From an uncultured Ruminococcus sp. (GTDB lineage Bacteria > Bacillota > Clostridia > Oscillospirales > Acutalibacteraceae): a stretch of 64,000 nucleotides of DNA. The DNA lies in contig CADBHB010000005.1 of NCBI GenBank assembly GCA_902794395.1, forward strand, positions 62,001-126,000. The letters are read 5' to 3'. Positions 1 through 64,000 of this stretch are shown in pieces. Below the pieces are notes generated by a model. The model did no database searches, was not told the origin of the DNA, and saw nothing but the letters and a program-made list of their open reading frames with translations. The first letter of the stretch is position 1. Every line of letters begins with the position of its first letter. The position numbers and the translations under genes were made by a program.

Positions 1-1281
1 AAAGGAAGCTTCTCCCTGTTCGAGCAGAACACCCGTGTCGGGGGCAGCGCCTTTTACATCCCTGTACACCTCGTAGCGCACAGCGGTGTCGGGCTGCGCG
101 GTATGGCAGGTGATCTGCGCGAGGTAGGAGTCCTCCTCGGCGTCAAACACATTCGCGGTCTTGGTTTCCGAGTCGTAGTCCGTGTCGCCGTACCAGCAGG
201 TCATCATCAGGTCGTACTGGTCGTAGTTAGTTGAGGAGGGGCTTTCCCCTGCGGAGCCGTCAAACTCGAAGCTCATGGCTGAAACTATGCTCTGGTCGTA
301 ATAGGAGAGGTAGAAGTAGCCGCTGCCCTCTATTCCCCAGCTGCCCCAGCTGTTTTTGACGATGAAGGCGCCATCCCCGGGAGGGGTGCTGTTTTTGATG
401 AGCTTGCCCGACTTGGAGTGACGGGTGAAGTTGTCCTTGGAGTAATTGTCGTCGTAGCCTACTACGGTTACCGCGTGGTCGGCGGTGTAGGGATAGTTGT
501 TGTAGAGCGTCCAGTTGGTTTCGTTCCAGCGCGAGCCTGAGGCATAGAACGCTATGACCACGGCGCGTCCCTGAGCGATCTCGGATCTAATGCTGTTGAC
601 GCCCTCCTGACTGAAAGCATAGCTGCCGCTTTCGTCCTTGCCCGCAGGAGAGGGCAGCATACGGGTGGAGCGGAGCACCGCGTCGGAAGAGGCGTTGCGG
701 TACTGCGCGTTAAGCGGCAGGGTCCATCCCCCGTTGGCGGAGTTGCCGCTGTATACAAACGGATAAGCTCCGTCTACGCTGACGCTTTCATCAACGGGAC
801 CGAAGCCCGAAGCGAAGAAATCCGCGCCCTGGACGAACTCGCCGCCCATGTTATAAGCGGAGTTTGGCATTTTTGACTCAGCCTCGGTGAGGTCAAAGCC
901 CTCGCCTACCTGAGAAGCGCGTACCCTTCCCTGCTCCACATCATCCTCGGTGATGCCGTGGTAGATGTACCACACGATGTGCTTTTCGGAAAAATTGACA
1001 GTGTTGTTCTCCTCACCCGCGGGAACGCCCAGATCATTCGCCGTGAGATACGAGGTCTCCGCGGCGGCGGCAAGGGCAAACGACCAGCAGGAGCCGAAGG
1101 GCGCCTGGTTCTTGGCGGGCGTGACGTAGTTTTTGCCGTTGAAGTTCCTTAAATCGACCGCAGAGGGCAGCGCGTCCCCAGTCTGTCGGGTTGAAGCCGC
1201 TGCTGCCGAAATACTGTTGGCGGAGACAGTCGCAGGAACAAGCAAAGCGGTAAGCAGCACGCCGATCATTCTTTTTTTCAT
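1..1281 (-). CDS. Secreted C1A (papain-like) cysteine peptidase, 3' end outside window
   Basis: Reading the minus strand from the ATG at 1281 gives an open frame to the window edge, about 427 codons, so the C-terminus is missing. Residues 1-29 form a signal peptide. The papain triad is visible: Cys65 in FGSCWSF, the His in ADHAVTVVGYDD, and the Asn in IVKNSWG. A region after the peptidase (from about residue 350) looks like the lectin-like domain that often follows bacterial surface C1 peptidases. The gene has a GGAGG-type ribosome site just upstream of 1281. It is divergent from the amidohydrolase gene. The likely role is extracellular or surface protein degradation; the substrate is unknown. 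A dockerin could lie beyond the edge, as in neighbouring secreted proteins, but that cannot be seen. Confidence 0.88.
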   Translation of the reverse strand, partial: MKKRMIGVLLTALLVPATVSANSISAAAASTRQTGDALPSAVDLRNFNGKNYVTPAKNQAPFGSCWSFALAAAAETSYLTANDLGVPAGEENNTVNFSEKHIVWYIYHGITEDDVEQGRVRASQVGEGFDLTEAESKMPNSAYNMGGEFVQGADFFASGFGPVDESVSVDGAYPFVYSGNSANGGWTLPLNAQYRNASSDAVLRSTRMLPSPAGKDESGSYAFSQEGVNSIRSEIAQGRAVVIAFYASGSRWNETNWTLYNNYPYTADHAVTVVGYDDNYSKDNFTRHSKSGKLIKNSTPPGDGAFIVKNSWGSWGIEGSGYFYLSYYDQSIVSAMSFEFDGSAGESPSSTNYDQYDLMMTCWYGDTDYDSETKTANVFDAEEDSYLAQITCHTAQPDTAVRYEVYRDVKGAAPDTGVLLEQGEASF

Positions 1282-1362
1282 AGTCAGTTCCTCCCTGTTT
1301 TTTACTTTAACCGTTATTATGGTTTAATTATAAATGACGCATCTAAAGTTTATCTGAAGATA

Positions 1363-1391
1363 TTGTCTTTTTTAAATAAATCTTTTATAAT
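1363..1391 (+). promoter_or_regulatory. Sigma-A type promoter for the amidohydrolase gene
   Basis: TTGTCT, a 17-base spacer and TATAAT, lying 63 bases upstream of the ATG at 1455. The -10 box is perfect. The rest of 1282-1454 is AT-rich divergent promoter space; on the minus strand a TATAAT precedes the peptidase gene but I see no good -35 box there. Confidence 0.55.
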
Positions 1392-1454
1392 TTAATAGGC
1401 GAGGTCCTCAAGACTGTAACCGCCGCAGGACGATTTGAAACAAGGTGAGCAACA

Positions 1455-2270
1455 ATGATAATCGACAGTCATACACACATAGGCATACTTCCGCCCTTTA
1501 ATATGACGACGGAGGATCTGCTGTATTCGATGGAGCGCTACGGAATAGACTTTTCGCTGGTAAGCAATATAGAGGCGGCGGAGTTTGACCACATGGGCAA
1601 CCCCGTGCCGCCCGAATGGCAGAAGCCGCAGAACGAACTGCTGAAAGTCACGCTGGACGCGGCGCGCAGCTCGAACGGAAGGCTGGGCGTGCTGCCCTGG
1701 CTGAAAATACGGCAGGAGCTGCCCGACGGGGAGTTTATAAAGCTGGTTAAAGCCGACCGCGACCTGATATACGGCTTTAAGCTCCACCCCTTCCACTCCC
1801 GCGCCGCGCCCGATGATGAACGGCTGGAGCCTGTGTACCGTTTGGCGGCAGAGCTTGGTCTGCCTGTCGTGTCGCACACAGGCGGCTGTGAGGAGGCTAT
1901 GTCGCCCCATCTGTACAACGCGGCAAAACGCCATCCCGAGATAGACTTTGTGATGGTGCATATGGATTTGGGCACCGACAACAAAACGGCGCTGGAGCTG
2001 CTGGGCGAGCTGCCGAATCTATACGGAGACACCACCTGGGTGCCTGTTCACACTACCGTGGAGGCTATCCGCCGCTTCGGCAGCAAGAAGATGATATTCG
2101 GCACCGACAACCCCATTGACGGCAAAGACACCCTGCTGCACAATAAAACCGGCGACCGCTCGCTTTATCAGCAGTATTTCAACGAGCTAAGAGAGCTGAT
2201 ACCCGAGGAGGCATATGAGGATTTGATGTGGCGCAACGCAGCGAGGGTCTTTTCGATCGATCATTTATAA
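1455..2270 (+). CDS. Amidohydrolase-family metal-dependent hydrolase (TIM barrel)
   Basis: 271 residues, the usual size for an Amidohydro_2-type enzyme. The N-terminus carries the metal-binding SHTHIG motif. Later likely ligands or active-site residues are the Lys and His in FKLHPFHS, the His in VSHTGG, the His in VMVHMD and the Asp in FGTDNP near residue 220. No signal peptide, so cytoplasmic. Such enzymes hydrolyse or decarboxylate small amide, ester or ring substrates; nothing here indicates which. The start is preceded by AAGGTGAG. The gene stands alone, with its own promoter and a strong terminator. A TatD-like nuclease is a less likely alternative because the TatD motif set is incomplete. 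Confidence 0.85.
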   Translation: MIIDSHTHIGILPPFNMTTEDLLYSMERYGIDFSLVSNIEAAEFDHMGNPVPPEWQKPQNELLKVTLDAARSSNGRLGVLPWLKIRQELPDGEFIKLVKADRDLIYGFKLHPFHSRAAPDDERLEPVYRLAAELGLPVVSHTGGCEEAMSPHLYNAAKRHPEIDFVMVHMDLGTDNKTALELLGELPNLYGDTTWVPVHTTVEAIRRFGSKKMIFGTDNPIDGKDTLLHNKTGDRSLYQQYFNELRELIPEEAYEDLMWRNAARVFSIDHL

Positions 2271-2290
2271 TAACCATACACTCAGACAAG

Positions 2291-2338
2291 AACACATCCC
2301 CGAAGAACATAAGCTTCGGGGATGTGTTGTTTATTTAT
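2291..2338 (+). terminator. Rho-independent terminator of the amidohydrolase gene
   Basis: A perfect 15-base-pair stem (2291-2305 with 2314-2328), an 8-base loop, and a T-rich tail from 2327. Confidence 0.85.
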
Positions 2339-2358
2339 CTGCAAGTGATAAAGCTTTT

Positions 2359-5300
2359 TTACTTTTTTGTAACGCCGTCGCCGTAGATGGTCGTCCAGTC
2401 GTTCTTCATGGATACAGCCGTCCAGCCGTTTTCCTCGCAGCTGCGGCGCATATTCTCCGCCTTAACAAGATTGCCGTTCTCGCGCTCGAGGTCGTCACAG
2501 CAAAGCAGGTAGGCGCCGCTCTTGTACTTGTTGTTGGTGATGGTGTAGTTTGCCATAGCCGCGTCGCCGGAGCTGTTGCCGAACGCCAGCACAGGCTGCA
2601 GACCTATCTCCTGTTCGATAACGCTGACCTTGTTCATCTTGAGGTTCTTGATGATGAACTCGCCGCCCGTTACAAGCTCGTCGTCCTGAGTGAAGGTGTA
2701 GTCGAGTCCGTTTTTGCCGTTTTGACCTGTCGCCACCAGACTTTCGTCGGAGCCTATCATTTGGGCGAGCGGGATATTTACGGTGCCGTCGGCGAGTCCG
2801 CGAGTGATGAGGCGGTCGGTGCCGCTGACGATATACACCTTGAAGTCGTTTGCCTGCAAATACTCCACTACCTGAAGCATGGGCTTGTAGAAAGCCTGAC
2901 CGTTGGTCATGCCTGTGTAGCTGTCCATGGGCGTGTCGCGGTACGCCTTTACATAGGCTTCAAACTCGGTTGGGGTCATGCCCTTGAAGGCGGTGGCTAC
3001 AGCCGTGCCGTGACGCACGTCAAGCCCCTTGGGATATACGCCTGTATCAAAATAGGTCTTGATTTCGGCGCAGACTTCCTTTTCAAAATCGCTCGCCTTG
3101 TCCTTGTAGTCGGGGTCCTCCATCACTCTGTAGTAAAGCAGCTTGTGATCGAAGTAGCCGGGGTCGGTCTCGCAGCAGAGCGTACCGTCCATATCAAATA
3201 CCGCGACGCGGTTTTCAACGGGGATGAAATCCTCGGAGTTTTCATCGGTGACAGTTTGAATATAGCTTATGAGCCGCGATTTCAGCGGAGCGCTGTTAGT
3301 CCAGAGCGAGAGCGCGTTGACAGCGTCCATCGGGTAGCCGATGCCCGCCGGAGCGTTTGCTTTGGCCAAATAGAGCTGGATAGCCGTTACATCGGCAACA
3401 TTCACATTTCCGTCGCCGTCAACATCAGCCGCCTCGAGGTTGAAGGTGTCGGGCATCGGGTATTCGGCGAGGTATTTTTGAATGTCTGTAGCGTCCGCTA
3501 TGGTCACCTTGCCGTCGCCGTTTGCGTCGCCCCTGATAACCTCGGCATAGGGATCCTTATAGGCGCCGCTGCTTTGAGGCAGCAGGCTCAGCTTCCAGCC
3601 CTGTTTGCCTTCGGTCTTTATCTGACGGATGTAATAGATACCGTCGCGGGTGGTGACACAGGAGGCGTATTTGCCGCAGTTGTCGCTGAGAGAATCGGAG
3701 GTGGTGTAATACATCGGCTCGATGCGGTCGGCAGAGGTGTTGTAGAGGAACACGTTTCCGCCGCCCTCTGCCGAGGAGCCTACGAATACCAGACCGTTTC
3801 TTACGGCTGCGATGGGCTCATGGCGAATGATATTGTTATAGTCGCCGGAGAATCTTCCTATCAGCTCAATGTCGTTCTTTCTCTCCCATTTTTCGCCGTC
3901 AAAGCAGAATACGGAATTACTAAGCCTTTCTTCGGAGGGAAGCTCGTCATCGTTAAGGTAGCCGAACATCGCGTAGAGCTTTCCGTTTGACGCGGCGAAG
4001 TCGATGCCTACAGCGTTGTAGGGCAGCTCGGGCTCCTCGGTCCATTTTTTGGTATTGAGATCAAGGCTGTACATAAGAAGCGATTCCTTCGCCTCCATGG
4101 ATTGATCCATAGAGGTGCTGATAATGTAGAGCTTGCCGCCGCAGGCGCAGACCGTCACGGCTCCCGAATACTCGGTGTAGTCCAGATCGGGAGGCAGCTG
4201 AGCTATGCCGGTGAAGCTCCAATGAGGATCGGGGTCGTTGAGGTCAAACGAACCCAGATACCAGGTGTCATCCTCAAATACCGGCTCGATCTCTTCTTCG
4301 TTGCCCTCGCCGTTATCATCACCGTCGCCGTCATATCCGCCGTCTTCGCTGTTGTTGTCATCGCCGTCGTCGTTATTATCTTCGTCATCGTCCCCGAAAT
4401 CATCGGGAGGTGTTGCCTGCGCAAGAATATAAATCACGCCGTTTTCGTTTGCGGGAACGTCGGTATTTACAAAGAAGTATTGATAGCGGTTATAAAGCAT
4501 GTAGCGGTCGGCGCCGTTTTGCTCGAGGTATTCAACCAGCGATTCCGCAACATAGGAGCCCTTTATGGTGTTGAACTGTTTGCCGTCGAACTTGGAGACC
4601 TCGCCTGTTTTGCTATTAAAGCCGAAGAGGTTTTCGCCGTTTTTGTCCGTGAGCAGGACAGGCGAAAGCAGCTCATCCGTGACAGCTATAAATTCGGTGC
4701 CTTCTCTTTCGTAATGCGCGTCTAACGTCTTCATTTCGGAGCTGATCGGAGTAAGCGCCCTCTGACCCTTTACAAGGAAAAACTTGCCTGTACCGCTGAC
4801 TCCGTCGGGGGTAGTCACGGTAAATTCCGTGTAGGTAGAGAACAGGCTCTTGGCGCCGCGGATAACGAGCTGACTGCCGTTTGCCGAGTACTCTACAGTC
4901 ATTTTTGCGGGAAGCGCCTGCTTCTGCGCGTTGTCGTCGCAGAGACTTCTGTAGGTAACGGTGCTGCCCTCGCAGAGGTTCTCGCCCTTGAGGGTGATGG
5001 TTTCATTATCGACGTCGCAGACCGCGTCGGTGACAGCGGGCACACGCGCGTCGAGCTTGGAAAGATCAAGGTAGCCGCCCGTGGAGCAGAGGTCCTTGAA
5101 TTCATCTGTCTGAGTGACACAGGAGAGCACCTTGGTGCGGATGCGTTTTGCGTAATCGCCGCCGGACTCTCCCTCCTGACGCGGGTTGAGCGCCGCTATG
5201 AGCGCGCCGCCGCCGCAGGCAGCGGGACAAGCCATGGAGGTGCCGGACATTACGTCGTAGGACTCCTCGGCTTCAAGCTCCGCGTCGGGCTTGCTGATAG

Positions 5301-7350
5301 CTATGCTGTCGAGATAGAGGCTGAGGTCGTGACCGTCTTCATTGGTAGCCGCGACGTACAGACCGAAGCCCAGCTCCTTGTCGCCTGCCTCCTCGGCGCT
5401 GAGAAGACTGACTATCTTTTGGTCTAAGGCGCCTTTAGAGGAGGTATTAGTGGCGTGACGCTGCACCTTATCGTTACTGGCTTTTGTGTGGCAGAGTAAA
5501 ACACCGCCCGGAACGAACACGTCCTGTCTGCCGGTAAGCGCGTATCTGCCGTCGTCACCCACGCTGACTTCGCCGCAGTAGAAGTCAGCGTTTGAACCTT
5601 CAGGGTCGGCGACAGACTCGGCGGATACCGAGAAGAAGGTGTTGTCGTCGCCCGTGGTAAGGGGGTTCTTTTCGTATGGGAAGTAAATGAAGTACTCCTC
5701 GCCGGGCTGAACGTTCTTTACGGTGACCTTCAGCCTGTAGGGTTCATTGGGGATCAAGTGTCTGCCCTGCTCTACCGATAGCTCAAGCTCGGCGGCGTCC
5801 GCGATCTCGATCTCTTCACTTTCGTCGAGCTGCTGCTTGACAAATTTGATCTCGCCGAAGGATTTGACTCCTTCGCCTGCCTTAGAGCCTGTTGAGGGGG
5901 TGATCTTGCCGTCCTTTACCTGTGTTTCCGCGTTGAACACACCGTAGTAATCGGTGGTAGCGTTGAGCTTGTCCGCGGAATATGTATCGGGAAAATAATT
6001 TTTATAGGCAACTGTGGAAAAAATATTCATACCGGGCGCGAAAAGATCGACGCTCGACTTGCCGTAATTGGAAAACGACGTCGCCTCTCCGGTAATATCA
6101 GCCGCTCCGACGCTGACAGCGTATTCGCTGTCCGTATTGCAGGGGTCAATCATAGAGCGGTCGGTGTTATCGCCCGCATTTCCGGCGGCAATGTAGGAGA
6201 CGACTCCGTCCTCGCCGATAAGATTGATGACCTCGTCGAAAATATCGGAGTAATCGTTTCCGCCCCATGAGTTGTTGACGGCAACGACGTTTACGCCGCC
6301 CTGAGCAGCCTTGTGGATATAGCTGAACGCGCCGAAGGTAGCGTAGGCGGTTGATGAACAGAACATGCCCGACATGGTTTTGAGCGCCATGATCTTGACA
6401 TTCGCTTTGGAGGCGATGCCTGCCACGCCCTTGAGGTTGTTTGCCTGCGCAGCGATTATGCCCGCGCAGTGCGTGCCGTGACCCGTTTCATCCTGATTGC
6501 TTTTGGTGTTGTTGTCGGCAAAGTTGTAGCCGTGCTTACCCCTTAAGCCGATGTTGCCGGGGTTTGTCCACATGACGTCCTTTAAGTCCTCGTGGCTGTC
6601 CAGCACACCGCTGTCGATAACGGCTACAACTACCTCGTTGTCGGTGTTTGACAGCTTTTTCCAGCCGGAAGCCGCGTTTACTGACAGCGCCGACTCGGGA
6701 TCGGCGCCTCGGTCATCCGCGCTGTCGCCGCCTGTGTTTTTCGCCGCGGGCGAGTTGACGTTATAGAGAAAACCGCTGTACTCGTCGTTGAGCGAATAGT
6801 CGTCAAGGGCTGTCTGATTGAAAATGTAGTTTGGCTCGACCTTTACGACGTTTTTGTTGCCGCTGAGCATTTGGATGAGCGCAGCGGTGTCGTACTTGTC
6901 CGAGGACACCAGAGCGATGGTAAGTCCGTCGGAAGGCTCGGCGCCTATTTCGGCACCGACAGGCGCGCTTGACTTGCCGCTCACGGCGGGGGTGTCGAAC
7001 ACCACGGTATCCTCAAGCACAAAGTCGTCACCGAGGCTTTTTGAGAGGATGCCTACCTCATCGTCGGCTACCGAAAGCGCTTCATTTTTTGAGTACGAAG
7101 CGTCCATAGTATCGCCGAAATCCGCTCCGACCGGCTCTAACGCATCCTTGTCGGCGGTCGTTTTCGTGTCGATGGCGGTGTTTTTGAACAGCACTACCAC
7201 CTGATTAGGCACATATGTGCCCTCTTCCAAAGTCAAGCCCTCCGAGGGCGGCGCTGTTTGCGCGCCTGCTTCAAAGGGAACGACTGCGAACAGACTGACT
7301 GCCAAAATTACCGACAGCAGTATGCTCAATGGCCTTTTGATTTTTCGCAT
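2359..7350 (-). CDS. Secreted subtilisin (S8) protease with dockerin and C-terminal HAD phosphatase-like domain
   Basis: 1663 residues. A signal peptide spans 1-30. The propeptide-like part is followed by an S8 protease: Asp246 in VIDSGVLD, His291 in GHGTHCAG, Asn391 as oxyanion residue, Ser705 in SGTSMACP. About 300 residues separate Asn391 and Ser705, so an extra domain (roughly 445-695) is inserted in the catalytic fold. Beyond it come beta-rich, kelch-like segments, an Asp/Glu/Asn-rich acidic linker near 980-1030, and a two-repeat type I dockerin (about 1275-1335). The last 280 residues form a HAD-superfamily domain: FDMDGT (Asp1386, Asp1388), IVSGTDR and FGNSSGDAAM. The dockerin predicts docking to a cohesin scaffold. 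A protease and a phosphatase-like module on one dockerin chain is unusual. The ribosome site is AAGGAGGAAG. Confidence 0.9.
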   Translation of the reverse strand: MRKIKRPLSILLSVILAVSLFAVVPFEAGAQTAPPSEGLTLEEGTYVPNQVVVLFKNTAIDTKTTADKDALEPVGADFGDTMDASYSKNEALSVADDEVGILSKSLGDDFVLEDTVVFDTPAVSGKSSAPVGAEIGAEPSDGLTIALVSSDKYDTAALIQMLSGNKNVVKVEPNYIFNQTALDDYSLNDEYSGFLYNVNSPAAKNTGGDSADDRGADPESALSVNAASGWKKLSNTDNEVVVAVIDSGVLDSHEDLKDVMWTNPGNIGLRGKHGYNFADNNTKSNQDETGHGTHCAGIIAAQANNLKGVAGIASKANVKIMALKTMSGMFCSSTAYATFGAFSYIHKAAQGGVNVVAVNNSWGGNDYSDIFDEVINLIGEDGVVSYIAAGNAGDNTDRSMIDPCNTDSEYAVSVGAADITGEATSFSNYGKSSVDLFAPGMNIFSTVAYKNYFPDTYSADKLNATTDYYGVFNAETQVKDGKITPSTGSKAGEGVKSFGEIKFVKQQLDESEEIEIADAAELELSVEQGRHLIPNEPYRLKVTVKNVQPGEEYFIYFPYEKNPLTTGDDNTFFSVSAESVADPEGSNADFYCGEVSVGDDGRYALTGRQDVFVPGGVLLCHTKASNDKVQRHATNTSSKGALDQKIVSLLSAEEAGDKELGFGLYVAATNEDGHDLSLYLDSIAISKPDAELEAEESYDVMSGTSMACPAACGGGALIAALNPRQEGESGGDYAKRIRTKVLSCVTQTDEFKDLCSTGGYLDLSKLDARVPAVTDAVCDVDNETITLKGENLCEGSTVTYRSLCDDNAQKQALPAKMTVEYSANGSQLVIRGAKSLFSTYTEFTVTTPDGVSGTGKFFLVKGQRALTPISSEMKTLDAHYEREGTEFIAVTDELLSPVLLTDKNGENLFGFNSKTGEVSKFDGKQFNTIKGSYVAESLVEYLEQNGADRYMLYNRYQYFFVNTDVPANENGVIYILAQATPPDDFGDDDEDNNDDGDDNNSEDGGYDGDGDDNGEGNEEEIEPVFEDDTWYLGSFDLNDPDPHWSFTGIAQLPPDLDYTEYSGAVTVCACGGKLYIISTSMDQSMEAKESLLMYSLDLNTKKWTEEPELPYNAVGIDFAASNGKLYAMFGYLNDDELPSEERLSNSVFCFDGEKWERKNDIELIGRFSGDYNNIIRHEPIAAVRNGLVFVGSSAEGGGNVFLYNTSADRIEPMYYTTSDSLSDNCGKYASCVTTRDGIYYIRQIKTEGKQGWKLSLLPQSSGAYKDPYAEVIRGDANGDGKVTIADATDIQKYLAEYPMPDTFNLEAADVDGDGNVNVADVTAIQLYLAKANAPAGIGYPMDAVNALSLWTNSAPLKSRLISYIQTVTDENSEDFIPVENRVAVFDMDGTLCCETDPGYFDHKLLYYRVMEDPDYKDKASDFEKEVCAEIKTYFDTGVYPKGLDVRHGTAVATAFKGMTPTEFEAYVKAYRDTPMDSYTGMTNGQAFYKPMLQVVEYLQANDFKVYIVSGTDRLITRGLADGTVNIPLAQMIGSDESLVATGQNGKNGLDYTFTQDDELVTGGEFIIKNLKMNKVSVIEQEIGLQPVLAFGNSSGDAAMANYTITNNKYKSGAYLLCCDDLERENGNLVKAENMRRSCEENGWTAVSMKNDWTTIYGDGVTKK

Positions 7351-7413
7351 TGATCTTCCTCCTTGTTATGATTTGATGTGATCTGTGTCGATCTGTATTG
7401 TATATACCTGATA

Positions 7414-7442
7414 ATTGTATCACAAAACCGAAAAAATGTCAT
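7414..7442 (-). promoter_or_regulatory. Probable promoter of the subtilisin-dockerin gene
   Basis: Minus strand ATGACA, 17 bases, TACAAT, with the -10 box 64 bases upstream of the start codon. Both boxes differ from consensus by one base. Confidence 0.5.
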
Positions 7443-7475
7443 TATTTAAAGAAAAAAAGCATAAAACTTTTTTTC

Positions 7476-7504
7476 TTGTATTATACTCCCGCTTGTGATA
7501 AAAT
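7476..7504 (+). promoter_or_regulatory. Probable promoter of the CmpB-like membrane gene
   Basis: Plus strand TTGTAT, 17 bases, TAAAAT, ending 58 bases before the ATG at 7563. Confidence 0.5.
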
Positions 7505-7562
7505 ATATTGGAAATAATCGGTCGTTTAGCTGACCTCAACAGCGTTTTTTACGGAGGAAAAA

Positions 7563-8309
7563 ATGAACATACTGCTTACCTTGGCGTTTTTGTTTTTTCT
7601 GGGTTCGGTGTTCGGATGGGTACTGGAGCTGCTGTACAGGCGGTTCCTTTCAAAGAACAACCCCGAAAAAAAGTGGATAAACCCCGGCTTTTGCGTAGGG
7701 CCGTACCTGCCGCTGTACGGCTCGGGGCTTTGCGTGCTGTATCTGATAGCCGGCATCAGCGATTATATCCGCTTTGGAAGCAAGCTCGCCGACACCGTCG
7801 TTTTGCTGCTTGCGATGGCGACGGCTATGACGGTGATAGAATACATAGCCGGTTTGATCTCTTACAAGGGCTTTCACGTAAGGCTTTGGGATTACACTGA
7901 GGAACGGGGCAACATACAGGGCATTATCTGCCCAAAATTCTCTTTGTTCTGGGGCATACTGGGAGTTGTGTACTATTATCTGGTGCACCCAAACATCCTT
8001 GACGCGCTTGACTGGCTGTCAAAGAATTTGGCTTCCTCGTTTTTTATCGGAGTGTTCTACGGCGTGTTCGTCATCGACCTCGTCTACTCCGCAAACCTCA
8101 TCACAAAGCTCAGAAGGCTGTCTGAGGAGTATCAGGTGGTCGTCCACTACGAGGAGCTTAAAGCAAAGATACGCTCCTATCAGGCAGATCGCAAAAGCAA
8201 GTACCGCTTCTTTCAGCCCTTCCGCTCCGACGGTACTCTGGCTGAGCATATCAAGGCGATGAAGGCTTCTATTGAGGAGCAAAAGGAAAAGCTTAAAAAA
8301 GAGAAATGA
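7563..8309 (+). CDS. Putative ABC-transporter type IV (CmpB-like) membrane protein
   Basis: 248 residues. The N-terminal 170 residues hold about five hydrophobic helices, and the family signature of the 'putative ABC-transporter type IV' group (PF06541 type) is recognisable: FGWVLELLYRRF near residue 17 followed by NPGFCVGPYLPLYGSG near 40-55. A cytoplasmic, Lys/Glu-rich, probably helical tail follows from about 195. The biochemical role of this family is not established; the ABC-transporter name rests on homology only, and no ATPase or binding protein lies nearby. A good GGAGG precedes the ATG. The gene is monocistronic between a promoter and a terminator. Confidence 0.75.
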   Translation: MNILLTLAFLFFLGSVFGWVLELLYRRFLSKNNPEKKWINPGFCVGPYLPLYGSGLCVLYLIAGISDYIRFGSKLADTVVLLLAMATAMTVIEYIAGLISYKGFHVRLWDYTEERGNIQGIICPKFSLFWGILGVVYYYLVHPNILDALDWLSKNLASSFFIGVFYGVFVIDLVYSANLITKLRRLSEEYQVVVHYEELKAKIRSYQADRKSKYRFFQPFRSDGTLAEHIKAMKASIEEQKEKLKKEK

Positions 8310-8314
8310 CAGAG

Positions 8315-8360
8315 AAAACCTGCGGGCGTCCCGTCTTTTAGGGCGTCAACAGGTTTTTTT
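8315..8360 (+). terminator. Terminator after the CmpB-like gene
   Basis: AAAACCTG (8315-8322) pairs with CAGGTTTT (8350-8357), with a GC-rich inner part and a run of seven T. Confidence 0.7.
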
Positions 8361-8422
8361 GCAAAACAAAAGCAAAGGCGCAAGTGATTATTTACGAATT
8401 ACAGGTGATTATTGATTTATTA

Positions 8423-8452
8423 TTGACAGATATATATGGGATATTGTACAAT
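8423..8452 (+). promoter_or_regulatory. Promoter of the InlB-repeat dockerin gene
   Basis: TTGACA, 18 bases, TACAAT; the -10 box ends 41 bases before the ATG at 8494. Consensus -35. Confidence 0.65.
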
Positions 8453-8493
8453 AAAATCATAGTAAACCACCCCTTGAAAAGGAGGCTTTCACC

Positions 8494-10821
8494 ATGAAAA
8501 AGACACGTAAATTTTTAGCTTTTACACTATCCCTCGCGCTCGTTATCTCCCTGCTGCTCGGCGCGGTGCCGATAAGCGCTTCGGCTGCCGATCTTTTCCA
8601 AATCCAATTCGATTACAACAACGATCTCGGTTTTGCGAGAGAACAAAACAACTCTGCCTACGGCGAATCCGGAACTCAGATAACAATTTTCGCTTTTCCA
8701 AATGAAGGCTTCAAGGTCGACTCACTCACCGTGACCGACACATATCACAACAGACCCGTGACCTGCAACATGGTAGGCTATTTTTCAAACCAAGACGGTT
8801 TGGTTTACAAATTCACCATGCCCTACGGAGCCGTAGAGATACGCGTGGAATTTGCGCTGGACACGGAAAACGATTATCACTATGTAGACTATGAAGTCGA
8901 GGGCAGCGGAAGCTACTCCATGGTCAGAAACGGTTATCCCTTCTACAGACGTGCGGCGAGGGGAGGCGACACTTTAATGCTTAACGATGTAACGCCCGAT
9001 ACAAATTATAAATTTTTTGAAGCCTTTTACTGCACGCCCGATGAGCAAAAGGTAAATATTCAATTAAACAACACGTTTTTAATGCCCGCGTGTGACATCA
9101 CCATTCACATTGTATTCAAAAGGTGTTATGAGATCAGTGTGGAATCCTCGAACCACTACGCGACAGTAACACCGTATATGTTCTGGGGCATTGATTCCTC
9201 GAACGCCACCTCAACTGCTTTTGAAGGCGCCCTGTTGCAGGTGAATACCGACACCGTCAACTATGACGCAGTCGTTATAACAGAGTCGGGAAATCGTATC
9301 GACGTATTTGAACTAAACTCCAGAAAGGTTTTTTCGATGCCCGCCGAAAACGTAACGGTGTATGTGACCTTTCTGAAATCGAGCTACGACGTGACCTGCT
9401 CCGCCGAAAACGGCTCTCTGGACTACAGCGCGCCCAACGGCACAAAACAAGGCCGCACGGTGACCCTTGAGCCAACGCCCGACGAAGGCTACTGCTTGAA
9501 GGAGCTTTACTACACCTACACGCCCCTGCTCGGTCTGCCCGAGGAAACCGTAGAGCTTGACATTTACGGCGACCTCAGCTTTGAAATGCCCCGAGCCGAC
9601 GTGACCGCTACCGCGGTATTTGCCCCCGCGCGCACCGTTGAGTGGTTAGACGGCGACGGAAGCAGCATACTTGACATCAAGCAGTACGCCGAGGGAGCGC
9701 CGCTGCCGACCACCGATAAGATACCCGTAAAGGAGAGCACCTCATACTGCTCTTATAGGTTCACGGGCTGGAGCGCCCCGAGCTACTACACCGACGGCCT
9801 GGCAGTAATAAGACCGCAGTTTGAAGCCGTCTTTACCGTGCTTACGGGCAGTTGCACCGCGCAGCCCAACGAAGCCGCCGAGGGGACTCTAATCACCCTT
9901 ACTCCGGACGAAGCTGCTTCGGGCACTTACTTCTCCGGCTGGCGCACCGAAAGCGGCGACGTAGAGATAACCGGCAACACCTTCACCATGCCGGCGCACA
10001 ATGTCACCGTTGCGGCGGTGTATTCCCTGCAGGAAGACGTTGATGTTTCCATCGACTTATCCGATACAAACGGCTACACGGGCAAGCCCTTCACCGTGAG
10101 CGGCTCCGTCACCAAAAACGGCACAGTCCTCGCGGACGTCGGCGGCACCGTTACGGTCACGTTCAGCAGCGAATCCTATTATGAGAACGTTGACAGCTAC
10201 ACCGTCCCCGTTGTAAACGGCGTTTACACGCTAAACGTCCCCGCGATGAAGTCGGGCGGAAAAAAAGTTTGGGTCCATTACTCCGGCTACGGCAGATACG
10301 GCGAGGCTTTGGTGATGGAATCGCTGACAGTTTATGACGTTTCCTTCGCATATCTTGACGGCGTTTACACCGAGCCGCAGGTCAAGAAATATTACATGTT
10401 AGGCGAGGCGTTGAACACCGACAACCTTATAATATCCATATACTGGTACGACGGCACCACAGAGGAGCTGCCCGTGACTCCCGACATGGTGAACGGCTTT
10501 GACAGCGGCAAAACAGGCTGGCAGACACTAAGTGTCGTCTTCCCCTACAATACCGGATCGGAATTGACCTACGAGGTGTATATCAACAGCCCGCTGCTGG
10601 GAGACGCGAACGGCGACAACAGAGTAAACGTGAACGACATCACCGCTATCCAGCGCCACCTTGCGGAGATAGAGCCAATAACAGGCGCCTACTTAATAGC
10701 CGCGGACGTAAACCGCGACGGCACAGTAAGTGTTGAGGACGTGACCGATTTGCAAATGTTCCTCGCGGAATTTGATAATATCCCCTACCCCATCGGCTCG
10801 ATAATAGTCACGAACGCATAA
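8494..10821 (+). CDS. Secreted dockerin protein with InlB B-like repeats
   Basis: 775 residues with a signal peptide (1-32, ending SASAA). From about 35 to 510 there are at least five short beta modules, each closing with an F-x-MP-x-x-x-V type strand (for example FTMPYGAV, FLMPACDI, FSMPAENV, FEMPRADV, FTMPAHNV), the pattern of divergent InlB B-repeats. Ig-like segments follow (about 515-700). A complete type I dockerin (about 705-770) ends the protein, with GDANGDNRVN and ADVNRDGTVS calcium loops. No catalytic domain is recognisable; it may be an adhesive or substrate-binding subunit of a cohesin-dockerin complex. The ribosome site AAGGAGG is well placed. Single gene between a promoter and a shared terminator. 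Confidence 0.85.
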   Translation: MKKTRKFLAFTLSLALVISLLLGAVPISASAADLFQIQFDYNNDLGFAREQNNSAYGESGTQITIFAFPNEGFKVDSLTVTDTYHNRPVTCNMVGYFSNQDGLVYKFTMPYGAVEIRVEFALDTENDYHYVDYEVEGSGSYSMVRNGYPFYRRAARGGDTLMLNDVTPDTNYKFFEAFYCTPDEQKVNIQLNNTFLMPACDITIHIVFKRCYEISVESSNHYATVTPYMFWGIDSSNATSTAFEGALLQVNTDTVNYDAVVITESGNRIDVFELNSRKVFSMPAENVTVYVTFLKSSYDVTCSAENGSLDYSAPNGTKQGRTVTLEPTPDEGYCLKELYYTYTPLLGLPEETVELDIYGDLSFEMPRADVTATAVFAPARTVEWLDGDGSSILDIKQYAEGAPLPTTDKIPVKESTSYCSYRFTGWSAPSYYTDGLAVIRPQFEAVFTVLTGSCTAQPNEAAEGTLITLTPDEAASGTYFSGWRTESGDVEITGNTFTMPAHNVTVAAVYSLQEDVDVSIDLSDTNGYTGKPFTVSGSVTKNGTVLADVGGTVTVTFSSESYYENVDSYTVPVVNGVYTLNVPAMKSGGKKVWVHYSGYGRYGEALVMESLTVYDVSFAYLDGVYTEPQVKKYYMLGEALNTDNLIISIYWYDGTTEELPVTPDMVNGFDSGKTGWQTLSVVFPYNTGSELTYEVYINSPLLGDANGDNRVNVNDITAIQRHLAEIEPITGAYLIAADVNRDGTVSVEDVTDLQMFLAEFDNIPYPIGSIIVTNA

Positions 10822-10853
10822 AACATTTTTGCGAAACATTTTTCGTCAAACAA

Positions 10854-10890
10854 AAAAGGAACAGTTTCCTGCGGGCTGTTCCTTTTATTA
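10854..10890. terminator. Bidirectional terminator between convergent genes
   Basis: An 11-base-pair stem (10854-10864 with 10876-10886) has A-rich and T-rich flanks, so it can serve the dockerin gene on the plus strand and the small gene on the minus strand. Confidence 0.8.
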
Positions 10891-10917
10891 TTTGCGAAGC
10901 GCACCGAAAGCAAGCGG

Positions 10918-11196
10918 TCACTCGCTTAGGGGAGGTTCCTCTCTGAGCATAGAGTTCCTTGAGGTACAGCGCAGGACCACATTGTGATCCGGCATGATAA
11001 AGCTGAGGGCAAAGCCCTTTTTGGCATCGTAGTCGCGGGTAAGCTCCGCGCCCTCAAGGCTGAAATAGTAGTCTGTGTCGGTGGCTATCATCCAATAATA
11101 CACCGTCACCCTTTCGCCCGCGCGGTATTCATCCTTTGCGTTTTTATAACTGTATTTCTCGCCGCAGTAATCTACCTTGTACTTCTTTTTGAACAT
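10918..11196 (-). CDS. Small protein with one InlB-like beta module, no signal peptide
   Basis: 92 residues; not a family I can name. The sequence reads like a single divergent InlB-type module: it starts with KKKYKVDYCG, has a central RAGERVTVYYW stretch and ends with FIMPDHNVVLRC, the same closing pattern as the repeats in the secreted neighbour at 8494-10821. There is no export signal, so it is predicted to stay in the cytoplasm. The start has an AAGGAGG site and lies 14 bases after the LytTR regulator gene, so the two are almost certainly one transcript. Function unknown; a partner of the regulator is possible but is only inference from position. Confidence 0.7.
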   Translation of the reverse strand: MFKKKYKVDYCGEKYSYKNAKDEYRAGERVTVYYWMIATDTDYYFSLEGAELTRDYDAKKGFALSFIMPDHNVVLRCTSRNSMLREEPPLSE

Positions 11197-11210
11197 GGGG
11201 TGCAGCCTCC

Positions 11211-12017
11211 TTATTTTATTCTTTTCACCGCCATATCGCGAAAGGCGGTGTATTTCTTTTCGGGGACAGGCAGCTCGGTGCCGTCGGAAAGCGTGACCTT
11301 GAAACGGCGAATATTCTGTATATAGGCGGGGTTCACCAGGTAGCTGTGATGGCAGCGCAAAAACAGCCTTTCGTACTTTTTCGCCAGCGCGGAAACGGAA
11401 GCCGACGCCTGTATCACGCCGTCGACGGTGTATATCTCGCTGTGCTTTGAGCCGTGAGCTGCCGAGATGTACATTATAGTGTCGGACAGCACAAAGAAGT
11501 CCGACCTGTCCAAGCCGTGGAAGTGGATGCGTTTGCCGTGAGGCGGTTCGATGTGGTCGCGGTAGACCTCGCGGAAGTTGTTGGGATAGATAACGTCATC
11601 CTCGTGCTTTGGGTGCGGGTTTGAGATATGACAGACCAAAATACGCGGCTCTCTGCTCTTTTCCCCGTTATCATCGGCAACGACGCGCTCGCACCAGGTG
11701 AGGAGTATGCGCTGATACAGCGTGATGTCATGGTTGTCGGGATAATGCGTGGTGACATGAAAGCAGAGCATCACGTCGCAGCAGGAGGGGTTAGCGGAAA
11801 TGTGATTGACCTCCATATTTCCCAAAGAGAATTTTAAAGAGTGTTCCTCCGCTTTCCAAACGCGGATCATGTTTTCCCTGCCCCGCAAAAACTGTCCCTC
11901 GGCGGGACCGTACCACAGCGCGTCGGTATCCATGTATTCGAGGAACGGCATATAGTCGTTCTCGTAGTATTTGATGATAAGCTCCGCCGAAAGATCGGCG
12001 ATGGTTTGCTGGTTCAT
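11211..12017 (-). CDS. LytTR-family transcriptional regulator with SnoaL/NTF2-like N-domain
   Basis: 268 residues. The C-terminal 105 residues (about 163-268) are a LytTR DNA-binding domain: ISAAHGSKHSEIYT, LFLRCHHSYLVNPAYI, and LSDGTELPVPEKKY. Instead of a response-regulator receiver, the N-terminal 125 residues look like a SnoaL/NTF2-like alpha-beta barrel (ELIIKYYENDY, ALWYGPAEGQFLRGREN). In that fold the cavity usually binds or converts a small ligand, so this may be a one-component ligand sensor; that is inference. It is the first gene of a two-gene unit with the small InlB-like protein, and its own long, structured leader suggests regulation at that level. Confidence 0.82.
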   Translation of the reverse strand: MNQQTIADLSAELIIKYYENDYMPFLEYMDTDALWYGPAEGQFLRGRENMIRVWKAEEHSLKFSLGNMEVNHISANPSCCDVMLCFHVTTHYPDNHDITLYQRILLTWCERVVADDNGEKSREPRILVCHISNPHPKHEDDVIYPNNFREVYRDHIEPPHGKRIHFHGLDRSDFFVLSDTIMYISAAHGSKHSEIYTVDGVIQASASVSALAKKYERLFLRCHHSYLVNPAYIQNIRRFKVTLSDGTELPVPEKKYTAFRDMAVKRIK

Positions 12018-12153
12018 TCGCCTGCCCCTTTGCTGACCCTGTTTACGTTACGGCAGCGGCAAAAAGCCGATTTGCCGAGTGATTTTAAAATGGGATAAAC
12101 AGGATGCAAGGCTCCTATTTATCCCATTCCTTTAATGACCTATTATGCTTTAC

Positions 12154-12182
12154 ATTATAACATAGATTTTTGAGTATTACAA
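12154..12182 (-). promoter_or_regulatory. Promoter of the LytTR regulator unit
   Basis: Minus strand TTGTAA, 17 bases, TATAAT. It leaves a leader of roughly 130 bases before the ATG at 12017. Confidence 0.6.
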
Positions 12183-12321
12183 TAAAAACAGAGAATTTTT
12201 CGTTCTTCACGGAAAGTTGTGGGATTGCAGAATAAAATATAATTCAGCGTTTATGCCGCGAAAGCCACTTTACAATGAGGTGGCGGCATGATAGAACTTT
12301 TCATCATCAAGCAAAAATAAC

Positions 12322-12345
12322 AAAGCCCTTCCGAAGAAGGGCTTT
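12322..12345 (-). terminator. Terminator of tRNA-Ser
   Basis: A stem of at least nine base pairs (12322-12330 with 12337-12345) with a UUCG tetraloop on the minus strand, followed by a T-rich stretch, directly abutting the encoded CCA end. Confidence 0.8.
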
Positions 12346-12434
12346 TGGCGCAGCGGGTGGGATTCGAACCCACGGTACCCGAAGGTACAACTGATTTCGA
12401 GTCAGTCCCGTTATGACCACTTCGATACCGCTGC
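12346..12434 (-). tRNA. tRNA-Ser(CGA)
   Basis: Cloverleaf read on the minus strand: acceptor GCAGCGG pairs with CCGCTGC, discriminator G, and CCA is encoded. The anticodon arm is ACTGA-CTCGAAA-TCAGT, giving anticodon CGA, which reads UCG serine codons. A long variable arm (GTACC-TTCG-GGTACC) and a T arm with GGTTCGAATCC fit a serine tRNA. Total 89 bases including CCA. Confidence 0.95.
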
Positions 12435-12548
12435 ATATACAGCGCCCGAAAATATCGGGCGCTTATTCACTTTAAGAATAATTCTAAATGAGAATTATTT
12501 TGCCGTAAACGCGAAGTGACTCACGTTTTCGGTTTATTGACCTGGACT
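12435..12548 (-). other. Structured 5' leader of the tRNA-Ser transcript
   Basis: About 107 bases between the promoter and the mature 5' end. It holds a GCGCCCGA/TCGGGCGC hairpin (12442-12449 with 12455-12462) and, further upstream, a 9-base-pair AT-rich hairpin ending in AGAATTATT. No T-box-like anticodon or antiterminator pair is evident. Confidence 0.4.
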
Positions 12549-12577
12549 ATTATAACACATAAAACCGATTAACGCAA
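12549..12577 (-). promoter_or_regulatory. Promoter of tRNA-Ser
   Basis: Minus strand TTGCGT, 17 bases, TATAAT, pointing at the tRNA gene. Confidence 0.6.
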
Positions 12578-12658
12578 GAATTTTTTTCAAAATATGTCTA
12601 CGCATTTTTTCTTGCGCGGATCGTCAAAAATAACAGCGGTCGGTAACATGATACGGCG

Positions 12659-14896
12659 TTACTTGCTTTGACGCTTTTTAACTATGGTCAGGTGGTTCTT
12701 TTCCTCGGAATAAACATAGAACAGCCTGTCGCTGAACTTCTTAACAAGGAAGATACCGAAGCCTCCCTCTTCCCTTTCCTCGACGTTTTCTGCGTCGGGG
12801 ATAGGAACATTCAGCGGGTTGAACGGAATTCCGCTGTCGGTAAAGGTGATCTCTGCCTCGTCGTCGGCAGGATCAAAGCTGAACGAGACGGTAAACGAGC
12901 CTGTTTTTCCCGGGTATGCATACCGCACTATATTCGCGCAAATCTCGTCGGCTATAACCCCGATCTTGGCGACAGAGGTGCTGTCAAATCCGGTTTCCGC
13001 GAGCATATTCTCAAGGAAAACGTATACCGGCTCGAGCCGTTCGAGTCTTGCCTCGACCGTGATCTCTTTGAAAACGCGGCAGCCGTTGAAAACGACCGAG
13101 AGCATGGTGATGTCGTCGGACTGTACCACGCCGTCGGAATACGCCTTGACGTCCGAAAAGACCCCGTCGCAGATCTCCTTAGCGGTGCCGTCGGCAGGCA
13201 GGGCGTTGAGCACGCCGCGAAGCCTGTCCTCGCCGTAAATATCATCGTCGGCGTTGACCGCCTCGGTGACTCCGTCGGTATAGAGGAACAGCGCGTCTCC
13301 CTTGGCGAGAATGAGCTTCCTCTGCTTATAACGAATGTCCTCATAGCCCGCAAGGACAAAGTCGGGAGGCTCGCAAATATACTCAAAGCTTCCGTCGGCG
13401 TGACGGACAAGCGGCTTGCAGTGCCCCGCGTTGACAAACGACACGCTGCCTGTTTCGGTATCGAGCGCGCCGAACCAGAGGGTAACGAACATATCGGCGC
13501 TGTTCTCCGCACACAGCACGTTGTTCGCGTTGAAAATGACCTCGTCGATATTGCGGTTTGCCTCGGCAAGGGACTTTATGATGGTCTTTGCCTTCATCAT
13601 AAACATAGCCGCGGGTATACCCTTGTCGGAAACATCCGCCACCAGGAACACAAAGCGGTCGTTGTCTGCAAAAAAGAAATCGTAAAAATCACCGCCGACC
13701 TGCTTGGCAGGGGTCATAAGCGCGAATATATCTATATCATGTCTTTCGGGGAAAGGCGGAAAGACGTTTGGAAGCGCCGAGGTCTGGATTGAGTGCGCCA
13801 GCGCCAGCTCCTTTTCAAGCCGTTCCGATTCTGCTTTGATGCTGCGCTTGAGCGCTGCTACGGTGGTGTTGATACCGTCGGAAAGCCGATTGAATTCGAC
13901 ATTGTCCCTGACGTCTATCTCAACGTCGAGATCGCCTTCCGTTATCTCGGAAAGCCCTGTGTTGATCTTCTCGATATTCCTAACTATCAGCTTGCTGGTG
14001 ATAGAATTTACACGCAGCAAAATGATGGTCAGAAGCAAGCCTACAAGAAAGGCGAACAGGATCAACAGCACCGTGATATTTCGGGTGACCTCGCTTTGCG
14101 GGATGAGAGCGGCGGCGTAATATCCGTCAGCCTGAACATACATTCCGTAATAAGCGGTATCTTTGAAATGTATGGTGAAAATATCCTTTCCGCCTTTGAC
14201 GGAAAGAAGGGTATTGATGTTCGCCTTCTTCGGGACGGCGGTTTGGTTTTCGCCGTCCAACTCAGGCGCGCTGACGATTTCTCCGCTTTGCCGCAGTATG
14301 ATGTCGAAGCCCTTTGCGCCGACCGTCCTTACGTTACAGATAGGCTCGCAGTAATAATCCAGCTCGGAATAGTAGGCGCTGCTTTCGTATTCAAGCACAA
14401 GAATACCCCTTTGTCCCAGCGAGCAGCCGACGTACTTCGTCCAGCTTTCCGACCCGAGGTCCTCGGCGGTGAGCCTTTTGGAATAGTAAGTGCCGCTGTC
14501 GGTACCGAGCAGTCGCGCGCGGAACTCCTCCAGAACAGGATCCTGTGAGGCGTTTGTGTTTGTCCGACTTTTTACATCGGAACAGAGCACGACGCCGTTG
14601 CCGTCAATATAGCTCCAGTGCGAGCAACCGAGCACGCTTTTCATGTCCTCCATGTATTCGGGGGTTATCTCTACTTCGCCTATGCCGCTGAACTTAACGC
14701 TGAAATAAGCGTCAAGCTCGTTGTCTATCTCCTTTGAGATCTCGTTTATCTGAGAGCGCAGCGTTGCCGACGTTGTAACGCTTATCATCAGCGGCACGAT
14801 GATGCCGATAAGAATGATAGAAACGCCCAGTATGACGGCGTAGACCGCAAACAGCTTGCGACGGTAAACTACCTGCAGCTTTTTTTGTTTTTTCAT
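12659..14896 (-). CDS. Membrane SpoIIE/PP2C phosphatase fused to RsbW-like ATPase
   Basis: 745 residues. A transmembrane helix (about 15-40), an extracytoplasmic sensor region (about 41-275), a second helix (about 278-300) and a HAMP-like linker precede a SpoIIE-type PP2C domain (about 385-605) with metal-binding GGDFYDFF, ADVSDKG, TDGVTEA and QSDDITML. The last 135 residues are a GHKL ATPase of the RsbW/SpoIIAB type with intact N-box (DEICANIVRYAY), DSGIPF and GGFGIFLVKK. In partner switching a phosphatase activates, and such an ATPase inactivates, a STAS protein by removing or adding phosphate on Ser. Here both activities are on one receptor-like chain, and the STAS gene is immediately upstream with a 4-base overlap. 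It is the last gene of the NRPS operon; no clear terminator follows. Confidence 0.9.
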   Translation of the reverse strand: MKKQKKLQVVYRRKLFAVYAVILGVSIILIGIIVPLMISVTTSATLRSQINEISKEIDNELDAYFSVKFSGIGEVEITPEYMEDMKSVLGCSHWSYIDGNGVVLCSDVKSRTNTNASQDPVLEEFRARLLGTDSGTYYSKRLTAEDLGSESWTKYVGCSLGQRGILVLEYESSAYYSELDYYCEPICNVRTVGAKGFDIILRQSGEIVSAPELDGENQTAVPKKANINTLLSVKGGKDIFTIHFKDTAYYGMYVQADGYYAAALIPQSEVTRNITVLLILFAFLVGLLLTIILLRVNSITSKLIVRNIEKINTGLSEITEGDLDVEIDVRDNVEFNRLSDGINTTVAALKRSIKAESERLEKELALAHSIQTSALPNVFPPFPERHDIDIFALMTPAKQVGGDFYDFFFADNDRFVFLVADVSDKGIPAAMFMMKAKTIIKSLAEANRNIDEVIFNANNVLCAENSADMFVTLWFGALDTETGSVSFVNAGHCKPLVRHADGSFEYICEPPDFVLAGYEDIRYKQRKLILAKGDALFLYTDGVTEAVNADDDIYGEDRLRGVLNALPADGTAKEICDGVFSDVKAYSDGVVQSDDITMLSVVFNGCRVFKEITVEARLERLEPVYVFLENMLAETGFDSTSVAKIGVIADEICANIVRYAYPGKTGSFTVSFSFDPADDEAEITFTDSGIPFNPLNVPIPDAENVEEREEGGFGIFLVKKFSDRLFYVYSEEKNHLTIVKKRQSK

Positions 14897-15192
14897 ATTA
14901 GCTCAAGAAAGCTCGCAAAGCCGGTGGACTCAAACACATCCAGCACCATTCCCGAGGCATGGCTGATAACCAGCCTTTTGCCCGTGCTTTTCAGGCGCTT
15001 GTGGGTAGAGTGCAGCACTCTGAGTCCCGCAGATGAGATGTACGCAAGCTTTTCCATATCCACCTCAACGACCGACCGATCCTCAAAAGCCGCTCTGAGC
15101 TCGGCGTCGAGCTGCGGCGCCGTAACGGTGTCGAGCTTGCCCTCGAGAAAAATGATAAGTCTGTCGTCTTGGGTCTGCCTGGTGATGTTCAT
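14893..15192 (-). CDS. STAS-domain anti-sigma factor antagonist
   Basis: 99 residues from the ATG at 15192, chosen because AAGGAGG precedes it; the frame is open further upstream but only inside the preceding gene. A single STAS domain with the phosphorylatable Ser in YISSAGLRVL (around residue 52-55), as in SpoIIAA/RsbV, and a preceding LEGKLDTVTA strand. Predicted to be phosphorylated by an RsbW-like ATPase and dephosphorylated by the PP2C protein encoded next. Its stop codon overlaps the phosphatase start (ATGA), implying coupled, near-stoichiometric synthesis. No sigma factor gene is nearby, so the target is open. Confidence 0.9.
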   Translation of the reverse strand: MNITRQTQDDRLIIFLEGKLDTVTAPQLDAELRAAFEDRSVVEVDMEKLAYISSAGLRVLHSTHKRLKSTGKRLVISHASGMVLDVFESTGFASFLELI

Positions 15193-15203
15193 TATTATCC
15201 TCC

Positions 15204-15956
15204 TTATCCTATGGTATGGATCATTTTGACAAATTCCTCGACCGTGATGTTGCGGCTGTCCCAAAATACGCCGTCTATAATTCCTTTTTGGAAATATTCT
15301 GACAGCTTTTCGGGGCTGAGGATACCGCCGTAGAAAAGAGGCATCTCGATAGGAAAGCCCGGGAGCGTCTTTTTCACAGTCTCCCTGATGGTCTTTAGCA
15401 TATCGAGGGTGTAGTCCTCGTCGGGGGTATACCCGCTGCCGAAATCCCACAGCGGACGGTAAACGGTACCTATTCTGTAATGCGCCTCGTAGGGGACCCT
15501 TGAATAGCCGGTGCCGAGCTGAGCCGCGATGACCTCGGCGGCTGTTCCCTTCTGTGCCATCTCGCGGGTCTCGCCGACACAAAGCATGGCTTTGAAGCCC
15601 ATGCCGAGGATGACTTCAAGGTTGTCTCGGGTCATTTCAGAAGTTTCGCCCAGGTAATAACGCCTGTCCGTAAGCCCTGTTATCGCCATGTCGGCGCCTG
15701 CCTCACGGAGCTTTTCGGGCGTCAGCTCGTCGGTTATCCCCTTTACCGAAAGGCTCTGCGAGGAGATCTTGACGAGCTTTCTGTCCGGAAACGCCGCGCA
15801 CACAGCCTCGAGCGACACGGCGGGGACAATGACAAAGAGCATTATCTCCTCTTCTCTTTCATACTGCTTTGTGCAGTCGCACAGGGTTTTTATGTCCTCG
15901 ATGATTTGCGCCGTCGTCTTCTCCGAAGTGAAGTTGTAGCAATAAAACTTCAGCAT
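15204..15956 (-). CDS. Triosephosphate isomerase-like protein lacking catalytic residues
   Basis: 250 residues, TIM length. The family scaffold is plain: ITGLTDRRYYLGET where isomerases have IxGHSERRxxxxE, then LCVGETREM, TVYRPLWDFGSG (YEPVWAIGTG in enzymes) and FYGGILSPE (YGGSV). By hand alignment all three catalytic residues are replaced: the active-site Lys by Thr10, the His by Leu95 and the catalytic Glu by Arg167. The phosphate-binding GG loop near the C-terminus is also gone (FWDSRN). It is therefore probably a pseudoenzyme. Its position between a MATE-ATPase fusion and STAS/PP2C genes, overlapping the former by one base (TAATG), suggests a regulatory or scaffolding part in the operon rather than glycolysis. 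A new aldolase-like activity on another substrate is an alternative. Confidence 0.85.
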   Translation of the reverse strand: MLKFYCYNFTSEKTTAQIIEDIKTLCDCTKQYEREEEIMLFVIVPAVSLEAVCAAFPDRKLVKISSQSLSVKGITDELTPEKLREAGADMAITGLTDRRYYLGETSEMTRDNLEVILGMGFKAMLCVGETREMAQKGTAAEVIAAQLGTGYSRVPYEAHYRIGTVYRPLWDFGSGYTPDEDYTLDMLKTIRETVKKTLPGFPIEMPLFYGGILSPEKLSEYFQKGIIDGVFWDSRNITVEEFVKMIHTIG

Positions 15957-17713
15957 TACGTCCTCCCTATCGTTATCAGCATATTATTCATTCCCAGGGC
16001 GCGGGTGTAGCTCACCTTGTCCGCCAGGGTGTTTATCATTTTAAGATTTGACAGCTCATCCTCGTCGTCGTGTACGGTTGCGGGGTCAAAGGCTTCGCCG
16101 TTGTCTCTGAACGATAGAATAATGCTATTGTCGGTTATACGACAGATAAGGTCTATCTGCGGCTGCTTTTTGTCGCTGTTGAATCGCCTGATGTGCTCAA
16201 CGGTTTCCTCGGAAAGCACGCCCGCGTAGTCGGCGCTCCTGCCTCTAACTCCGTTTTCGGCGCAGAAGCCGATTACCTGATCGGCGATCTCAGCCGCCTG
16301 CTCCGCCTTGGGACGGAGGCTTGCGTCAAACACAGCGCTGCAGTCGGTCTGGCGCTCGTGCAGCAGTATGCCGCTGTATCTGTCCTTTTTGACGCGGTAA
16401 ACGATAAAACAGATAAAAAATGTGATAGCTACAGTCAGCATTTCCGAAATAACGAACGCCCAGCTTGTGCCCGTAAGCCCGAACCTGTAGGAAAGGAAGT
16501 ACGCGAGCGGTACGGTGATAACAAGTCCGCGCAGGAAGGTGGTTATGACCGAAATGATCTTTTGTTTTGTCGCCTGAAGATAGTTCATTGTGACGCAGCA
16601 TATGCCCATTCCTATGAGGCTTATCGAGAATATACGCACGACGGGGATACCGATGGCGACGCGCTCGGGGCTTTTGATTGAAAACAGCGACAGCAGCAGA
16701 TTCGGGAAAATGAGTATGAAGGCGATTATAACCGCGCCCGACACGCAGACAAAAACGAAGGTTTTGCGCAGCACCATGTCGATGCCCTTATAATCACGTT
16801 CGCCGTACAGCAGACCTACTATCGGGGTCATGGTGTCGCTGCCGCCTGATACGAACATCGAAATAAAGGTCACGGTGAAATTGCAGACCGAAAACACCGC
16901 CATGCCGTCGGCTCCGGTGGAATCAAGCACGATGCGGTTGAGCAGCAGCGCCTTGACAAAAAGCAGGATGGTATTTACAACAGAGGCGATACCGCCGGTG
17001 CACAGCTCGCCGAGGTATTTTAGCTCTTCTTTTTTGAGAGCGATGAACCTCAGCGTGCGCTTTTTGAAGACAAACAGATAATACAGCTCCATCAAAAAGC
17101 CGACTGCGTAGCCCGTTACCGTAGCGAGCGCCGCTCCCGCGGTGTCCATTTTGAAAAGTCCCATGTAAACAAAATCCATGAGAAGGTTAACAATGTTGGA
17201 CACCAGCAGGATATTGGCGGAAAACTTCGGCATTCCGTCAACCCGAATGATAAATACAAGGTACGGCACCATTATCATAAACAGCGAGCCGTAGATATTG
17301 AACTGCGCGTAATGCTTTACATATTCTGTCAGCGTAGCGTCGCTGCACATCGCGGCGGTTATCACGTCGATAAGCAGCGTTCCCGCTATTGTAACTATGA
17401 CCGATACCAGCGCCGCTCCCCAGAAGGAAAGCGTAAACAGGGCGTTTGCCTTGCGGGCGTCGCGCTGACCCTTGGCGATAGAGATACTGATAGCTCCGCC
17501 TATACCGAAAAGGAAGAACATAGCCTGCATGAAGAGCACGACAGGCTCGGCGAGGTTTACGGCGGAAAAGGCGTTGTCGCTTACCAAAGCGGAAACGATG
17601 ATACCGTCCACAAAGGAAGCGAGAAGTATCGACATGGAGCTGATGATAGTCGGAAAAAGATATTCGTTGAACTTTCTGCCGAGCAGAACAGAGTTTCGCT
17701 GCAGCGCCATCAT
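15956..17713 (-). CDS. MATE-family transporter fused to degenerate RsbW-like ATPase domain
   Basis: 585 residues. The first 445 are a MATE exporter with about twelve hydrophobic helices and the usual internal duplication (ASFVDGIIVSAL near 30 and the later VSGGSDTMTPIVGLLYG). The C-terminal 135 residues (about 450-585) are a GHKL ATPase-like domain of the anti-sigma-factor type: the second motif DNGEAFDP is present, but the N-box Asn is not found (SEETVEHIRR) and the glycine-rich lid motif is replaced by LSNLKMINTLAD. This suggests a domain that no longer phosphorylates. MATE proteins export cationic or amphipathic compounds with Na+ or H+; here the likely cargo is the NRPS product. The ATG overlaps the NRPS stop by four bases (ATGA), with GGAGG inside the NRPS end. 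Confidence 0.88.
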   Translation of the reverse strand: MMALQRNSVLLGRKFNEYLFPTIISSMSILLASFVDGIIVSALVSDNAFSAVNLAEPVVLFMQAMFFLFGIGGAISISIAKGQRDARKANALFTLSFWGAALVSVIVTIAGTLLIDVITAAMCSDATLTEYVKHYAQFNIYGSLFMIMVPYLVFIIRVDGMPKFSANILLVSNIVNLLMDFVYMGLFKMDTAGAALATVTGYAVGFLMELYYLFVFKKRTLRFIALKKEELKYLGELCTGGIASVVNTILLFVKALLLNRIVLDSTGADGMAVFSVCNFTVTFISMFVSGGSDTMTPIVGLLYGERDYKGIDMVLRKTFVFVCVSGAVIIAFILIFPNLLLSLFSIKSPERVAIGIPVVRIFSISLIGMGICCVTMNYLQATKQKIISVITTFLRGLVITVPLAYFLSYRFGLTGTSWAFVISEMLTVAITFFICFIVYRVKKDRYSGILLHERQTDCSAVFDASLRPKAEQAAEIADQVIGFCAENGVRGRSADYAGVLSEETVEHIRRFNSDKKQPQIDLICRITDNSIILSFRDNGEAFDPATVHDDEDELSNLKMINTLADKVSYTRALGMNNMLITIGRT

Positions 17714-20700
17714 TCATCATCCTCCGATTCAAAGAAGCCCAAGCCGTCCAGCGCTGAGATAAAGCTGCTCATATAATCGCGCGAGGTCATCGACCAGCTG
17801 AAGCCCAGCCTGTAAAGCGCCTGAGTAGTGTATTCGTTATCGACGGAGATCATCTCTACTGTCTTTGAGCTGTCCTTGTTGTCATAAGCGAGCAGAGTAG
17901 TGAGCTTAGCCGCCTTTACAGGGTCGCTTTGAGCCTTTGCGAGCATCTTCAAAAACTCGTCGTCCTCAACCAGTTTTATATTCATTCCCATGTCGCGCAT
18001 TTGAAGTATGACGTCGCCCAGGGGTACGTAATGGTTGTTGAAGGGATGGAACACGCAGCATTTGTCGGGAGCGGAGCAGAGCCTGACGATAGCCTCGGCG
18101 GTTTCGTCGATAGGAGCCATCTCTACAGGGTAATTCATCATGCTGTAGGGGTACGCGCCTATGACCAGATACGCCCTTAGTCTGCCCATAAAGCCGTTGG
18201 TAACAAAGTTTATCTGGAACTCGCCGTCGCTGTCGCGCGCGGAGAGGTTGCCTACGCGCATGATCTTGCCCCTCAAGCCGTCTTTGACTGCCTCAAGAAC
18301 ATAGCGCTCCGCAATAAACTTGCTGTGGACGTACTGATTGTCGATGACCTGTCCGAAGTAGAGCGATTGCTCTGTTAGCCTGAGGTCGGCGGACGGGCGG
18401 CCGTTGACCCTGTCGCCGGCTACGCTGCCCGTTGATACCTGAACGATCATGCTGTTATGCTCTTTGCAAAAGGCTATGAGGTTTTTAACTGCCTCGGCGT
18501 TTACCTTCTCGATGTCATTGGTCTCGGAAAAATGCTTTACAAGCGCGGCGCAGTTGATTACGGTGTCGATATGCGCGTCTTTAAGCCCGCTGAACCATTT
18601 TGTATCGGTAACGCTGCCCTCAACCACTGTAACGCGGTTTTCAAAGCAGCCCTCAAAATCGTCCTCAAAGTAGTAATAGAGCTGACCCCTCAGGCGCTGC
18701 TCGGCGCTCAGGCGCTTTGACGAGCGCAGCAGGCAGTAAACATGGCCGCTGTAGTTGTCAAGGAAGAACTTGAGGATGTGGACTCCGAGGAAGCCCGTGG
18801 CGCCGGTGAGAAGAAGATCGCCGACGCGGTTTTTATTTTCTTTTAGAGAATCAAGATCGTTTGCGGCGAGGATGCCGTCAAATACGGAGTAGTCGTAATC
18901 GGCGAGGTCGTCGATGAGCTCGGAATTATCCGAGCATTTCGCGGCGATAGCCTTCGGGGTCTTGAGCGCGAATATATCGCCGTAGGAGACCTCCAGCCCC
19001 TGCTCGTTAGCTTCGACAAGCACGCTTGTTACCGTAAGCGAGGTTCCGCCCAGGTCAAAGAAGCTGCTGTCGGCGCTGACCTTCTCTAAAGAAAGCACCT
19101 TTTTGAATATCTCGCAGAGTATTTTTTCCTCGCGGGTAACAGGCTCGGTATATGCCGCCTCAAAGCTTATCCTCGGCTGAGGCAAAGCCCTGACGTCGGT
19201 TTTTCCGTTCGGCGTCTGAGGCATTTCGTCAAGGCGCATTATCGCGGCGGGTATCATGTAGGCTGTAAGGCGCTTTGAGATATGCTCACGAACCGACTCC
19301 TCGGTGACAGAGGGAGCGGCGCTGTACCACGCGCAAAGGTTGTCTGTACCGTTGATGGGACGGATGAGCACGACAGCCTGATTGACTCCGTCGCAGGAGA
19401 GGATAGCGCGTTCCACCTCGCCCAGCTCGATCCTAAGACCTCTGAGCTTGACCTGATTGTCGCATCTTCCCAGAATGACCACGTCGCCGTCATCCGTCCA
19501 GCGCGCGTAATCTCCCGTTTTGTAAACGCGCTCGCCGTTGTATTCCTTAAAGCTCTTTTCGGTGAGCTCGGGATTGTTGAGATAACCCTCCGCGACTCCC
19601 GCTCCGCCTACATACAGCTCGCCCACTATGCCGACAGGAAGCGGATTGCCGTCGGCGTCAACTATATACTCGGTAACGTTGAGCAGCGGTCTGCCGACGC
19701 ATACCGTATCGGAGCGGGTAAGCTCCTTGGCGTTGCAGGAAACGGTGATCTCGGTGGGGCCGTAGGTGTTGAATATCCTTGCCCCTGTGGTTTTTTTGAG
19801 ATTTTCAAGCAGCTTGGGAGAGTATTTCTCGCCGCCGCACATGATTATTTTGCAGCCCGCGAGCACCGCCTTGAAATCTTCGAGCATCATATACTGCTCT
19901 ATTCTGGACGGCGTTGCGTTTATAACGTCGCCGCCGGTGCGCCTGAACAGCGCGCAGAGCTTTAGCGGGTCCTTCGTTTCGTCCTCGTCGGCAAGCACGA
20001 GCGTCAAGCCGTTGCAGAGGGAGGCTGCGGTCTCCTTGAGCGACATATCGAACGAGACCGTGGTGACCGAAACATAAACGCTGCCCTCGTTTTTCAGCGC
20101 GTGGATGTGGGTGTTTTCGGGATAAGGCGTTAAGTAGTTCGCGATAGATTCGTGCTTAATTATAACGCCCTTGGGTCTGCCGGTTGAGCCTGAGGTATAG
20201 ATGAGATAGGCGGTGTCGCCCGGCTGAACGTCCGCCGCGGGGTCGCTGTCGTTTCCGTTTCGGATAAGCGGCTCGATCTCGAGCTCGTTTTCAAAGCCGC
20301 GCGGTCTGTCGGTGACGATGTATTTCGCCCCGCTGTTTTCGAGGATGTATTTTATCCTGTCGTCGGGATATTCGGGGTCGCAGGGAATATACGCCGCGCC
20401 CGTTTTGAGGATAGAATAGATAGCTATTATCTGGCGGCTGGTGCGCGGGAGAAGGAAAGCGACCCTGTCTCCCCTGCCGACGCCCTTTTCGATAAGCGCG
20501 TTGGCAACGCGGTTGCACTCGGTGTTCAGCTCGGCGTAGGTGTAGGCTCTGTCGCAGGCGATAAGCGCGGTCTTGTCGGGAGTTTCGGCAGCGCGCGCCT
20601 CAAACAGCCTGTGGTAAAACTTTGTTTCGATAGTTCGTGCCTGAACACAAGAGAAGGCTTTAAGCTTCTTTCTGTCGTCATCGGTGAGCATGCTGATTTT

Positions 20701-23700
20701 GCAGAGTTTTTGCGAGGCATCCGCGATGATGGACGCGGCGCTTTGGGCGATAGATGCCGAGATGGACCCCGCAAGCTTTTCGCTGTACAAGGCGGAATCA
20801 TACTGAACATTTACCGCTATTTTGCCCTCTGCGCCGTCCTCGATATGGACGGAGAGCTTGAACTTCGGCAGCGGATTGGTGATGACGCTTTCGATTATCT
20901 CGGCGCCCTCGAGCACGGCGGTCTCATTGACGCCGAGCTGGCAGGCGTAGTTGATTTTTGAAGCAAAGCCGTATTTTTCAAACAGCTTTATAAACGGGTA
21001 GGCGCTGTTTTTCTGCGCCGCGCGGATGGAGGAAGCGGTATCAAGGACGAATTGAAGCGCGGTCCTTTCGCTGTCGATGCAGGCGTGCAGAGGCAAGCTT
21101 TTGACAAACATTCCGAGCGAGTCCAAAAAGCGGATGTCCTCTCTGCCGCCGGAGATCATCGAGATATACACATGGCGGTCGGCGGTGCAGCGGCTGACCG
21201 CGTACTCGGTAGCGGCGAGGAAAAGCGCGGCGGGAGTAAGCGAATTATCGCGGCAGAAAGCGTCTATCGCGGCTCTGTCGAGATATGTGACAGCCTCTCT
21301 CAGCTCGCCCTCCTCGGAGCTGCCGTTCAGATCGGCTGAAATATCGGAGGCGTTCTCGTAATCGGCAAACAGCTCGCGGTAATAGCCGAGCGCTTTTTCG
21401 CCCTGCTCGCTGTGCTCAAGCTCCGCCTCCTCAGCGATATAGCTGTAATAGGAGGTATCGGTCTCGGGTCGGGTGCCGTTGGTGTAGATGTCGGCAAGCT
21501 TTTTGATGAACGCGGATAGCGACAGCCCGTCGAAAATGATGTGGTGGGCGTCAAAAAGCAGCAGGACGTTTTTCTCGGTGCTTATTATCTCACAGCGGAA
21601 AAGCGGTCCGCGCGAGAGATTGAAGGGCTTTACAAACTCCGCCTCCTCCGCGGCGGCGGCAGCGGTATTCATGGTGAGTACGGGGATGTCGTATTCAATG
21701 CTGTCCGGCTGCTTTTGGACTATGTCCTTGCCGTCGAGCACAACTACCGAGGTCAGTACGGGATTAGCGGCGATGAGCAGCTCAAGCGACTTTTTCAGTC
21801 TGTCGACATCAGTGCGCTTAGAGAGCGTGTACTTCATGGGGATATTGTAGATGAGCGCGTCGGGACGCTTCATGCTGTCGTAGTAAACACCGAGCTGCTC
21901 GGCGCAGAGCGGTACCCTGTTTGTCTCGGCTTCAATTCTGATTTCGGAGCCTGCCGCCCTTTTGTTAAGAAGGTTCTCGATAATGAGGTTTTCTACCGTG
22001 AGCAGAGAACACTCTTCATCCATCAGCTCCGCCGCTCCGGTTTTCAGCCCAAAGCTCTCAAAGAGCTTGGCGGAAAACATGATGGTCGTAAGCGAGGTGA
22101 GCCCCAGCGACACAAGGCTGTCGGTCACGTTTTTGGTTTCAAAGCCCGTGATTTCGCTGACCATGGCGCAAAGACGTTCCTCGAGCATATTGAGCGCTCT
22201 TGCGCCCTGCGCCTCGTCCTGACTCTGCACCGACGGCTCGGGCAGCTTGCGCTTGTCGACCTTGCCGTTTGGATTTATGGGTATCTTCTCGATCTGCATG
22301 GTGACAGAGGGCACCATATACTTGGGCAGCTCTTCCGAGATAAAGCCGTTAAGCGCGGGAACGTCGATCGGGGAATCCGACACAACATAGGCGATGACCG
22401 CCTTTCCTCCGCTGGGGAGATCTCTGGCGATAACAGCGGCGTCCTTCACCCCGTTGAACTCGCGGATACGGCGCTCTATCTCGGTAAGCTCGATGCGGAA
22501 GCCGCGTATCTTTACCTGCTCGTCGCGTCTGCCGACAAACTGCACGTTGCCGTCGGGAAGATAGCGGCACACGTCGCCTGTGAGATACATCCTCTCGTAC
22601 CCCTCGAAGTCGAAGAACGGATTGCGGATGAACTTTTCGTCTGTAAGGTCGGGGCGATTGAGGTATCCGCGCGTGACGGGATAGCCCGAGATAACAAGCT
22701 CGCCCACCGCGCCCGCGGGCAGCAGACGGTTCTGCTTATCTACGATATAAATATCGCAGTTGCCGAAGGATCTTCCGATAGGAACAGAGGCGTACCGCTT
22801 GTCTATGAGGTAATCGGTGACATAGATAGTACATTCGGTGGGACCGTAGGTGTTGACAAAGTCGAAGCAGGGCGGTTCACAGGGCACCAGCTTTTCGCCG
22901 CCGACGGTGAACGTCCTCATGTAAGGGCTTTCGGGATATGCCGTGATATACTGCCTGCCGAGCTGGGTGGTGCAGTCCATCATGGTTATTTTGTTGCCGA
23001 TGACGAACTCGTGCAGCCCTACCAGATCGAGTCTGGTTTCCTCGGGAACGATATAAACCGAAGCTCCGGCGGTCAGCGCGGGATAAAGATCCTGCATAGA
23101 GGCGTCAAAGCCGAAGGCGCCGTAGGCGGAGAAGCGGTCTTTTTCGGTGATATTGAATCTATCGCAGAAAGCAAGGCAGAAGTTCACAAGGTTGCGGTGC
23201 TCAAGCATGCAGCCCTTCGGCTTTCCCGTGGAGCCTGAGGTGTAGATGAGCGCGAACAGCGAATCCGCTAAAGGCGGCGTAAGCTGCGCTTCGGTATTTT
23301 CGGGAAGGTCATATATCTCATTCGCAGAGAGGATGAGTCCGCCGTAGCCCTCGATGATCGGGGCAAGCTCGTCGTCGGCTATGACTACCGGCGCTTTTGA
23401 ATCCTCCAGCATATACATCAGCCTGTCGCTCGGATAGTTGCTGTCGAGCGGCTGACACGCGCCGCCCGCCTTCAGCACCGCGAGGGTGCATACCGGAAAC
23501 AGCTCGCTGCGCTTTACCATGATGCCGACGGGCACCTCGCGGGTAACGCCGTTTGAAGCAAGGAGCTTGGCGAGGTTTTCGGAATACTGATCGAGCTGCG
23601 AATACGTGAGGCTCTTATCCTTAAAGCTGACGGCGATATTGTCGGGGCAAAGCTCTGCCTGCCTGCGGAAAAGGTCGACCATGGTGAGCGAACGATCGAA

Positions 23701-26667
23701 TTCAAGGCGGTTGTCGTTAGCGGCGCGGTAAAACGCCTTTTCCCTTTCGGTGCAGAAGCTGAGGTCCGAAAGATTATTACATTCAAGCAGACCCTTGACT
23801 ATATTTATGTAAAGATAGGCGAAGTTGTCGATGGTTTCCTCAAGGTAAAGGTCGGCGCGGTACTCAAAGGAGAGCGTGTAATCGTCCTCTCTTTTCAGCA
23901 CGTCCAGCGAGAGCTTTGACATGGCGTCGCCTGATTTATGGATGCGGTACGGCACAAAGCTGCCGTTGAAGTCCACGCCGTTGAGCATTTCGCCCTGATA
24001 AACAAAGATGATGTCGGAATTGACCTCGTATGAATTGGCAAGCTGCACAATGGAAACAAGGTCGTGGCTCAAGCTGTCGAAAAGCAGCTCCTGAACTCCG
24101 GAAAGGTAGGAGGAGACCTGAGCGTTTTCATCGATATTCACACAGACGGGAAGAGTGTGTACCAACATGCCGTAGGTGTTTCTCAGCTCGGGAATGTGTC
24201 TGCCGTTCTCAACTGTGCAGAAAAGCGACTGATCCTGACCGCCCTGCTTGGCGAGGGCATAGGCAAAGGCGCCGAGGAAAAGCGAGTTTTCGGTGATGCC
24301 GAGCTTTTTGCAGACCTCGGCTACGCGGGGAACGCTAAGGTGATCCTTTAAAGCAAAGGTTTTGTGCGCGCCGATGACCTGCGGCGGGTCGTCGATTTGA
24401 TCGGGGATGATGTTTGAATCGGTCTCGACGCCGGCGAGCATTTTGTCATAGAACTTCATGCACTCGTCGTAACGCGCGCTCTGCTTCAGCTTTTGCTCGT
24501 AGGAGCTGAGCATGAAGCCGTTGACGTCCTCGCGCTCGGGAAGCTCGCCCATAAATATCCTTGCGAGGTTGCGGATAAACACCGAGGTGGAGGTGCCGTC
24601 GGTTATCAGGTGGTGGACGTCGTTGAAGAAGTAAAGTCCCGCGGGGGTGACAAATACCTTGAAACGGAACAGCGGTCCGTTTTCAAAGTCAAAGGGCTTT
24701 ACGAAGTCCGCGCAGAGCTTATCGGCGTCGGTTTCGTCGGTGGTTTCCACATCGACGCCGATCTTCATATCCCTGACGGGAACAACGCAGGGCTTGCCGT
24801 CGATGACCCTGGCGCAGACCCTCATAAAGGGATAAAGCTCTGCGGTCTTTCTGACAGCCATGACCAGCTTTTCGGGGTCAATGCCCATTTCAACCGGGAA
24901 GAACATAGAAGCGGGGTTATTGTATTCAAGGCTCTGCGGCTGCCGTGAATTTGCGAGATATATGCCGAGCTGAGCGTCGGTCATGGGATAAGCGGACTTT
25001 TCCTCATATTCAAAGGAAACATTCTCACTGTCGCCCGAGCCGGCGGCGATAGCCTTGGGGGTCCTAAGCGAGAATATCTGAGCTGAGGAAAGGCAAAAGT
25101 CCGCAAGCTCCTCCTGTAGCATGACCGCCTTGATAGAGTCGCCGCCGAGCGAGAAGAAGTCGTCGTTCACGCCTACCCTATCGACCTTTAGCAGCTTTTC
25201 AAATGCCGCGCACACCTGCTTTTCCGCCTCGGTTTCGGGAGCGGCGTACTCGGTTTGGAAATCGGAGGCGCAAGGCTCTTTGAGAGCCTTGCGGTCGAGC
25301 TTGCCGTTAGGTGTCAGCGGGAACTCGTCTATCTTGACCAAAAACCGAGGTATCATATACGGCGGGAATTTTTTGGAGAGCGTCCTGCGGATCTCAGCGT
25401 CGCTTAGCTCTCTGTCCGAGGTGTAGTAGCCGCAGATATAAGTCTGCCCGTTATCGTCGGTGAAAGCCTTGACCACGGCGGTCACGATGCCCTCGATCTT
25501 GCCGAGCTGTACCTCTACCTCGCCCATCTCGACCCGCTGACCGTTTACCTTTACCATCCAGTCCTTGCGGTTAACATATACGATACTGCCGTCGGGGAGC
25601 TTTTTGCAAATGTCCTTTGTGTGCAGCAGACGTCTGTCGGAATCATCTACCGAGTACGGATTTTCGGTGAAAACCTCGGCGGTAAGCTCGGGAAGGTTGA
25701 TATAACCCCTAGCCATAGTGCCGGCGATACATAGCTCGCCCTCCTCGCCGTCAGGTACCTGTTTTCCGTTTTCATCCAGCAAATACGCCTTGAAGCCCGA
25801 AAGCGGTCTGCCGATGGGGGTATTGTCATACGCCTTATCCAGCTCGAAGGTCATAGCAATACTCAACACCTCGCTCAAGCCGTAGGCGTTCTTGATATGG
25901 GCGTATGGGCTGTAGATGCCGCTGATGCGCTCGCCGCCGCTGTTGATGAGCTTGAGGCTGCTGTCTCGTACGGGGAGCTGCTTTAAAAGCTGCGGGCTGA
26001 TGACAGCCGAGGTGATGTGATGGGTGTCGATGTATTCGTTTATAAAAAGGATGTCCTTGCGCTGGGCTTCGGTGAGGATATGGATTTCCGCGCCCGCCCA
26101 AAGCGAGGTAAGTATATCATGGGCAGAGATAGCGAAATTGAAGGGCGTGACGCTTAGCTCAACGTCGTCGAAGCCCGCGCCAATCTCAAGCTGCCTTACT
26201 ACGGCGTTTGTGTACGACCAGTGATCGTGCAGGATGCCCTTGGGATTTCCGGTGGAGCCTGAGGTGTAGATAGCTATGGCAGCGTCCTCCATATGTATTT
26301 CGGGAAACTCGGAGAGTATCCTCTCGTTTTCGATATTCTTGAGGAAGTCCTCGTCGACCGCGAAATCGGCTCCGCTGTCCTTTATTATAAAGTCTACCCT
26401 GTCCTTGGGGTATTCGGTGGAAAGCGGAGAGTAAGCCGCGCCCGATCGCAGGATGCCGAGAATAGAGGCGATATATAAAAAGCCGCGCTCAAGGACGATC
26501 GGGTACACCTTTTCCCTTTCCGCTCCCCTGCGGAGCAGGCGTGAGGCGATTTTTGCGCTTAGCCTTTCAAGCTGCGCGTAGGTCATTTTTTCTTCCATGC
26601 ACACCAGCGCGGTCTTGTCGGGATGAGCCGCCGATATGCTGAGGAAACGTTCGATAAAGTTTTGCAT
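17710..26667 (-). CDS. Three-module NRPS with terminal thioester reductase (A-T-C-A-T-C-A-T-R)
   Basis: 2985 residues from the ATG at 26667, preceded by AAGGGGGAT and a promoter; an upstream extension would run through the promoter. Domains: A1 1-465, T1 with Ser511, C1 560-975 (HHLITDG, His686), A2 995-1478, T2 with Ser1525, C2 1580-1995 (HHIIFDG, His1709), A3 2010-2498, T3 with Ser2543, and a short-chain-dehydrogenase-type reductase 2610-2985 (TGATGFLG, Tyr2779/Lys2783). A1 has Ala179 where amino-acid-activating domains carry Asp, while A2 (Asp1188) and A3 (Asp2207) keep it, so A1 may load an acyl acid. Hand-read pocket codes: A1 AIHVNGASIK, A2 DAQDTGTIYK (Glu/Gln-like), A3 DMKNMGTVSK (unclear). 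No thioesterase; NAD(P)H-dependent release as an aldehyde is expected. First gene of the operon with MATE, TIM-like, STAS and PP2C genes. Confidence 0.93.
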   Translation of the reverse strand: MQNFIERFLSISAAHPDKTALVCMEEKMTYAQLERLSAKIASRLLRRGAEREKVYPIVLERGFLYIASILGILRSGAAYSPLSTEYPKDRVDFIIKDSGADFAVDEDFLKNIENERILSEFPEIHMEDAAIAIYTSGSTGNPKGILHDHWSYTNAVVRQLEIGAGFDDVELSVTPFNFAISAHDILTSLWAGAEIHILTEAQRKDILFINEYIDTHHITSAVISPQLLKQLPVRDSSLKLINSGGERISGIYSPYAHIKNAYGLSEVLSIAMTFELDKAYDNTPIGRPLSGFKAYLLDENGKQVPDGEEGELCIAGTMARGYINLPELTAEVFTENPYSVDDSDRRLLHTKDICKKLPDGSIVYVNRKDWMVKVNGQRVEMGEVEVQLGKIEGIVTAVVKAFTDDNGQTYICGYYTSDRELSDAEIRRTLSKKFPPYMIPRFLVKIDEFPLTPNGKLDRKALKEPCASDFQTEYAAPETEAEKQVCAAFEKLLKVDRVGVNDDFFSLGGDSIKAVMLQEELADFCLSSAQIFSLRTPKAIAAGSGDSENVSFEYEEKSAYPMTDAQLGIYLANSRQPQSLEYNNPASMFFPVEMGIDPEKLVMAVRKTAELYPFMRVCARVIDGKPCVVPVRDMKIGVDVETTDETDADKLCADFVKPFDFENGPLFRFKVFVTPAGLYFFNDVHHLITDGTSTSVFIRNLARIFMGELPEREDVNGFMLSSYEQKLKQSARYDECMKFYDKMLAGVETDSNIIPDQIDDPPQVIGAHKTFALKDHLSVPRVAEVCKKLGITENSLFLGAFAYALAKQGGQDQSLFCTVENGRHIPELRNTYGMLVHTLPVCVNIDENAQVSSYLSGVQELLFDSLSHDLVSIVQLANSYEVNSDIIFVYQGEMLNGVDFNGSFVPYRIHKSGDAMSKLSLDVLKREDDYTLSFEYRADLYLEETIDNFAYLYINIVKGLLECNNLSDLSFCTEREKAFYRAANDNRLEFDRSLTMVDLFRRQAELCPDNIAVSFKDKSLTYSQLDQYSENLAKLLASNGVTREVPVGIMVKRSELFPVCTLAVLKAGGACQPLDSNYPSDRLMYMLEDSKAPVVIADDELAPIIEGYGGLILSANEIYDLPENTEAQLTPPLADSLFALIYTSGSTGKPKGCMLEHRNLVNFCLAFCDRFNITEKDRFSAYGAFGFDASMQDLYPALTAGASVYIVPEETRLDLVGLHEFVIGNKITMMDCTTQLGRQYITAYPESPYMRTFTVGGEKLVPCEPPCFDFVNTYGPTECTIYVTDYLIDKRYASVPIGRSFGNCDIYIVDKQNRLLPAGAVGELVISGYPVTRGYLNRPDLTDEKFIRNPFFDFEGYERMYLTGDVCRYLPDGNVQFVGRRDEQVKIRGFRIELTEIERRIREFNGVKDAAVIARDLPSGGKAVIAYVVSDSPIDVPALNGFISEELPKYMVPSVTMQIEKIPINPNGKVDKRKLPEPSVQSQDEAQGARALNMLEERLCAMVSEITGFETKNVTDSLVSLGLTSLTTIMFSAKLFESFGLKTGAAELMDEECSLLTVENLIIENLLNKRAAGSEIRIEAETNRVPLCAEQLGVYYDSMKRPDALIYNIPMKYTLSKRTDVDRLKKSLELLIAANPVLTSVVVLDGKDIVQKQPDSIEYDIPVLTMNTAAAAAEEAEFVKPFNLSRGPLFRCEIISTEKNVLLLFDAHHIIFDGLSLSAFIKKLADIYTNGTRPETDTSYYSYIAEEAELEHSEQGEKALGYYRELFADYENASDISADLNGSSEEGELREAVTYLDRAAIDAFCRDNSLTPAALFLAATEYAVSRCTADRHVYISMISGGREDIRFLDSLGMFVKSLPLHACIDSERTALQFVLDTASSIRAAQKNSAYPFIKLFEKYGFASKINYACQLGVNETAVLEGAEIIESVITNPLPKFKLSVHIEDGAEGKIAVNVQYDSALYSEKLAGSISASIAQSAASIIADASQKLCKISMLTDDDRKKLKAFSCVQARTIETKFYHRLFEARAAETPDKTALIACDRAYTYAELNTECNRVANALIEKGVGRGDRVAFLLPRTSRQIIAIYSILKTGAAYIPCDPEYPDDRIKYILENSGAKYIVTDRPRGFENELEIEPLIRNGNDSDPAADVQPGDTAYLIYTSGSTGRPKGVIIKHESIANYLTPYPENTHIHALKNEGSVYVSVTTVSFDMSLKETAASLCNGLTLVLADEDETKDPLKLCALFRRTGGDVINATPSRIEQYMMLEDFKAVLAGCKIIMCGGEKYSPKLLENLKKTTGARIFNTYGPTEITVSCNAKELTRSDTVCVGRPLLNVTEYIVDADGNPLPVGIVGELYVGGAGVAEGYLNNPELTEKSFKEYNGERVYKTGDYARWTDDGDVVILGRCDNQVKLRGLRIELGEVERAILSCDGVNQAVVLIRPINGTDNLCAWYSAAPSVTEESVREHISKRLTAYMIPAAIMRLDEMPQTPNGKTDVRALPQPRISFEAAYTEPVTREEKILCEIFKKVLSLEKVSADSSFFDLGGTSLTVTSVLVEANEQGLEVSYGDIFALKTPKAIAAKCSDNSELIDDLADYDYSVFDGILAANDLDSLKENKNRVGDLLLTGATGFLGVHILKFFLDNYSGHVYCLLRSSKRLSAEQRLRGQLYYYFEDDFEGCFENRVTVVEGSVTDTKWFSGLKDAHIDTVINCAALVKHFSETNDIEKVNAEAVKNLIAFCKEHNSMIVQVSTGSVAGDRVNGRPSADLRLTEQSLYFGQVIDNQYVHSKFIAERYVLEAVKDGLRGKIMRVGNLSARDSDGEFQINFVTNGFMGRLRAYLVIGAYPYSMMNYPVEMAPIDETAEAIVRLCSAPDKCCVFHPFNNHYVPLGDVILQMRDMGMNIKLVEDDEFLKMLAKAQSDPVKAAKLTTLLAYDNKDSSKTVEMISVDNEYTTQALYRLGFSWSMTSRDYMSSFISALDGLGFFESEDDE

Positions 26668-26698
26668 GATATCCCCCTTTTTCACTGTTGTTAGTATT

Positions 26699-26727
26699 AT
26701 TATACTGTTTTCTACGGAAAATATCAA
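26699..26727 (-). promoter_or_regulatory. Promoter of the NRPS operon
   Basis: Minus strand TTGATA, 17 bases, TATAAT. The predicted leader is only about 25 bases, so a riboswitch is unlikely and control should act on initiation. It lies between the tsf terminator and the NRPS ribosome site. Confidence 0.7.
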
Positions 26728-26780
26728 TATAATTGTTAACAAGTTGCCGCGGCGATACCGAGAAAATACCCGCCATACGC

Positions 26781-26825
26781 AAAAAAAGTGCGATAAAACC
26801 TGAACAATCCGGGTTTTATCGCACT
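26781..26825 (-). terminator. Terminator of rpsB-tsf
   Basis: A perfect 14-base-pair stem (26787-26800 with 26812-26825), 11-base loop, then seven T on the minus strand. It separates the translation genes from the NRPS operon. Confidence 0.9.
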
Positions 26826-26844
26826 GTTTATCCAAAGATAATAC

Positions 26845-27768
26845 TTACTGCACCATGGAAGCGACCTCAGCCGCGAAATCATCCTGGCGCTTTTCGATGC
26901 CCTCGCCCTTTTCAAAGCGGACGAACTTTTTGATTTCGATGCTGCCGCCCAGAGTCTTGGCGGTGTTCTTGGTGTACTGTCCTACGGTCAGCTTGCTGTC
27001 CTTAACGAACTCCTGGTCTACAAGGCAGTTCTCCTTGTAGTATTTGCCGATCTTGCCCTCGACGATCTTGGTGAGCACCTGCTCGGGCTTGTTTGCCATT
27101 TTGGGATCGTTTTTGAGCTGCTCGACCATGATGTTCTTTTCATGCTCTACGACCTCAGCGGGAACCTCGTCCTTGTTGAGGTAGGGAGTGTTGAGCGCGG
27201 CGATCTGCATAGCTACGTCCTTGCCGTAAGCCACAAACTCGGGCTTGCCTGCGAGGTCGGTGTCAAAGTTGACGAGAACGCCGATTTTGCCGCCTGCGTG
27301 AACATAAGCTACACAAGCGCCTTCCATGCGCTCAAAACGGCGGATCTGAATGTTTTCGCCGATGGTGAGTACCTTTTCCTGAAGCATTTCGGCAACGGTC
27401 TGGTCGGAGCCGTCAGCCTGCATAGCAAGCAGCGCCTCTACGTCGGCGGGGTTCTGCTTGAGAACGGTGTTGGCGCAAGCCTTTACGAAATCCATAAAAG
27501 AGTCGTTCTTTGCAACAAAGTCGGTCTCGGCGTTTACCTCGATAACAACACCGGCGGTGTTGTCGTCGGAGGTGGTTGCGAAGGCAACGCCCTCAGCGGC
27601 AATCCTGCTTGCTTTCTTTGCCTGCTTAGCAAGACCCTGCTCTCTCAAAAAGTCGATAGCCTTGTCCATATCGCCGTCAGCCTGAGTGAGTGCTTTTTTG
27701 CAGTCCATCATGCCGCAGCCGGTCTTTTCTCTCAGTGCCTTAACGTCCTGAGCGGTAAATGCTGCCAT
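26845..27768 (-). CDS. tsf: Translation elongation factor Ts
   Basis: 307 residues, full length. Exchanges GDP for GTP on EF-Tu. The N-terminal UBA-like segment with LREKTGCGMMDCKKAL is the family hallmark, followed by VVIEVNAETDFVAKN. It lies 37 bases after rpsB, with its own ribosome site, in the conserved rpsB-tsf order, and a strong terminator follows. Confidence 0.98.
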   Translation of the reverse strand: MAAFTAQDVKALREKTGCGMMDCKKALTQADGDMDKAIDFLREQGLAKQAKKASRIAAEGVAFATTSDDNTAGVVIEVNAETDFVAKNDSFMDFVKACANTVLKQNPADVEALLAMQADGSDQTVAEMLQEKVLTIGENIQIRRFERMEGACVAYVHAGGKIGVLVNFDTDLAGKPEFVAYGKDVAMQIAALNTPYLNKDEVPAEVVEHEKNIMVEQLKNDPKMANKPEQVLTKIVEGKIGKYYKENCLVDQEFVKDSKLTVGQYTKNTAKTLGGSIEIKKFVRFEKGEGIEKRQDDFAAEVASMVQ

Positions 27769-27805
27769 TATGATAACATCCTTTCGATAGTGATTTTATG
27801 TGTAA

Positions 27806-28543
27806 TTACGCTTCTTCAGCGGGCTCCTCGGCGGGCTCTTCCGCAGCGGCGGCGCCCATCTGACCCTCTTTGCCCTCGATGATAGCGTTTGCCATAGCGC
27901 CCGCGATCAGCTTGACAGCGCGGATAGCGTCGTCGTTGCCGGGGATGACGTAGTCGATCTCGTCGGGGTCGCAGTTGGTGTCAACGATAGCCACGATGGG
28001 GATGTTGAGCTTCTTTGCCTCGCTTACGGCGATTCTCTCTTTTCTGGGGTCAACAATGAAGAGCGCTCCGGGCATTTCGGTCATGTCCTTGATGCCGCCC
28101 ATGAACTTCTCGAGCTTCTCGATCTCGAGGTTGAGCTTGATGACTTCCTTCTTGGGGAGCAGGTCGAAGGTGCCGTCCTCCTGCATAGCGCGGAGCTGCT
28201 TTAAGCGGGCGATTCTTCTGCGGATGGTGGCGAAGTTGGTGAGCATACCGCCCAGCCATCTGGCGTTTACATAGAAAGCGCCGGCACGCTCTGCCTCATC
28301 CTTGATGGAATCCTGAGCCTGCTTTTTGGTGCCTACGAAAAGCACGTTTTTGCCCTCGGCGGACAGCTCACGAACGAAGCTGTAAGCCTCCTCAAGCTTT
28401 TTAACGCTCTTTTGAAGGTCGATGATGTAGATACCGTTTCTCTCGGTGAAGATGTACTCCGCCATCTTGGGGTTCCATCTTCTGGTCTGGTGACCGAAGT
28501 GAACGCCGGCCTCCAGGAGCTGTTTCATAGAAACTACTGCCAT
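27806..28543 (-). CDS. rpsB: 30S ribosomal protein S2
   Basis: 245 residues from the ATG at 28543, which has GGAGG eight bases upstream; a longer in-frame start at 28630 would lie inside the untranslated leader. Recognised by [28 protein letters not shown] and [11 protein letters not shown]. It binds the head-body junction of the small subunit. The C-terminus is an Ala/Glu-rich tail ([11 protein letters not shown]). First gene of the rpsB-tsf transcript. Confidence 0.98.
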
Positions 28544-28653
28544 TTTAATTTCCTCCTTAGGTTGTAACCTCCGCTGTGTTTGGTTTTTATCGGCAAAAAA
28601 CGGGACATCCCGCCACCATGCCGACAACATCAGCGTGTGAAATTCACCAGAAT
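28544..28653 (-). promoter_or_regulatory. rpsB leader, possible autoregulatory RNA
   Basis: About 105 bases of untranslated leader with a short GC-rich hairpin (CGGG-ATGT-CCCG) followed by six T, which might act as a weak attenuator. S2 leaders are autoregulatory in several bacteria; I cannot confirm a match to a known motif. Confidence 0.35.
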
Positions 28654-28682
28654 ATTATATAATAAGAACCGCTGCTTGTCAA
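28654..28682 (-). promoter_or_regulatory. Consensus promoter of rpsB-tsf
   Basis: Minus strand TTGACA, 17 bases, TATAAT: a perfect sigma-A consensus, as expected for a highly expressed translation operon. Confidence 0.85.
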
Positions 28683-28709
28683 GCGTTTTTTTACGGTTTC
28701 AAGCCGAAT

Positions 28710-31700
28710 TTATGTGTGACTTCCGAGGGTCACGTCAAACTCGGCGAGATATTGCAGCAAAAGGGTAACATCGTCGACAGTCACGCTGCCGTCGCCGTTG
28801 GTATCGGCGTTGAGAAGGGAAATTCCCGCGAGGGGTTCTACCTCGGCGAGGTGCCGCTGGATGGCGGTGACGTCGAGGACGTTTACTTTGCCGTCGCCGT
28901 TTGCGTCGCCTATGAGTAATTCCGTTAACGTCGCCGTGATTTCCGTATTCTCTGTAACGGTGAGTGTATAAACGCCGTTTTCATCAGCCGTCAGGTCTGT
29001 GCCGTTTGCCTTGACGTTGCTTGCGATGTAGCCCGCCTTTGGCTTGACTTTCACAACAGCACCTTTGAGGCATCTGCTGCCGACCATCATATCTTCGTCT
29101 GCGTCTGTCACGATCTCCATATGATCGGGGAGCGTCAGCGCATAAGTGCCTGTCAGGTAGCCGGGCTGTCCTTCCTTGTCGATACGGGCATAGGTCTTGT
29201 CGATATAATCGGGGTCAAAAGCCGTGCCGTTGCCGCCTGTCAGGTTATAACACCACGTGAACATCAAGCTGTGGTAATCTGCACTTACTGTACTCCATTC
29301 GTTGCTGACATAAATCGTTGTCAATCCTGTACAGGATTCGAACATACTGACCATACCATATACATTTTTTGTATCAAAGCCGCTAAGGTCAAGTGTTGCC
29401 AATTTCTTGCAGTAGTAGAACATATTGCTCATGTCATTTACACGGCTTGTATCAAAGCTGCTCAGGTCAAGCTTTCTCAGATTCTGGCATTGAAAGAACA
29501 TACCGTACATATTCTTTACACCGCTTGTATCTGCGCCTGTAAGGTCAATAGATGTAACATTATCGAAAGAACTAAACAAATATGACGAATCCTGCGGCAA
29601 GGTCGCACCGCTGCTGTCAACATTGATATGCAGGACGTCATTTTTGTTTACGCCGTCGGGAAGGACAATGCCGTTGTCGCCGTTCAATACGGTACCTTTC
29701 AGGGTGAGTGTGCCTGTTTCTTCGTCAAAGTAGGATTCCACATCGAAATCTGCATTGATGGTAACATTATCCTCAGGCATCGTCAGCGTTGAGCCGCTGA
29801 GCGTACCCGCGCTTGCAGTGTAGCCTTTCACAGTGTAGCCTGCCGCCGGAGTACCTGTGTAGTTAAGCGACAGCGCAACAGTATCTCCGCTGCCGGCGTA
29901 GAGATTACCGTTATATTCGATACCGCTTGAATAGACATTGATACCGCTCACATTGTATTCGGTCGGAGTACCGGAAAGACCGAGCGTTACATCATCGCCT
30001 GCGGTGATGGTGTAAGCCTGCTTGCCCTGCGCCGTGCCGAGGGTGCGTGTGTAGTAGGAGTTGGCATTGTCGGGCATCGTCCAGTTGCGGGCGAAGGTGG
30101 CTCCGTCTGCGACGGCGTTATCGTCGGCTGTCGGGGCATAGAGGCTGTCGGTGATGGTGAGCGAGCCGTTTTTATCCCTCCAGCCAACGAAGCCTCCGCA
30201 GCTTGTGGTAGCGTCATCGCCGGTGCTGACGATCTTGCCGTCGAACACGCAGCCCTCGATACAGGTGCTTGTATTATTCATCGTTCTGCCGATAAATCCG
30301 CCGTGAGTACCGTCGCCGTTTACGGAGCTGTTGATCTCAACGCTGCTCCTGCAGTTTGTAATATGCGCAGTTCCGTTTTGCTCACCGATAAATCCGCAGG
30401 CGTATTTATTGCTGCTTGTTATCGTTCCGCTGACGGTGCAGTTTGCGATAGTCAGCTCACCCCACATTCTGCCGACAAGACCGCTTGCGTGAGTAGCTGA
30501 GGTGGTAATGTCGCAGACAACATTGAGATTGCAGATAACAGGGTGGCTCACTGCGGTGCCGCCTGTGGGCGTTGTTTCACTGACGTAGCTGAACGGCGCA
30601 GTACCATTGACACTCTCTGTGGGAGTAAAGGTCAGCGTTTTGCCGCTGCCTTCAAACGTGCCGCAGAAATCGTGATGTGAGCTGCCTGCCATTCTCGAAA
30701 CGGTGATATTATCGCCAAGCTCAACGGTCTTGCCCGAGAAACGGTTGTAGGTGTCGTTGTCCTGCAGGCAGTCGCAGAAAACGTCCCAACCCGCAGCGTC
30801 GTGTATCGTGTAGGTATCGCCGTCCTGTGAGAAGTAAGCAGAGTCGTGAGTGAATGTCGCGCTGACGGTAACATTACTCGCAGGCATTGTAAACTGATTA
30901 TTATTTACTTCAATGACATTATTGCTGCTGTCCCTGACCGTAACAGTTCCGCCCGTATAGCCCGTCTTTGGTGTCACGGTCAGGGTGACGGTATCGCCGT
31001 AAATAAGATCACTTGTCTTGTCCGCCGTAACTGTGCCGCCTGTTATGCCGTCCGCTACGGTGACTGTACCGAAAAAGGGAGTAATATCTTTGCCGCTTAT
31101 CGCCGCCCTCTGTTCAGCGGTCAATGTGCCTGTGTAGGAGGTTCCGTCCGCTGATACGGTCTTGTTTTCCGCAACCTTTACCGTGTAATCGTCATCGTCA
31201 TTCAATTTGTTCAGGTTAGTGATCTTGTATTTATCTGTCGGACGTTGATAGTCGAGTATTACTTCATTATCAGACGCATCGTCATCTAATCCTCCGAGTC
31301 CGCCTTCGATCGTAACATTTCCGCCGTTCAGCGCAAGAGTAGAGAAATATGTAATGTTTCCCGTTATGTTGGCTGTGCCGTCTTTAAAAGCTATCGAATC
31401 GAAAAATTCTATTGCGTTGCCGCCGCCCGAATTTGATACTGTCAATGTACCGCCGTCTACTATCACATGACCGACTGAGTTTTCATTATAGATCGCAGCT
31501 TGATCGTCAGTATGATTCACAATACTGACGTCTCCGCCGTTCACGGTGAGACCATTAGCAGCATCATTACTGTATTCCAAATGCAAACCATAGCTCGCAC
31601 CTTCAAATGTGACTTCTCCGCCATATACATTCAGGGATCCGCAATGGATGCCTGAAACGCCTGTTGCTGTCAGTTTTCCTTTGCTGCTGCCCGTACTCTG

Positions 31701-32090
31701 CGCGAAGATATTGAGTTCATTGTCTATGCCCGTGAAAGCGGAGCCGCTTGTTGATTTAACGGTCAGATGTGCGTTGTTACAGAGAATAAGGTTGACTGTT
31801 CCCGAAAACATTACAGCGGATTTGCCTGTAACGTTTATGATCACATTGCCCCGTACAACGTAATTTCCGGCTGACCACTTTCTCATTATTTGGCCGTCGT
31901 AGATTTTGACAATGTTGTAGTCGGTAATGGTCTGCTCTGTGCCGTCCGCGCCGATGTAGGTGACAGAATCATCAAACGCGCCCGCCGAAAGCGTTACCAC
32001 CCCCGACAGCGGCGTGAAGGTCAGCAGCAGCGCAAGGCTGAGTATCGCCGCCAAAACGCGCCGTATCGGTTTTTGAGTTTGATTTTTCAT
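28710..32090 (-). CDS. Secreted dockerin protein with beta-helix, InlB/GLUG-like and BspA-LRR modules
   Basis: 1126 residues with a signal peptide (1-37). Modules in order: a repetitive beta-helix-like region (about 55-290, resembling bacterial carbohydrate-binding beta-helix proteins), an InlB B-like module closing with FTMPASNVTV (about 345-410), GLUG-like repeats (about 480-670: GLVGRMWGE, GFIGEQNGT, GFIGRTMNN, GFVGWRDKN), further beta modules, BspA-type DUF285 repeats (about 850-960: FDTSRVNDMSNMFYYCKKL), and a C-terminal type I dockerin (about 1055-1120). No catalytic motif is seen. Probably a binding or adhesion subunit displayed through a cohesin. It has its own promoter and a GGAGG ribosome site. 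Confidence 0.85.
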   Translation of the reverse strand: MKNQTQKPIRRVLAAILSLALLLTFTPLSGVVTLSAGAFDDSVTYIGADGTEQTITDYNIVKIYDGQIMRKWSAGNYVVRGNVIINVTGKSAVMFSGTVNLILCNNAHLTVKSTSGSAFTGIDNELNIFAQSTGSSKGKLTATGVSGIHCGSLNVYGGEVTFEGASYGLHLEYSNDAANGLTVNGGDVSIVNHTDDQAAIYNENSVGHVIVDGGTLTVSNSGGGNAIEFFDSIAFKDGTANITGNITYFSTLALNGGNVTIEGGLGGLDDDASDNEVILDYQRPTDKYKITNLNKLNDDDDYTVKVAENKTVSADGTSYTGTLTAEQRAAISGKDITPFFGTVTVADGITGGTVTADKTSDLIYGDTVTLTVTPKTGYTGGTVTVRDSSNNVIEVNNNQFTMPASNVTVSATFTHDSAYFSQDGDTYTIHDAAGWDVFCDCLQDNDTYNRFSGKTVELGDNITVSRMAGSSHHDFCGTFEGSGKTLTFTPTESVNGTAPFSYVSETTPTGGTAVSHPVICNLNVVCDITTSATHASGLVGRMWGELTIANCTVSGTITSSNKYACGFIGEQNGTAHITNCRSSVEINSSVNGDGTHGGFIGRTMNNTSTCIEGCVFDGKIVSTGDDATTSCGGFVGWRDKNGSLTITDSLYAPTADDNAVADGATFARNWTMPDNANSYYTRTLGTAQGKQAYTITAGDDVTLGLSGTPTEYNVSGINVYSSGIEYNGNLYAGSGDTVALSLNYTGTPAAGYTVKGYTASAGTLSGSTLTMPEDNVTINADFDVESYFDEETGTLTLKGTVLNGDNGIVLPDGVNKNDVLHINVDSSGATLPQDSSYLFSSFDNVTSIDLTGADTSGVKNMYGMFFQCQNLRKLDLSSFDTSRVNDMSNMFYYCKKLATLDLSGFDTKNVYGMVSMFESCTGLTTIYVSNEWSTVSADYHSLMFTWCYNLTGGNGTAFDPDYIDKTYARIDKEGQPGYLTGTYALTLPDHMEIVTDADEDMMVGSRCLKGAVVKVKPKAGYIASNVKANGTDLTADENGVYTLTVTENTEITATLTELLIGDANGDGKVNVLDVTAIQRHLAEVEPLAGISLLNADTNGDGSVTVDDVTLLLQYLAEFDVTLGSHT

Positions 32091-32151
32091 GGTTTACCTC
32101 CTTCTCGGTTTGTCCCTACGGACAAAACAGTTTTATCCATTATACATCTTT

Positions 32152-32180
32152 ATTATACCGCTTTTTTGCTGTTCTTTCAA
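32152..32180 (-). promoter_or_regulatory. Promoter of the large dockerin gene
   Basis: Minus strand TTGAAA, 17 bases, TATAAT, with the -10 box 62 bases upstream of the ATG at 32090. Confidence 0.65.
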
Positions 32181-32216
32181 GAATATTAAGCATTTTGACA
32201 AAGTTTTTCAAAAACA

Positions 32217-32245
32217 AAAATCCCCGAGAGAAACACGGGGATTTT
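32217..32245 (-). terminator. Terminator of the cell wall hydrolase gene
   Basis: A 10-base-pair stem (32217-32226 with 32236-32245), then a T-rich tail on the minus strand. Confidence 0.85.
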
Positions 32246-32297
32246 AGAAACGATATTCGGTTTTACCGTCCTGACGGACGGGCAAGTGCCGCGGCAC

Positions 32298-33236
32298 TTA
32301 GAAGTTCAGGTCAAAGAATCTTACGCCGCCGATGCTGGTCAAAAACGTCTGGGTTTCGTGCCAAGCGCTGTAACCGATGTAGAAGCACAGAACTCTGTGC
32401 TGGACGGCGGAGCCGTTTTGATCGAAGATGAAGGAAACAGCGTCCTTAACATCCTGATTGGGCTCGATAGCGGTGGAACCGAAATACTGATACTCGCTGA
32501 TGATCTGATCGATGGAAGATGTGCCGGAACGGTTCATCGCGTCACGGATGGACTGTGCGACCAGCGCGCAGCCGGTGTAACCCATGGTGCCTGCTTCGCC
32601 CATGACCAGTCTTTCAAGCTTTGCTCTGTCGTAAGACGAAAGGCTTACATAAGCGGGGCTGTAGCTGTAGTCGGGGTTGGCGATGTCTACCAGTGTAGCG
32701 CCGGAATAAGGAACAGCCGCTTCAACACTGCCGGTATTGCCGCTTTCGCTGCCGGTGTAGTCGGAGTAATCGTTGCTGTCGTTGTCCTCGTTCGCGGTGT
32801 TGTTGTCCGTTGTCTGCGACTCGGTTTCGGACGCTTCCTCGGTTTCGGTCTCCGCTTCAGCTTTGGTTTCTGCCTTTGCGGGCTGTGTGGTTTCGGTAAC
32901 AGCCTCGGCAGCGGGCGCAGCTGTGGGCGCCTGTGTTGTTTCAGCTACGGTAGCGGGAGCTTCGGTCGCGGGTGCCGTGGTAACTTCCACACAGTTACTC
33001 TTGATGACCGGCGCGAACTGATCGATGTCTCCGACCGAATAGGAAGCGACTCTGCTGTCTGCGTAAGCCTCAACGCCCGGGGCGAGTGTGGTTGTGGGTA
33101 CGATGAAAGCAGCTGCCGCGATGACTGCCGCGAAGCCGACAGAGGTTATCTTGATTGCCTTACGACTTTTATTGGAAGTCTTTTTGGCTTTTACTGTCTG
33201 CTCGTTTCCGTAGTGTTTATATTTTGTAGCTCTCAA
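32298..33236 (-). CDS. Secreted SleB-type cell wall hydrolase
   Basis: 312 residues, starting with TTG at 33236 (GGGAGGAC ribosome site eight bases upstream). A hydrophobic segment near residues 30-48 acts as signal or anchor. A long Thr/Glu/Ala-rich linker (about 85-165) leads to a C-terminal Hydrolase_2 domain (about 195-312) with LVMGEAGTMGYTGCALVAQSIRDAMNRSG, the SleB/CwlJ catalytic fold, whose first Glu in MGEAG is the expected catalytic acid. It should cleave peptidoglycan, in spore cortex or in growing wall. The linker is typical of wall-spanning proteins. The leader contains a strong inverted repeat (33271-33302), so post-initiation control is possible. Confidence 0.82.
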   Translation of the reverse strand: MRATKYKHYGNEQTVKAKKTSNKSRKAIKITSVGFAAVIAAAAFIVPTTTLAPGVEAYADSRVASYSVGDIDQFAPVIKSNCVEVTTAPATEAPATVAETTQAPTAAPAAEAVTETTQPAKAETKAEAETETEEASETESQTTDNNTANEDNDSNDYSDYTGSESGNTGSVEAAVPYSGATLVDIANPDYSYSPAYVSLSSYDRAKLERLVMGEAGTMGYTGCALVAQSIRDAMNRSGTSSIDQIISEYQYFGSTAIEPNQDVKDAVSFIFDQNGSAVQHRVLCFYIGYSAWHETQTFLTSIGGVRFFDLNF

Positions 33237-33523
33237 AAATTTGTCCTCCCTTTGATTCTGCCCGCCTCTTCACGCGTACATTAGGTATTGCGCATACGCG
33301 TGGGTGTGACCGGCTACGTCTCTGCTCGTAAAATTTTATCAAACACACAATTTCAAGTGTATTAAAACATACTTTTTGTCAAATTGCAAGTCGCCTCCCT
33401 CGAAAACCGCTGTAACTTTTGTCATATTTTTGTAATACTTTGGATTTTAATTTCATTAAGAAATTATTCTTTGTCGGTTTTGTACAAAATTTAATTCTTT
33501 GAATAGTATAATGTGCCGATATG
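33237..33523 (-). other. Leader and intergenic region upstream of the hydrolase
   Basis: An 8-base-pair perfect inverted repeat (33271-33278 with 33295-33302) lies 35-66 bases upstream of the TTG start. I looked for a c-di-AMP (ydaO-type) riboswitch, which often precedes wall hydrolases, and do not see its conserved segments. The remainder, 33303-33523, is AT-rich without a credible gene. Confidence 0.4.
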
Positions 33524-33829
33524 TTAGAAAGTGAAAAAATTTCGATTTTTCCAGAAAAATAGCCGTTTTCGGGCACTTTTTTGCGCCTGGGGAATTTTGC
33601 ATGAAACAAGTATGACGTCCTCGCCTATCATCTGAATTTTCTCCCACGGAATAATGTAATCTTCACCTTTTCCGAATATTCCAAAGAAGAAAATTCGTGA
33701 AAATATTACAAAAGCTACAACGCAAGCGCTTTTTGTTTCCACAATTATGTCATCTACAAAGCCCAAACGCGATCCGTCCTCCGAGCATATAACCTCCTTG
33801 TGTTTGAGGTCTGTCAGGCGGCAATCCAT
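33524..33829 (-). CDS. YlmC/YmxH-family PRC-barrel protein
   Basis: 101 residues. The first 80 match the small PRC-barrel proteins called YlmC/YmxH: CRLTDLKHKEVIC, GSRLGFVDDIIVE, and GKGEDYIIPWEKIQMIGEDVILV. These proteins are common in endospore formers and are associated with sporulation in Bacillus; their molecular role is not settled. The tail after residue 80 is basic and aromatic (ARKRLFFWKNRNFF) and longer than usual. The start has GGAGG. A CATACAAT box on the minus strand just upstream resembles a mother-cell (sigma-E) -10 element but lies very close to the ribosome site. Confidence 0.78.
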   Translation of the reverse strand: MDCRLTDLKHKEVICSEDGSRLGFVDDIIVETKSACVVAFVIFSRIFFFGIFGKGEDYIIPWEKIQMIGEDVILVSCKIPQAQKSARKRLFFWKNRNFFTF

Positions 33830-33878
33830 AATTAAGCACCTCCGTCAAATTGTATGAAAACAAATCGGGCGATATTCG

Positions 33879-33907
33879 TTGACTTTTGCTTTTGTATTTG
33901 ATAAAAT
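33879..33907 (+). promoter_or_regulatory. Promoter of the DegV gene
   Basis: TTGACT, 17 bases, TAAAAT, ending 35 bases before the ATG at 33943. Confidence 0.6.
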
Positions 33908-33942
33908 AAAAGTTAAGAATGAACACATGGGAGTTGAATGTT

Positions 33943-34815
33943 ATGAAATATGTTTTTATGACCGACGCGTCCTGTGACCTCACCCAAAAGCAGGTGGAGG
34001 AAGCCGGCGTAAAGGTCCTTCCGATGGAATTTCAAATCGAAGACAAATGCTATCAGCACTACCCCGACTGCCGCATGATGGCGTTAAGCGAGTTTTATGA
34101 CGAGCTGAAAAACGGAGCAGTGCCCAAAACCACCCAGATAAACTATCTCAGCTTCAAAAACTTTTTTGAGCCGTATCTTAAGGCGGGCAAGGATGTGCTT
34201 TACACGGGCATTTCAACGGGTCTGAGCGGCACCTACGACACCTGCATGATAGCGGTGCGCGAGCTGGAGGAGGAGTACCCCAAGCGTAAAATCGTCGTAA
34301 TTGACTCCTGCTGCGATTCTGCGGGCTTAGGCTTATTGGTATACCTTGCGGGCCAAAAATACAAGGAGGGCGCTTCTATCGACGAATTAGAGCAGTTTAT
34401 CCTTGACAACCGAAACGACATAGCCCACTGGTTCGTGGTGGACGACCTCGATCAGCTCAAGCGCGGCGGCAGGATTTCTGCCGTTTCAGCCACCTTTGGC
34501 AAGGCGCTGCAGATAAAGCCCCTGATAAGCTGCGACGAGACCGGCAAGCTGGTGAACGTAGGCAAGATCCGCGGCAAGAGCAACGTTATTCCCGCGCTGG
34601 TTAAGCACGCCGAGCGCGACGCTGTTGACCCGAAGAAAAACATCGCCTTTGTTGCCCACGCAGACGATCCCGAGGGCGCCAAAGCCCTTAGAAAGGCAGT
34701 TAAGGGCATGTTTAAGGAGGTTCAGATCTGCGATATAGGTCCTGTAATCGGCTCGCACGTCGGCTCCGGAATGTTGGCGATAGTATTCAAGGGCAAAAGA
34801 AACCTTGTCTCCTGA
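33943..34815 (+). CDS. DegV-family fatty-acid-binding protein
   Basis: 290 residues from the ATG at 33943, which is preceded by GGGAG; an in-frame ATG at 33919 has no ribosome site. The DegV fold is recognised from FMTDASCDLT at the start, YTGISTGLSGTYD near 90-105 (fatty-acid carboxyl-binding Ser/Thr), VVDDLDQLKRGGRIS and GPVIGSHVGSGMLAIVF at the end. DegV/FakB proteins bind fatty acids and in some bacteria present them to FakA kinase for phosphorylation; no FakA gene is nearby. Cytoplasmic, single gene with its own promoter and terminator. Confidence 0.93.
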   Translation: MKYVFMTDASCDLTQKQVEEAGVKVLPMEFQIEDKCYQHYPDCRMMALSEFYDELKNGAVPKTTQINYLSFKNFFEPYLKAGKDVLYTGISTGLSGTYDTCMIAVRELEEEYPKRKIVVIDSCCDSAGLGLLVYLAGQKYKEGASIDELEQFILDNRNDIAHWFVVDDLDQLKRGGRISAVSATFGKALQIKPLISCDETGKLVNVGKIRGKSNVIPALVKHAERDAVDPKKNIAFVAHADDPEGAKALRKAVKGMFKEVQICDIGPVIGSHVGSGMLAIVFKGKRNLVS

Positions 34816-34833
34816 TAAACAATAAGACAACGC

Positions 34834-34877
34834 AAAAGCGCCTCCCGCATAAAATTCTGCGGGAAGCGCTTTTTTTA
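34834..34877 (+). terminator. Terminator of the DegV gene
   Basis: A long hairpin (AAAAGCGC...TCCCGCA pairing with TGCGGGA...GCGCTTTT, one bulge) followed by a run of T; A-rich on the left, so it may also stop the convergent operon. Confidence 0.85.
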
Positions 34878-34903
34878 TTTAATACTATTCTAAAACAGAA
34901 AAA

Positions 34904-35389
34904 TCACTTTCGGGCAAAGCTTATGACATATTCCTCGTAGCCTATGTCTATGCCGGTTATCTTGCCGTTTTCGCGCTTTACGTCAAATTCCGCCTTGGTG
35001 CCCTCGTCAAATTTCGCGTACACGGTGTCCCCTTTCAGCTCGTAGGTGCCGCTGTGGGTGCCGTCGTCGGGGTCGCCCGGGGTAAGCCAAAGCTCAAAAC
35101 GGTTGTTGCCGTCAAAGTTGAGCCGCCCCTGATAATTGTCGTATTTGACGTTGTATACCTCGTACAGGTCCGCCTCGTCTCCGCTGGCGTTGACGGCGGA
35201 AACCGAGACCCACTCGGTGTTTTTGAGGGCGAAACGCGCGTTGTCCTCGCGGGTCTTTATGACCAACAGCGTGACCACCGCTGCCGCCGCCGCGACAACC
35301 GCAAGCAAAACTATCAGCTTGGTTACGGAAAACTTTTTCTTTTTATTGCATTTATCCTTGGATACGGGCTTTTTCTTTTTGTTTGCCAT
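34904..35389 (-). CDS. Membrane-anchored protein with small extracytoplasmic beta domain
   Basis: 161 residues. A Lys-rich cytoplasmic start, one transmembrane helix (about 24-45), then a beta-rich domain of about 110 residues with lipocalin-like features (LKNTEWVSVSAV, SGTYELKGDTVYAKF). I cannot assign a function. It begins three bases after the preceding gene, whose product has the same plan, so the two may be distant paralogues. Last gene of a four-gene membrane operon. Confidence 0.7.
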   Translation of the reverse strand: MANKKKKPVSKDKCNKKKKFSVTKLIVLLAVVAAAAAVVTLLVIKTREDNARFALKNTEWVSVSAVNASGDEADLYEVYNVKYDNYQGRLNFDGNNRFELWLTPGDPDDGTHSGTYELKGDTVYAKFDEGTKAEFDVKRENGKITGIDIGYEEYVISFARK

Positions 35390-35392
35390 GGG

Positions 35393-36046
35393 TCAGTTCT
35401 CCGTAAAATACACTTTTACGCCGCCTGTTTCTTCGCCGAAGATTATATAGAACGAGGCGGGCGTTTTGGATGCGTCGTTCCACTCGGTGACGGTGATGTC
35501 CATATTCCTGTCGGGGTAGTAGGTAGCCTTGATCTGTCCGTTTTCAACCAGATACTCGCCCGACTCGCTGCCGGCGTCGCTGAGAGTGCTGACAAAGGTG
35601 CCGTTATCGTTGAAGGTGATGGTGCCGTTGGCAAAGCTCTGTCCGAACACCTCGCGCGGTGAGACCTGTGCGCCCGTGGTAATATCCTCAGCCTCGCCGC
35701 TGGGGATGTAGGTAGCGTTGAAATAGGTTATCTCCCCTCCCTCGGTCGGGATGGCGATATGCTCGGTGTTAACGGGCGGCTCTTCCGTGCCGAAGGGCTG
35801 CTCGGTGGTGGGAGGAGCGCCGGGCAGATCGTCCGTAGCCGTGGGCGCAGTGTCGCCTGTCGTCGCAGCGGCAGTTACCGCCTGAGTGGCGGTCGCGGAC
35901 TTGGAGCTTCCGCCTTTGTCGGGGTTGAGCATTTTGAAAACGAACAGCCCGCCCGCGGCAAGCAGTACAACTGCCACGATAATTATGACTATTACCAATA
36001 CTTTTTTACCGTTTCCGGCGGACGGCGCCGCGTGTTTTCCTGCCAT
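35393..36046 (-). CDS. Membrane-anchored protein with extracytoplasmic beta domain
   Basis: 217 residues: short cytoplasmic part, one transmembrane helix (about 15-38), a Thr/Ala/Pro-rich linker (about 45-90), then a beta domain (about 95-217) with GTITFNDNGTFVSTLSDAGSESGEYLVENG. The order TM, linker, small beta domain resembles the next gene's product. No catalytic motif. The ATG directly follows the stop of the upstream gene, so translation is probably coupled. Confidence 0.7.
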   Translation of the reverse strand: MAGKHAAPSAGNGKKVLVIVIIIVAVVLLAAGGLFVFKMLNPDKGGSSKSATATQAVTAAATTGDTAPTATDDLPGAPPTTEQPFGTEEPPVNTEHIAIPTEGGEITYFNATYIPSGEAEDITTGAQVSPREVFGQSFANGTITFNDNGTFVSTLSDAGSESGEYLVENGQIKATYYPDRNMDITVTEWNDASKTPASFYIIFGEETGGVKVYFTEN

Positions 36047-37009
36047 TTAGTTTTCCTCACTTTCCAACGCTTCCTGCTTTAGCTTGAGCAGAGCGCCTTT
36101 TGTTATCATCCTGCCGTCAAAATATATGTACTCGCTGTCAGGCAGAGAGTCGTCGATCTCAAGCTTTTGCAGACGCTGCCTGAAATCGTCTTTAGCCGTA
36201 TCCTTTTGAAGCTTTTCCTGCGTTTTGAGTATTTTTTGGTCTATCGCCCGCGCCCTTTCGTTTTTGTCGCCGATAACGGTGTTCATTCGCTCAAACACCG
36301 CCGCGTGTATCAAAAACGAGCCTACGGCGGGGACTAAGAGCACCGCGAGCGCTATGGTTATGATAACCACCGCAAGCCTGCTGCCGTAGCAAAAAATGAG
36401 CAGCGAGGTGCAGATGACCGCCAGACAAAACAGACCGAACAGGGCGATGAAGTTCTTTTTCAACTCGCCGCACGCCATCAAAAAGCTGTTTTTATAGAGG
36501 TGCTTTATAGGCATGTCGTAAAAAACCGTCATAGCCGGAAGATAAAAGAACATGAACAAAAGCAGCAGCAGGACTATGACGCTTATTATCATCGGTCCCA
36601 AAAACAGGGTGCTTTGCGAAAGCAGCTGAGTGTACAGCGACAAAGACACATAGCTGAACAGCGCCGCGACATACAGCACCGCTCCGTGTAGCAAAAACCT
36701 GCCGAAGTTTTCCTTTACCGCCGAAAAAAAGCCGCGGAGCACCGCCACCTTTTCCTCGCCTGCCGCCATCTTCGCGGTTATCTTAACTACGCCCGCGTAA
36801 AACGGGAAGCCCGCGATAAGCACCAGCAGATGTACGAACACCGCCGCCTGGTCGTTAAGGCGCAAGGCAAAGCTTAGCAGCCTGAGCAGGAAAATGACAG
36901 CGGCGACAGGTACGGCGAACACCAGATTGGTGAGCACCATCCTTGGCAGATTGCGAAACAGATTTGAAAATACGACGGCGATCGGCAGGGTGTTATTTTG
37001 CGAAGCCAT
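36047..37009 (-). CDS. Multi-spanning membrane protein (DUF624/YesL-like)
   Basis: 320 residues. Five or six hydrophobic helices fill residues 10-255, with a charged, probably coiled cytoplasmic tail (about 255-320, AIDQKILKTQEKLQKD). The arrangement and the FSNLFRNLPRMVLTNLVFAVP start resemble the DUF624/YesL group of unknown function, but the match is by eye. It is the second gene of the operon starting at 37692. GGAGGAG precedes the ATG. Confidence 0.6.
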   Translation of the reverse strand: MASQNNTLPIAVVFSNLFRNLPRMVLTNLVFAVPVAAVIFLLRLLSFALRLNDQAAVFVHLLVLIAGFPFYAGVVKITAKMAAGEEKVAVLRGFFSAVKENFGRFLLHGAVLYVAALFSYVSLSLYTQLLSQSTLFLGPMIISVIVLLLLLFMFFYLPAMTVFYDMPIKHLYKNSFLMACGELKKNFIALFGLFCLAVICTSLLIFCYGSRLAVVIITIALAVLLVPAVGSFLIHAAVFERMNTVIGDKNERARAIDQKILKTQEKLQKDTAKDDFRQRLQKLEIDDSLPDSEYIYFDGRMITKGALLKLKQEALESEEN

Positions 37010-37035
37010 GGTCTCCTCCTATGCCGAAGTTTCGG

Positions 37036-37692
37036 CTAAAATTTAAACGTCCCCGCGAAAAGCGTCCACAGCAGGGTGTCAAGCAGGGACGCGATAAAGG
37101 TTATGAACAGCGCCGACAAAAAACAGGAGCAAAACTGCATAAGCTCCTGCCGCGGAGAAGCCGGCGCGCCCTCCTTGCCCAAAGCGCGGAAAAAGGTGAC
37201 CGCGGAATAGCGGAAGGCGTTCTCGGAAAAGCGGACGAGCGCCGCGCAGAACACAAAGGTGCCCGGCAGCAGCACCAGCAGCCAAAAGCCCGCGCCGCTG
37301 AGCGAGTGCGACATGCACAGATAGCCTGCCGTAACGCCGGTGCCGAAGCCCTTGAAGCAGGAGAGCAGCAGCAAAAAGGGTATTCCCCACGCCGCCACGC
37401 CAAACAGGCAGGCACACAGCAAAAACAGAAAATCCGACGCGAAGCAGGCGCAAAAGGTGCCCAGGGCGCCCTGGCTGAGCCTTGAGTCCAGATTGGTGGT
37501 AAAAAGCAGGTCAAGCGCCTTTAGGGTGCGTTCATCGGCGTTGCGCGCGTACACCGCGCCCAGCGCCATTCCCAGCAGCAGCACGCCCGCAAACAGCAGG
37601 CACACGCCGTAGCGCCTGAACATAGCTTTGAGGTTTGACAGACGGAACCGCCTTTTGCGGGGCAGTCCCAGTGAAAGCACGATACCTTTCAT
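37036..37692 (-). CDS. SpoIIM-like integral membrane protein
   Basis: 218 residues with about five membrane helices. The layout (short basic N-terminus, first helix, a loop, then a helix pair with SCFKGFGTGVTAGYLCMS) is like the stage II sporulation protein M family, which in Bacillus works with SpoIID and SpoIIP in engulfment. No SpoIID or SpoIIP gene is near, so a SpoIIM-superfamily protein of other function is equally possible. First gene of the four-gene membrane operon. Confidence 0.5.
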   Translation of the reverse strand: MKGIVLSLGLPRKRRFRLSNLKAMFRRYGVCLLFAGVLLLGMALGAVYARNADERTLKALDLLFTTNLDSRLSQGALGTFCACFASDFLFLLCACLFGVAAWGIPFLLLLSCFKGFGTGVTAGYLCMSHSLSGAGFWLLVLLPGTFVFCAALVRFSENAFRYSAVTFFRALGKEGAPASPRQELMQFCSCFLSALFITFIASLLDTLLWTLFAGTFKF

Positions 37693-37767
37693 AATTACAT
37701 TCCTTTCTTTACAGCGTACATTGGTTGTCCGACAGTAAAGAATATGCGCGAAAGGTAAGGATTATAC

Positions 37768-38565
37768 TTATTTTCCCAGCTCCTCGGCACGTGCGGTGCA
37801 GGCGTCCATAGCGTCAAAAACAGCTTGGGTAAAGCCGTGCTCTCTTAGCTTTTCCAGCGCGGCTATGGTGGTGCCGCCCTTGGAGCTGACCTTTTGTATG
37901 AGCACCTCGGCGGAGTCGCCGCTCTCTCTGAGCATAGCCGCCGAGCCCTCAAGCGTGGCGCAGATAAGGTTCATCGCCTTGTCATAGTCGATGCCGCGCG
38001 CCGCCGCGTAGTCTGCCATAGCCTTTGCGAACAGGTAGATGTAGGCGGGGCTGCTGCCGTTTACGGCGATTATCTCATTCATATGGTCCTCGGTAATGTA
38101 CTCACACACGCCGCTTCCCGCGAACATATCGTAAACGAGCTGCTTGTCCTCCTCGCCGATGTTGTCCGAGGGACACAGCGCCGAAGCGCCCTTTTTGAGC
38201 AGCAGCGGAGTGTTGGGCATTACCCTGACCACCGGACAGCTCACCCCCAGAGCGCCCTGTACATAGGCGATGGAGATGCCCGCCGCTATTGAAACAAAGG
38301 TCTTGGTCATATTTGCCTCTCCCTTTATCTCCTCGAGCACCTCAGCGTAATTCTGCGGCTTTACCGCCAGCACGATGATGTCGCTGTTTCTCACGGTTTC
38401 GGGCGAGGAGGCGTAGGAAGTGACTCCCATAGCCCGCATAGCGTCAAGCTTTTCCTCGCTCAAGTCGAACACGCCCAGGTTTTCGGCGCTGCCGTTTTGC
38501 GCGATAAGACCTTTGATTATAGCGGTAGCCATATTGCCCGCGCCGATGAATCCTATTCTTTTCAT
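37768..38565 (-). CDS. proC: Pyrroline-5-carboxylate reductase
   Basis: 265 residues, standard length. Reduces pyrroline-5-carboxylate to proline with NAD(P)H. The Rossmann start IGFIGAGNMATAIIKGL, VLAVKPQNYAEV near 68, RVMPNTPLLLKKGASAL near 115-130 and NGSSPAYIYLFAKAMADYAAARG near 168 are characteristic, as is the GGTTIAALEKL segment near the end. Cytoplasmic; apparently a single gene. Confidence 0.97.
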   Translation of the reverse strand: MKRIGFIGAGNMATAIIKGLIAQNGSAENLGVFDLSEEKLDAMRAMGVTSYASSPETVRNSDIIVLAVKPQNYAEVLEEIKGEANMTKTFVSIAAGISIAYVQGALGVSCPVVRVMPNTPLLLKKGASALCPSDNIGEEDKQLVYDMFAGSGVCEYITEDHMNEIIAVNGSSPAYIYLFAKAMADYAAARGIDYDKAMNLICATLEGSAAMLRESGDSAEVLIQKVSSKGGTTIAALEKLREHGFTQAVFDAMDACTARAEELGK

Positions 38566-38591
38566 AATTGACCTTCTTTTTTTCTGATTTA

Positions 38592-38621
38592 ACGTACCCC
38601 GCCTTTTAGGGCGGGATACGT
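38592..38621 (-). terminator. Possible terminator of the lysozyme operon
   Basis: A 12-base-pair stem (38592-38603 with 38610-38621, one G-U pair) just past the lysozyme stop. The minus-strand tail is only moderately T-rich. Confidence 0.5.
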
Positions 38622-38634
38622 TTGTCTGTGTTAT

Positions 38635-41600
38635 TTATCCTATGCCGAAGGAAGGATTATTTGAGCACCTGAAATATATTCCGTATTTGTTCTGGTCGCC
38701 GTTGCGCTCGTAGTCGCCGTAGAAGAATATCTCTACCTCGTCCACACGTCGCCACAGCAAGCCGATGTAGCAGCTGCCCGCCGCGTGATGGTACTGGAGG
38801 ATGCGCGCGGTCAGCAGCTCCTTGTTAACATTTGCAAGATCGCGTGTGCCGCCCGCCGCGGTGGCGTAGCTTGAGTGGATGAAGCCCGTGGTGCCGTTGC
38901 TGAGCTTTATCTGATACCAGGTGTTGTTGACCAGCTTTCCGTCCACGAAGGTGAAGGTGGTGTTCTGCGACATGGTGGTGACCACCGAATAATTAGTGCC
39001 CGCGCCCGAACGCAGATTAACGCCCGAGGTGTTCACATAGCCCGCGCCGCCCGCGGTGATGGTGCCGCTTGAGCCGGTGTTGAGCAGCACGCTCTTGAGG
39101 CTTGAGTCGTTGTAGATAGCGTAGGCGCCCACGTTGTAGGCAAAGCATACTATAGCGTCAAACTGGCGCTGGTTGAACTTGATGTCGTAGGTGGTGAGGA
39201 ACTCGTTGGTCTTTACCGAGTACGGACCGGAATTGACCGTCTGGCAGAGATAAGCGTAAGCCTCGTTCTTTGTGAGGTTGTTGTAGAACTGTTCGTTGCG
39301 GGTGACCACCTTGCCGTAGCCCAGTGTGGGGTCGGAGGTGATGTAGTCCGCGGTGACGGTGGGCAGGAAGCCCTCAAAGTTCGCTATGAGCTTTATTACG
39401 TCGTCGCTGGCGCGGCGCTCGCCCAAAACCGTGGTGGTGTAATCGCTGGAATTGGATACGAACACCTCTCCCTCACCGTTTTCGGCGGTCGCGGCAAAGT
39501 CGGTCGAGGCAGTCTTGGAGAACGCCTTGAACGTCCACAGACCCGAGGTGCTAAGCTTCTGCGTGCCCGTCCAGATATAGGTGTTGCCGTCGCGGGTCTT
39601 GCTTGAAGCGGTGACGTTATAGGTGGTGGTGCCGTTTGTGATCACAAACTTGACCGAGGTGCGCGAAATGTCGGTTATCGCCTTAAAGGTGACCGTGCTG
39701 TTCTTGGGCGCACAGTTGGGCGTCGCGTAAACAAAGCGGATGCTGTCCGGCTCGGTGACGTGCAGCAGACAGGTGGAGGCGCCGTAATTGGTGTAGGCGC
39801 TGATAGCCGTGTAGCCCGGAGCCTTTGTATCCACTACGCCGTTGCTGCCTACAGTGGCGACATTGGGGTTAGAGGACGACCAGCTTACATAGCTGTCGGA
39901 CTTTAAGAGGATGGATTTTCCGCTGCTTATTGTCACCTGAGAAGCGGAGATACCGGGAGCGGTGCCGTTGTAAACGGTTACAACGCAGTTCGCGGAGGAA
40001 ACGGAGTTAGCCGCCCTGATGGTAACTATACCCGCGCCCTTAGCGGTGACAACGCCGTTTTGGTCTACCGTAGCGACAGCGGTGTTGGAGCTTGACCACG
40101 AAGCCGAGGAGGAGCCTGTCAAGCCTATGGCGTACTTGGTGCCGTTGCAGATAGTCGCCGACGAGGCGGTGAGCTTAATGGTGCCGTCGCCCTGGGTGAC
40201 GCGCACCAGACAGGTGGCGGCGCCCGTGGAGGTGTAGGCGCTTATGGTGGTGTAGCCCTCCGACTTAGCCGTGACTATGCCGCCGCTGACGGAAGCCACC
40301 GCGGGATTGGAGGAATACCATTTTACACCGTTGGTGGTGGAGGTGAGCTTAGCGCTCTTGCCCGCCGCCATCGAAATGGATTTTTGAGATATATTGACAG
40401 AGCTGCCGCTCTTTACGCGGAACACGCACTGATCGGAACCGCCGTCCTGAGAGATGGTTACGACCGCTGTGCCCGCAGCCTTGGCGGTGACTATGCCGTT
40501 GGCGTTGACGGTGACTACCGAGGTGTCGGAGCTTGACCACTCGGGGGCGTCCGCGCCTGTCTGCGACAGCGCGTACTGACAGCCCACATAGGTGGTAGCC
40601 GAGTGAGCGCCCAGCTTGATGTCGGGCGGCAGCACCACGGTGAGATAGTCCTTGGACACATAGCCCACGGTGCCGTTGTCAAGCTGCACATAGTACCAGC
40701 TTCCGTTGTACAGGGTTTCGTTTATCAGCGTGACCTGCGTATCCTTCATCATGCTGGTCACTATGGAATAGCCTGTGCCCGCGCCCGAGCGCAGGTTAAC
40801 ATAATCGGTGTTTATTGTGCCCTTCTTGCCATTGGTGGGGTCGGGCTGAGGGTCTGTTACCTTTACAAGGCAGGTGGAAGCGCCGCCGGAGGTGTAGGCG
40901 CTTATGGTGGCGTAGCCCGCCGCCTTAGCGGTCACGGTGCCGCCGCTTACAGTGGCTACGTTTTTGTTTGAGGAGAACCACTTTACGCCCGAGGTCTTTG
41001 CGGTGAGGGCAGCGGTCTTTCCCGCCTCCAGCGTAAGGGAGGATTTGGAGATACCCGTCGAGGTGCCCGAGAGCACGGTGAATTTACAGGTGGACATCAT
41101 TTCTCCCTGAGCCGCCGAGACAGTGGCGACGCCCACGGATTTGGTGGTGACTACGCCGTTGCCGTCTATTACAGCTACATTGGGGTTGGAGCTTGACCAA
41201 ACCACCTTGTCGGCGCCTGTCTGCCAAAGGGCGTACTGACAGCCCATATAGGTGCTGACATTGACCGAAGAAAGCTTGATGTCCGAGGTCTGAGCGCCCT
41301 GGGTAACCTCTACCAGACAGGTGGAGGCACCGCCTGAGTTGTAGGCGCTGACGGTGGCGCGCCCCGCGCTCTTGGCTGTTATCAGACCGTTGTTGACGGT
41401 GACTACGCTTTTATTTGAAGAATACCACTTGGCGTCGGAGGCCGTGGCGGTTAGGTAGCCCGTAGTGCCGTTTATCAGCGTCATGTTCTTGGCGGAAATG
41501 CCCGTAGAAGCGCCCGAGCGCACTATGAACTTGCAGGTGGACAGCTGACCGTCCTTGGAAACGGAGATGGTAGTCATGCCCTCCGCGTTCGCGGTGACTA

Positions 41601-42957
41601 TGCCCTTTTCGTCAACCGAAGCGACGTCCGGATTTGAGCTTGCCCACACGGGAGAGGTCGCGCCGCTCATGGAGAAGGCGTACTGACAGCCCGCGTAGGT
41701 CGAGACCTGATAGGCTCCGAGCTGTATGTCGGAGCGCAGAGCGGCATTTGTGACATGTATCAAACAGGTGGAAGCGCCGCCGGAGTTGTAGGCGCTGATG
41801 GTGGCGTAGCCCTCTGACAGCGCCGTTACTACGCCGTCGCTTACGGTGGCTACGTTCCTGTTGGAGGAATACCACTTAACGCCCGAGGCGGAAGCGCTGA
41901 GCGAGGCGGTGGTGTCCTTTATCATGGTGAGCTCGGTGGGAGAAATGCCCGTGGAAGAGCCTGCTACCACCGTGAATTTGCCGGTGGAGCGCTGGTCGTT
42001 CTCGGTGCAGGAAATTATGGTAACGCCCGCGCTTTTGGCGGTGATGACGCCGTTGTCGTCGATGGAGGCGACAGAGGGGTTAGAGCTTTCCCACACAGGA
42101 GCCGTGGCGCCGGTCTGCCAAAAGGCGTACTGACAGCCCACATAGGTAGAGGCGTTGGTGGAGCAGAGCTTGATGTCGGAATAACTGATGCCGCTGGTCA
42201 CCTTGACAAGGCAGGTAGAGGCGCCGTTTGAGGTGTAGGCGCTTATGGTGGCGTAGCCCTCGGACTTCGCCGTTATGTTGCCGTCGTTTACGGTGGCGAC
42301 GTTATTGTTGGAGGAGAACCACTTTACGCCGTTTGCCATGGCGCCCAGGATATAGCTGCTGCCTACGACCATTTCTATGTTGTTGCGGTAAATGCCCGTG
42401 GGACTGCCGTTTTTGACAGTCAGCGAACAGGAGGCGGAATTGCTGCCCTCCGAAACGGTGATGGTAGTGGTGCCCGCAGCCTTGGCGGTGGCGACGCCGT
42501 TTTGGTCTATGGCAGCCACCGAGGGGTTGGAGCTTGTCCAAACGGGCTTTTTAGCGCCCGTCTGCCAAAAAGCGTACTGGCAGCCCGCGTATGTAGACGC
42601 GTGGCTGACGCACAGGCGAAGAGTGCCGGCGGGCGTGCTGTCCGCCTGAACAAAATCCTGCCGCACATAGCCGGTCTTAGAGGTCGTCTGCTCGGTCACG
42701 CGGTACCAGCCATTGTACAGCGAGGCGTCCTCAAAGCGCACCTTGGTGCCCTTGCGCATCGTGGTGACAACGGAGTAATTGGTGCCCGCGCCTGAACGCA
42801 GGTTCACCCAGTCGTCGATGATAGTACCGCTGCCGCCCTTTACGGGTGTGGTCGCCGCGCCGGCAGTCATCATCGGGATGGCGATGAGCAGCACGGAGCC
42901 GACGATAGTCAGGCACAGCACGATACACATTATTCGCGCGATCATTTTAGATTTCAT
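38635..42957 (-). CDS. Secreted multi-Ig lysozyme (GH24) with three SH3 modules
   Basis: 1440 residues. Signal peptide 1-35. A bacterial SH3 module (36-105) is followed by four double BIG2 Ig-like units (about 110-700), a second SH3 (about 705-775), two more double units (776-1070) and a beta domain (1070-1165). A phage-type GH24 lysozyme begins near 1180: IANFEGF, with Glu1194 as likely acid, then TLGYGKVV and RQFDAIVCFAYNVG. A third SH3 module (about 1305-1365) interrupts it, and the lysozyme ending GLLWRRVDEVEIFFYGDY resumes at about 1370-1440. It should bind and cut peptidoglycan, either for wall remodelling or against other cells. Last gene of an operon starting at 45016. Confidence 0.88.
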   Translation of the reverse strand: MKSKMIARIMCIVLCLTIVGSVLLIAIPMMTAGAATTPVKGGSGTIIDDWVNLRSGAGTNYSVVTTMRKGTKVRFEDASLYNGWYRVTEQTTSKTGYVRQDFVQADSTPAGTLRLCVSHASTYAGCQYAFWQTGAKKPVWTSSNPSVAAIDQNGVATAKAAGTTTITVSEGSNSASCSLTVKNGSPTGIYRNNIEMVVGSSYILGAMANGVKWFSSNNNVATVNDGNITAKSEGYATISAYTSNGASTCLVKVTSGISYSDIKLCSTNASTYVGCQYAFWQTGATAPVWESSNPSVASIDDNGVITAKSAGVTIISCTENDQRSTGKFTVVAGSSTGISPTELTMIKDTTASLSASASGVKWYSSNRNVATVSDGVVTALSEGYATISAYNSGGASTCLIHVTNAALRSDIQLGAYQVSTYAGCQYAFSMSGATSPVWASSNPDVASVDEKGIVTANAEGMTTISVSKDGQLSTCKFIVRSGASTGISAKNMTLINGTTGYLTATASDAKWYSSNKSVVTVNNGLITAKSAGRATVSAYNSGGASTCLVEVTQGAQTSDIKLSSVNVSTYMGCQYALWQTGADKVVWSSSNPNVAVIDGNGVVTTKSVGVATVSAAQGEMMSTCKFTVLSGTSTGISKSSLTLEAGKTAALTAKTSGVKWFSSNKNVATVSGGTVTAKAAGYATISAYTSGGASTCLVKVTDPQPDPTNGKKGTINTDYVNLRSGAGTGYSIVTSMMKDTQVTLINETLYNGSWYYVQLDNGTVGYVSKDYLTVVLPPDIKLGAHSATTYVGCQYALSQTGADAPEWSSSDTSVVTVNANGIVTAKAAGTAVVTISQDGGSDQCVFRVKSGSSVNISQKSISMAAGKSAKLTSTTNGVKWYSSNPAVASVSGGIVTAKSEGYTTISAYTSTGAATCLVRVTQGDGTIKLTASSATICNGTKYAIGLTGSSSASWSSSNTAVATVDQNGVVTAKGAGIVTIRAANSVSSANCVVTVYNGTAPGISASQVTISSGKSILLKSDSYVSWSSSNPNVATVGSNGVVDTKAPGYTAISAYTNYGASTCLLHVTEPDSIRFVYATPNCAPKNSTVTFKAITDISRTSVKFVITNGTTTYNVTASSKTRDGNTYIWTGTQKLSTSGLWTFKAFSKTASTDFAATAENGEGEVFVSNSSDYTTTVLGERRASDDVIKLIANFEGFLPTVTADYITSDPTLGYGKVVTRNEQFYNNLTKNEAYAYLCQTVNSGPYSVKTNEFLTTYDIKFNQRQFDAIVCFAYNVGAYAIYNDSSLKSVLLNTGSSGTITAGGAGYVNTSGVNLRSGAGTNYSVVTTMSQNTTFTFVDGKLVNNTWYQIKLSNGTTGFIHSSYATAAGGTRDLANVNKELLTARILQYHHAAGSCYIGLLWRRVDEVEIFFYGDYERNGDQNKYGIYFRCSNNPSFGIG
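39750..42620 (-). repeat. Six tandem double-BIG2 repeats inside the lysozyme gene
   Basis: Each unit is about 440-450 bases (close to 148 residues) and pairs two Ig-like folds, beginning with a short IKL-type strand and a STYxGCQYA segment and ending ISAYxSxGASTCLxxV. Units one to four are closest to each other; an SH3 module separates four and five. Confidence 0.8.
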
Positions 42958-42992
42958 AAATCCACCTTCTTAATTTCAAGTATCTAAATAAA

Positions 42993-43547
42993 CTATAAGT
43001 ATCTGCCGAACAGCGCGCCGCGCAGTCTTTGCGCGTAAAATCTTACGAAAACCGTGACGGTAAGGTCGTACAGCAAAAAGAACACGTTGCCCACAGCGAG
43101 GAACACATACGGGATGTACACGCCGAAAAGCGAATACTCCTCGGCGGGCACTGACAGCAGCAGCGAAGCCGCAAAGAAGGAAGCCACCGCCGCGGCGTTG
43201 AAAACCGCGAATTTAAGCAAATACAGGATTACCCTGCTGCGGATATGCTGCTCGAGTATGTTCTTGAGTATGGGATAGTAGCCGAACAGCGCGATGAAAA
43301 ATATGACCGCCTCCTTGTCGCCCGACAAAAAGAACGACAGCAGAGCCGTTACCGCGTACACGGCAAACGCCCACTTGCAGCGGTACTCTATGACGACGGC
43401 GACAGTCAGCATGCCCGCAAAGCACGGCAGAGCGAAGGTGCCGATGCGCACAAGACCGGTGAGCAGCATCATCACGGTTTCAAGCGCCGCTATCATGGCG
43501 CACAAGGCTATGCGGAAGGCGGGCTTTTGGACAGTGTGCTTCTTCAT
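42993..43547 (-). CDS. Integral membrane protein, ECF S-component-like
   Basis: 184 residues, five or six hydrophobic helices with short loops and a basic C-terminus. Size and helix pattern resemble substrate-binding S-components of ECF vitamin transporters, but no diagnostic motif is certain and no ECF ATPase is near. The start lies one base beyond the stop of the DnaJ-like gene. It is followed after 35 bases by the lysozyme gene. Confidence 0.55.
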   Translation of the reverse strand: MKKHTVQKPAFRIALCAMIAALETVMMLLTGLVRIGTFALPCFAGMLTVAVVIEYRCKWAFAVYAVTALLSFFLSGDKEAVIFFIALFGYYPILKNILEQHIRSRVILYLLKFAVFNAAAVASFFAASLLLSVPAEEYSLFGVYIPYVFLAVGNVFFLLYDLTVTVFVRFYAQRLRGALFGRYL

Positions 43548-43548
43548 A

Positions 43549-44169
43549 TCAGCAACCCGCTCGGCAGCAGCTGCACAGGCAGTCGGCGCACATATAAGCC
43601 GCGCAGATGTCGCAGCAGGTGCAGCCTGTGTTGCTTACGGTAGAGCCGCCCGTTTTGTAACCGCCGTAGTTGTAGTTGCGCTGGTTTGTAACGTTGTTCA
43701 AAGCCGCCCTGTATTCCTGGTTGTTGGGGTCCATATTGACCGCCGTTTGGAAAAACGTGGTCGCCTGGTCGCTCCAGCCCTTGCGAAATGCGCACATGCC
43801 CTTTAGATAATGCCACTCGGCGGTGCGGTTGCCCTCGGGGGTGCTGTCGAGTATCTTCTCCGCCTCGGGGATCATGTTGCGCTGTATGTAGACGCGCACG
43901 CTGTAAAACTGCGAGGACGAGGAAGAATTGCCCGAATAAGAGGACGAGGAGCCGCTTGCATCACCCGCGCCGCCTCCGTTTTGACGCATATTGGTAACCG
44001 CGTCGTACGCCTCGTTTATCTCCTTCATTTTTTCCTCGGCAAGGTCTGCCAAGGGGCTGCCCGCGTAGTTATCGGGATGGTATTTTTTGGCAAGCTCACG
44101 GTACGCTTTTTTGATTTCTTCGTCGGACGCGCCGGGCGATACGCCCAGCACCTCATACGGATCTTTCAT
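43549..44169 (-). CDS. DnaJ-domain protein with Cys-rich C-terminus
   Basis: 206 residues. J domain at 1-65 with [32 protein letters not shown] (HPD loop present), so it can stimulate an Hsp70 ATPase. A Gly/Ser linker (about 70-88), a TPR-like helical stretch (about 90-155) and a C-terminus with ten Cys in the last 30 residues ([20 protein letters not shown]) follow. The Cys cluster could bind metal. No zinc-finger domain of a true DnaJ is present. The start overlaps the DUF5685 gene by 17 bases. Confidence 0.85.
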
Positions 44170-45016
44170 CTTTTTCCTCCTGTAAGCCGTATATCACGGT
44201 GTTTTGCTTTGACGGAAAGCCGTAAAGCAGCATATTGTCGAGTATCCCTTTAAAATCCACCGTGTCCAATAAGCTGTACGCGGCGTGCGCCCTGGCGAGC
44301 GACTGGTTGAGCACAGAGGTCTGATACTCCCGCAGCCCCTCGGACTCGCAGTTCTTAAAGGGGTTGAAATTGTTTTTTTTGACGTCCTTTTCAAGGTCAT
44401 CGGCGGCGTCGATAAGGTATATCCATCTGCCTATATTATAGCCGAATTCATACAGCACACGCCGCTTTCCGTCGTCTGACGCTTCCGCCGAGAGCACCGT
44501 GCCCAGCATATGCGCCGTGGGGTGCGCGCAGGCGTCAATTCCCGCGTCGGGGTCGCGCTCGATCTCGGTTTGAGCCTCCATCATAGCCGCCGCGGCTTCC
44601 TCAAGCATGGGGTAACGCTTTGCCGCCTTTTTGTGCCAGCGGCTGAAAAACGGCAGCGCCAAACGCACCGCGAGTTTTTTGAAAAAGCCGCCGTCCGCAA
44701 GGTCGTCTTTGAGCTTGTAGTAAACGGAAATGACGGAAAGCGCGGACGCCTTGCTGTAGCTGTCCGACTCGCAGGCGGCGAACTTGCATTTTTTTAAGGG
44801 GTCGAAGCGGCATCTTCCGCTTTGAAAGCCGCTGCAGGAGCGCTCAAGCGACATTAGCAGCATGGCGTAAAAGGTGCAGTCATAGCTTAGGCTCAGCCTT
44901 GTAAGGAAGGAGTAGTCCCTTCCCAGCTGCCTGCACAATCCGCAGTAGACAGACTTGTACGCTTCCCATTCGCGCACCTTAAGCTCGCTCTTTTGCACCT
45001 GCAAATAGCCGAACAC
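44153..45016 (-). CDS. DUF5685-family protein
   Basis: 287 residues with GTG start (AAGGGGGAG ribosome site). Helical, with the family pattern [31 protein letters not shown] at the start, a [11 protein letters not shown] segment near 88 and an Asp-containing helix ([13 protein letters not shown]) that recalls isoprenoid-synthase-fold proteins. Function unknown. In other clostridia I recall it next to J-domain genes, as here. First gene of an operon with DnaJ-like, membrane and lysozyme genes. Confidence 0.82.
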
Positions 45017-45045
45017 CGGACTCCCCCTTATAATGTTATTTTTTT

Positions 45046-45074
45046 ATTATACTATATTTATCGGCGTTTCGCAA
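45046..45074 (-). promoter_or_regulatory. Promoter of the DUF5685-DnaJ-lysozyme operon
   Basis: Minus strand TTGCGA, 17 bases, TATAAT, 29 bases upstream of the GTG start. Confidence 0.6.
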
Positions 45075-45111
45075 GGGTTTCCGAGTAGATTTTTTCTAAT
45101 TCCGAATTATT

Positions 45112-45139
45112 TTGACCCAAAGGTATGATAACATAAGAT
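45112..45139 (+). promoter_or_regulatory. Possible promoter of the HAD-IB gene
   Basis: TTGACC, 16 bases, TAAGAT, ending 31 bases before the ATG at 45171. Confidence 0.4.
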
Positions 45140-45170
45140 TGTGACAGCTATGTGATAAGGACGGTGCCCC

Positions 45171-45749
45171 ATGAACGCATACGATTTTGACAAAACCATA
45201 TACGACGGCGACTCCACCGCCGACTTTTATCTGTTTTCCCTGAAACGGCACAAAAAGATACTGCTGCTGGCGCCCTCTCTGTTTGGCGCGTTTGTCGCGT
45301 TTTACGTCTTTAAGCGCGGCACCAAAACGCAGTTCAAGGAAAAAATGTACCGCTTTCTTCGCTGCTGCGACACCAAAAAGGATGTGGAGGCTTTTTGGGA
45401 CGCCCACCAAAAGAACATTAAGCCCTTTTATATAAAGCAGCAGCGCGAGGATGACCTGATAATCTCCGCCTCCCCTGTCTTTTTGCTGCGACCCGTCTGC
45501 GACAGGCTGGGCATACGCGAGCTGATAGCCTCTGAGGTAGATCCCGTGACCGGCAAATACAGCGGAGAAAACTGTCACGGCAAGGAAAAGGTGCGCCTGT
45601 TTCGCGAGCGCTACGGCGACGCAGCGGTAGAGGAGTTTTACTCGGACAGCTACAGCGACACTCCCATGGCGCAGATCGCCGCCAGGGCGTTTCTGGTCAA
45701 GGGAGAGCGCATAACGGACTGGGACGCAAAGGGCGGCTCTCATAAGTAA
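45171..45749 (+). CDS. HAD-IB family phosphatase
   Basis: 192 residues with the HAD motifs: DFDKTIYDGDS at the start (nucleophile Asp5, acid Asp7), ISASP near 103, HGKEKV near 141 and YSDSYSDTPM near 161-170. The helical cap between motifs 1 and 2 places it in subclass IB, with phosphoserine phosphatase-like enzymes. The substrate is unknown; YAFDFD-type clostridial members are annotated only as phosphatases. Cytoplasmic, single gene. Confidence 0.88.
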   Translation: MNAYDFDKTIYDGDSTADFYLFSLKRHKKILLLAPSLFGAFVAFYVFKRGTKTQFKEKMYRFLRCCDTKKDVEAFWDAHQKNIKPFYIKQQREDDLIISASPVFLLRPVCDRLGIRELIASEVDPVTGKYSGENCHGKEKVRLFRERYGDAAVEEFYSDSYSDTPMAQIAARAFLVKGERITDWDAKGGSHK

Positions 45750-45752
45750 AAC

Positions 45753-45790
45753 AAGGTCGACGCGGCTAAAAAGCCGTGCCGACCTTTTGT
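45753..45790. terminator. Bidirectional terminator between convergent genes
   Basis: AAGGTCG (45753-45759) pairs with CGACCTT (45780-45786) with an inner CGGCT/AGCCG stem; T-rich on both exits. Confidence 0.8.
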
Positions 45791-45803
45791 TTAGCGCTTA
45801 AAA

Positions 45804-46649
45804 TCAGCCGCAGTGGCAGTCAAAGGGGTTGTCGACGCCGTCGCTTTCCCCCGCGCTGGGCGGGAAAAAGGAATCTGTGGGAAATTCAATGCCGTTGAAC
45901 GCCTCGCAGGGGTCATCCTGACGGTCGTCACATTCCTTGCGCGGCACACAGAAGTCGTAGCTGGGCATCATAAGCTGCACGCTGCGCGAAAGGGTGGTGA
46001 TGGAGAACACGCCGATGGTGGTCTGCACCTGCTGGGCGGTGGGCGCCGCCGGCGTGCCGCCGAGCAGCTCGGTGATGTTTTCGGGGATGAAGGGCACGAT
46101 GACGGGCGTTGTGACCGAGGTGACGGACGCCGCCAGCGCCATCGGGCTGGACACCTGCACATTCGCGGTGGGCATAGAGCCGGCACAGCCCGCGCAGCAG
46201 TCCGCGTCGGCGGGGTCAAGCTCGGGAACCGCGTCGCTGGAAAAGCGCTTTACATAGCCGTCGCTGCCGTAGAGCACCACTCGCTTGGAATAAACCGCCA
46301 CGCCCGTTACGCTTGAGGGCAGAGTGCCTGTGCCCGAGTAGACCTCGCAGCAGCACAGGAAATAAAAGGTTTCGTCCACCGAGTAGTATCCCCTGTGGAA
46401 GGGGACGGAATCCACATCTACGGTAGCGGTCAAAACATTGACGCGGGTGACCCTGACCGAGGTAGCCTTCTCTATAACCTCCTGGTTCTCCTCGGTGAAG
46501 AACACGGTGAGATCGCGCAGGCAGTCCTTTGCGCCGCAGCTGTCATATATTCTGGGCACTTCAAGACACACCGGCTCAAATTCGGTATCGGCGCCGCCGC
46601 TGTCGGCGGTCGGTGTGGTCTGTTCGGTATCAATAGACGCTTCTGACAT
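45804..46649 (-). CDS. Conserved clostridial Cys-containing protein, function unknown
   Basis: 281 residues from the ATG at 46649, which has GGAGG at the right spacing; an in-frame extension to 46739 has no ribosome site and overlaps the upstream gene. No signal peptide or membrane helix. The N-terminal half (about 25-170) contains VPRIYDSCGAKDCLRDL, YSVDETFYF and a CCCE cluster; a CCAGCAG cluster is near 170; the tail is rich in Cys, Asp and Phe and ends DCHCG. It resembles a conserved protein seen in spore-forming clostridia, possibly spore-coat-like, but that is a guess. A perfect dyad (46675-46691) lies in its upstream region. Confidence 0.6.
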   Translation of the reverse strand: MSEASIDTEQTTPTADSGGADTEFEPVCLEVPRIYDSCGAKDCLRDLTVFFTEENQEVIEKATSVRVTRVNVLTATVDVDSVPFHRGYYSVDETFYFLCCCEVYSGTGTLPSSVTGVAVYSKRVVLYGSDGYVKRFSSDAVPELDPADADCCAGCAGSMPTANVQVSSPMALAASVTSVTTPVIVPFIPENITELLGGTPAAPTAQQVQTTIGVFSITTLSRSVQLMMPSYDFCVPRKECDDRQDDPCEAFNGIEFPTDSFFPPSAGESDGVDNPFDCHCG

Positions 46650-46674
46650 AAAAATAACCTCCATAATTAAGTAT

Positions 46675-46691
46675 TTACAGCTATACTGTAA
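46675..46691. promoter_or_regulatory. TTACAG-N5-CTGTAA inverted repeat
   Basis: A perfect 6-5-6 dyad between the serine hydrolase stop and the start of the Cys-containing gene; operator-like by form only. Confidence 0.35.
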
Positions 46692-46719
46692 CAATACCAT
46701 TTTATGGAGGTGATTTATT

Positions 46720-47961
46720 TTAGTTCCTGAATTTCTCAAGATAGGCTCTGAAAAGCCTATGCAGATTATCGGGGTCGCTGTGGACTTCGTTTGACACCGC
46801 CGCGTATATCTGGCTGTTGTCGGTGGTGAAGCTCAGTTTGGCGCTGTAGGCGTCAAGCTGTCCGAAGCAGGTGAGTCGGTTGCCCTTGACATAGGCGCCG
46901 TAGCCGTAGCCGCTGCCGTTGTCGGTCGCCATTTTCTGGAAGGACGACTTTTTGAGCACCTGGTCGTGGATAAGTCCGTCCGTCAGCTTTAGCAGGTCGG
47001 AAACATCTGTCACCATGCCCAGCGAGGAGTAACCCACGCCGTCGAGCAGCAGCAGCCCGCTTTGCTCGTCGCCGATATAGGGTCTGGCGGTGTTGTCCGC
47101 CTCGCAGAACGTGGTTTTTTTCATAACCAGCGGGTCAAAGACGACCTCTTTTACGTATTCCTCATAGGTTTTGCCGCTGACCTGCGCAATTATCTCGCCC
47201 AGCAGGAAGTAGTTGCTGTCCGAAAAGCTGAAGCTGCCCGCGTCGCTCTTTAGCTGCTGTGAGAGTATCCAGTTGAGCACCGCGGTCTTGTTTTGCTCGG
47301 CGGTGTTCTCCGCCTTTAGAGAAACAGCCAGCTCGGGCACAGGCACGGGAAGCCCCTCGCCTGTTTCGCTCTTGCAGACATAGCCGGGTATGCCGGAAGT
47401 CATGTTAAGCAGCCGCTCCACGGTGACGTCCTTTGCGTAGGAGCAGCCGGGGAAATAAGCGTCGATGGTCGAGGAAAGCTCAAGCTGCCCCGTTTCGACC
47501 AGCTTCATAACAGCCGTGGCGGTAACCAGCTTTGTCAAAGAGCCGGAGTACACGCCCGTATGGATGGAGTTGTTTTTGTGCGCGCCCTTATTGGCTACGC
47601 CCTTTCCCCTTACAGCCTCGTAGTCGTTGCCGAATTTTACATAAAGCGCGCCCGAGAACTGCTGCGTAGAGATTATTTCGTCGAGCTTTGAGTCTATCTC
47701 CTCTATGCTCTGCTTTATCTCAACGCTGTTGTAGGTAACGGGAGCGTCTCCCGACAGCGGTGTGTCCGCCGTGGCGGGCGCGTTTACCGTGGTCGGCTGT
47801 GTTTCGTCAGGTGTTGAAACCGTGTTATTCGGCGCCGCCGCCTGCGGCGCAGCCGAAGACTCCTCGGTACGCGCCGGCTTTTTGGTTTCACAGGCGCAGA
47901 CGGTAAATACAACTGCCGCCGCCAGCGCCATGCACAGCAAGGCTTTGCATCCTTTCAGCAT
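46720..47961 (-). CDS. Class C beta-lactamase-fold serine hydrolase lipoprotein
   Basis: 413 residues. A lipobox (TVCAC, Cys near residue 24) predicts a membrane lipoprotein, followed by a Thr/Pro/Ala-rich linker to about 80. The catalytic fold has the SxxK motif in YSGSLTKLVTATAVMK, and FSDSNYFLLGEI in the place of the YxN motif. Such proteins are D-Ala-D-Ala carboxypeptidase-, esterase- or peptidase-like; true beta-lactam hydrolysis is not implied. It begins 30 bases after the PcrA helicase gene, across a small tandem duplication. Confidence 0.85.
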   Translation of the reverse strand: MLKGCKALLCMALAAAVVFTVCACETKKPARTEESSAAPQAAAPNNTVSTPDETQPTTVNAPATADTPLSGDAPVTYNSVEIKQSIEEIDSKLDEIISTQQFSGALYVKFGNDYEAVRGKGVANKGAHKNNSIHTGVYSGSLTKLVTATAVMKLVETGQLELSSTIDAYFPGCSYAKDVTVERLLNMTSGIPGYVCKSETGEGLPVPVPELAVSLKAENTAEQNKTAVLNWILSQQLKSDAGSFSFSDSNYFLLGEIIAQVSGKTYEEYVKEVVFDPLVMKKTTFCEADNTARPYIGDEQSGLLLLDGVGYSSLGMVTDVSDLLKLTDGLIHDQVLKKSSFQKMATDNGSGYGYGAYVKGNRLTCFGQLDAYSAKLSFTTDNSQIYAAVSNEVHSDPDNLHRLFRAYLEKFRN

Positions 47962-47969
47962 TTATTTCA

Positions 47970-48002
47970 CCCTCTTACAGTTTTTTCCCTCTTACAGTTT
48001 TT
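47970..48002 (-). repeat. Tandem duplication at the pcrA 3' end
   Basis: The 17-base unit at 47970-47986 recurs at 47987-48002 (16 bases), duplicating the stop-codon region of the helicase gene and a run of T. Confidence 0.7.
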
Positions 48003-50229
48003 CCATCTTACAGAAATTTGCCATCAGCTTTTTGGTGCCCGCCTTGTCAAAGGCGATCTCCAGCAGGGTATCGTTGCCCATCCTCTCGGCGGACATCACC
48101 ATGCCCTTGCCGAACACCTTGTGCAGCACGGTATCGCCCACGCTGTAGCTCACGCCGGACTTTGCCGCCGGCGGCTTGTAGGCATAGGGCTTTTTGGCGG
48201 CATAGGCGGGTACTGCCGAAGCCGAGGGACTTATTTTGCCGCCAACCGCCGAATAGCCCGAGGAGAAGGCGCTTTTGCGCTCCTCGCCTGTCCTGTTGAG
48301 CAGGGCGTCGGGTATCTCTGACACAAAGCGGCTTTCGCGGTTATAGGTAGTGGAGCCGAACAGCATGCGCGAACGGGTCTTAAGCAGGTAGAGCCGCTGC
48401 TTGGAGCGGGTTATGCCCACATAGGCAAGGCGGCGCTCCTCGTCGATCTCGTCCGGAGAGGAGATGGAGGCGATGGAGGGAAACAGACCGTCCTCCATGC
48501 CCGCGATGAATACCACAGGGAACTCAAGGCCCTTGGCGCTGTGCAGCGTCATCATAACGCAGGAATCCGCCTCGGCGTCGTAGTTGTCGATGTCGGTCAT
48601 AAGCGAGATCTCCTCGAGGAAGGCGGACAGGTCGGCTTCGTCCTCGTAATCCTCCTCGAATTTGATGATGTTTGAGGACAGCTCCTCTATGTTCTCGATC
48701 CTTACGTCGGGATTTTCTTTTTCGCCCCTAAGGTAGCTTTCGTAATCCGTATGCTCTAAAATGAGGTTATATAATTCCGCAAGAGAATAATCTCCGCTCT
48801 CCTCCGCCTCTATAAGCCCGTCGAGCAAGCCGACGAAAGCTTTCAGCTTAGCTGCGGCACGCGAAAGCTGCGGATAGCTGTCCGCTTCCTTAATAACGGT
48901 GTATATGCTCTCCCCCAGTCCCGCGGCGATGTCGGCGGCGAGCTGCACGGTGCGCGCGCCTATGCCGCGCTTGGGCACATTGATGATACGGCTGAGCCGC
49001 ACGTCGTCGTGGGGGTTGTTAATGACCTGAAGATAGGCGACCATGTCGCGGATCTCCTCGCGGTCATAAAAGCGGTGACCGCCGATTATGCGGTGCGGGA
49101 TACCGCTGCGCGACAGCGCCTGCTCCACGGCGTTTGACTGGGCGTTGGTGCGGTAAAGCACCGCGAAATCGCTGTATTTCCTGCCGTCGGACACGCCGTC
49201 CATTATGGTCTTGGCGATAAACCGCGCCTCGTCGCGCTCGTCCTCGCAGGTGTGCAGCTCTATTTTTTCGCCCTCCTCATTTTCCGTCCACAGGGTCTTG
49301 CCCTTGCGGGTAAGGTTGTTGGCGATGACCGCGTTGGCGGCGTTGAGGATGTTTTTGGTGCTGCGGTAGTTTTGCTCAAGGCGGATGATTTTGGCGCCCT
49401 TGAAGGTGTTTTCAAAGGAGAGGATATTCTCGATGGTGGCTCCGCGGAATTTATAGATGCTCTGGTCGTCGTCGCCGACCACGCAGATATTGCCGTATTT
49501 TTGGGCGAGCAGCGACACAAAGCGGTACTGCACGCGGTTGGTGTCCTGGTACTCGTCCACCATGATGTATTTGAACTGGTTTTGATAGAAGCCCAGAATA
49601 TCGGGGAACTGCTCGAAAAGCTCCACGGTTTTGCACAGCAGGTCGTCAAAGTCCATGGCGTCGGCTGTCTTTAGCCGCGCCTGATACACCTCGTACACCT
49701 TGGCGACGGAAAGCTTGCGGTAGTCGTGCTCCGCGTCCTTTAGCAGCTCGGCGGGGGTTATCATCTTGTCCTTCGCCTTTGAGATCTCCGCAAGGATGGT
49801 CTTTGCGGGCAGCAGCTTTTCGTCTAGGTTGAGCTGCTTGGTTATATCCTTGACCAGACGCTTTTGGTCGTCGGTGGCATATACGGTGAAGTGCGAGGAA
49901 AAGCCCAGTCTGTCGCCGTAGCGGCGCAGGATCCTGGCGCAGGTGGAGTGGAAGGTGGCCGCCCAGATGTCGGCGCCGCCCTCGGGCACCGCGGTGCAGA
50001 TGCGCTCCTTTAGCTCGCCCGCCGCCTTGTTGGTGAAGGTTATGGCGAGGATGTTCCACGGACGGCACAGCCCGCACTGCAGGATATAAGCTATGCGGTT
50101 GACAAGCACAGTGGTCTTGCCCGAGCCTGCCCCCGCCAATATGAGCAAGGGACCCTCGGTGGCAAAAACAGCCTGCCGCTGCATGGGGTTCATATGGGAA
50201 TACTGCTGTTGGATGTCGGTTTGGGTCAT
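47992..50229 (-). CDS. pcrA: UvrD/PcrA-family superfamily 1 DNA helicase
   Basis: 745 residues, the normal PcrA length. ATP-dependent 3'-5' helicase for repair and plasmid or rolling-circle replication. Motifs: GAGSGKTTVLVNRIAY (Walker A, about 33), FTNKAA, VDEYQDTN (Walker B), GDDDQSIYKFRGA, LEQNYRSTKNIL, TLHSAKGLEFPVVF and VGITRSKQRLYLL. The C-terminal 60 residues hold the RNA-polymerase-binding Tudor-like segment (VGDTVLHKVFGKGMV). A GGAG precedes the ATG. It starts just downstream of the DUF4358 terminator. Confidence 0.95.
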   Translation of the reverse strand: MTQTDIQQQYSHMNPMQRQAVFATEGPLLILAGAGSGKTTVLVNRIAYILQCGLCRPWNILAITFTNKAAGELKERICTAVPEGGADIWAATFHSTCARILRRYGDRLGFSSHFTVYATDDQKRLVKDITKQLNLDEKLLPAKTILAEISKAKDKMITPAELLKDAEHDYRKLSVAKVYEVYQARLKTADAMDFDDLLCKTVELFEQFPDILGFYQNQFKYIMVDEYQDTNRVQYRFVSLLAQKYGNICVVGDDDQSIYKFRGATIENILSFENTFKGAKIIRLEQNYRSTKNILNAANAVIANNLTRKGKTLWTENEEGEKIELHTCEDERDEARFIAKTIMDGVSDGRKYSDFAVLYRTNAQSNAVEQALSRSGIPHRIIGGHRFYDREEIRDMVAYLQVINNPHDDVRLSRIINVPKRGIGARTVQLAADIAAGLGESIYTVIKEADSYPQLSRAAAKLKAFVGLLDGLIEAEESGDYSLAELYNLILEHTDYESYLRGEKENPDVRIENIEELSSNIIKFEEDYEDEADLSAFLEEISLMTDIDNYDAEADSCVMMTLHSAKGLEFPVVFIAGMEDGLFPSIASISSPDEIDEERRLAYVGITRSKQRLYLLKTRSRMLFGSTTYNRESRFVSEIPDALLNRTGEERKSAFSSGYSAVGGKISPSASAVPAYAAKKPYAYKPPAAKSGVSYSVGDTVLHKVFGKGMVMSAERMGNDTLLEIAFDKAGTKKLMANFCKMEKL

Positions 50230-50255
50230 AGTTGCTCCGCCTTCATAAATACAGA

Positions 50256-50279
50256 AAAACGGGCGAACTGAGTTCGCCC
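50256..50279 (-). terminator. Terminator of the DUF4358 gene
   Basis: A compact GGGCGAA/TTCGCCC hairpin (50261-50279) followed by five T on the minus strand. Confidence 0.8.
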
Positions 50280-50294
50280 CGGGTTTCCGTTATA

Positions 50295-50756
50295 TTATTT
50301 GATGCTGTTCTGGTAGGTCTGAACAACGCTCTCGGCATTGTCGGTGACGATAAGGCTGACGAAGTTGCCGTCCTTTGTTACCTTGCAAGCCTTTACCTGC
50401 TCCGCTTTTTCGGGAGAGTAAGAGGTGGAGTAGTTGACCAGTGAGTTGAGCTTTTCGTTGAGCGCTGCCTCTACCCTTGAAGCGGCCTCGGCGTTCTTCG
50501 CTTCGATCATTACGATCTCGTTGTTCTTGTCACGCTCCGCGGCAAACTGCTTGACGTCGTCCGCCTCTACGCCGTAGTAGCGCAGCAGGTCGTCGGTGGT
50601 GTCGAGCTTCTTCAAGCCGCCGAAGTCGTTTTCACTGTTGATGGTTTCCATAACAGCGTTCAAATCAACCTTTTTCTCGGTTTTTGCTGTGCCGCAGCCC
50701 GCGAATACCGCGACGGCGAACAAAGCGACCAATACAAGAGAGACGATCCTTTTCAT
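50295..50756 (-). CDS. DUF4358-family lipoprotein
   Basis: 153 residues with lipobox FAGCG (Cys near 21), so a membrane-attached lipoprotein. The mature part (about 30-153) is an alpha-beta domain with the DUF4358 pattern: LRYYGVEADDVKQFAAERDKN near 62-82, and EAKNAEAASRVEAALNEKL. Function unknown for the family. It has a good promoter and terminator of its own. Confidence 0.85.
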   Translation of the reverse strand: MKRIVSLVLVALFAVAVFAGCGTAKTEKKVDLNAVMETINSENDFGGLKKLDTTDDLLRYYGVEADDVKQFAAERDKNNEIVMIEAKNAEAASRVEAALNEKLNSLVNYSTSYSPEKAEQVKACKVTKDGNFVSLIVTDNAESVVQTYQNSIK

Positions 50757-50804
50757 ACTTGATTCCTCCGTAAATAAGCTTTATGTTGTTTTTCCTTCTC
50801 CATT

Positions 50805-50832
50805 ATTATAGTATAAATAATTAAATTGTCAA
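50805..50832 (-). promoter_or_regulatory. Promoter of the DUF4358 gene
   Basis: Minus strand TTGACA, 16 bases, TATAAT: both boxes perfect. Confidence 0.7.
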
Positions 50833-51000
50833 TATTTATGATAATATTGTAACCGCAACACTAAATGTGGGGCGGACATATGGGTTTGCGCCTACGTGGA
50901 GTTGACACAATTAACTGTACGGGTTCAGCGTTCGGGCAGACGTTGTTTTGTGGGGAAAGCGCCCTCGGGCGGCGCACAGCCACGTTTTGTTAATGCGGAA

Positions 51001-51036
51001 AACGGCGGGTCAAGCACAATGGCATGACCCGCCGTT
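51001..51036. terminator. Hairpin terminator downstream of the pullulanase gene
   Basis: A perfect 12-base-pair stem (51001-51012 with 51025-51036), 12-base loop, four T on the minus side. Confidence 0.65.
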
Positions 51037-51073
51037 GATTAAACTTTTAAATTATATGGAAGTTCTCCATAGG

Positions 51074-51169
51074 CGGAGTGATGCAACGTTCCGTTGCCGG
51101 AGTGATGCAACGTTCCGTTGCCGGAGTGGTGCAACCTTCCGTTGCCGGAGTGATGCAACGTTCCGTTGC
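51074..51169. repeat. Four tandem 24-base hairpin repeats
   Basis: Units at 51074, 51098, 51122 and 51146; three look identical and the third differs at two positions. Each contains GCAACG-TTC-CGTTGC, a 6-base-pair hairpin (imperfect in unit three). A partial fifth copy (CGGAG) follows. Confidence 0.9.
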
Positions 51170-51202
51170 CGGAGAAAGCGCCCACCGGCGCCCCTGCGGC
51201 AC

Positions 51203-54200
51203 TCAGTTGTGGAAGGGTATGGGTGTTGCTTCGGGGTTAGCCTCGGGATCCTCGGAATAGAAGGTGAGGTAGTTGCCGGTTTCGATTGCGGAATCGTCTA
51301 TGACTACCCACATCTCGTTATAGCCGAAGCCCTTGCAGTCTACGGTCTGGGTCTTGCCGCCGTCGGAGACTATGACGTTGTAGGTGCCTGCGCCCTGGTA
51401 GGTGAAGTCGTAGTCATACCAGCCCGTTGCCTCGTTGAGGGTCGCGGTCCTGCCGGGCCATGTGCCGCCTGTAGCGTTGAAGGAGCTGTCCTTGCCGTCG
51501 AGTCCGCTGCCCCAGATCCAGAGGGTGGGAGTCCATGTCAAAGCGCCGTTGTGCTTGAAGTGGAGGCTGACGTCGAGGCTGCCTGCGATGTAGTAATAGT
51601 TGACGGTGAGCACCTGACCGTACGGGATCTTGCCCGAGGTCTTTTTGGGCAGTCTGCTCTCGTCGATGGTGTAGCCCATCACATAGTACTTCTCGGTGGT
51701 GAAGCTGTCGCCTACTCTGCCGTTGATCTCAACGGAATTGGTGAGGTTTTTGAGGTTGCCCTCGTCGTCGTTATAGTAGTAATTCACTACTACCTTGCCC
51801 TCGGATACCCTGTACTCGGCGAGATACTTTTGCAGCATGGTGACGTCGTTGACCGTAACTCTGCCGTCGCAGTCGAAGTCGAGATCGACGTTCTCGGGCA
51901 TGGGATCAAACTCTGCGAGTATCCTCTGGAAGGCGGTGACGTCGTTGAGGTCGATGCTGCCGCTGTTGTCGATGTCGCCATAGAGATCGAGAGCCTCGGG
52001 GACGTAGTCGTCGTAAACATAGGTAACGGTCTGTTCGTCTTCGGAATAGTTGCCTTCGACGGGACCGACTACCTCTTTGAGCACATAGGTGTTGGGAACA
52101 GCCGCGGAGGAAACAGTTACGTAACCGGTGCCGATGTCGCCGTAAAGTGCGGTGGAATCCACGATCTTTTCGCCGTCGGCGGTCTTGTATCTATAGTCCA
52201 CGTTTACTCTGCCTACGTTCTCGGTGATGCCTGCCGCTTCGTAGCCCGCCTTGTCAACGGCTACCAGAGTGGACTGCGCGGGAACGCTGAGCTTATTGCC
52301 GGTGGCTGTACCCAGGGAGGTAACGCCGGCTATGTCGCCCTTGGCGATGATGACCCACTGGAAGTTGTTGCCTACCGTATTGTCAACGGCTACAGAGACG
52401 TTTTGTGAGCGCTCGGTGGCGTTGTGGATGACGACCATCTTGTTCCACTCGCCGGGCTGATCGTTGGTGATGGTGTAGGCTACATAGCCCATGTCGGCGG
52501 TCGACTTGCCGTAGAAGATGAATTTGTCGGAGTAGTCATTACCCGCGGTTTTAAGGGGAGTAAACGCCCTTTTGATCTTCATTATGCCCTTGTAGTAGGA
52601 AACCACATCGGCGTAATCTACGATGTTCTGCCAGCGGATCTTGTTGATCTCGGGAGAGGACTTGTAGCTGTTGGTGTCGCCGTACTTGGTGCGGCCGAAC
52701 TCCTCGCCCGCGAGCATGAAGTTGATGCCCTGAGAGGTGAATTGGATACCCGCCGCAAGCTTGTTGGCTTTTACGGCTTTTTCATTTCTGACGCCGTATT
52801 CGTCCTTGGTGTAGGAAGCGGTTATCTGATCGTACAGGGTGGCGTTGTCGTGGCAGTCGGCGTAGGTGACGCACTGCTCGGGCGCATTAGCTGTCCAGCC
52901 GCGAGCCTCGGTGGTGTTGGCGCGCACACCTGAACGCACGTCCTTGGCGTAGGTGGCGTTGTTTGCGATAAAGCCCTTTTCATTGATGTCAAACACAGAG
53001 CCTTTGATGCCGTTGCGGATGGTGTCGTTGAAGAACGCTACGCGGGAGTCGAGCTTGGAAGCGTTTTTCTGAGTGCCCTGATAGTAATTGGCGCCTGTGT
53101 AGGTTTTTGCAGGATAAGTGGAGGTGCCGCCTGTCCAGCCCTCGCCCCACATGGTGATCCTGGTGTCGATAGCGTCCAGTTCAGCGCGGATAGCGTTCAT
53201 GGTCTCGACGTCCATCAGACCCATAAGGTCAAAGCGGAAGCCGTCAACGTGGTACTCGTTGACCCAGTGCTTAACGGAGTTGAGGATGTAGCTTCTGGTC
53301 ATGGCGCGCTCGGAGGAAACCTCGTTTCCGCAGCCTGAGCCGTTAGAGAAATCGCCGCCCTTGGTAAGTCTGTAGTAGTAATCGGGAACGGTAGCCTGGA
53401 AGCAGGAGTCGTCCTTGCCGCAGGAATAGGTGTGGTTGTAAACCACGTCCATAACGACGGAGATGCCCGCCTCGTGCAGCGCCTGAATCATCTGCTTGCA
53501 CTCGGTGATGCGCACGTTGCCGTCCTTGGCGTTAGAGGAATAGGAGCCCTCGGGAACGTTGTAGTTCTGCGGGTCATAGCCCCAGTTGAACTGGTCGGCA
53601 GAGCCGGCTTCGTTAATAGACTGGAAGTCATAGAAGGGGTTGAGCTGCACGGTGGTGATGCCCAGCTCCTTGAGATAGTCGATACAGGTGGAAAGCTTTC
53701 CCTCGCTGTTGAGGGTGGTGCCTTTTTCGGTGAACGCGAGGTATTTACCGCGGTTTTCCTCGCTGACGCCGGAAGCGGTGTCCCACGAAAAGTCCTTGAC
53801 ATGCAGCTCCCAGACGACAGAGTCGGTCTGCTTGTCGGGCAGTACGTGAGCGTCGTTCTCCCAGCCCGCGGGGTCGGTAGAATCAAGGTCGCAAACCATT
53901 GAGCGTCTGCCGTTCACGCCGGTGGCTACAGAGTAGATGTCCTGAGTTTCGGCGGTCTGCATTTCGCCCGACTTGGGATGCGCGGATGTGATGGTGTAGG
54001 TGTAGTAGGTGTTGACAATGTCGCCCGGCACGGTGGCGGTCCAAACGCCCGTCCAATTACCGCCGGCCATCAGCTTCTCCATGGAAACCTTACCCAGTTC
54101 GGCAGCGCCGGGCTCGGAGTCGGAGCCTGTGGCATAGCGGTTGAGAGTTACTTCTGTAGCGGTGGGCGACCATACCTTGAACACGGTCTGCTCGGGCGAA

Positions 54201-54388
54201 TAAACAGCGCCGAGATCGTTGCCGTCATAGGTATAACTTGAGTCGATAGCTTCGCAGGCTTTCACGTATTCGTTTACCGCCGCGCCTGCCGATTCGGAAG
54301 CGGGTGCCGCAAATGACGCAAGTACGCTTGAGGAAGCGAGCATACATACCGCAAGAACAGAAGAAAGGATTTTCTTGGTTGTTCTCAT
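51203..54388 (-). CDS. Secreted type I pullulanase (GH13) with dockerin and starch-binding module
   Basis: 1061 residues. Signal peptide 1-28. CBM48-like N-domain (about 52-150), GH13 catalytic domain with the pullulanase type I signature FNWGYDPQNY near 268-276, nucleophile Asp387 in VDGFRFD, acid/base Glu416 in MWGEGW and stabilising Asp514 in DCHDN. It should cleave alpha-1,6 branch points in amylopectin or pullulan. A type I dockerin lies internally (about 800-860), followed by a MucBP-like domain (about 868-930) and a CBM26-like starch-binding domain (about 935-1060, WPGRTATLNEATGWYDYDF). The dockerin suggests assembly into an amylosome-like complex. It lies 63 bases downstream of a membrane-anchored paralogue and is probably co-transcribed. 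Confidence 0.93.
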   Translation of the reverse strand: MRTTKKILSSVLAVCMLASSSVLASFAAPASESAGAAVNEYVKACEAIDSSYTYDGNDLGAVYSPEQTVFKVWSPTATEVTLNRYATGSDSEPGAAELGKVSMEKLMAGGNWTGVWTATVPGDIVNTYYTYTITSAHPKSGEMQTAETQDIYSVATGVNGRRSMVCDLDSTDPAGWENDAHVLPDKQTDSVVWELHVKDFSWDTASGVSEENRGKYLAFTEKGTTLNSEGKLSTCIDYLKELGITTVQLNPFYDFQSINEAGSADQFNWGYDPQNYNVPEGSYSSNAKDGNVRITECKQMIQALHEAGISVVMDVVYNHTYSCGKDDSCFQATVPDYYYRLTKGGDFSNGSGCGNEVSSERAMTRSYILNSVKHWVNEYHVDGFRFDLMGLMDVETMNAIRAELDAIDTRITMWGEGWTGGTSTYPAKTYTGANYYQGTQKNASKLDSRVAFFNDTIRNGIKGSVFDINEKGFIANNATYAKDVRSGVRANTTEARGWTANAPEQCVTYADCHDNATLYDQITASYTKDEYGVRNEKAVKANKLAAGIQFTSQGINFMLAGEEFGRTKYGDTNSYKSSPEINKIRWQNIVDYADVVSYYKGIMKIKRAFTPLKTAGNDYSDKFIFYGKSTADMGYVAYTITNDQPGEWNKMVVIHNATERSQNVSVAVDNTVGNNFQWVIIAKGDIAGVTSLGTATGNKLSVPAQSTLVAVDKAGYEAAGITENVGRVNVDYRYKTADGEKIVDSTALYGDIGTGYVTVSSAAVPNTYVLKEVVGPVEGNYSEDEQTVTYVYDDYVPEALDLYGDIDNSGSIDLNDVTAFQRILAEFDPMPENVDLDFDCDGRVTVNDVTMLQKYLAEYRVSEGKVVVNYYYNDDEGNLKNLTNSVEINGRVGDSFTTEKYYVMGYTIDESRLPKKTSGKIPYGQVLTVNYYYIAGSLDVSLHFKHNGALTWTPTLWIWGSGLDGKDSSFNATGGTWPGRTATLNEATGWYDYDFTYQGAGTYNVIVSDGGKTQTVDCKGFGYNEMWVVIDDSAIETGNYLTFYSEDPEANPEATPIPFHN

Positions 54389-54451
54389 AGATTTTTCCTC
54401 CTTAAAAGAATCTATTGTTTGACCTCCTGCAGGAGATCTGTTTACCTTTTT

Positions 54452-57310
54452 TTATTTTGGCTCAAGCTCGTTGTTGAAGTCCATAGCCGCCCTGAGCTTT
54501 CTCTTGCGCTTTATCCTTGAGGCGACCGCGGAAGCCAGACACAGCGCAAAAATGACGCCCACGCCTATGGTGACCACCTTAAGCGCCTTTTTCATGGGGT
54601 CGGGCTTGTTGGCGTAGTTGAGGATGACGTTTATCTCGCCCTTTTTAAAGGTGCCCGCGACCTCGGGCGGGACCTCTATGAGCATTTTTTCCTCATACTC
54701 GTTTTGCTGGACGTTGTACGGCTCGCCCTCCTTGCCCGTGAGGGTCATGGTTTCTATTACCTTACCGTCCTCAGCCATATATATGACGTTCACCTTGCAG
54801 ATGCTTCTGTCGGTGTCGTCGGTTATTCGGGTGTATTTATAGAAAACGGTGATGTCGTGGTCGGGCAGCACGCCCGCTCCGTTTTCGGGGAGCTGATCCA
54901 AAACCAGAGTGTAGTTATCTATTTCGGGAAGCTCGGGCGTGTGGTACTTGGCGCCCACGCGGTTGCGGATGAGGTAGTCGTCGGTAAGCTCCTGATTGTT
55001 AATATCGTCCACGAACTTGACTATGACCTTGCACATCTTGCCGGTGTAGGGCTTTACGTATACGTCGATGTGGCGTACCTTCTCCCCTATCTCGCCGCTT
55101 TTGTCGCCCTTTACGGACTTTACGTCGTAGTTATGCTTGCCCGCGATGACATAGACGTCAAACACGCTGCCGAGCGAATCGGTAACGACCTCGGTGCTGA
55201 TTTTTTCCTTGCTTTTGTGGTCGTAGTAGTTTATGACCAGCGAGCCTTCGTAGTCATAAATATCGGCGCTTTCGTAGCCCTCCTTGTCGCAGAGGATGGC
55301 AGCGGAATGTGCCGTTACCTTAACGCTGCCCGAGCGGGTGCCCAGATTGTTGAGTCCCGCTACGCACTCGTCGGCAAGCTGTACCCACTCGCCGTCGAGG
55401 GAGATGGTCTGGTCGCTGTCGGTGCCGTTGAACACACAGCAAACCTTGTTCCACTTGCCCTGCTCGGTATTCGGGATGTAAAAGCCCGACACGCCCTTGG
55501 GCAGCCCGTCCATAGAGGTTATGTTGTTGGCGGTGAACGCGGTGCTGTCGGTAAAGGCGGCAAAGCTGTCGCGTATCTTCATAAGCCCGCGGTAGTATTC
55601 CATAACGTCGCTGTAGGTGCGCACGTTTTTCCAGTCGATCATGTTTTCCTCGCGCGAGGAGGCGTAGGAATTTTCGTCGCCGTCCTTGCTGCGGCAGAAC
55701 TCCTCGCCCGCCATCATAAAGGGTATGCCCTGAGAGGTCATAACTATTGCGGCGGAAAGCTTGTTCATCTGCACAAGGTCGTCGCGGCGCGCGCGGTACT
55801 CGCTGCCGCCGCAGACGGTGTTGACGAGCTTGTCGTACAGGCAGGCGTTGTCGTGGCAGGAGGCGTAGGTGACGCACTGGGTGGGCGCGTTAGCCCAGCC
55901 GGTGCAGCACTGACCCAAAAAGCCCGTTTTTATGCCCGCGCGCTTTTCGCCCTTCTGCACAAAGCCCGACTCGTTCTTCACCATGGCGCTGCCCTTGATT
56001 GCGTCGCGGATGGTGTCGTTGAAGGCGCCGATGCGGTTGTCGAGCAGGGCGAGGTTCTGCTGGTTTGCCATAAGCGTGCCCTCGTCGGCGTTAGTCTGCA
56101 TATTCCACGCCTCGCCGTACATCAGTATCTTTTTGCCGCTGCCGTCCTCGTACAGCTCGTCGAGCGCGGCGCGGATTGTGTTCATGGTGGTGACGTCGTG
56201 CAGACCCATAAGGTCGAAGCGGAAGCCGTCGATGTGGTACTCCTTAGCCCAGTAGCACACCGAGTCCACCATGTATTTGCGGAACATCAAATGCTCGGAG
56301 GCGGTGTCGTTGGAGCACGCCGAGCCGTTTGAGAAGGTGCCGTCCTCGTTCATGCGGTAGTAGTAATTGGGCACGGTGTACTGGAACCACGACTCGGTGG
56401 AATAGGTGTGGTTGTACACGACGTCCATAATAACGCCTATGCCCGCGTTGTGCAGCGCCTGTATCATACGCTTGCACTCGGTTATGCGCACCGCGCCGTC
56501 CTTGGGGTCGCTAGAGTAGCTGCCCTCGGGCACGTTGTAGTTGACGGGGTCATAGCCCCAGTTGTACTGCGACATTATGTCCTTGCTCTCGTCCACAGAG
56601 CCGAAGTCGTACATCGGCATTATCTGCACATACTTGACGCCGAGCTGCTTTAGGTAGTCAAGGCAGGTGGGCGTTCCGCCCTGGATATTGTCAACGGTGG
56701 TGCCGCTTTCGGTAAAGGCGAGGAACTTGCCGCGGTTTTTCTCGCTGACGCCGCTGTTGGGCGAGGACGAGAAGTCGGCTACCGACACCTCCCACACCGT
56801 GGCGTCGGTCTGCTTCGCGACGAACACGTGAGAGTCGTTCTTCCAGTTGTCGGGGTCGGTCTTTTCAAGGTCAACTATCATGCTTCGCTTGCCGTTGACG
56901 CCGCAGGCGCGCGCGTAAATGTCGGCGGTCTTTTTGCTTGACTTGCCGTGAGTGACCGTGTATTCGTAGTACTTGCCGAGCAGGTCGCCGTTGATGGTGA
57001 TCGACCACACGCCGGTTTTGTCGTCCTTTACAAGATTGGCGGTTTTGAGGGATGAGCCGCCCTCTGCCTCGCTGCCGTGGTCGTAGATGTCCACCTTTAT
57101 TGAGGTAGCCTTGGGCGACCACACCTTGAAGGTGGTGGAGCGCTGCGAATAGGTCGCGCCCAGATCGTCGCCGTCATAGGCAAATTTGTCAAGCTCGCGG
57201 GCATATGCCTGATAGTCGACTTTTTTAGTGTCATTAGCCGCAGAGGCGGCAAGGGTACCTGTAGCCATCATAACTGCCAAAACTCCTGTGATGATTCTTT
57301 TAAAACGCAA
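54452..57310 (-). CDS. Membrane-anchored type I pullulanase (GH13)
   Basis: 952 residues with a TTG start at 57310 (GGGGGG ribosome site; the nearby ATG is out of frame). Signal peptide 1-25, CBM48-like domain (about 40-140), then a GH13 domain with YNWGYDPVNY, DGFRFDLMGLHD (nucleophile Asp), MYGEAW (Glu) and SCHDNACLYD (Asp). C-terminal to it are MucBP-like repeats (about 690-890) and a transmembrane helix with a basic stop-transfer tail (about 905-935, SRIKRKRKLR). No dockerin and no LPXTG motif, so it is held by the C-terminal helix. Same predicted debranching reaction as its neighbour but at the cell surface. Confidence 0.92.
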   Translation of the reverse strand: MRFKRIITGVLAVMMATGTLAASAANDTKKVDYQAYARELDKFAYDGDDLGATYSQRSTTFKVWSPKATSIKVDIYDHGSEAEGGSSLKTANLVKDDKTGVWSITINGDLLGKYYEYTVTHGKSSKKTADIYARACGVNGKRSMIVDLEKTDPDNWKNDSHVFVAKQTDATVWEVSVADFSSSPNSGVSEKNRGKFLAFTESGTTVDNIQGGTPTCLDYLKQLGVKYVQIMPMYDFGSVDESKDIMSQYNWGYDPVNYNVPEGSYSSDPKDGAVRITECKRMIQALHNAGIGVIMDVVYNHTYSTESWFQYTVPNYYYRMNEDGTFSNGSACSNDTASEHLMFRKYMVDSVCYWAKEYHIDGFRFDLMGLHDVTTMNTIRAALDELYEDGSGKKILMYGEAWNMQTNADEGTLMANQQNLALLDNRIGAFNDTIRDAIKGSAMVKNESGFVQKGEKRAGIKTGFLGQCCTGWANAPTQCVTYASCHDNACLYDKLVNTVCGGSEYRARRDDLVQMNKLSAAIVMTSQGIPFMMAGEEFCRSKDGDENSYASSREENMIDWKNVRTYSDVMEYYRGLMKIRDSFAAFTDSTAFTANNITSMDGLPKGVSGFYIPNTEQGKWNKVCCVFNGTDSDQTISLDGEWVQLADECVAGLNNLGTRSGSVKVTAHSAAILCDKEGYESADIYDYEGSLVINYYDHKSKEKISTEVVTDSLGSVFDVYVIAGKHNYDVKSVKGDKSGEIGEKVRHIDVYVKPYTGKMCKVIVKFVDDINNQELTDDYLIRNRVGAKYHTPELPEIDNYTLVLDQLPENGAGVLPDHDITVFYKYTRITDDTDRSICKVNVIYMAEDGKVIETMTLTGKEGEPYNVQQNEYEEKMLIEVPPEVAGTFKKGEINVILNYANKPDPMKKALKVVTIGVGVIFALCLASAVASRIKRKRKLRAAMDFNNELEPK

Positions 57311-57472
57311 AGCATTGCCCCCCGTTTTAGTTTACTGTGATATATACTTACTTTATTATATCATTTTATCACAACAGAGAATCATATTTAATTCTGATTT
57401 AGAATTAAGTTTTATTATTATCTATTTATATTGTAGAAAATAATTGTGATTTTTTGTGTATTGTGACAAAAG

Positions 57473-57501
57473 ACCCCCGAAGGCTTTTCGCTCTCGGGGG
57501 T
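57473..57501 (-). terminator. Terminator of the LRR-dockerin gene
   Basis: ACCCCCGA (57473-57480) pairs with TCGGGGGT (57494-57501), then CTTTTG on the minus strand. The rest of 57311-57546 is AT-rich with a TATAAT-like -10 but no convincing -35 box for the pullulanase gene. Confidence 0.75.
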
Positions 57502-57546
57502 AGCTTTGTGCAGGCGGCTGTTATTTTGCCGCCGTTATTATGATGA

Positions 57547-58440
57547 TTATTGTGTCATTACTTCGCCGATGGCGTAAACTACTTCGTACTCGGCGAGATA
57601 GCTTTGCAGATTAGTGGCGTCGATGACGTCGACGATTCTGTTAGCGTCGGTGTCCGCCGCGTGGTAGTACACACCCTCGATGAGCTCGACCTCGGCAAGA
57701 TGCCGCTGAATGGCGGTGACGTCATTGACGTTGACCTTGCCGTCGGCATTAGCGTCGCCGAGCTTGACGTTGTCGAGGAGCTTATAGCGGATAGAATTAT
57801 CCAACGCGTAATGATACGCGTATGAATCATAATAAACATATAAGGTCGGATAGCTGCGCGTAAACGCGGTTTCGCTTATTGATAACACCGAGCGCGGGAT
57901 ATATACCTTATCCAAATTATCGCAGTTTGCGAAGGCGAGGTCGTCGATCGTCTCCAAATCTGAGGGCAGATAAACATTCTGCAAACCCGTGCAGCGGTTG
58001 AAGCACTGTCGCGGAATATTTCTGACGCCCGTGTTGATCGTCAGAGAAGTGAAGCCGGTGCAACCCTGGAACGAGCCGATATTCAATTCGCGGATAGACG
58101 AAGGCAATTCAAAATCGCCCGACAAGCCCGCACACTCGGCAAAGCTCTTGATACCGATGTACTTTAAATTTCCGTCGTTTTGCGAAAAGTCGATAACTGT
58201 GAAATCGGCGTTGTTTTCAAAGGCGTAGTCGTAGACCTCGGAAACCAGCCTTCCCGAAAACTGATCGGGTATCACCAGCACATCGCTGTCGCCGTTATAG
58301 GCGTATAAAGCGACATTATTTGCGTCAACATCGGCAAAGGAATAGTCGCCGTCAGTGTAGATGCTGACTGCGCTGATCGGCGTGACCGATACAGCAATAA
58401 TAAAAATGAATAATAATACTAAGGATGTAATTTTTTTCAT
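57547..58440 (-). CDS. Secreted LRR (BspA-type) protein with dockerin
   Basis: 297 residues. Signal peptide 1-24. Residues about 55-215 form five to six leucine-rich repeats of the LRR_5/BspA type (CAGLSGDFELPSSIRELNIGSF, CTGFTSLTIN, CNRCTGLQNVYLPSDLETI). The C-terminal dockerin (about 222-285) has LGDANADGKVNVNDVTAIQRHL as first loop; the second loop (DTDANRIVDVID) lacks the usual Gly, so its calcium binding may be weaker. Probably an adhesive or protein-binding subunit. It follows the large secreted protein and the 45-residue peptide gene on the same strand. Confidence 0.85.
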   Translation of the reverse strand: MKKITSLVLLFIFIIAVSVTPISAVSIYTDGDYSFADVDANNVALYAYNGDSDVLVIPDQFSGRLVSEVYDYAFENNADFTVIDFSQNDGNLKYIGIKSFAECAGLSGDFELPSSIRELNIGSFQGCTGFTSLTINTGVRNIPRQCFNRCTGLQNVYLPSDLETIDDLAFANCDNLDKVYIPRSVLSISETAFTRSYPTLYVYYDSYAYHYALDNSIRYKLLDNVKLGDANADGKVNVNDVTAIQRHLAEVELIEGVYYHAADTDANRIVDVIDATNLQSYLAEYEVVYAIGEVMTQ

Positions 58441-58464
58441 TCCAATACAATCCTTTCATTAACA

Positions 58465-58492
58465 GTACAGGCAGTACAAAGACTGCCTGTAC
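58465..58492. terminator. Strong intergenic hairpin
   Basis: A perfect 11-base-pair stem (58465-58475 with 58482-58492) and 6-base loop. T-rich on the plus side, only weakly so on the minus side where the genes lie, so partial termination or transcript-end protection is possible. Confidence 0.5.
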
Positions 58493-58521
58493 GTTTTTAT
58501 GTGTTTGTGTTTTGAGGAAGA

Positions 58522-58659
58522 TTAGTCCTCGCTGGGTTCTCCCTCGCCGGGACCCCAGCCGCCGCCACCGCCGCCGCCTTCTGTTCTTGAATCACAGATG
58601 ACGTCCGTGACCGCTAAACTGAGCAGGTCAAACTCGGGAGATTCATATTGTCTTTTCAT
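58522..58659 (-). CDS. 45-residue Gly-rich peptide, unknown
   Basis: A short frame from the ATG at 58657-58659 to TAA at 58522, with an ideal AAGGAGGCGAAAT site, 11 bases after the stop of the giant secreted protein gene. The peptide begins MKRQYESPEFDLLSLAVTD, continues VICDSRTE, then has seven Gly in a row, WGPGEGEP and an acidic end. There is no signal peptide. I recall similar short peptides (a YxxPE start and a DVI/DII centre) in other gut clostridia, without known function; a precursor peptide or a small assembly factor are possibilities only. Confidence 0.6.
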   Translation of the reverse strand: MKRQYESPEFDLLSLAVTDVICDSRTEGGGGGGGWGPGEGEPSED

Positions 58660-58670
58660 ATTTCGCCTCC

Positions 58671-61600
58671 TTAGTTGCCGGTTCTTGTGGCTGTGTCATA
58701 AATAGTAAAGTATGTGGGTGTAGAGCAGAGATACGCCGTATTGCCAACCATGATGTAAGAAATAGCTCTGTAAGCATAATTCCTCATGCCGGAATCATTA
58801 ACTTCACTGCCTGAAGTTGCCTGTGTGGTGTTGTTAATGGTGTAGAACCACTGCAGACGGTTGAAGTTATCAACAGCGGTATCAAAGCCCATCAATAATG
58901 TAGTTGAGCCTGTTGCAGGAGTTCCGCCAAGCGTTGCCTGATAATTTGCCGCACTGCAGTTAGATGCTATTCTCTCATGATAGCAGCTGTGTCCGGTGCC
59001 GCCGGCATTTCTAACTGCAGTTGTGAGAGAAGAATTGCCTTCTAACGCAGTTTTGATTGCAGTCCAACTGTTGTCGCTCTTATACTTATCCGCATAATAG
59101 GTCGCACCGGTAATCTTGGTTGTGCCGACTGAATCCAGCTCATCCAAACGCTCGACAATCATACCGACCTTGATATCTGCTCCGTTGTTGGCGGCATTTG
59201 GAACAAGGTTGAGGTTCAGACCGTTGTAATTGTATGTGATGGCGAAATCTGTGAAGATTTTGTCGCCCGCATACAAATCTGTCTGACCTGTTACGCTGTG
59301 ATAGCTGCCGCTTGCGCCTGTTCCCTTCCACTGGTTACGGGAATCATCAAGGTATGTGATAGATGCTGAAATATCATTCTGAGTGGATGAAGCATATGTC
59401 TGCTCGGTATCGGACGCATAAACCGGTTTTACAATGTAATTGTCATAACCGCTGAAGTTGAAGCGTCTGTTGTAACAGCTTGCAACAAAGTCGCCCTTGG
59501 TGTTGTAAATATCCCAGCGGGTAAAGTACTTCTTAACGCCGGTACCTTCAATCATACCGTCTTTATCACGACCTACACTGTAAACACAGTACTGTCCGTT
59601 GAATACGGGAGTATTGGAAGAATTACCATTATTATCAACATAATTACCAAAATCATCCGTAACATAAGAGAAGAAGTAAATTTTATAACCATACTGTCCC
59701 TTTGCTCCGCCTGAGGTATCTTCAACGGCAAAATGGTAGGTTGTTGTTTTATCTGTACCTGCATACTTGATCTTAGTAAAGTTTACACTGTCACTGGCGG
59801 TAAGGACTTTATACGTGCCCGGATTTTGCGGAACATCATCCTGAGACAAATAATATGTTGTGTTGCCAACCTTAAAACTTTTACCGGTATAATATCTTAT
59901 ATTATCTGTCAGCTTGTAATGATAATCATTATCACCAAGATTTGTCATCAGATACGGAGCTGCTTCCATCAAGGGAAGGCTGCTTGCCTGAATATCGTCA
60001 CTGCCGGTATGATTCTCATCATCATATGTGAACAGACTATATGCCTTTGTGCTAAGCGTAACGCTCTCATTACCGGAATCATAGAGGTAGCTGGTTCCTG
60101 ATTTTGTACCGCTGCTATTATAAACATCGGTATCTTTTACAGTGTATCCCTGAGCCTTTTCGTTGTACTTATACGGAAGAACAAACTCAGCCGTTACCTT
60201 GTCGTTAACCGTTTTAGACGCATAGACATGTGCGGTCATCCTGTAGGTATTGCTGCCCTGATCGGTTGCAACGTTGTTTTCCATTGCGTTTGCGCCTACG
60301 TTACCGGTTCCGGAAGCAGCCGGAACAGCGGTAGTAGTGTAGTTCCAGTTAATCTGCTGACGGAAGGTCTTCTCATAAGGCGTTTTGTTGATGATGAAGT
60401 CCGTGTTCAACTTCGCTGTATTCTTTGAGCCTGTAGTGTTCGCGGAAAACTCGCTGTCATTTGCAAATGTTCCTGTCACTGTGTAACTCTGTTCACCCCA
60501 GAAGCGGCTGTTGTAAGTGTAGGTGATCTCATACTTATAGGTATAGGTCGGCTTTTGCAGATGAGATACATAACGCAGCGAGGTTACACCGGAATCGAGG
60601 ATCTCCTGAACGGTGAACTGCTCGACCGTAGCGTTAGTTGCGCTTGTCTGAGATTCTCCTGTCCAGCTTGCGGGAGTTGCCGCAAAGTTACCGGAGCTTG
60701 AAACAATCTCTTTCATGTAACTCTCGTTGGTGGGAGTGGTGGTCAGGCTGATATCGATCGTGTATGCAGCATAATGGCTGTCGATCCACTTGGAGATATC
60801 GAGCTTTTCACCAACGGTGCTGTTGGTAAAGGTCTCGACATCCGTGCCACTGCCGTTTTTAACGGTAACGGTCACAGCAGGCGTACCGGTACCGGTATAG
60901 GTAGCGGTCTGCTCTACAACGTGCTGAACGGTGAGTGAGCCTGTCTGCGCGTCTACAAAGCGCGCGATATAAACATCGTTTGCAGACATCGGAGATTCAC
61001 CGATCTCATTTTCGGTGATCTCGTAGTATTTGCCGTTGCTGTAACGTACCCAGCCCGCGAACATATAGGAGCCGGAGGGAACAGCCTGGAAGGTAAACGA
61101 CTTCTTGCTGTCGGCAAATTGCTCACCCGAAGCGACCTTACCCATCAGGTTGGGGTTCGTGTTGGTGAAGTAAGCGGAGCAGCCGGTGTTGGTACCGATG
61201 TTTTTCTCACCGCCGACGCCTGTCTTTGTTGTATCGAACGGATCGTCGTTCCACGCGTTGCTTGATACAGAGTGGTCGGGAGCTTCGAGCAGAGTGTAGG
61301 AACCGTACTGGATCTTGATGTTTGCCGAGATCTTATCGGTCGTGTTGGAGTAGTACCACTTACCGTCGGAGCGGTTCGCCTTATCCTTGGAATCGTTCCA
61401 AATCTCTCTTTCGTAGGTAATCAGAGCGGGAACGCCGGTGTAGTAATCCTTAAGATGCTTATAGGTGTTTTCAAAACGGCTGTCTGTCATCAGCAAGCCG
61501 TGATCGCTGACAGGATACTTTGAAGCATTGTCCCAGGTATTGAGGTAAAGCTCGGAAGAAGAAATCAAACCGATAAACTTTCCTGCCGTGTCTTTGCTTC

Positions 61601-64000
61601 CGCTCGGAATAGAGCTCTGCGGCGCATACACTGCCCACAGGGTCGCGTACTCACCGACATAGGTGTCCTTGTAACCGGTGGAGACGATCAGCAGTTCTTT
61701 GTCTTGCGGATGTGAAGAATCATAGTCAGATTTCTGTGCGTCTGTCAGAAGGTTGCCGAATACGTCTACCTGACGTCCGAAGTAGTCGGTCACGATCTCA
61801 ACGCCGTTTTTACCGCTTGCAGCGTAGTAAGCAGCGTCTTTTGTGTGTTCTTGGCCCGATGTTCCGGCAAATTCGTAATTGAAATAGCCGTAGCCGTCAC
61901 CGAAGTTATCATTAGCTGTTTTGTACTTGAAGTCGAAGATGATGGTATCGGGGTTCTTCTCCTTGTACAGCTTGTAGAAGTCGTCGTAGTCGTAGGTCTG
62001 CGCGTGGTTTCTCGCGTTGCAGCGAATATCGATACTTCTGTGGAGCAGATCCCAATAAGCGTTGTGGAGTGTAAGACCCTTAACGGAAGCGCCGGAAGCG
62101 GTGCCGTCAACTGTGAGCGGGATCTCCATTTGATACTTACCGCCCCAGAGCAGCATGGGCTGACCGGGATATCCGCCGAAGGCGTTGTCCTTGTTGCTCT
62201 TGCCCTCATAGTAAGGATATACGCAGAGCATATTGCCCCAAGCGTTCTGTACGGTACCGTCGTAACCGTCGATATAGAAGGTCTTGCAGTTTTTGTTATC
62301 CTTCATGTAGTAGATTTGCAGCTCGTTGTTCGCGTCATGGTAGGTGGTGTTCACCGCGCGAACTGTCCAGATCTCCTCATAAACGCCGTCAGACTCCCAT
62401 TCGTTAATCTGATAGGTCACACCGTTGAAGGAATAGCCCTTGACGTAGTGAGTTTCTTTGAACGCTTTGTTGTCAAAGCTTCCCTGAGCCGAAGCATTAT
62501 CGGAAAGCGTGGTTTTGATCTTGACCTTTGCGCCTACCGGCACGTTGGTCATCTTTGTATAACCCGCGTCAGTTCCGCCGTAGCTTTCCCTTTGATAAGT
62601 TATGTCAAGATCATTTGCATCATTATAATCGGAGATCGATGTATAATGATTATTGTCAGCATCCGTATAATCAAAATATGTAGTATCGATCTCGGTAGTA
62701 GCGAGTCTTGCGAAACGGTTGAAGGTGTCGTCACGCAGACAAGCGTCTTTCGCGTAGATATCGACAACCTTGGTCTCGACAACGGGGGCAACGTAGTCGG
62801 TGTAATAGAATGCATATTCTGTCCAGTTATCTGATTCGCTGCTTTTATTCGTTCTTATCAAAACGCCGAAATGATTCAAAGATGAATCTTTATCATAGAC
62901 TTCGGCGCGATATGCACTACTTCTTTCGCTTTCCTTTGCTTTAAACAATGTTGTAGAACCTGATTTTATCTCAATCGAATCCTTTGAGCCCTGAGCAAAT
63001 GCAGAATCATTCACCTTATGGTGCGAACCAATACGATTTGATGCACTGGTTGATGAAGACAAAACCATGTGAATATTATTGTAACTCAAATAGTCTGTTA
63101 AATCAGCCCAGTAGAAATAGTTTGAAGAATCACTGTATTTTTTTTCAAGAGCGATTGCTGTTGAGTTATTAAAATTATCATTACTAGCAACCACTAAATA
63201 CTTTGACGTAGTTGTGCTCGATTCCGTAACGTTGGTAACAGCCGTATCCGTCGGCGGCCATGTGCCGCCACCGCTGCTGCTTGAATTCTCCTGCGTTACG
63301 GTCGTTTTTTCGGTTGAAGTGCTGAACGAGAACTTGACAGAGGTCGCGTTCGCCTTGATGACATAGGACTGGTTGCCGTCTTTGGGCCATGAGCCGCCGT
63401 CCCAGCCGTCGCTGTCGCCGTTTTTGACCACCTTGAAGTTGATGGTACCCGCCGGAATGTTGGTGGTAAAGGTCTTTTCATAAACACCCGAGCCGGAAGA
63501 AGTTTCCGTCAGCTCGTTATTGGAGGTCGTCCACACCGTTCCAAAGAAGTACGGCGTACCGTCGGAATACTGACCCGCGAGGAAGTATTTGTCGCCGGAG
63601 GTACATTCGATCGAGAAGTGGTTGTTGGTTTCATCAACGGTCAGCTTGTAGGTTCTGCCGGGCTGAATAATCAGCGAACCGCCGCCGTTGGTAGCCGCAA
63701 GATCCACAATATTCTGATCTGTTACGCCCGCAGAGGTGACCTTGTAGTCGCCGCCGATATAGTTGTAGTAAGTACCGCCGATCTGGAACGCCTTCTGCGT
63801 ATTGCCCTTGATACTCAAACCAATGTCGATCGTGTTGTGACCGTTAGTTGCAAGCGTTGCCGCGTCAACGGTGGTGAAGGTGATGGAATACACATTGGTG
63901 CCGCTCTCAGCCGTATTAATAGCTGCTTCCGAGTGATACGCTTTCCACCAGTCGGCATCCGAAGAAGAACCTCTGTCAAGCGTGTTCGCCACACCATTGA
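58671..64000 (-). CDS. Giant secreted beta-rich protein with carbohydrate-binding-like module, 5' end outside window
   Basis: At least 1776 codons; the frame stays open to the window edge, so the signal peptide is not visible. Near the visible start (about residues 120-235) is a starch-binding-like module: DGTPYFFGTVW, GSGVYEKTFTTNIPAGTINFKVV, DGWDGGSWP. A second part (about 600-830) contains CVYPYYEGKSNKD, WDLLHRSIDIRC and DFYKLYKEKNPD with unassigned fold. Near residue 970-1010 an InlB-like ending occurs (GYMFAGWVRYSNGKYY-type followed by MSANDVYIARF). The C-terminal third is repetitive, Thr/Ser/Asn/Tyr-rich. No dockerin, sortase motif or membrane anchor at the C-terminus. No catalytic motif recognised. 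Likely a surface or matrix protein. Confidence 0.75.
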   Translation of the reverse strand, partial: NGVANTLDRGSSSDADWWKAYHSEAAINTAESGTNVYSITFTTVDAATLATNGHNTIDIGLSIKGNTQKAFQIGGTYYNYIGGDYKVTSAGVTDQNIVDLAATNGGGSLIIQPGRTYKLTVDETNNHFSIECTSGDKYFLAGQYSDGTPYFFGTVWTTSNNELTETSSGSGVYEKTFTTNIPAGTINFKVVKNGDSDGWDGGSWPKDGNQSYVIKANATSVKFSFSTSTEKTTVTQENSSSSGGGTWPPTDTAVTNVTESSTTTSKYLVVASNDNFNNSTAIALEKKYSDSSNYFYWADLTDYLSYNNIHMVLSSSTSASNRIGSHHKVNDSAFAQGSKDSIEIKSGSTTLFKAKESERSSAYRAEVYDKDSSLNHFGVLIRTNKSSESDNWTEYAFYYTDYVAPVVETKVVDIYAKDACLRDDTFNRFARLATTEIDTTYFDYTDADNNHYTSISDYNDANDLDITYQRESYGGTDAGYTKMTNVPVGAKVKIKTTLSDNASAQGSFDNKAFKETHYVKGYSFNGVTYQINEWESDGVYEEIWTVRAVNTTYHDANNELQIYYMKDNKNCKTFYIDGYDGTVQNAWGNMLCVYPYYEGKSNKDNAFGGYPGQPMLLWGGKYQMEIPLTVDGTASGASVKGLTLHNAYWDLLHRSIDIRCNARNHAQTYDYDDFYKLYKEKNPDTIIFDFKYKTANDNFGDGYGYFNYEFAGTSGQEHTKDAAYYAASGKNGVEIVTDYFGRQVDVFGNLLTDAQKSDYDSSHPQDKELLIVSTGYKDTYVGEYATLWAVYAPQSSIPSGSKDTAGKFIGLISSSELYLNTWDNASKYPVSDHGLLMTDSRFENTYKHLKDYYTGVPALITYEREIWNDSKDKANRSDGKWYYSNTTDKISANIKIQYGSYTLLEAPDHSVSSNAWNDDPFDTTKTGVGGEKNIGTNTGCSAYFTNTNPNLMGKVASGEQFADSKKSFTFQAVPSGSYMFAGWVRYSNGKYYEITENEIGESPMSANDVYIARFVDAQTGSLTVQHVVEQTATYTGTGTPAVTVTVKNGSGTDVETFTNSTVGEKLDISKWIDSHYAAYTIDISLTTTPTNESYMKEIVSSSGNFAATPASWTGESQTSATNATVEQFTVQEILDSGVTSLRYVSHLQKPTYTYKYEITYTYNSRFWGEQSYTVTGTFANDSEFSANTTGSKNTAKLNTDFIINKTPYEKTFRQQINWNYTTTAVPAASGTGNVGANAMENNVATDQGSNTYRMTAHVYASKTVNDKVTAEFVLPYKYNEKAQGYTVKDTDVYNSSGTKSGTSYLYDSGNESVTLSTKAYSLFTYDDENHTGSDDIQASSLPLMEAAPYLMTNLGDNDYHYKLTDNIRYYTGKSFKVGNTTYYLSQDDVPQNPGTYKVLTASDSVNFTKIKYAGTDKTTTYHFAVEDTSGGAKGQYGYKIYFFSYVTDDFGNYVDNNGNSSNTPVFNGQYCVYSVGRDKDGMIEGTGVKKYFTRWDIYNTKGDFVASCYNRRFNFSGYDNYIVKPVYASDTEQTYASSTQNDISASITYLDDSRNQWKGTGASGSYHSVTGQTDLYAGDKIFTDFAITYNYNGLNLNLVPNAANNGADIKVGMIVERLDELDSVGTTKITGATYYADKYKSDNSWTAIKTALEGNSSLTTAVRNAGGTGHSCYHERIASNCSAANYQATLGGTPATGSTTLLMGFDTAVDNFNRLQWFYTINNTTQATSGSEVNDSGMRNYAYRAISYIMVGNTAYLCSTPTYFTIYDTATRTGN

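Follow-up and report, generated by a model that had tools for sequence, protein, structure and literature searches.

A lid-less RsbW-like tail on a MATE exporter as the possible output of a sigma-less partner switch in a Ruminococcus peptide operon

An operon of five genes in an uncultured Ruminococcus sp. places a non-ribosomal peptide synthetase (NRPS) that ends in a reductase next to a MATE exporter with an RsbW-like tail and to the genes of a partner switch. We propose, with a confidence that falls just short of even, that the exporter is the output of the switch, that the STAS protein docks on the exporter's tail, and that a sigma-less switch sets peptide export in this way. The operon would make and export a short peptide, probably an aldehyde, released from the NRPS by reduction, and its export, possibly along with its synthesis, would be governed by a partner switch with no need for a linked sigma factor. 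The membrane receptor would sense something outside through a Cache-like domain, and its SpoIIE/PP2C phosphatase and RsbW-type kinase would work against each other in setting how far the STAS protein is phosphorylated. One STAS form, most likely the dephosphorylated one, would dock on the MATE tail, which would bind it but add no phosphate, and this binding would either open the pump or shut it. A TIM-like protein, here called pseudo-TIM, would be a dead-enzyme accessory of the exporter in one lineage. Partner switching is known mainly as sigma-factor control, and an exporter fused to what seems to be a non-catalytic version of the switch's kinase offers a concrete target for a sigma-less switch. 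This also bears on the timing of reactive-peptide release by microbes of the gut and rumen.

The window, by which we mean the whole stretch of 64,000 nt that was analysed, covers positions 62,001-126,000 of contig CADBHB010000005.1 (C5) of assembly GCA_902794395.1, a genome of 2.2 Mb in 51 contigs. The operon is tight and occupies 12659-26667 of the window on the minus strand. It comprises the genes for the NRPS (17710-26667, 2985 aa, with its first ATG at 26667 in an open frame that extends to 26835), the MATE exporter with its C-terminal RsbW-like domain (15956-17713, 585 aa), the pseudo-TIM (15204-15956, 250 aa), a single-domain STAS protein (14893-15192, 99 aa, likely starting at the ATG at 15192) and a membrane receptor (12659-14896, 745 aa) with Cache-like, HAMP, SpoIIE/PP2C and RsbW-type kinase domains. 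The NRPS and MATE genes overlap by 4 bases, the MATE and TIM-like genes by 1 base and the STAS and receptor genes by 4 bases, while the TIM-like and STAS genes are separated by 11 bases with an AGGAGG-like site, and the gene junctions across the set are operon-like. Pfam matches over the cut-off were AMP-binding, Condensation, PP-binding, NAD_binding_4 (the reductase), MatE, TIM, STAS, SpoIIE, HAMP and, in the receptor, HATPase_c_2. The single minus-strand unit of the preliminary description, which was made from the DNA letters, is thus borne out for all five genes, by their near-touching or overlapping ends as well as by their Pfam domains.

The exporter has two MatE repeats (PF01554, two stretches, 102.6 bits) followed by a tail of 145 aa plus stop (15956-16393, minus strand). 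Against HATPase_c_2 this tail scores 18.2 bits, the Pfam cut-off being 27.4. Its AlphaFold model, built from 29 sequences with a mean pLDDT of 82.4, has an RsbW/SpoIIAB-type fold: the top solved folds found by Foldseek are RsbW in the RsbV/RsbW complex (E 1.5e-7) and SpoIIAB, with TM (by query) of 0.57-0.72 across the first 18 matches. The "MATE-ATPase fusion" of the preliminary description therefore holds in that the tail is RsbW-like by its model, and has to be qualified in that the tail falls below the Pfam cut-off and lacks the kinase motifs. In the tail of the window the Glu of the N-box is retained, the Asn is replaced by His, and the glycines of the ATP lid are gone. This loss is general. 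Among 48 MATE tails, a set in which some are near-duplicates (L077 and L125 stand for a single locus) and one, L088, is truncated, lid glycines were present in one, the N-box in 25 and G1 in 38, against 48 of 48 for each motif in receptor-linked or free ATPases, which were picked by a profile built from 17 of them that may favour intact ones. Tails away from NRPSs have the lid in 0/17 and the N-box in 7/17, and the sole lid-bearing tail among the 48, at locus L167, looks kinase-competent. Loss of the lid suggests that the tail is a binding module rather than a kinase; with its fold kept and its ATP lid lost, it should bind the STAS protein without phosphorylating it. Among the matches listed in open-licence titles and abstracts we found no description of a MATE protein with an RsbW-like tail, and the lid-less tail as the likely output of the switch, together with its NRPS-independent tie to the switch, is likely to be new here.

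The strongest evidence for this tie comes from loci that have no NRPS. SpoIIE places above 150 bits, which are of the RsbU type, numbered 15 in 60 whole genomes, or about 0.1 per Mb with rounded genome sizes. Three of them lie beside an NRPS (two of these in the present genome) and 12 do not, some being on contigs of about 10 kb, so that the link to NRPSs is best seen as one use of a general module. The preliminary description had held that its proposal would fail if the regulatory genes were found mostly away from NRPS genes; this is the case for the module generally (12/15), and it is not the case for the NRPS-linked subset. A search of 300 genomes with a profile of the tail returned as its top nine places NRPS-linked MATE tails (E 2.5e-42 or better), all at loci already found with the reductase. 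Of the next 23 places, 20 were examined, the others being L225, a known PP2C-ATPase and the ATPase of a locus on the reductase list. Sixteen of the 20 encode MATE-tail proteins, and four (L257, L261, L263 and L264) are PP2C-ATPase proteins that were left out of the MATE tails. With L225 this makes 17 MATE-tail loci without an NRPS, and PP2C, STAS or ATPase genes are present at 12 of these 17 (11/16 without L225, which entered via its PP2C); the other five show no switch genes, some of them on short contigs. None of the 17 has condensation, carrier or reductase domains, and L249 has one weak adenylation-like match. Plain-MATE loci, hand-picked from lists, 20 to a control, with open frames of 447-501 aa, had switch genes at 0/20 in 11 other genomes of the family (326 kb) and again at 0/20 in 13 of the 15 tail-bearing genomes (311 kb), compared with 221 kb surveyed at the 17 tail loci (Fisher 3e-6 for each control). 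The second control was run because the genomes of the first mostly lacked RsbU-type phosphatases; one genome, G014, the source of L225, contributed to the first control as well as to the tail set. The comparison of 12/17 with 0/40 ties tail to switch independently of any NRPS.

These loci also bear on the alternative that the direct target of the STAS protein is the NRPS, through its activity or its assembly, with the association with the exporter secondary. Switch genes do accompany a reductase-ended NRPS without a MATE tail at L093-L097 and at several Bacteroidales loci, as such a mechanism would predict. However, the switch genes at 12 of the 17 MATE-tail loci have no NRPS to act on, and Pfam shows no additional docking domain in the NRPS of the window, and we regard direct action on the NRPS as distinctly unlikely. 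At L251, near a MATE-tail gene, a gene at 10451-12040 encodes a protein with an N-terminal STAS domain, a middle part that by eye is APH-kinase-like and a C-terminal RsbW-type ATPase, a domain order that is similar in L245, L248 and L254.

Covariation of the tail with the switch proteins gives modest support, which fits competition for the STAS protein or pairing of tail and kinase alike. Across 22 loci, controlling for R and MATE, the partial correlation of tail with ATPase was 0.48 (reached in 0/1000 permutations) and that of tail with STAS 0.185 (6/1000), and the membrane part of the same MATE proteins gave -0.03 with ATPase and -0.12 with STAS, controlling for R. With eight well-separated loci, tail-ATPase was reached in 21/1000 permutations and tail-STAS in 125/1000, which is not significant, and MATE-PP2C was also raised (22/1000); with another distance and 23 loci, the values were 0.40 for tail-ATPase (0/2000) and 0.17 for tail-STAS (87/2000). 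That tail-ATPase covariation exceeds tail-STAS covariation would be expected if information flowed the other way, with the MATE tail pairing with the receptor kinase and the transporter reporting its own traffic, the output being elsewhere. RsbW and SpoIIAB, the nearest folds to the tail, act as dimers, which is in keeping with such a pairing. Against this, no other output gene is common to the loci seen, and tail and module also occur together in archaea and at loci without an NRPS; we judge such flux sensing unlikely. Docking of the STAS protein on the exporter remains our preferred reading. The earlier suggestion that the cassette tunes synthesis or export of the peptide directly is shifted towards export: the exporter is favoured over the NRPS as output because the link of tail and module persists without an NRPS and because the two co-vary.

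Around NRPSs that end in a reductase, the set recurs widely. Searched with the reductase domain, 300 genomes of the same family gave 37 places, spread over 31 of them, and 17 of the 20 best places (at least 233 bits, the window included) adjoin partner-switching genes, with gene order and strand differing among these loci. In the three exceptions (G154:C35, G298:C17 and G196:C171) a contig start truncates the NRPS, or the NRPS lies fragmented close to one, and the visible side has no switch gene. The 17 weaker places have only one STAS gene, of the SpoIIAA type and at the locus edge; the STAS protein of locus L109 (FMDSSGVG, SpoIIAA type) was left out of the cassette counts. Set against the background density of RsbU-type phosphatases given above, switch genes beside the best reductases exceed chance. 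A wider scan, in which nine reductases were run against a collection of 84,980 species genomes, yielded at least 595 stretches, at least 574 of which encode relatives. Among the best 80 of these relatives, which were analysed, 37 loci have a switch gene, 40 a MATE gene, and 57 either of these or a pseudo-TIM; for the 28 loci of at least 21 kb, the counts are 17 with a switch gene, 16 with a MATE gene and four with none of these. Loci with switch genes include records that carry the labels Ruminococcus, Lachnospiraceae, Bacteroidales, Raoultibacter and Methanobrevibacter. The gene-neighbourhood comparison that the preliminary description had called for thus finds the set not only beside the best reductases of the family but across genera and phyla, including Methanobrevibacter. 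It could be supposed that the set was simply carried along with one NRPS lineage as horizontal transfer spread it, its parts not being directly coupled, and in favour of this the link follows the top-scoring reductases. But the set stays together though gene order and strand vary, and tail and switch stay linked without an NRPS, which makes this explanation very improbable.

The membership of the set varies among these relatives, and the cases in which tail and switch part company count against the exporter as output. Five of them (L127, L128, L129, L131 and L132) have a MATE tail without adjacent switch genes. Eight genomes in which the MATE-tail locus is bare or cut were searched, and all eight have receptor matches elsewhere, the best being 34-43% identical outside the genome of locus L123; in the genome of L122, the nearest relative, in which a contig end interrupts the locus, the best match is 39% identical. 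Two such matches in genomes without an adjacent cassette are a STAS-PP2C-ATPase set without an NRPS (L242) and a lone PP2C (L243). A rule that the ATPase is fused to PP2C only where the MATE is tailed was considered and dropped, with exceptions at L169, L170, L172, L184 and L192. In Bacteroidales loci with switch and NRPS but no MATE tail, another gene lies between the STAS and NRPS genes. That of L151 (2513-3835) encodes an Alginate_exp-like outer-membrane barrel, just below the cut-off; a gene of similar size occupies the same spot in L158, L160, L162, L191, L193, L197, L199 and L200, and those of L158 and L193 resemble that of L151 by eye. The present genome has two further sets: on contig C9 (36000-50000; L039, 5507-12135), a PP2C, a separate RsbW-type ATPase, a STAS protein, an A-T-C NRPS of 997 aa and a tail-less MATE; and on contig C6 (L040, 6104-8489), a third STAS-PP2C-ATPase set, beside which no NRPS or MATE gene was seen.

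No sigma gene was found in the 64-kb window, which has no SigF-type open reading frame, and none of the 12 Sigma70_r2 places of the genome is on contig C5, in agreement with the preliminary description that no sigma factor is encoded here. The STAS protein could nonetheless act on an anti-sigma/sigma pair elsewhere, the operon being merely co-located with the targets of the switch. The 12 Sigma70_r2 places offer candidates, among them genes that by eye are SpoIIAA-like, SpoIIAB-like and SigF-like and lie together on contig C41, which has HATPase_c_2 and Sigma70_r2 matches, and the 12 of 15 RsbU-type phosphatases away from NRPSs also fit such transcriptional control. However, the set on C41 has its own STAS protein, and a SigF query, which would miss distant sigma types, matched in only one of 129 NRPS-survey loci (L081, where no cassette was seen) and in none of the 20 lower-scoring loci of the tail-profile search. 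Methanobrevibacter provides a further argument. In L169 and L195 of this archaeon, PP2C, ATPase and STAS genes are divergent from the NRPS and MATE-tail genes; in L155, STAS and ATPase genes are about 6 kb off; L188 and L196 have a STAS gene only; and two loci of about 6 kb (L182 and L198) show no switch genes. Sigma70_r2 was over the cut-off in 0/7 such genomes, all of them MAGs or uncultured assemblies, with one sub-threshold match at 21.4 bits, while the same search was positive at 12 places in the present genome and in 10/14 control genomes. The set thus seems able to persist without a sigma output, and its occurrence in archaea in which no Sigma70_r2 was detected suggests that the switch can follow a logic in which sigma has no part; we consider transcriptional control improbable. 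More broadly, and tentatively, since we hold it at somewhat under an even chance, MATE proteins with lid-less tails may be a class of partner-switch-gated transporters that is widespread among bacteria and archaea. In these a STAS phosphoswitch would act directly on secretion instead of on gene expression, with NRPS operons as one use and, in one lineage, the dead TIM as an added input.

The neighbourhood is not wholly new, as a similar one has been noted in an archaeon: mru0066-mru0071 of Methanobrevibacter ruminantium M1 comprises an NRPS with two serine phosphatases, an anti-sigma factor antagonist and a MatE efflux protein on its flanks, neighbours that, as its authors suggest, may sense the environment, regulate expression of the NRPS and serve export (Leahy 2010, PMC2812497). 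The end domain of the M1 NRPS is given as a thioesterase in the main text of that report and as a thioester reductase in the legend of its Figure S8. In contrast to the present analysis, its passages on this neighbourhood are silent on sigma-independence, on a TIM-like gene and on any RsbW-like tail of the MATE protein. The switch itself resembles RsbU-RsbV-RsbW and SpoIIE-SpoIIAA-SpoIIAB, as outlined in PMC8256260, in its PP2C phosphatase, its STAS protein with a phosphorylatable Ser and its HATPase kinase, and differs from them in that no linked sigma factor was found and in the second, lid-less RsbW-like domain that forms the tail of an exporter. SypE-SypA of Vibrio fischeri and BtrUVW of Bordetella are also non-canonical partner switches, and SypE has kinase and phosphatase in one protein; their outputs are biofilm or type III secretion, the target of SypA is described as unknown, and the accounts consulted mention no transporter fusion. 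SspH of Streptomyces, a single-domain HATPase regulator that requires its conserved residues N54 and D84, likewise affects antibiotic output but is described as a global regulator of biosynthetic-gene expression (PMC9137472). In TciK-TciR of Vogesella an RsbW-like domain is similarly tied to production of indigoidine, but as a receiver-RsbW fusion in a two-component system, according to the excerpt consulted (PMC12826045).

The receptor and the STAS protein have the features expected of a working switch. The phosphatase domain of the receptor scores 156 bits with PF07228, and its blocks GGDFYDFF, ADVSDKG and SDDITM are conserved in the alignment, with the aspartates that we take to be metal ligands present. 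Its ATPase has the N-box, G1 and lid glycines. The ISSAGLR loop with its conserved phosphorylatable Ser is common to the aligned cassette STAS proteins. For the N-terminal part of the receptor, a model from only four sequences has a mean pLDDT of 77. The top two structural matches of this outer part are models of integrative chemoreceptors, and double-Cache domains make up most of the best solved matches that follow, among which is also the periplasmic domain of Chlamydia RsbU; these matches are weak, with TM of about 0.3 or less by query and up to 0.45 by target. Sensing of an external cue through the phosphatase receptor, as the preliminary description had supposed, looks feasible with this Cache-like outer part, given the weak structural matches.

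The NRPS has the domain order A-T-C-A-T-C-A-T-R. Pfam counts three AMP-binding, two Condensation and three PP-binding domains and NAD_binding_4, the middle T domain being recognised by the motif LGLTSL. The condensation (HHLITDG and HHIIFDG), carrier (three PCP serines) and terminal reductase (GATGFLG and YVHSK) motifs are intact, so that release by reduction is expected; judged by these motifs, the product is probably a short, reductively released peptide, an aldehyde, and probably reactive. The adenylation codes are AIHTNGASI (A1), DAQTTGTIY (A2) and DMKDMGTVS (A3). A1 is without the Asp that usually holds the alpha-amino group of the substrate, which may mean that A1 loads a cap other than an ordinary amino acid. 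Among the matches listed, the closest reductase, 94% identical, is from a MAG labelled uncultured Ruminococcus. Gut NRPS pathways for peptide aldehydes, including that for ruminopeptin, have terminal aldehyde products, in line with the terminal reductase encoded here, and such aldehydes are reported, in the portions consulted, to inhibit proteases (PMC12327764, PMC8518294).

The pseudo-TIM is a TIM by profile (PF00121, 104 bits). The catalytic residues of TIM, Lys12, His95 and Glu165 in yeast numbering, are replaced by Thr or Ser, by Leu or Phe and by Arg, respectively, in all 12 full-length homologues, two rows of which (L077 and L125) are one locus. Pairwise dN is 0.08-0.20 and dS 0.43-2.2, with most dS values near saturation. 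Loss of the active site together with low dN relative to dS indicates that the protein is probably maintained for something besides isomerisation. Close homologues (E at most 1e-30) occur in 5/60 genomes of the same genus, the present one included, and in 8/80 NRPS loci (the best 80 of at least 574 relatives), in one of them, L133 of Raoultibacter, in pieces only; the other TIM matches annotated in the 300 family genomes (L031-L038) are ordinary TIMs or sugar-pathway TIM-like genes. At L128, L129, L131 and L132 the pseudo-TIM has no adjacent switch genes, and it therefore tracks the MATE-tail gene and not the STAS gene; at L127 the MATE tail is present and the pseudo-TIM absent. With so few homologues, four of them without adjacent switch genes, the pseudo-TIM was rejected as a general marker of the cassette. 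We found no description of a pseudo-TIM in an NRPS operon among the matches listed in open-licence titles and abstracts, and a dead TIM within this operon type is new here. The pieces at L133 (12943-13962) follow the MATE-tail gene in differing frames, with an ambiguous base nearby.

Downstream of the receptor, past a tRNA-Ser gene (12346-12434), the window encodes a LytTR-domain protein (11211-12017) that is probably outside the operon. Large, secreted-looking proteins with terminal repeats that by eye are dockerin-like are encoded at 8494-10821 and 28710-32090.
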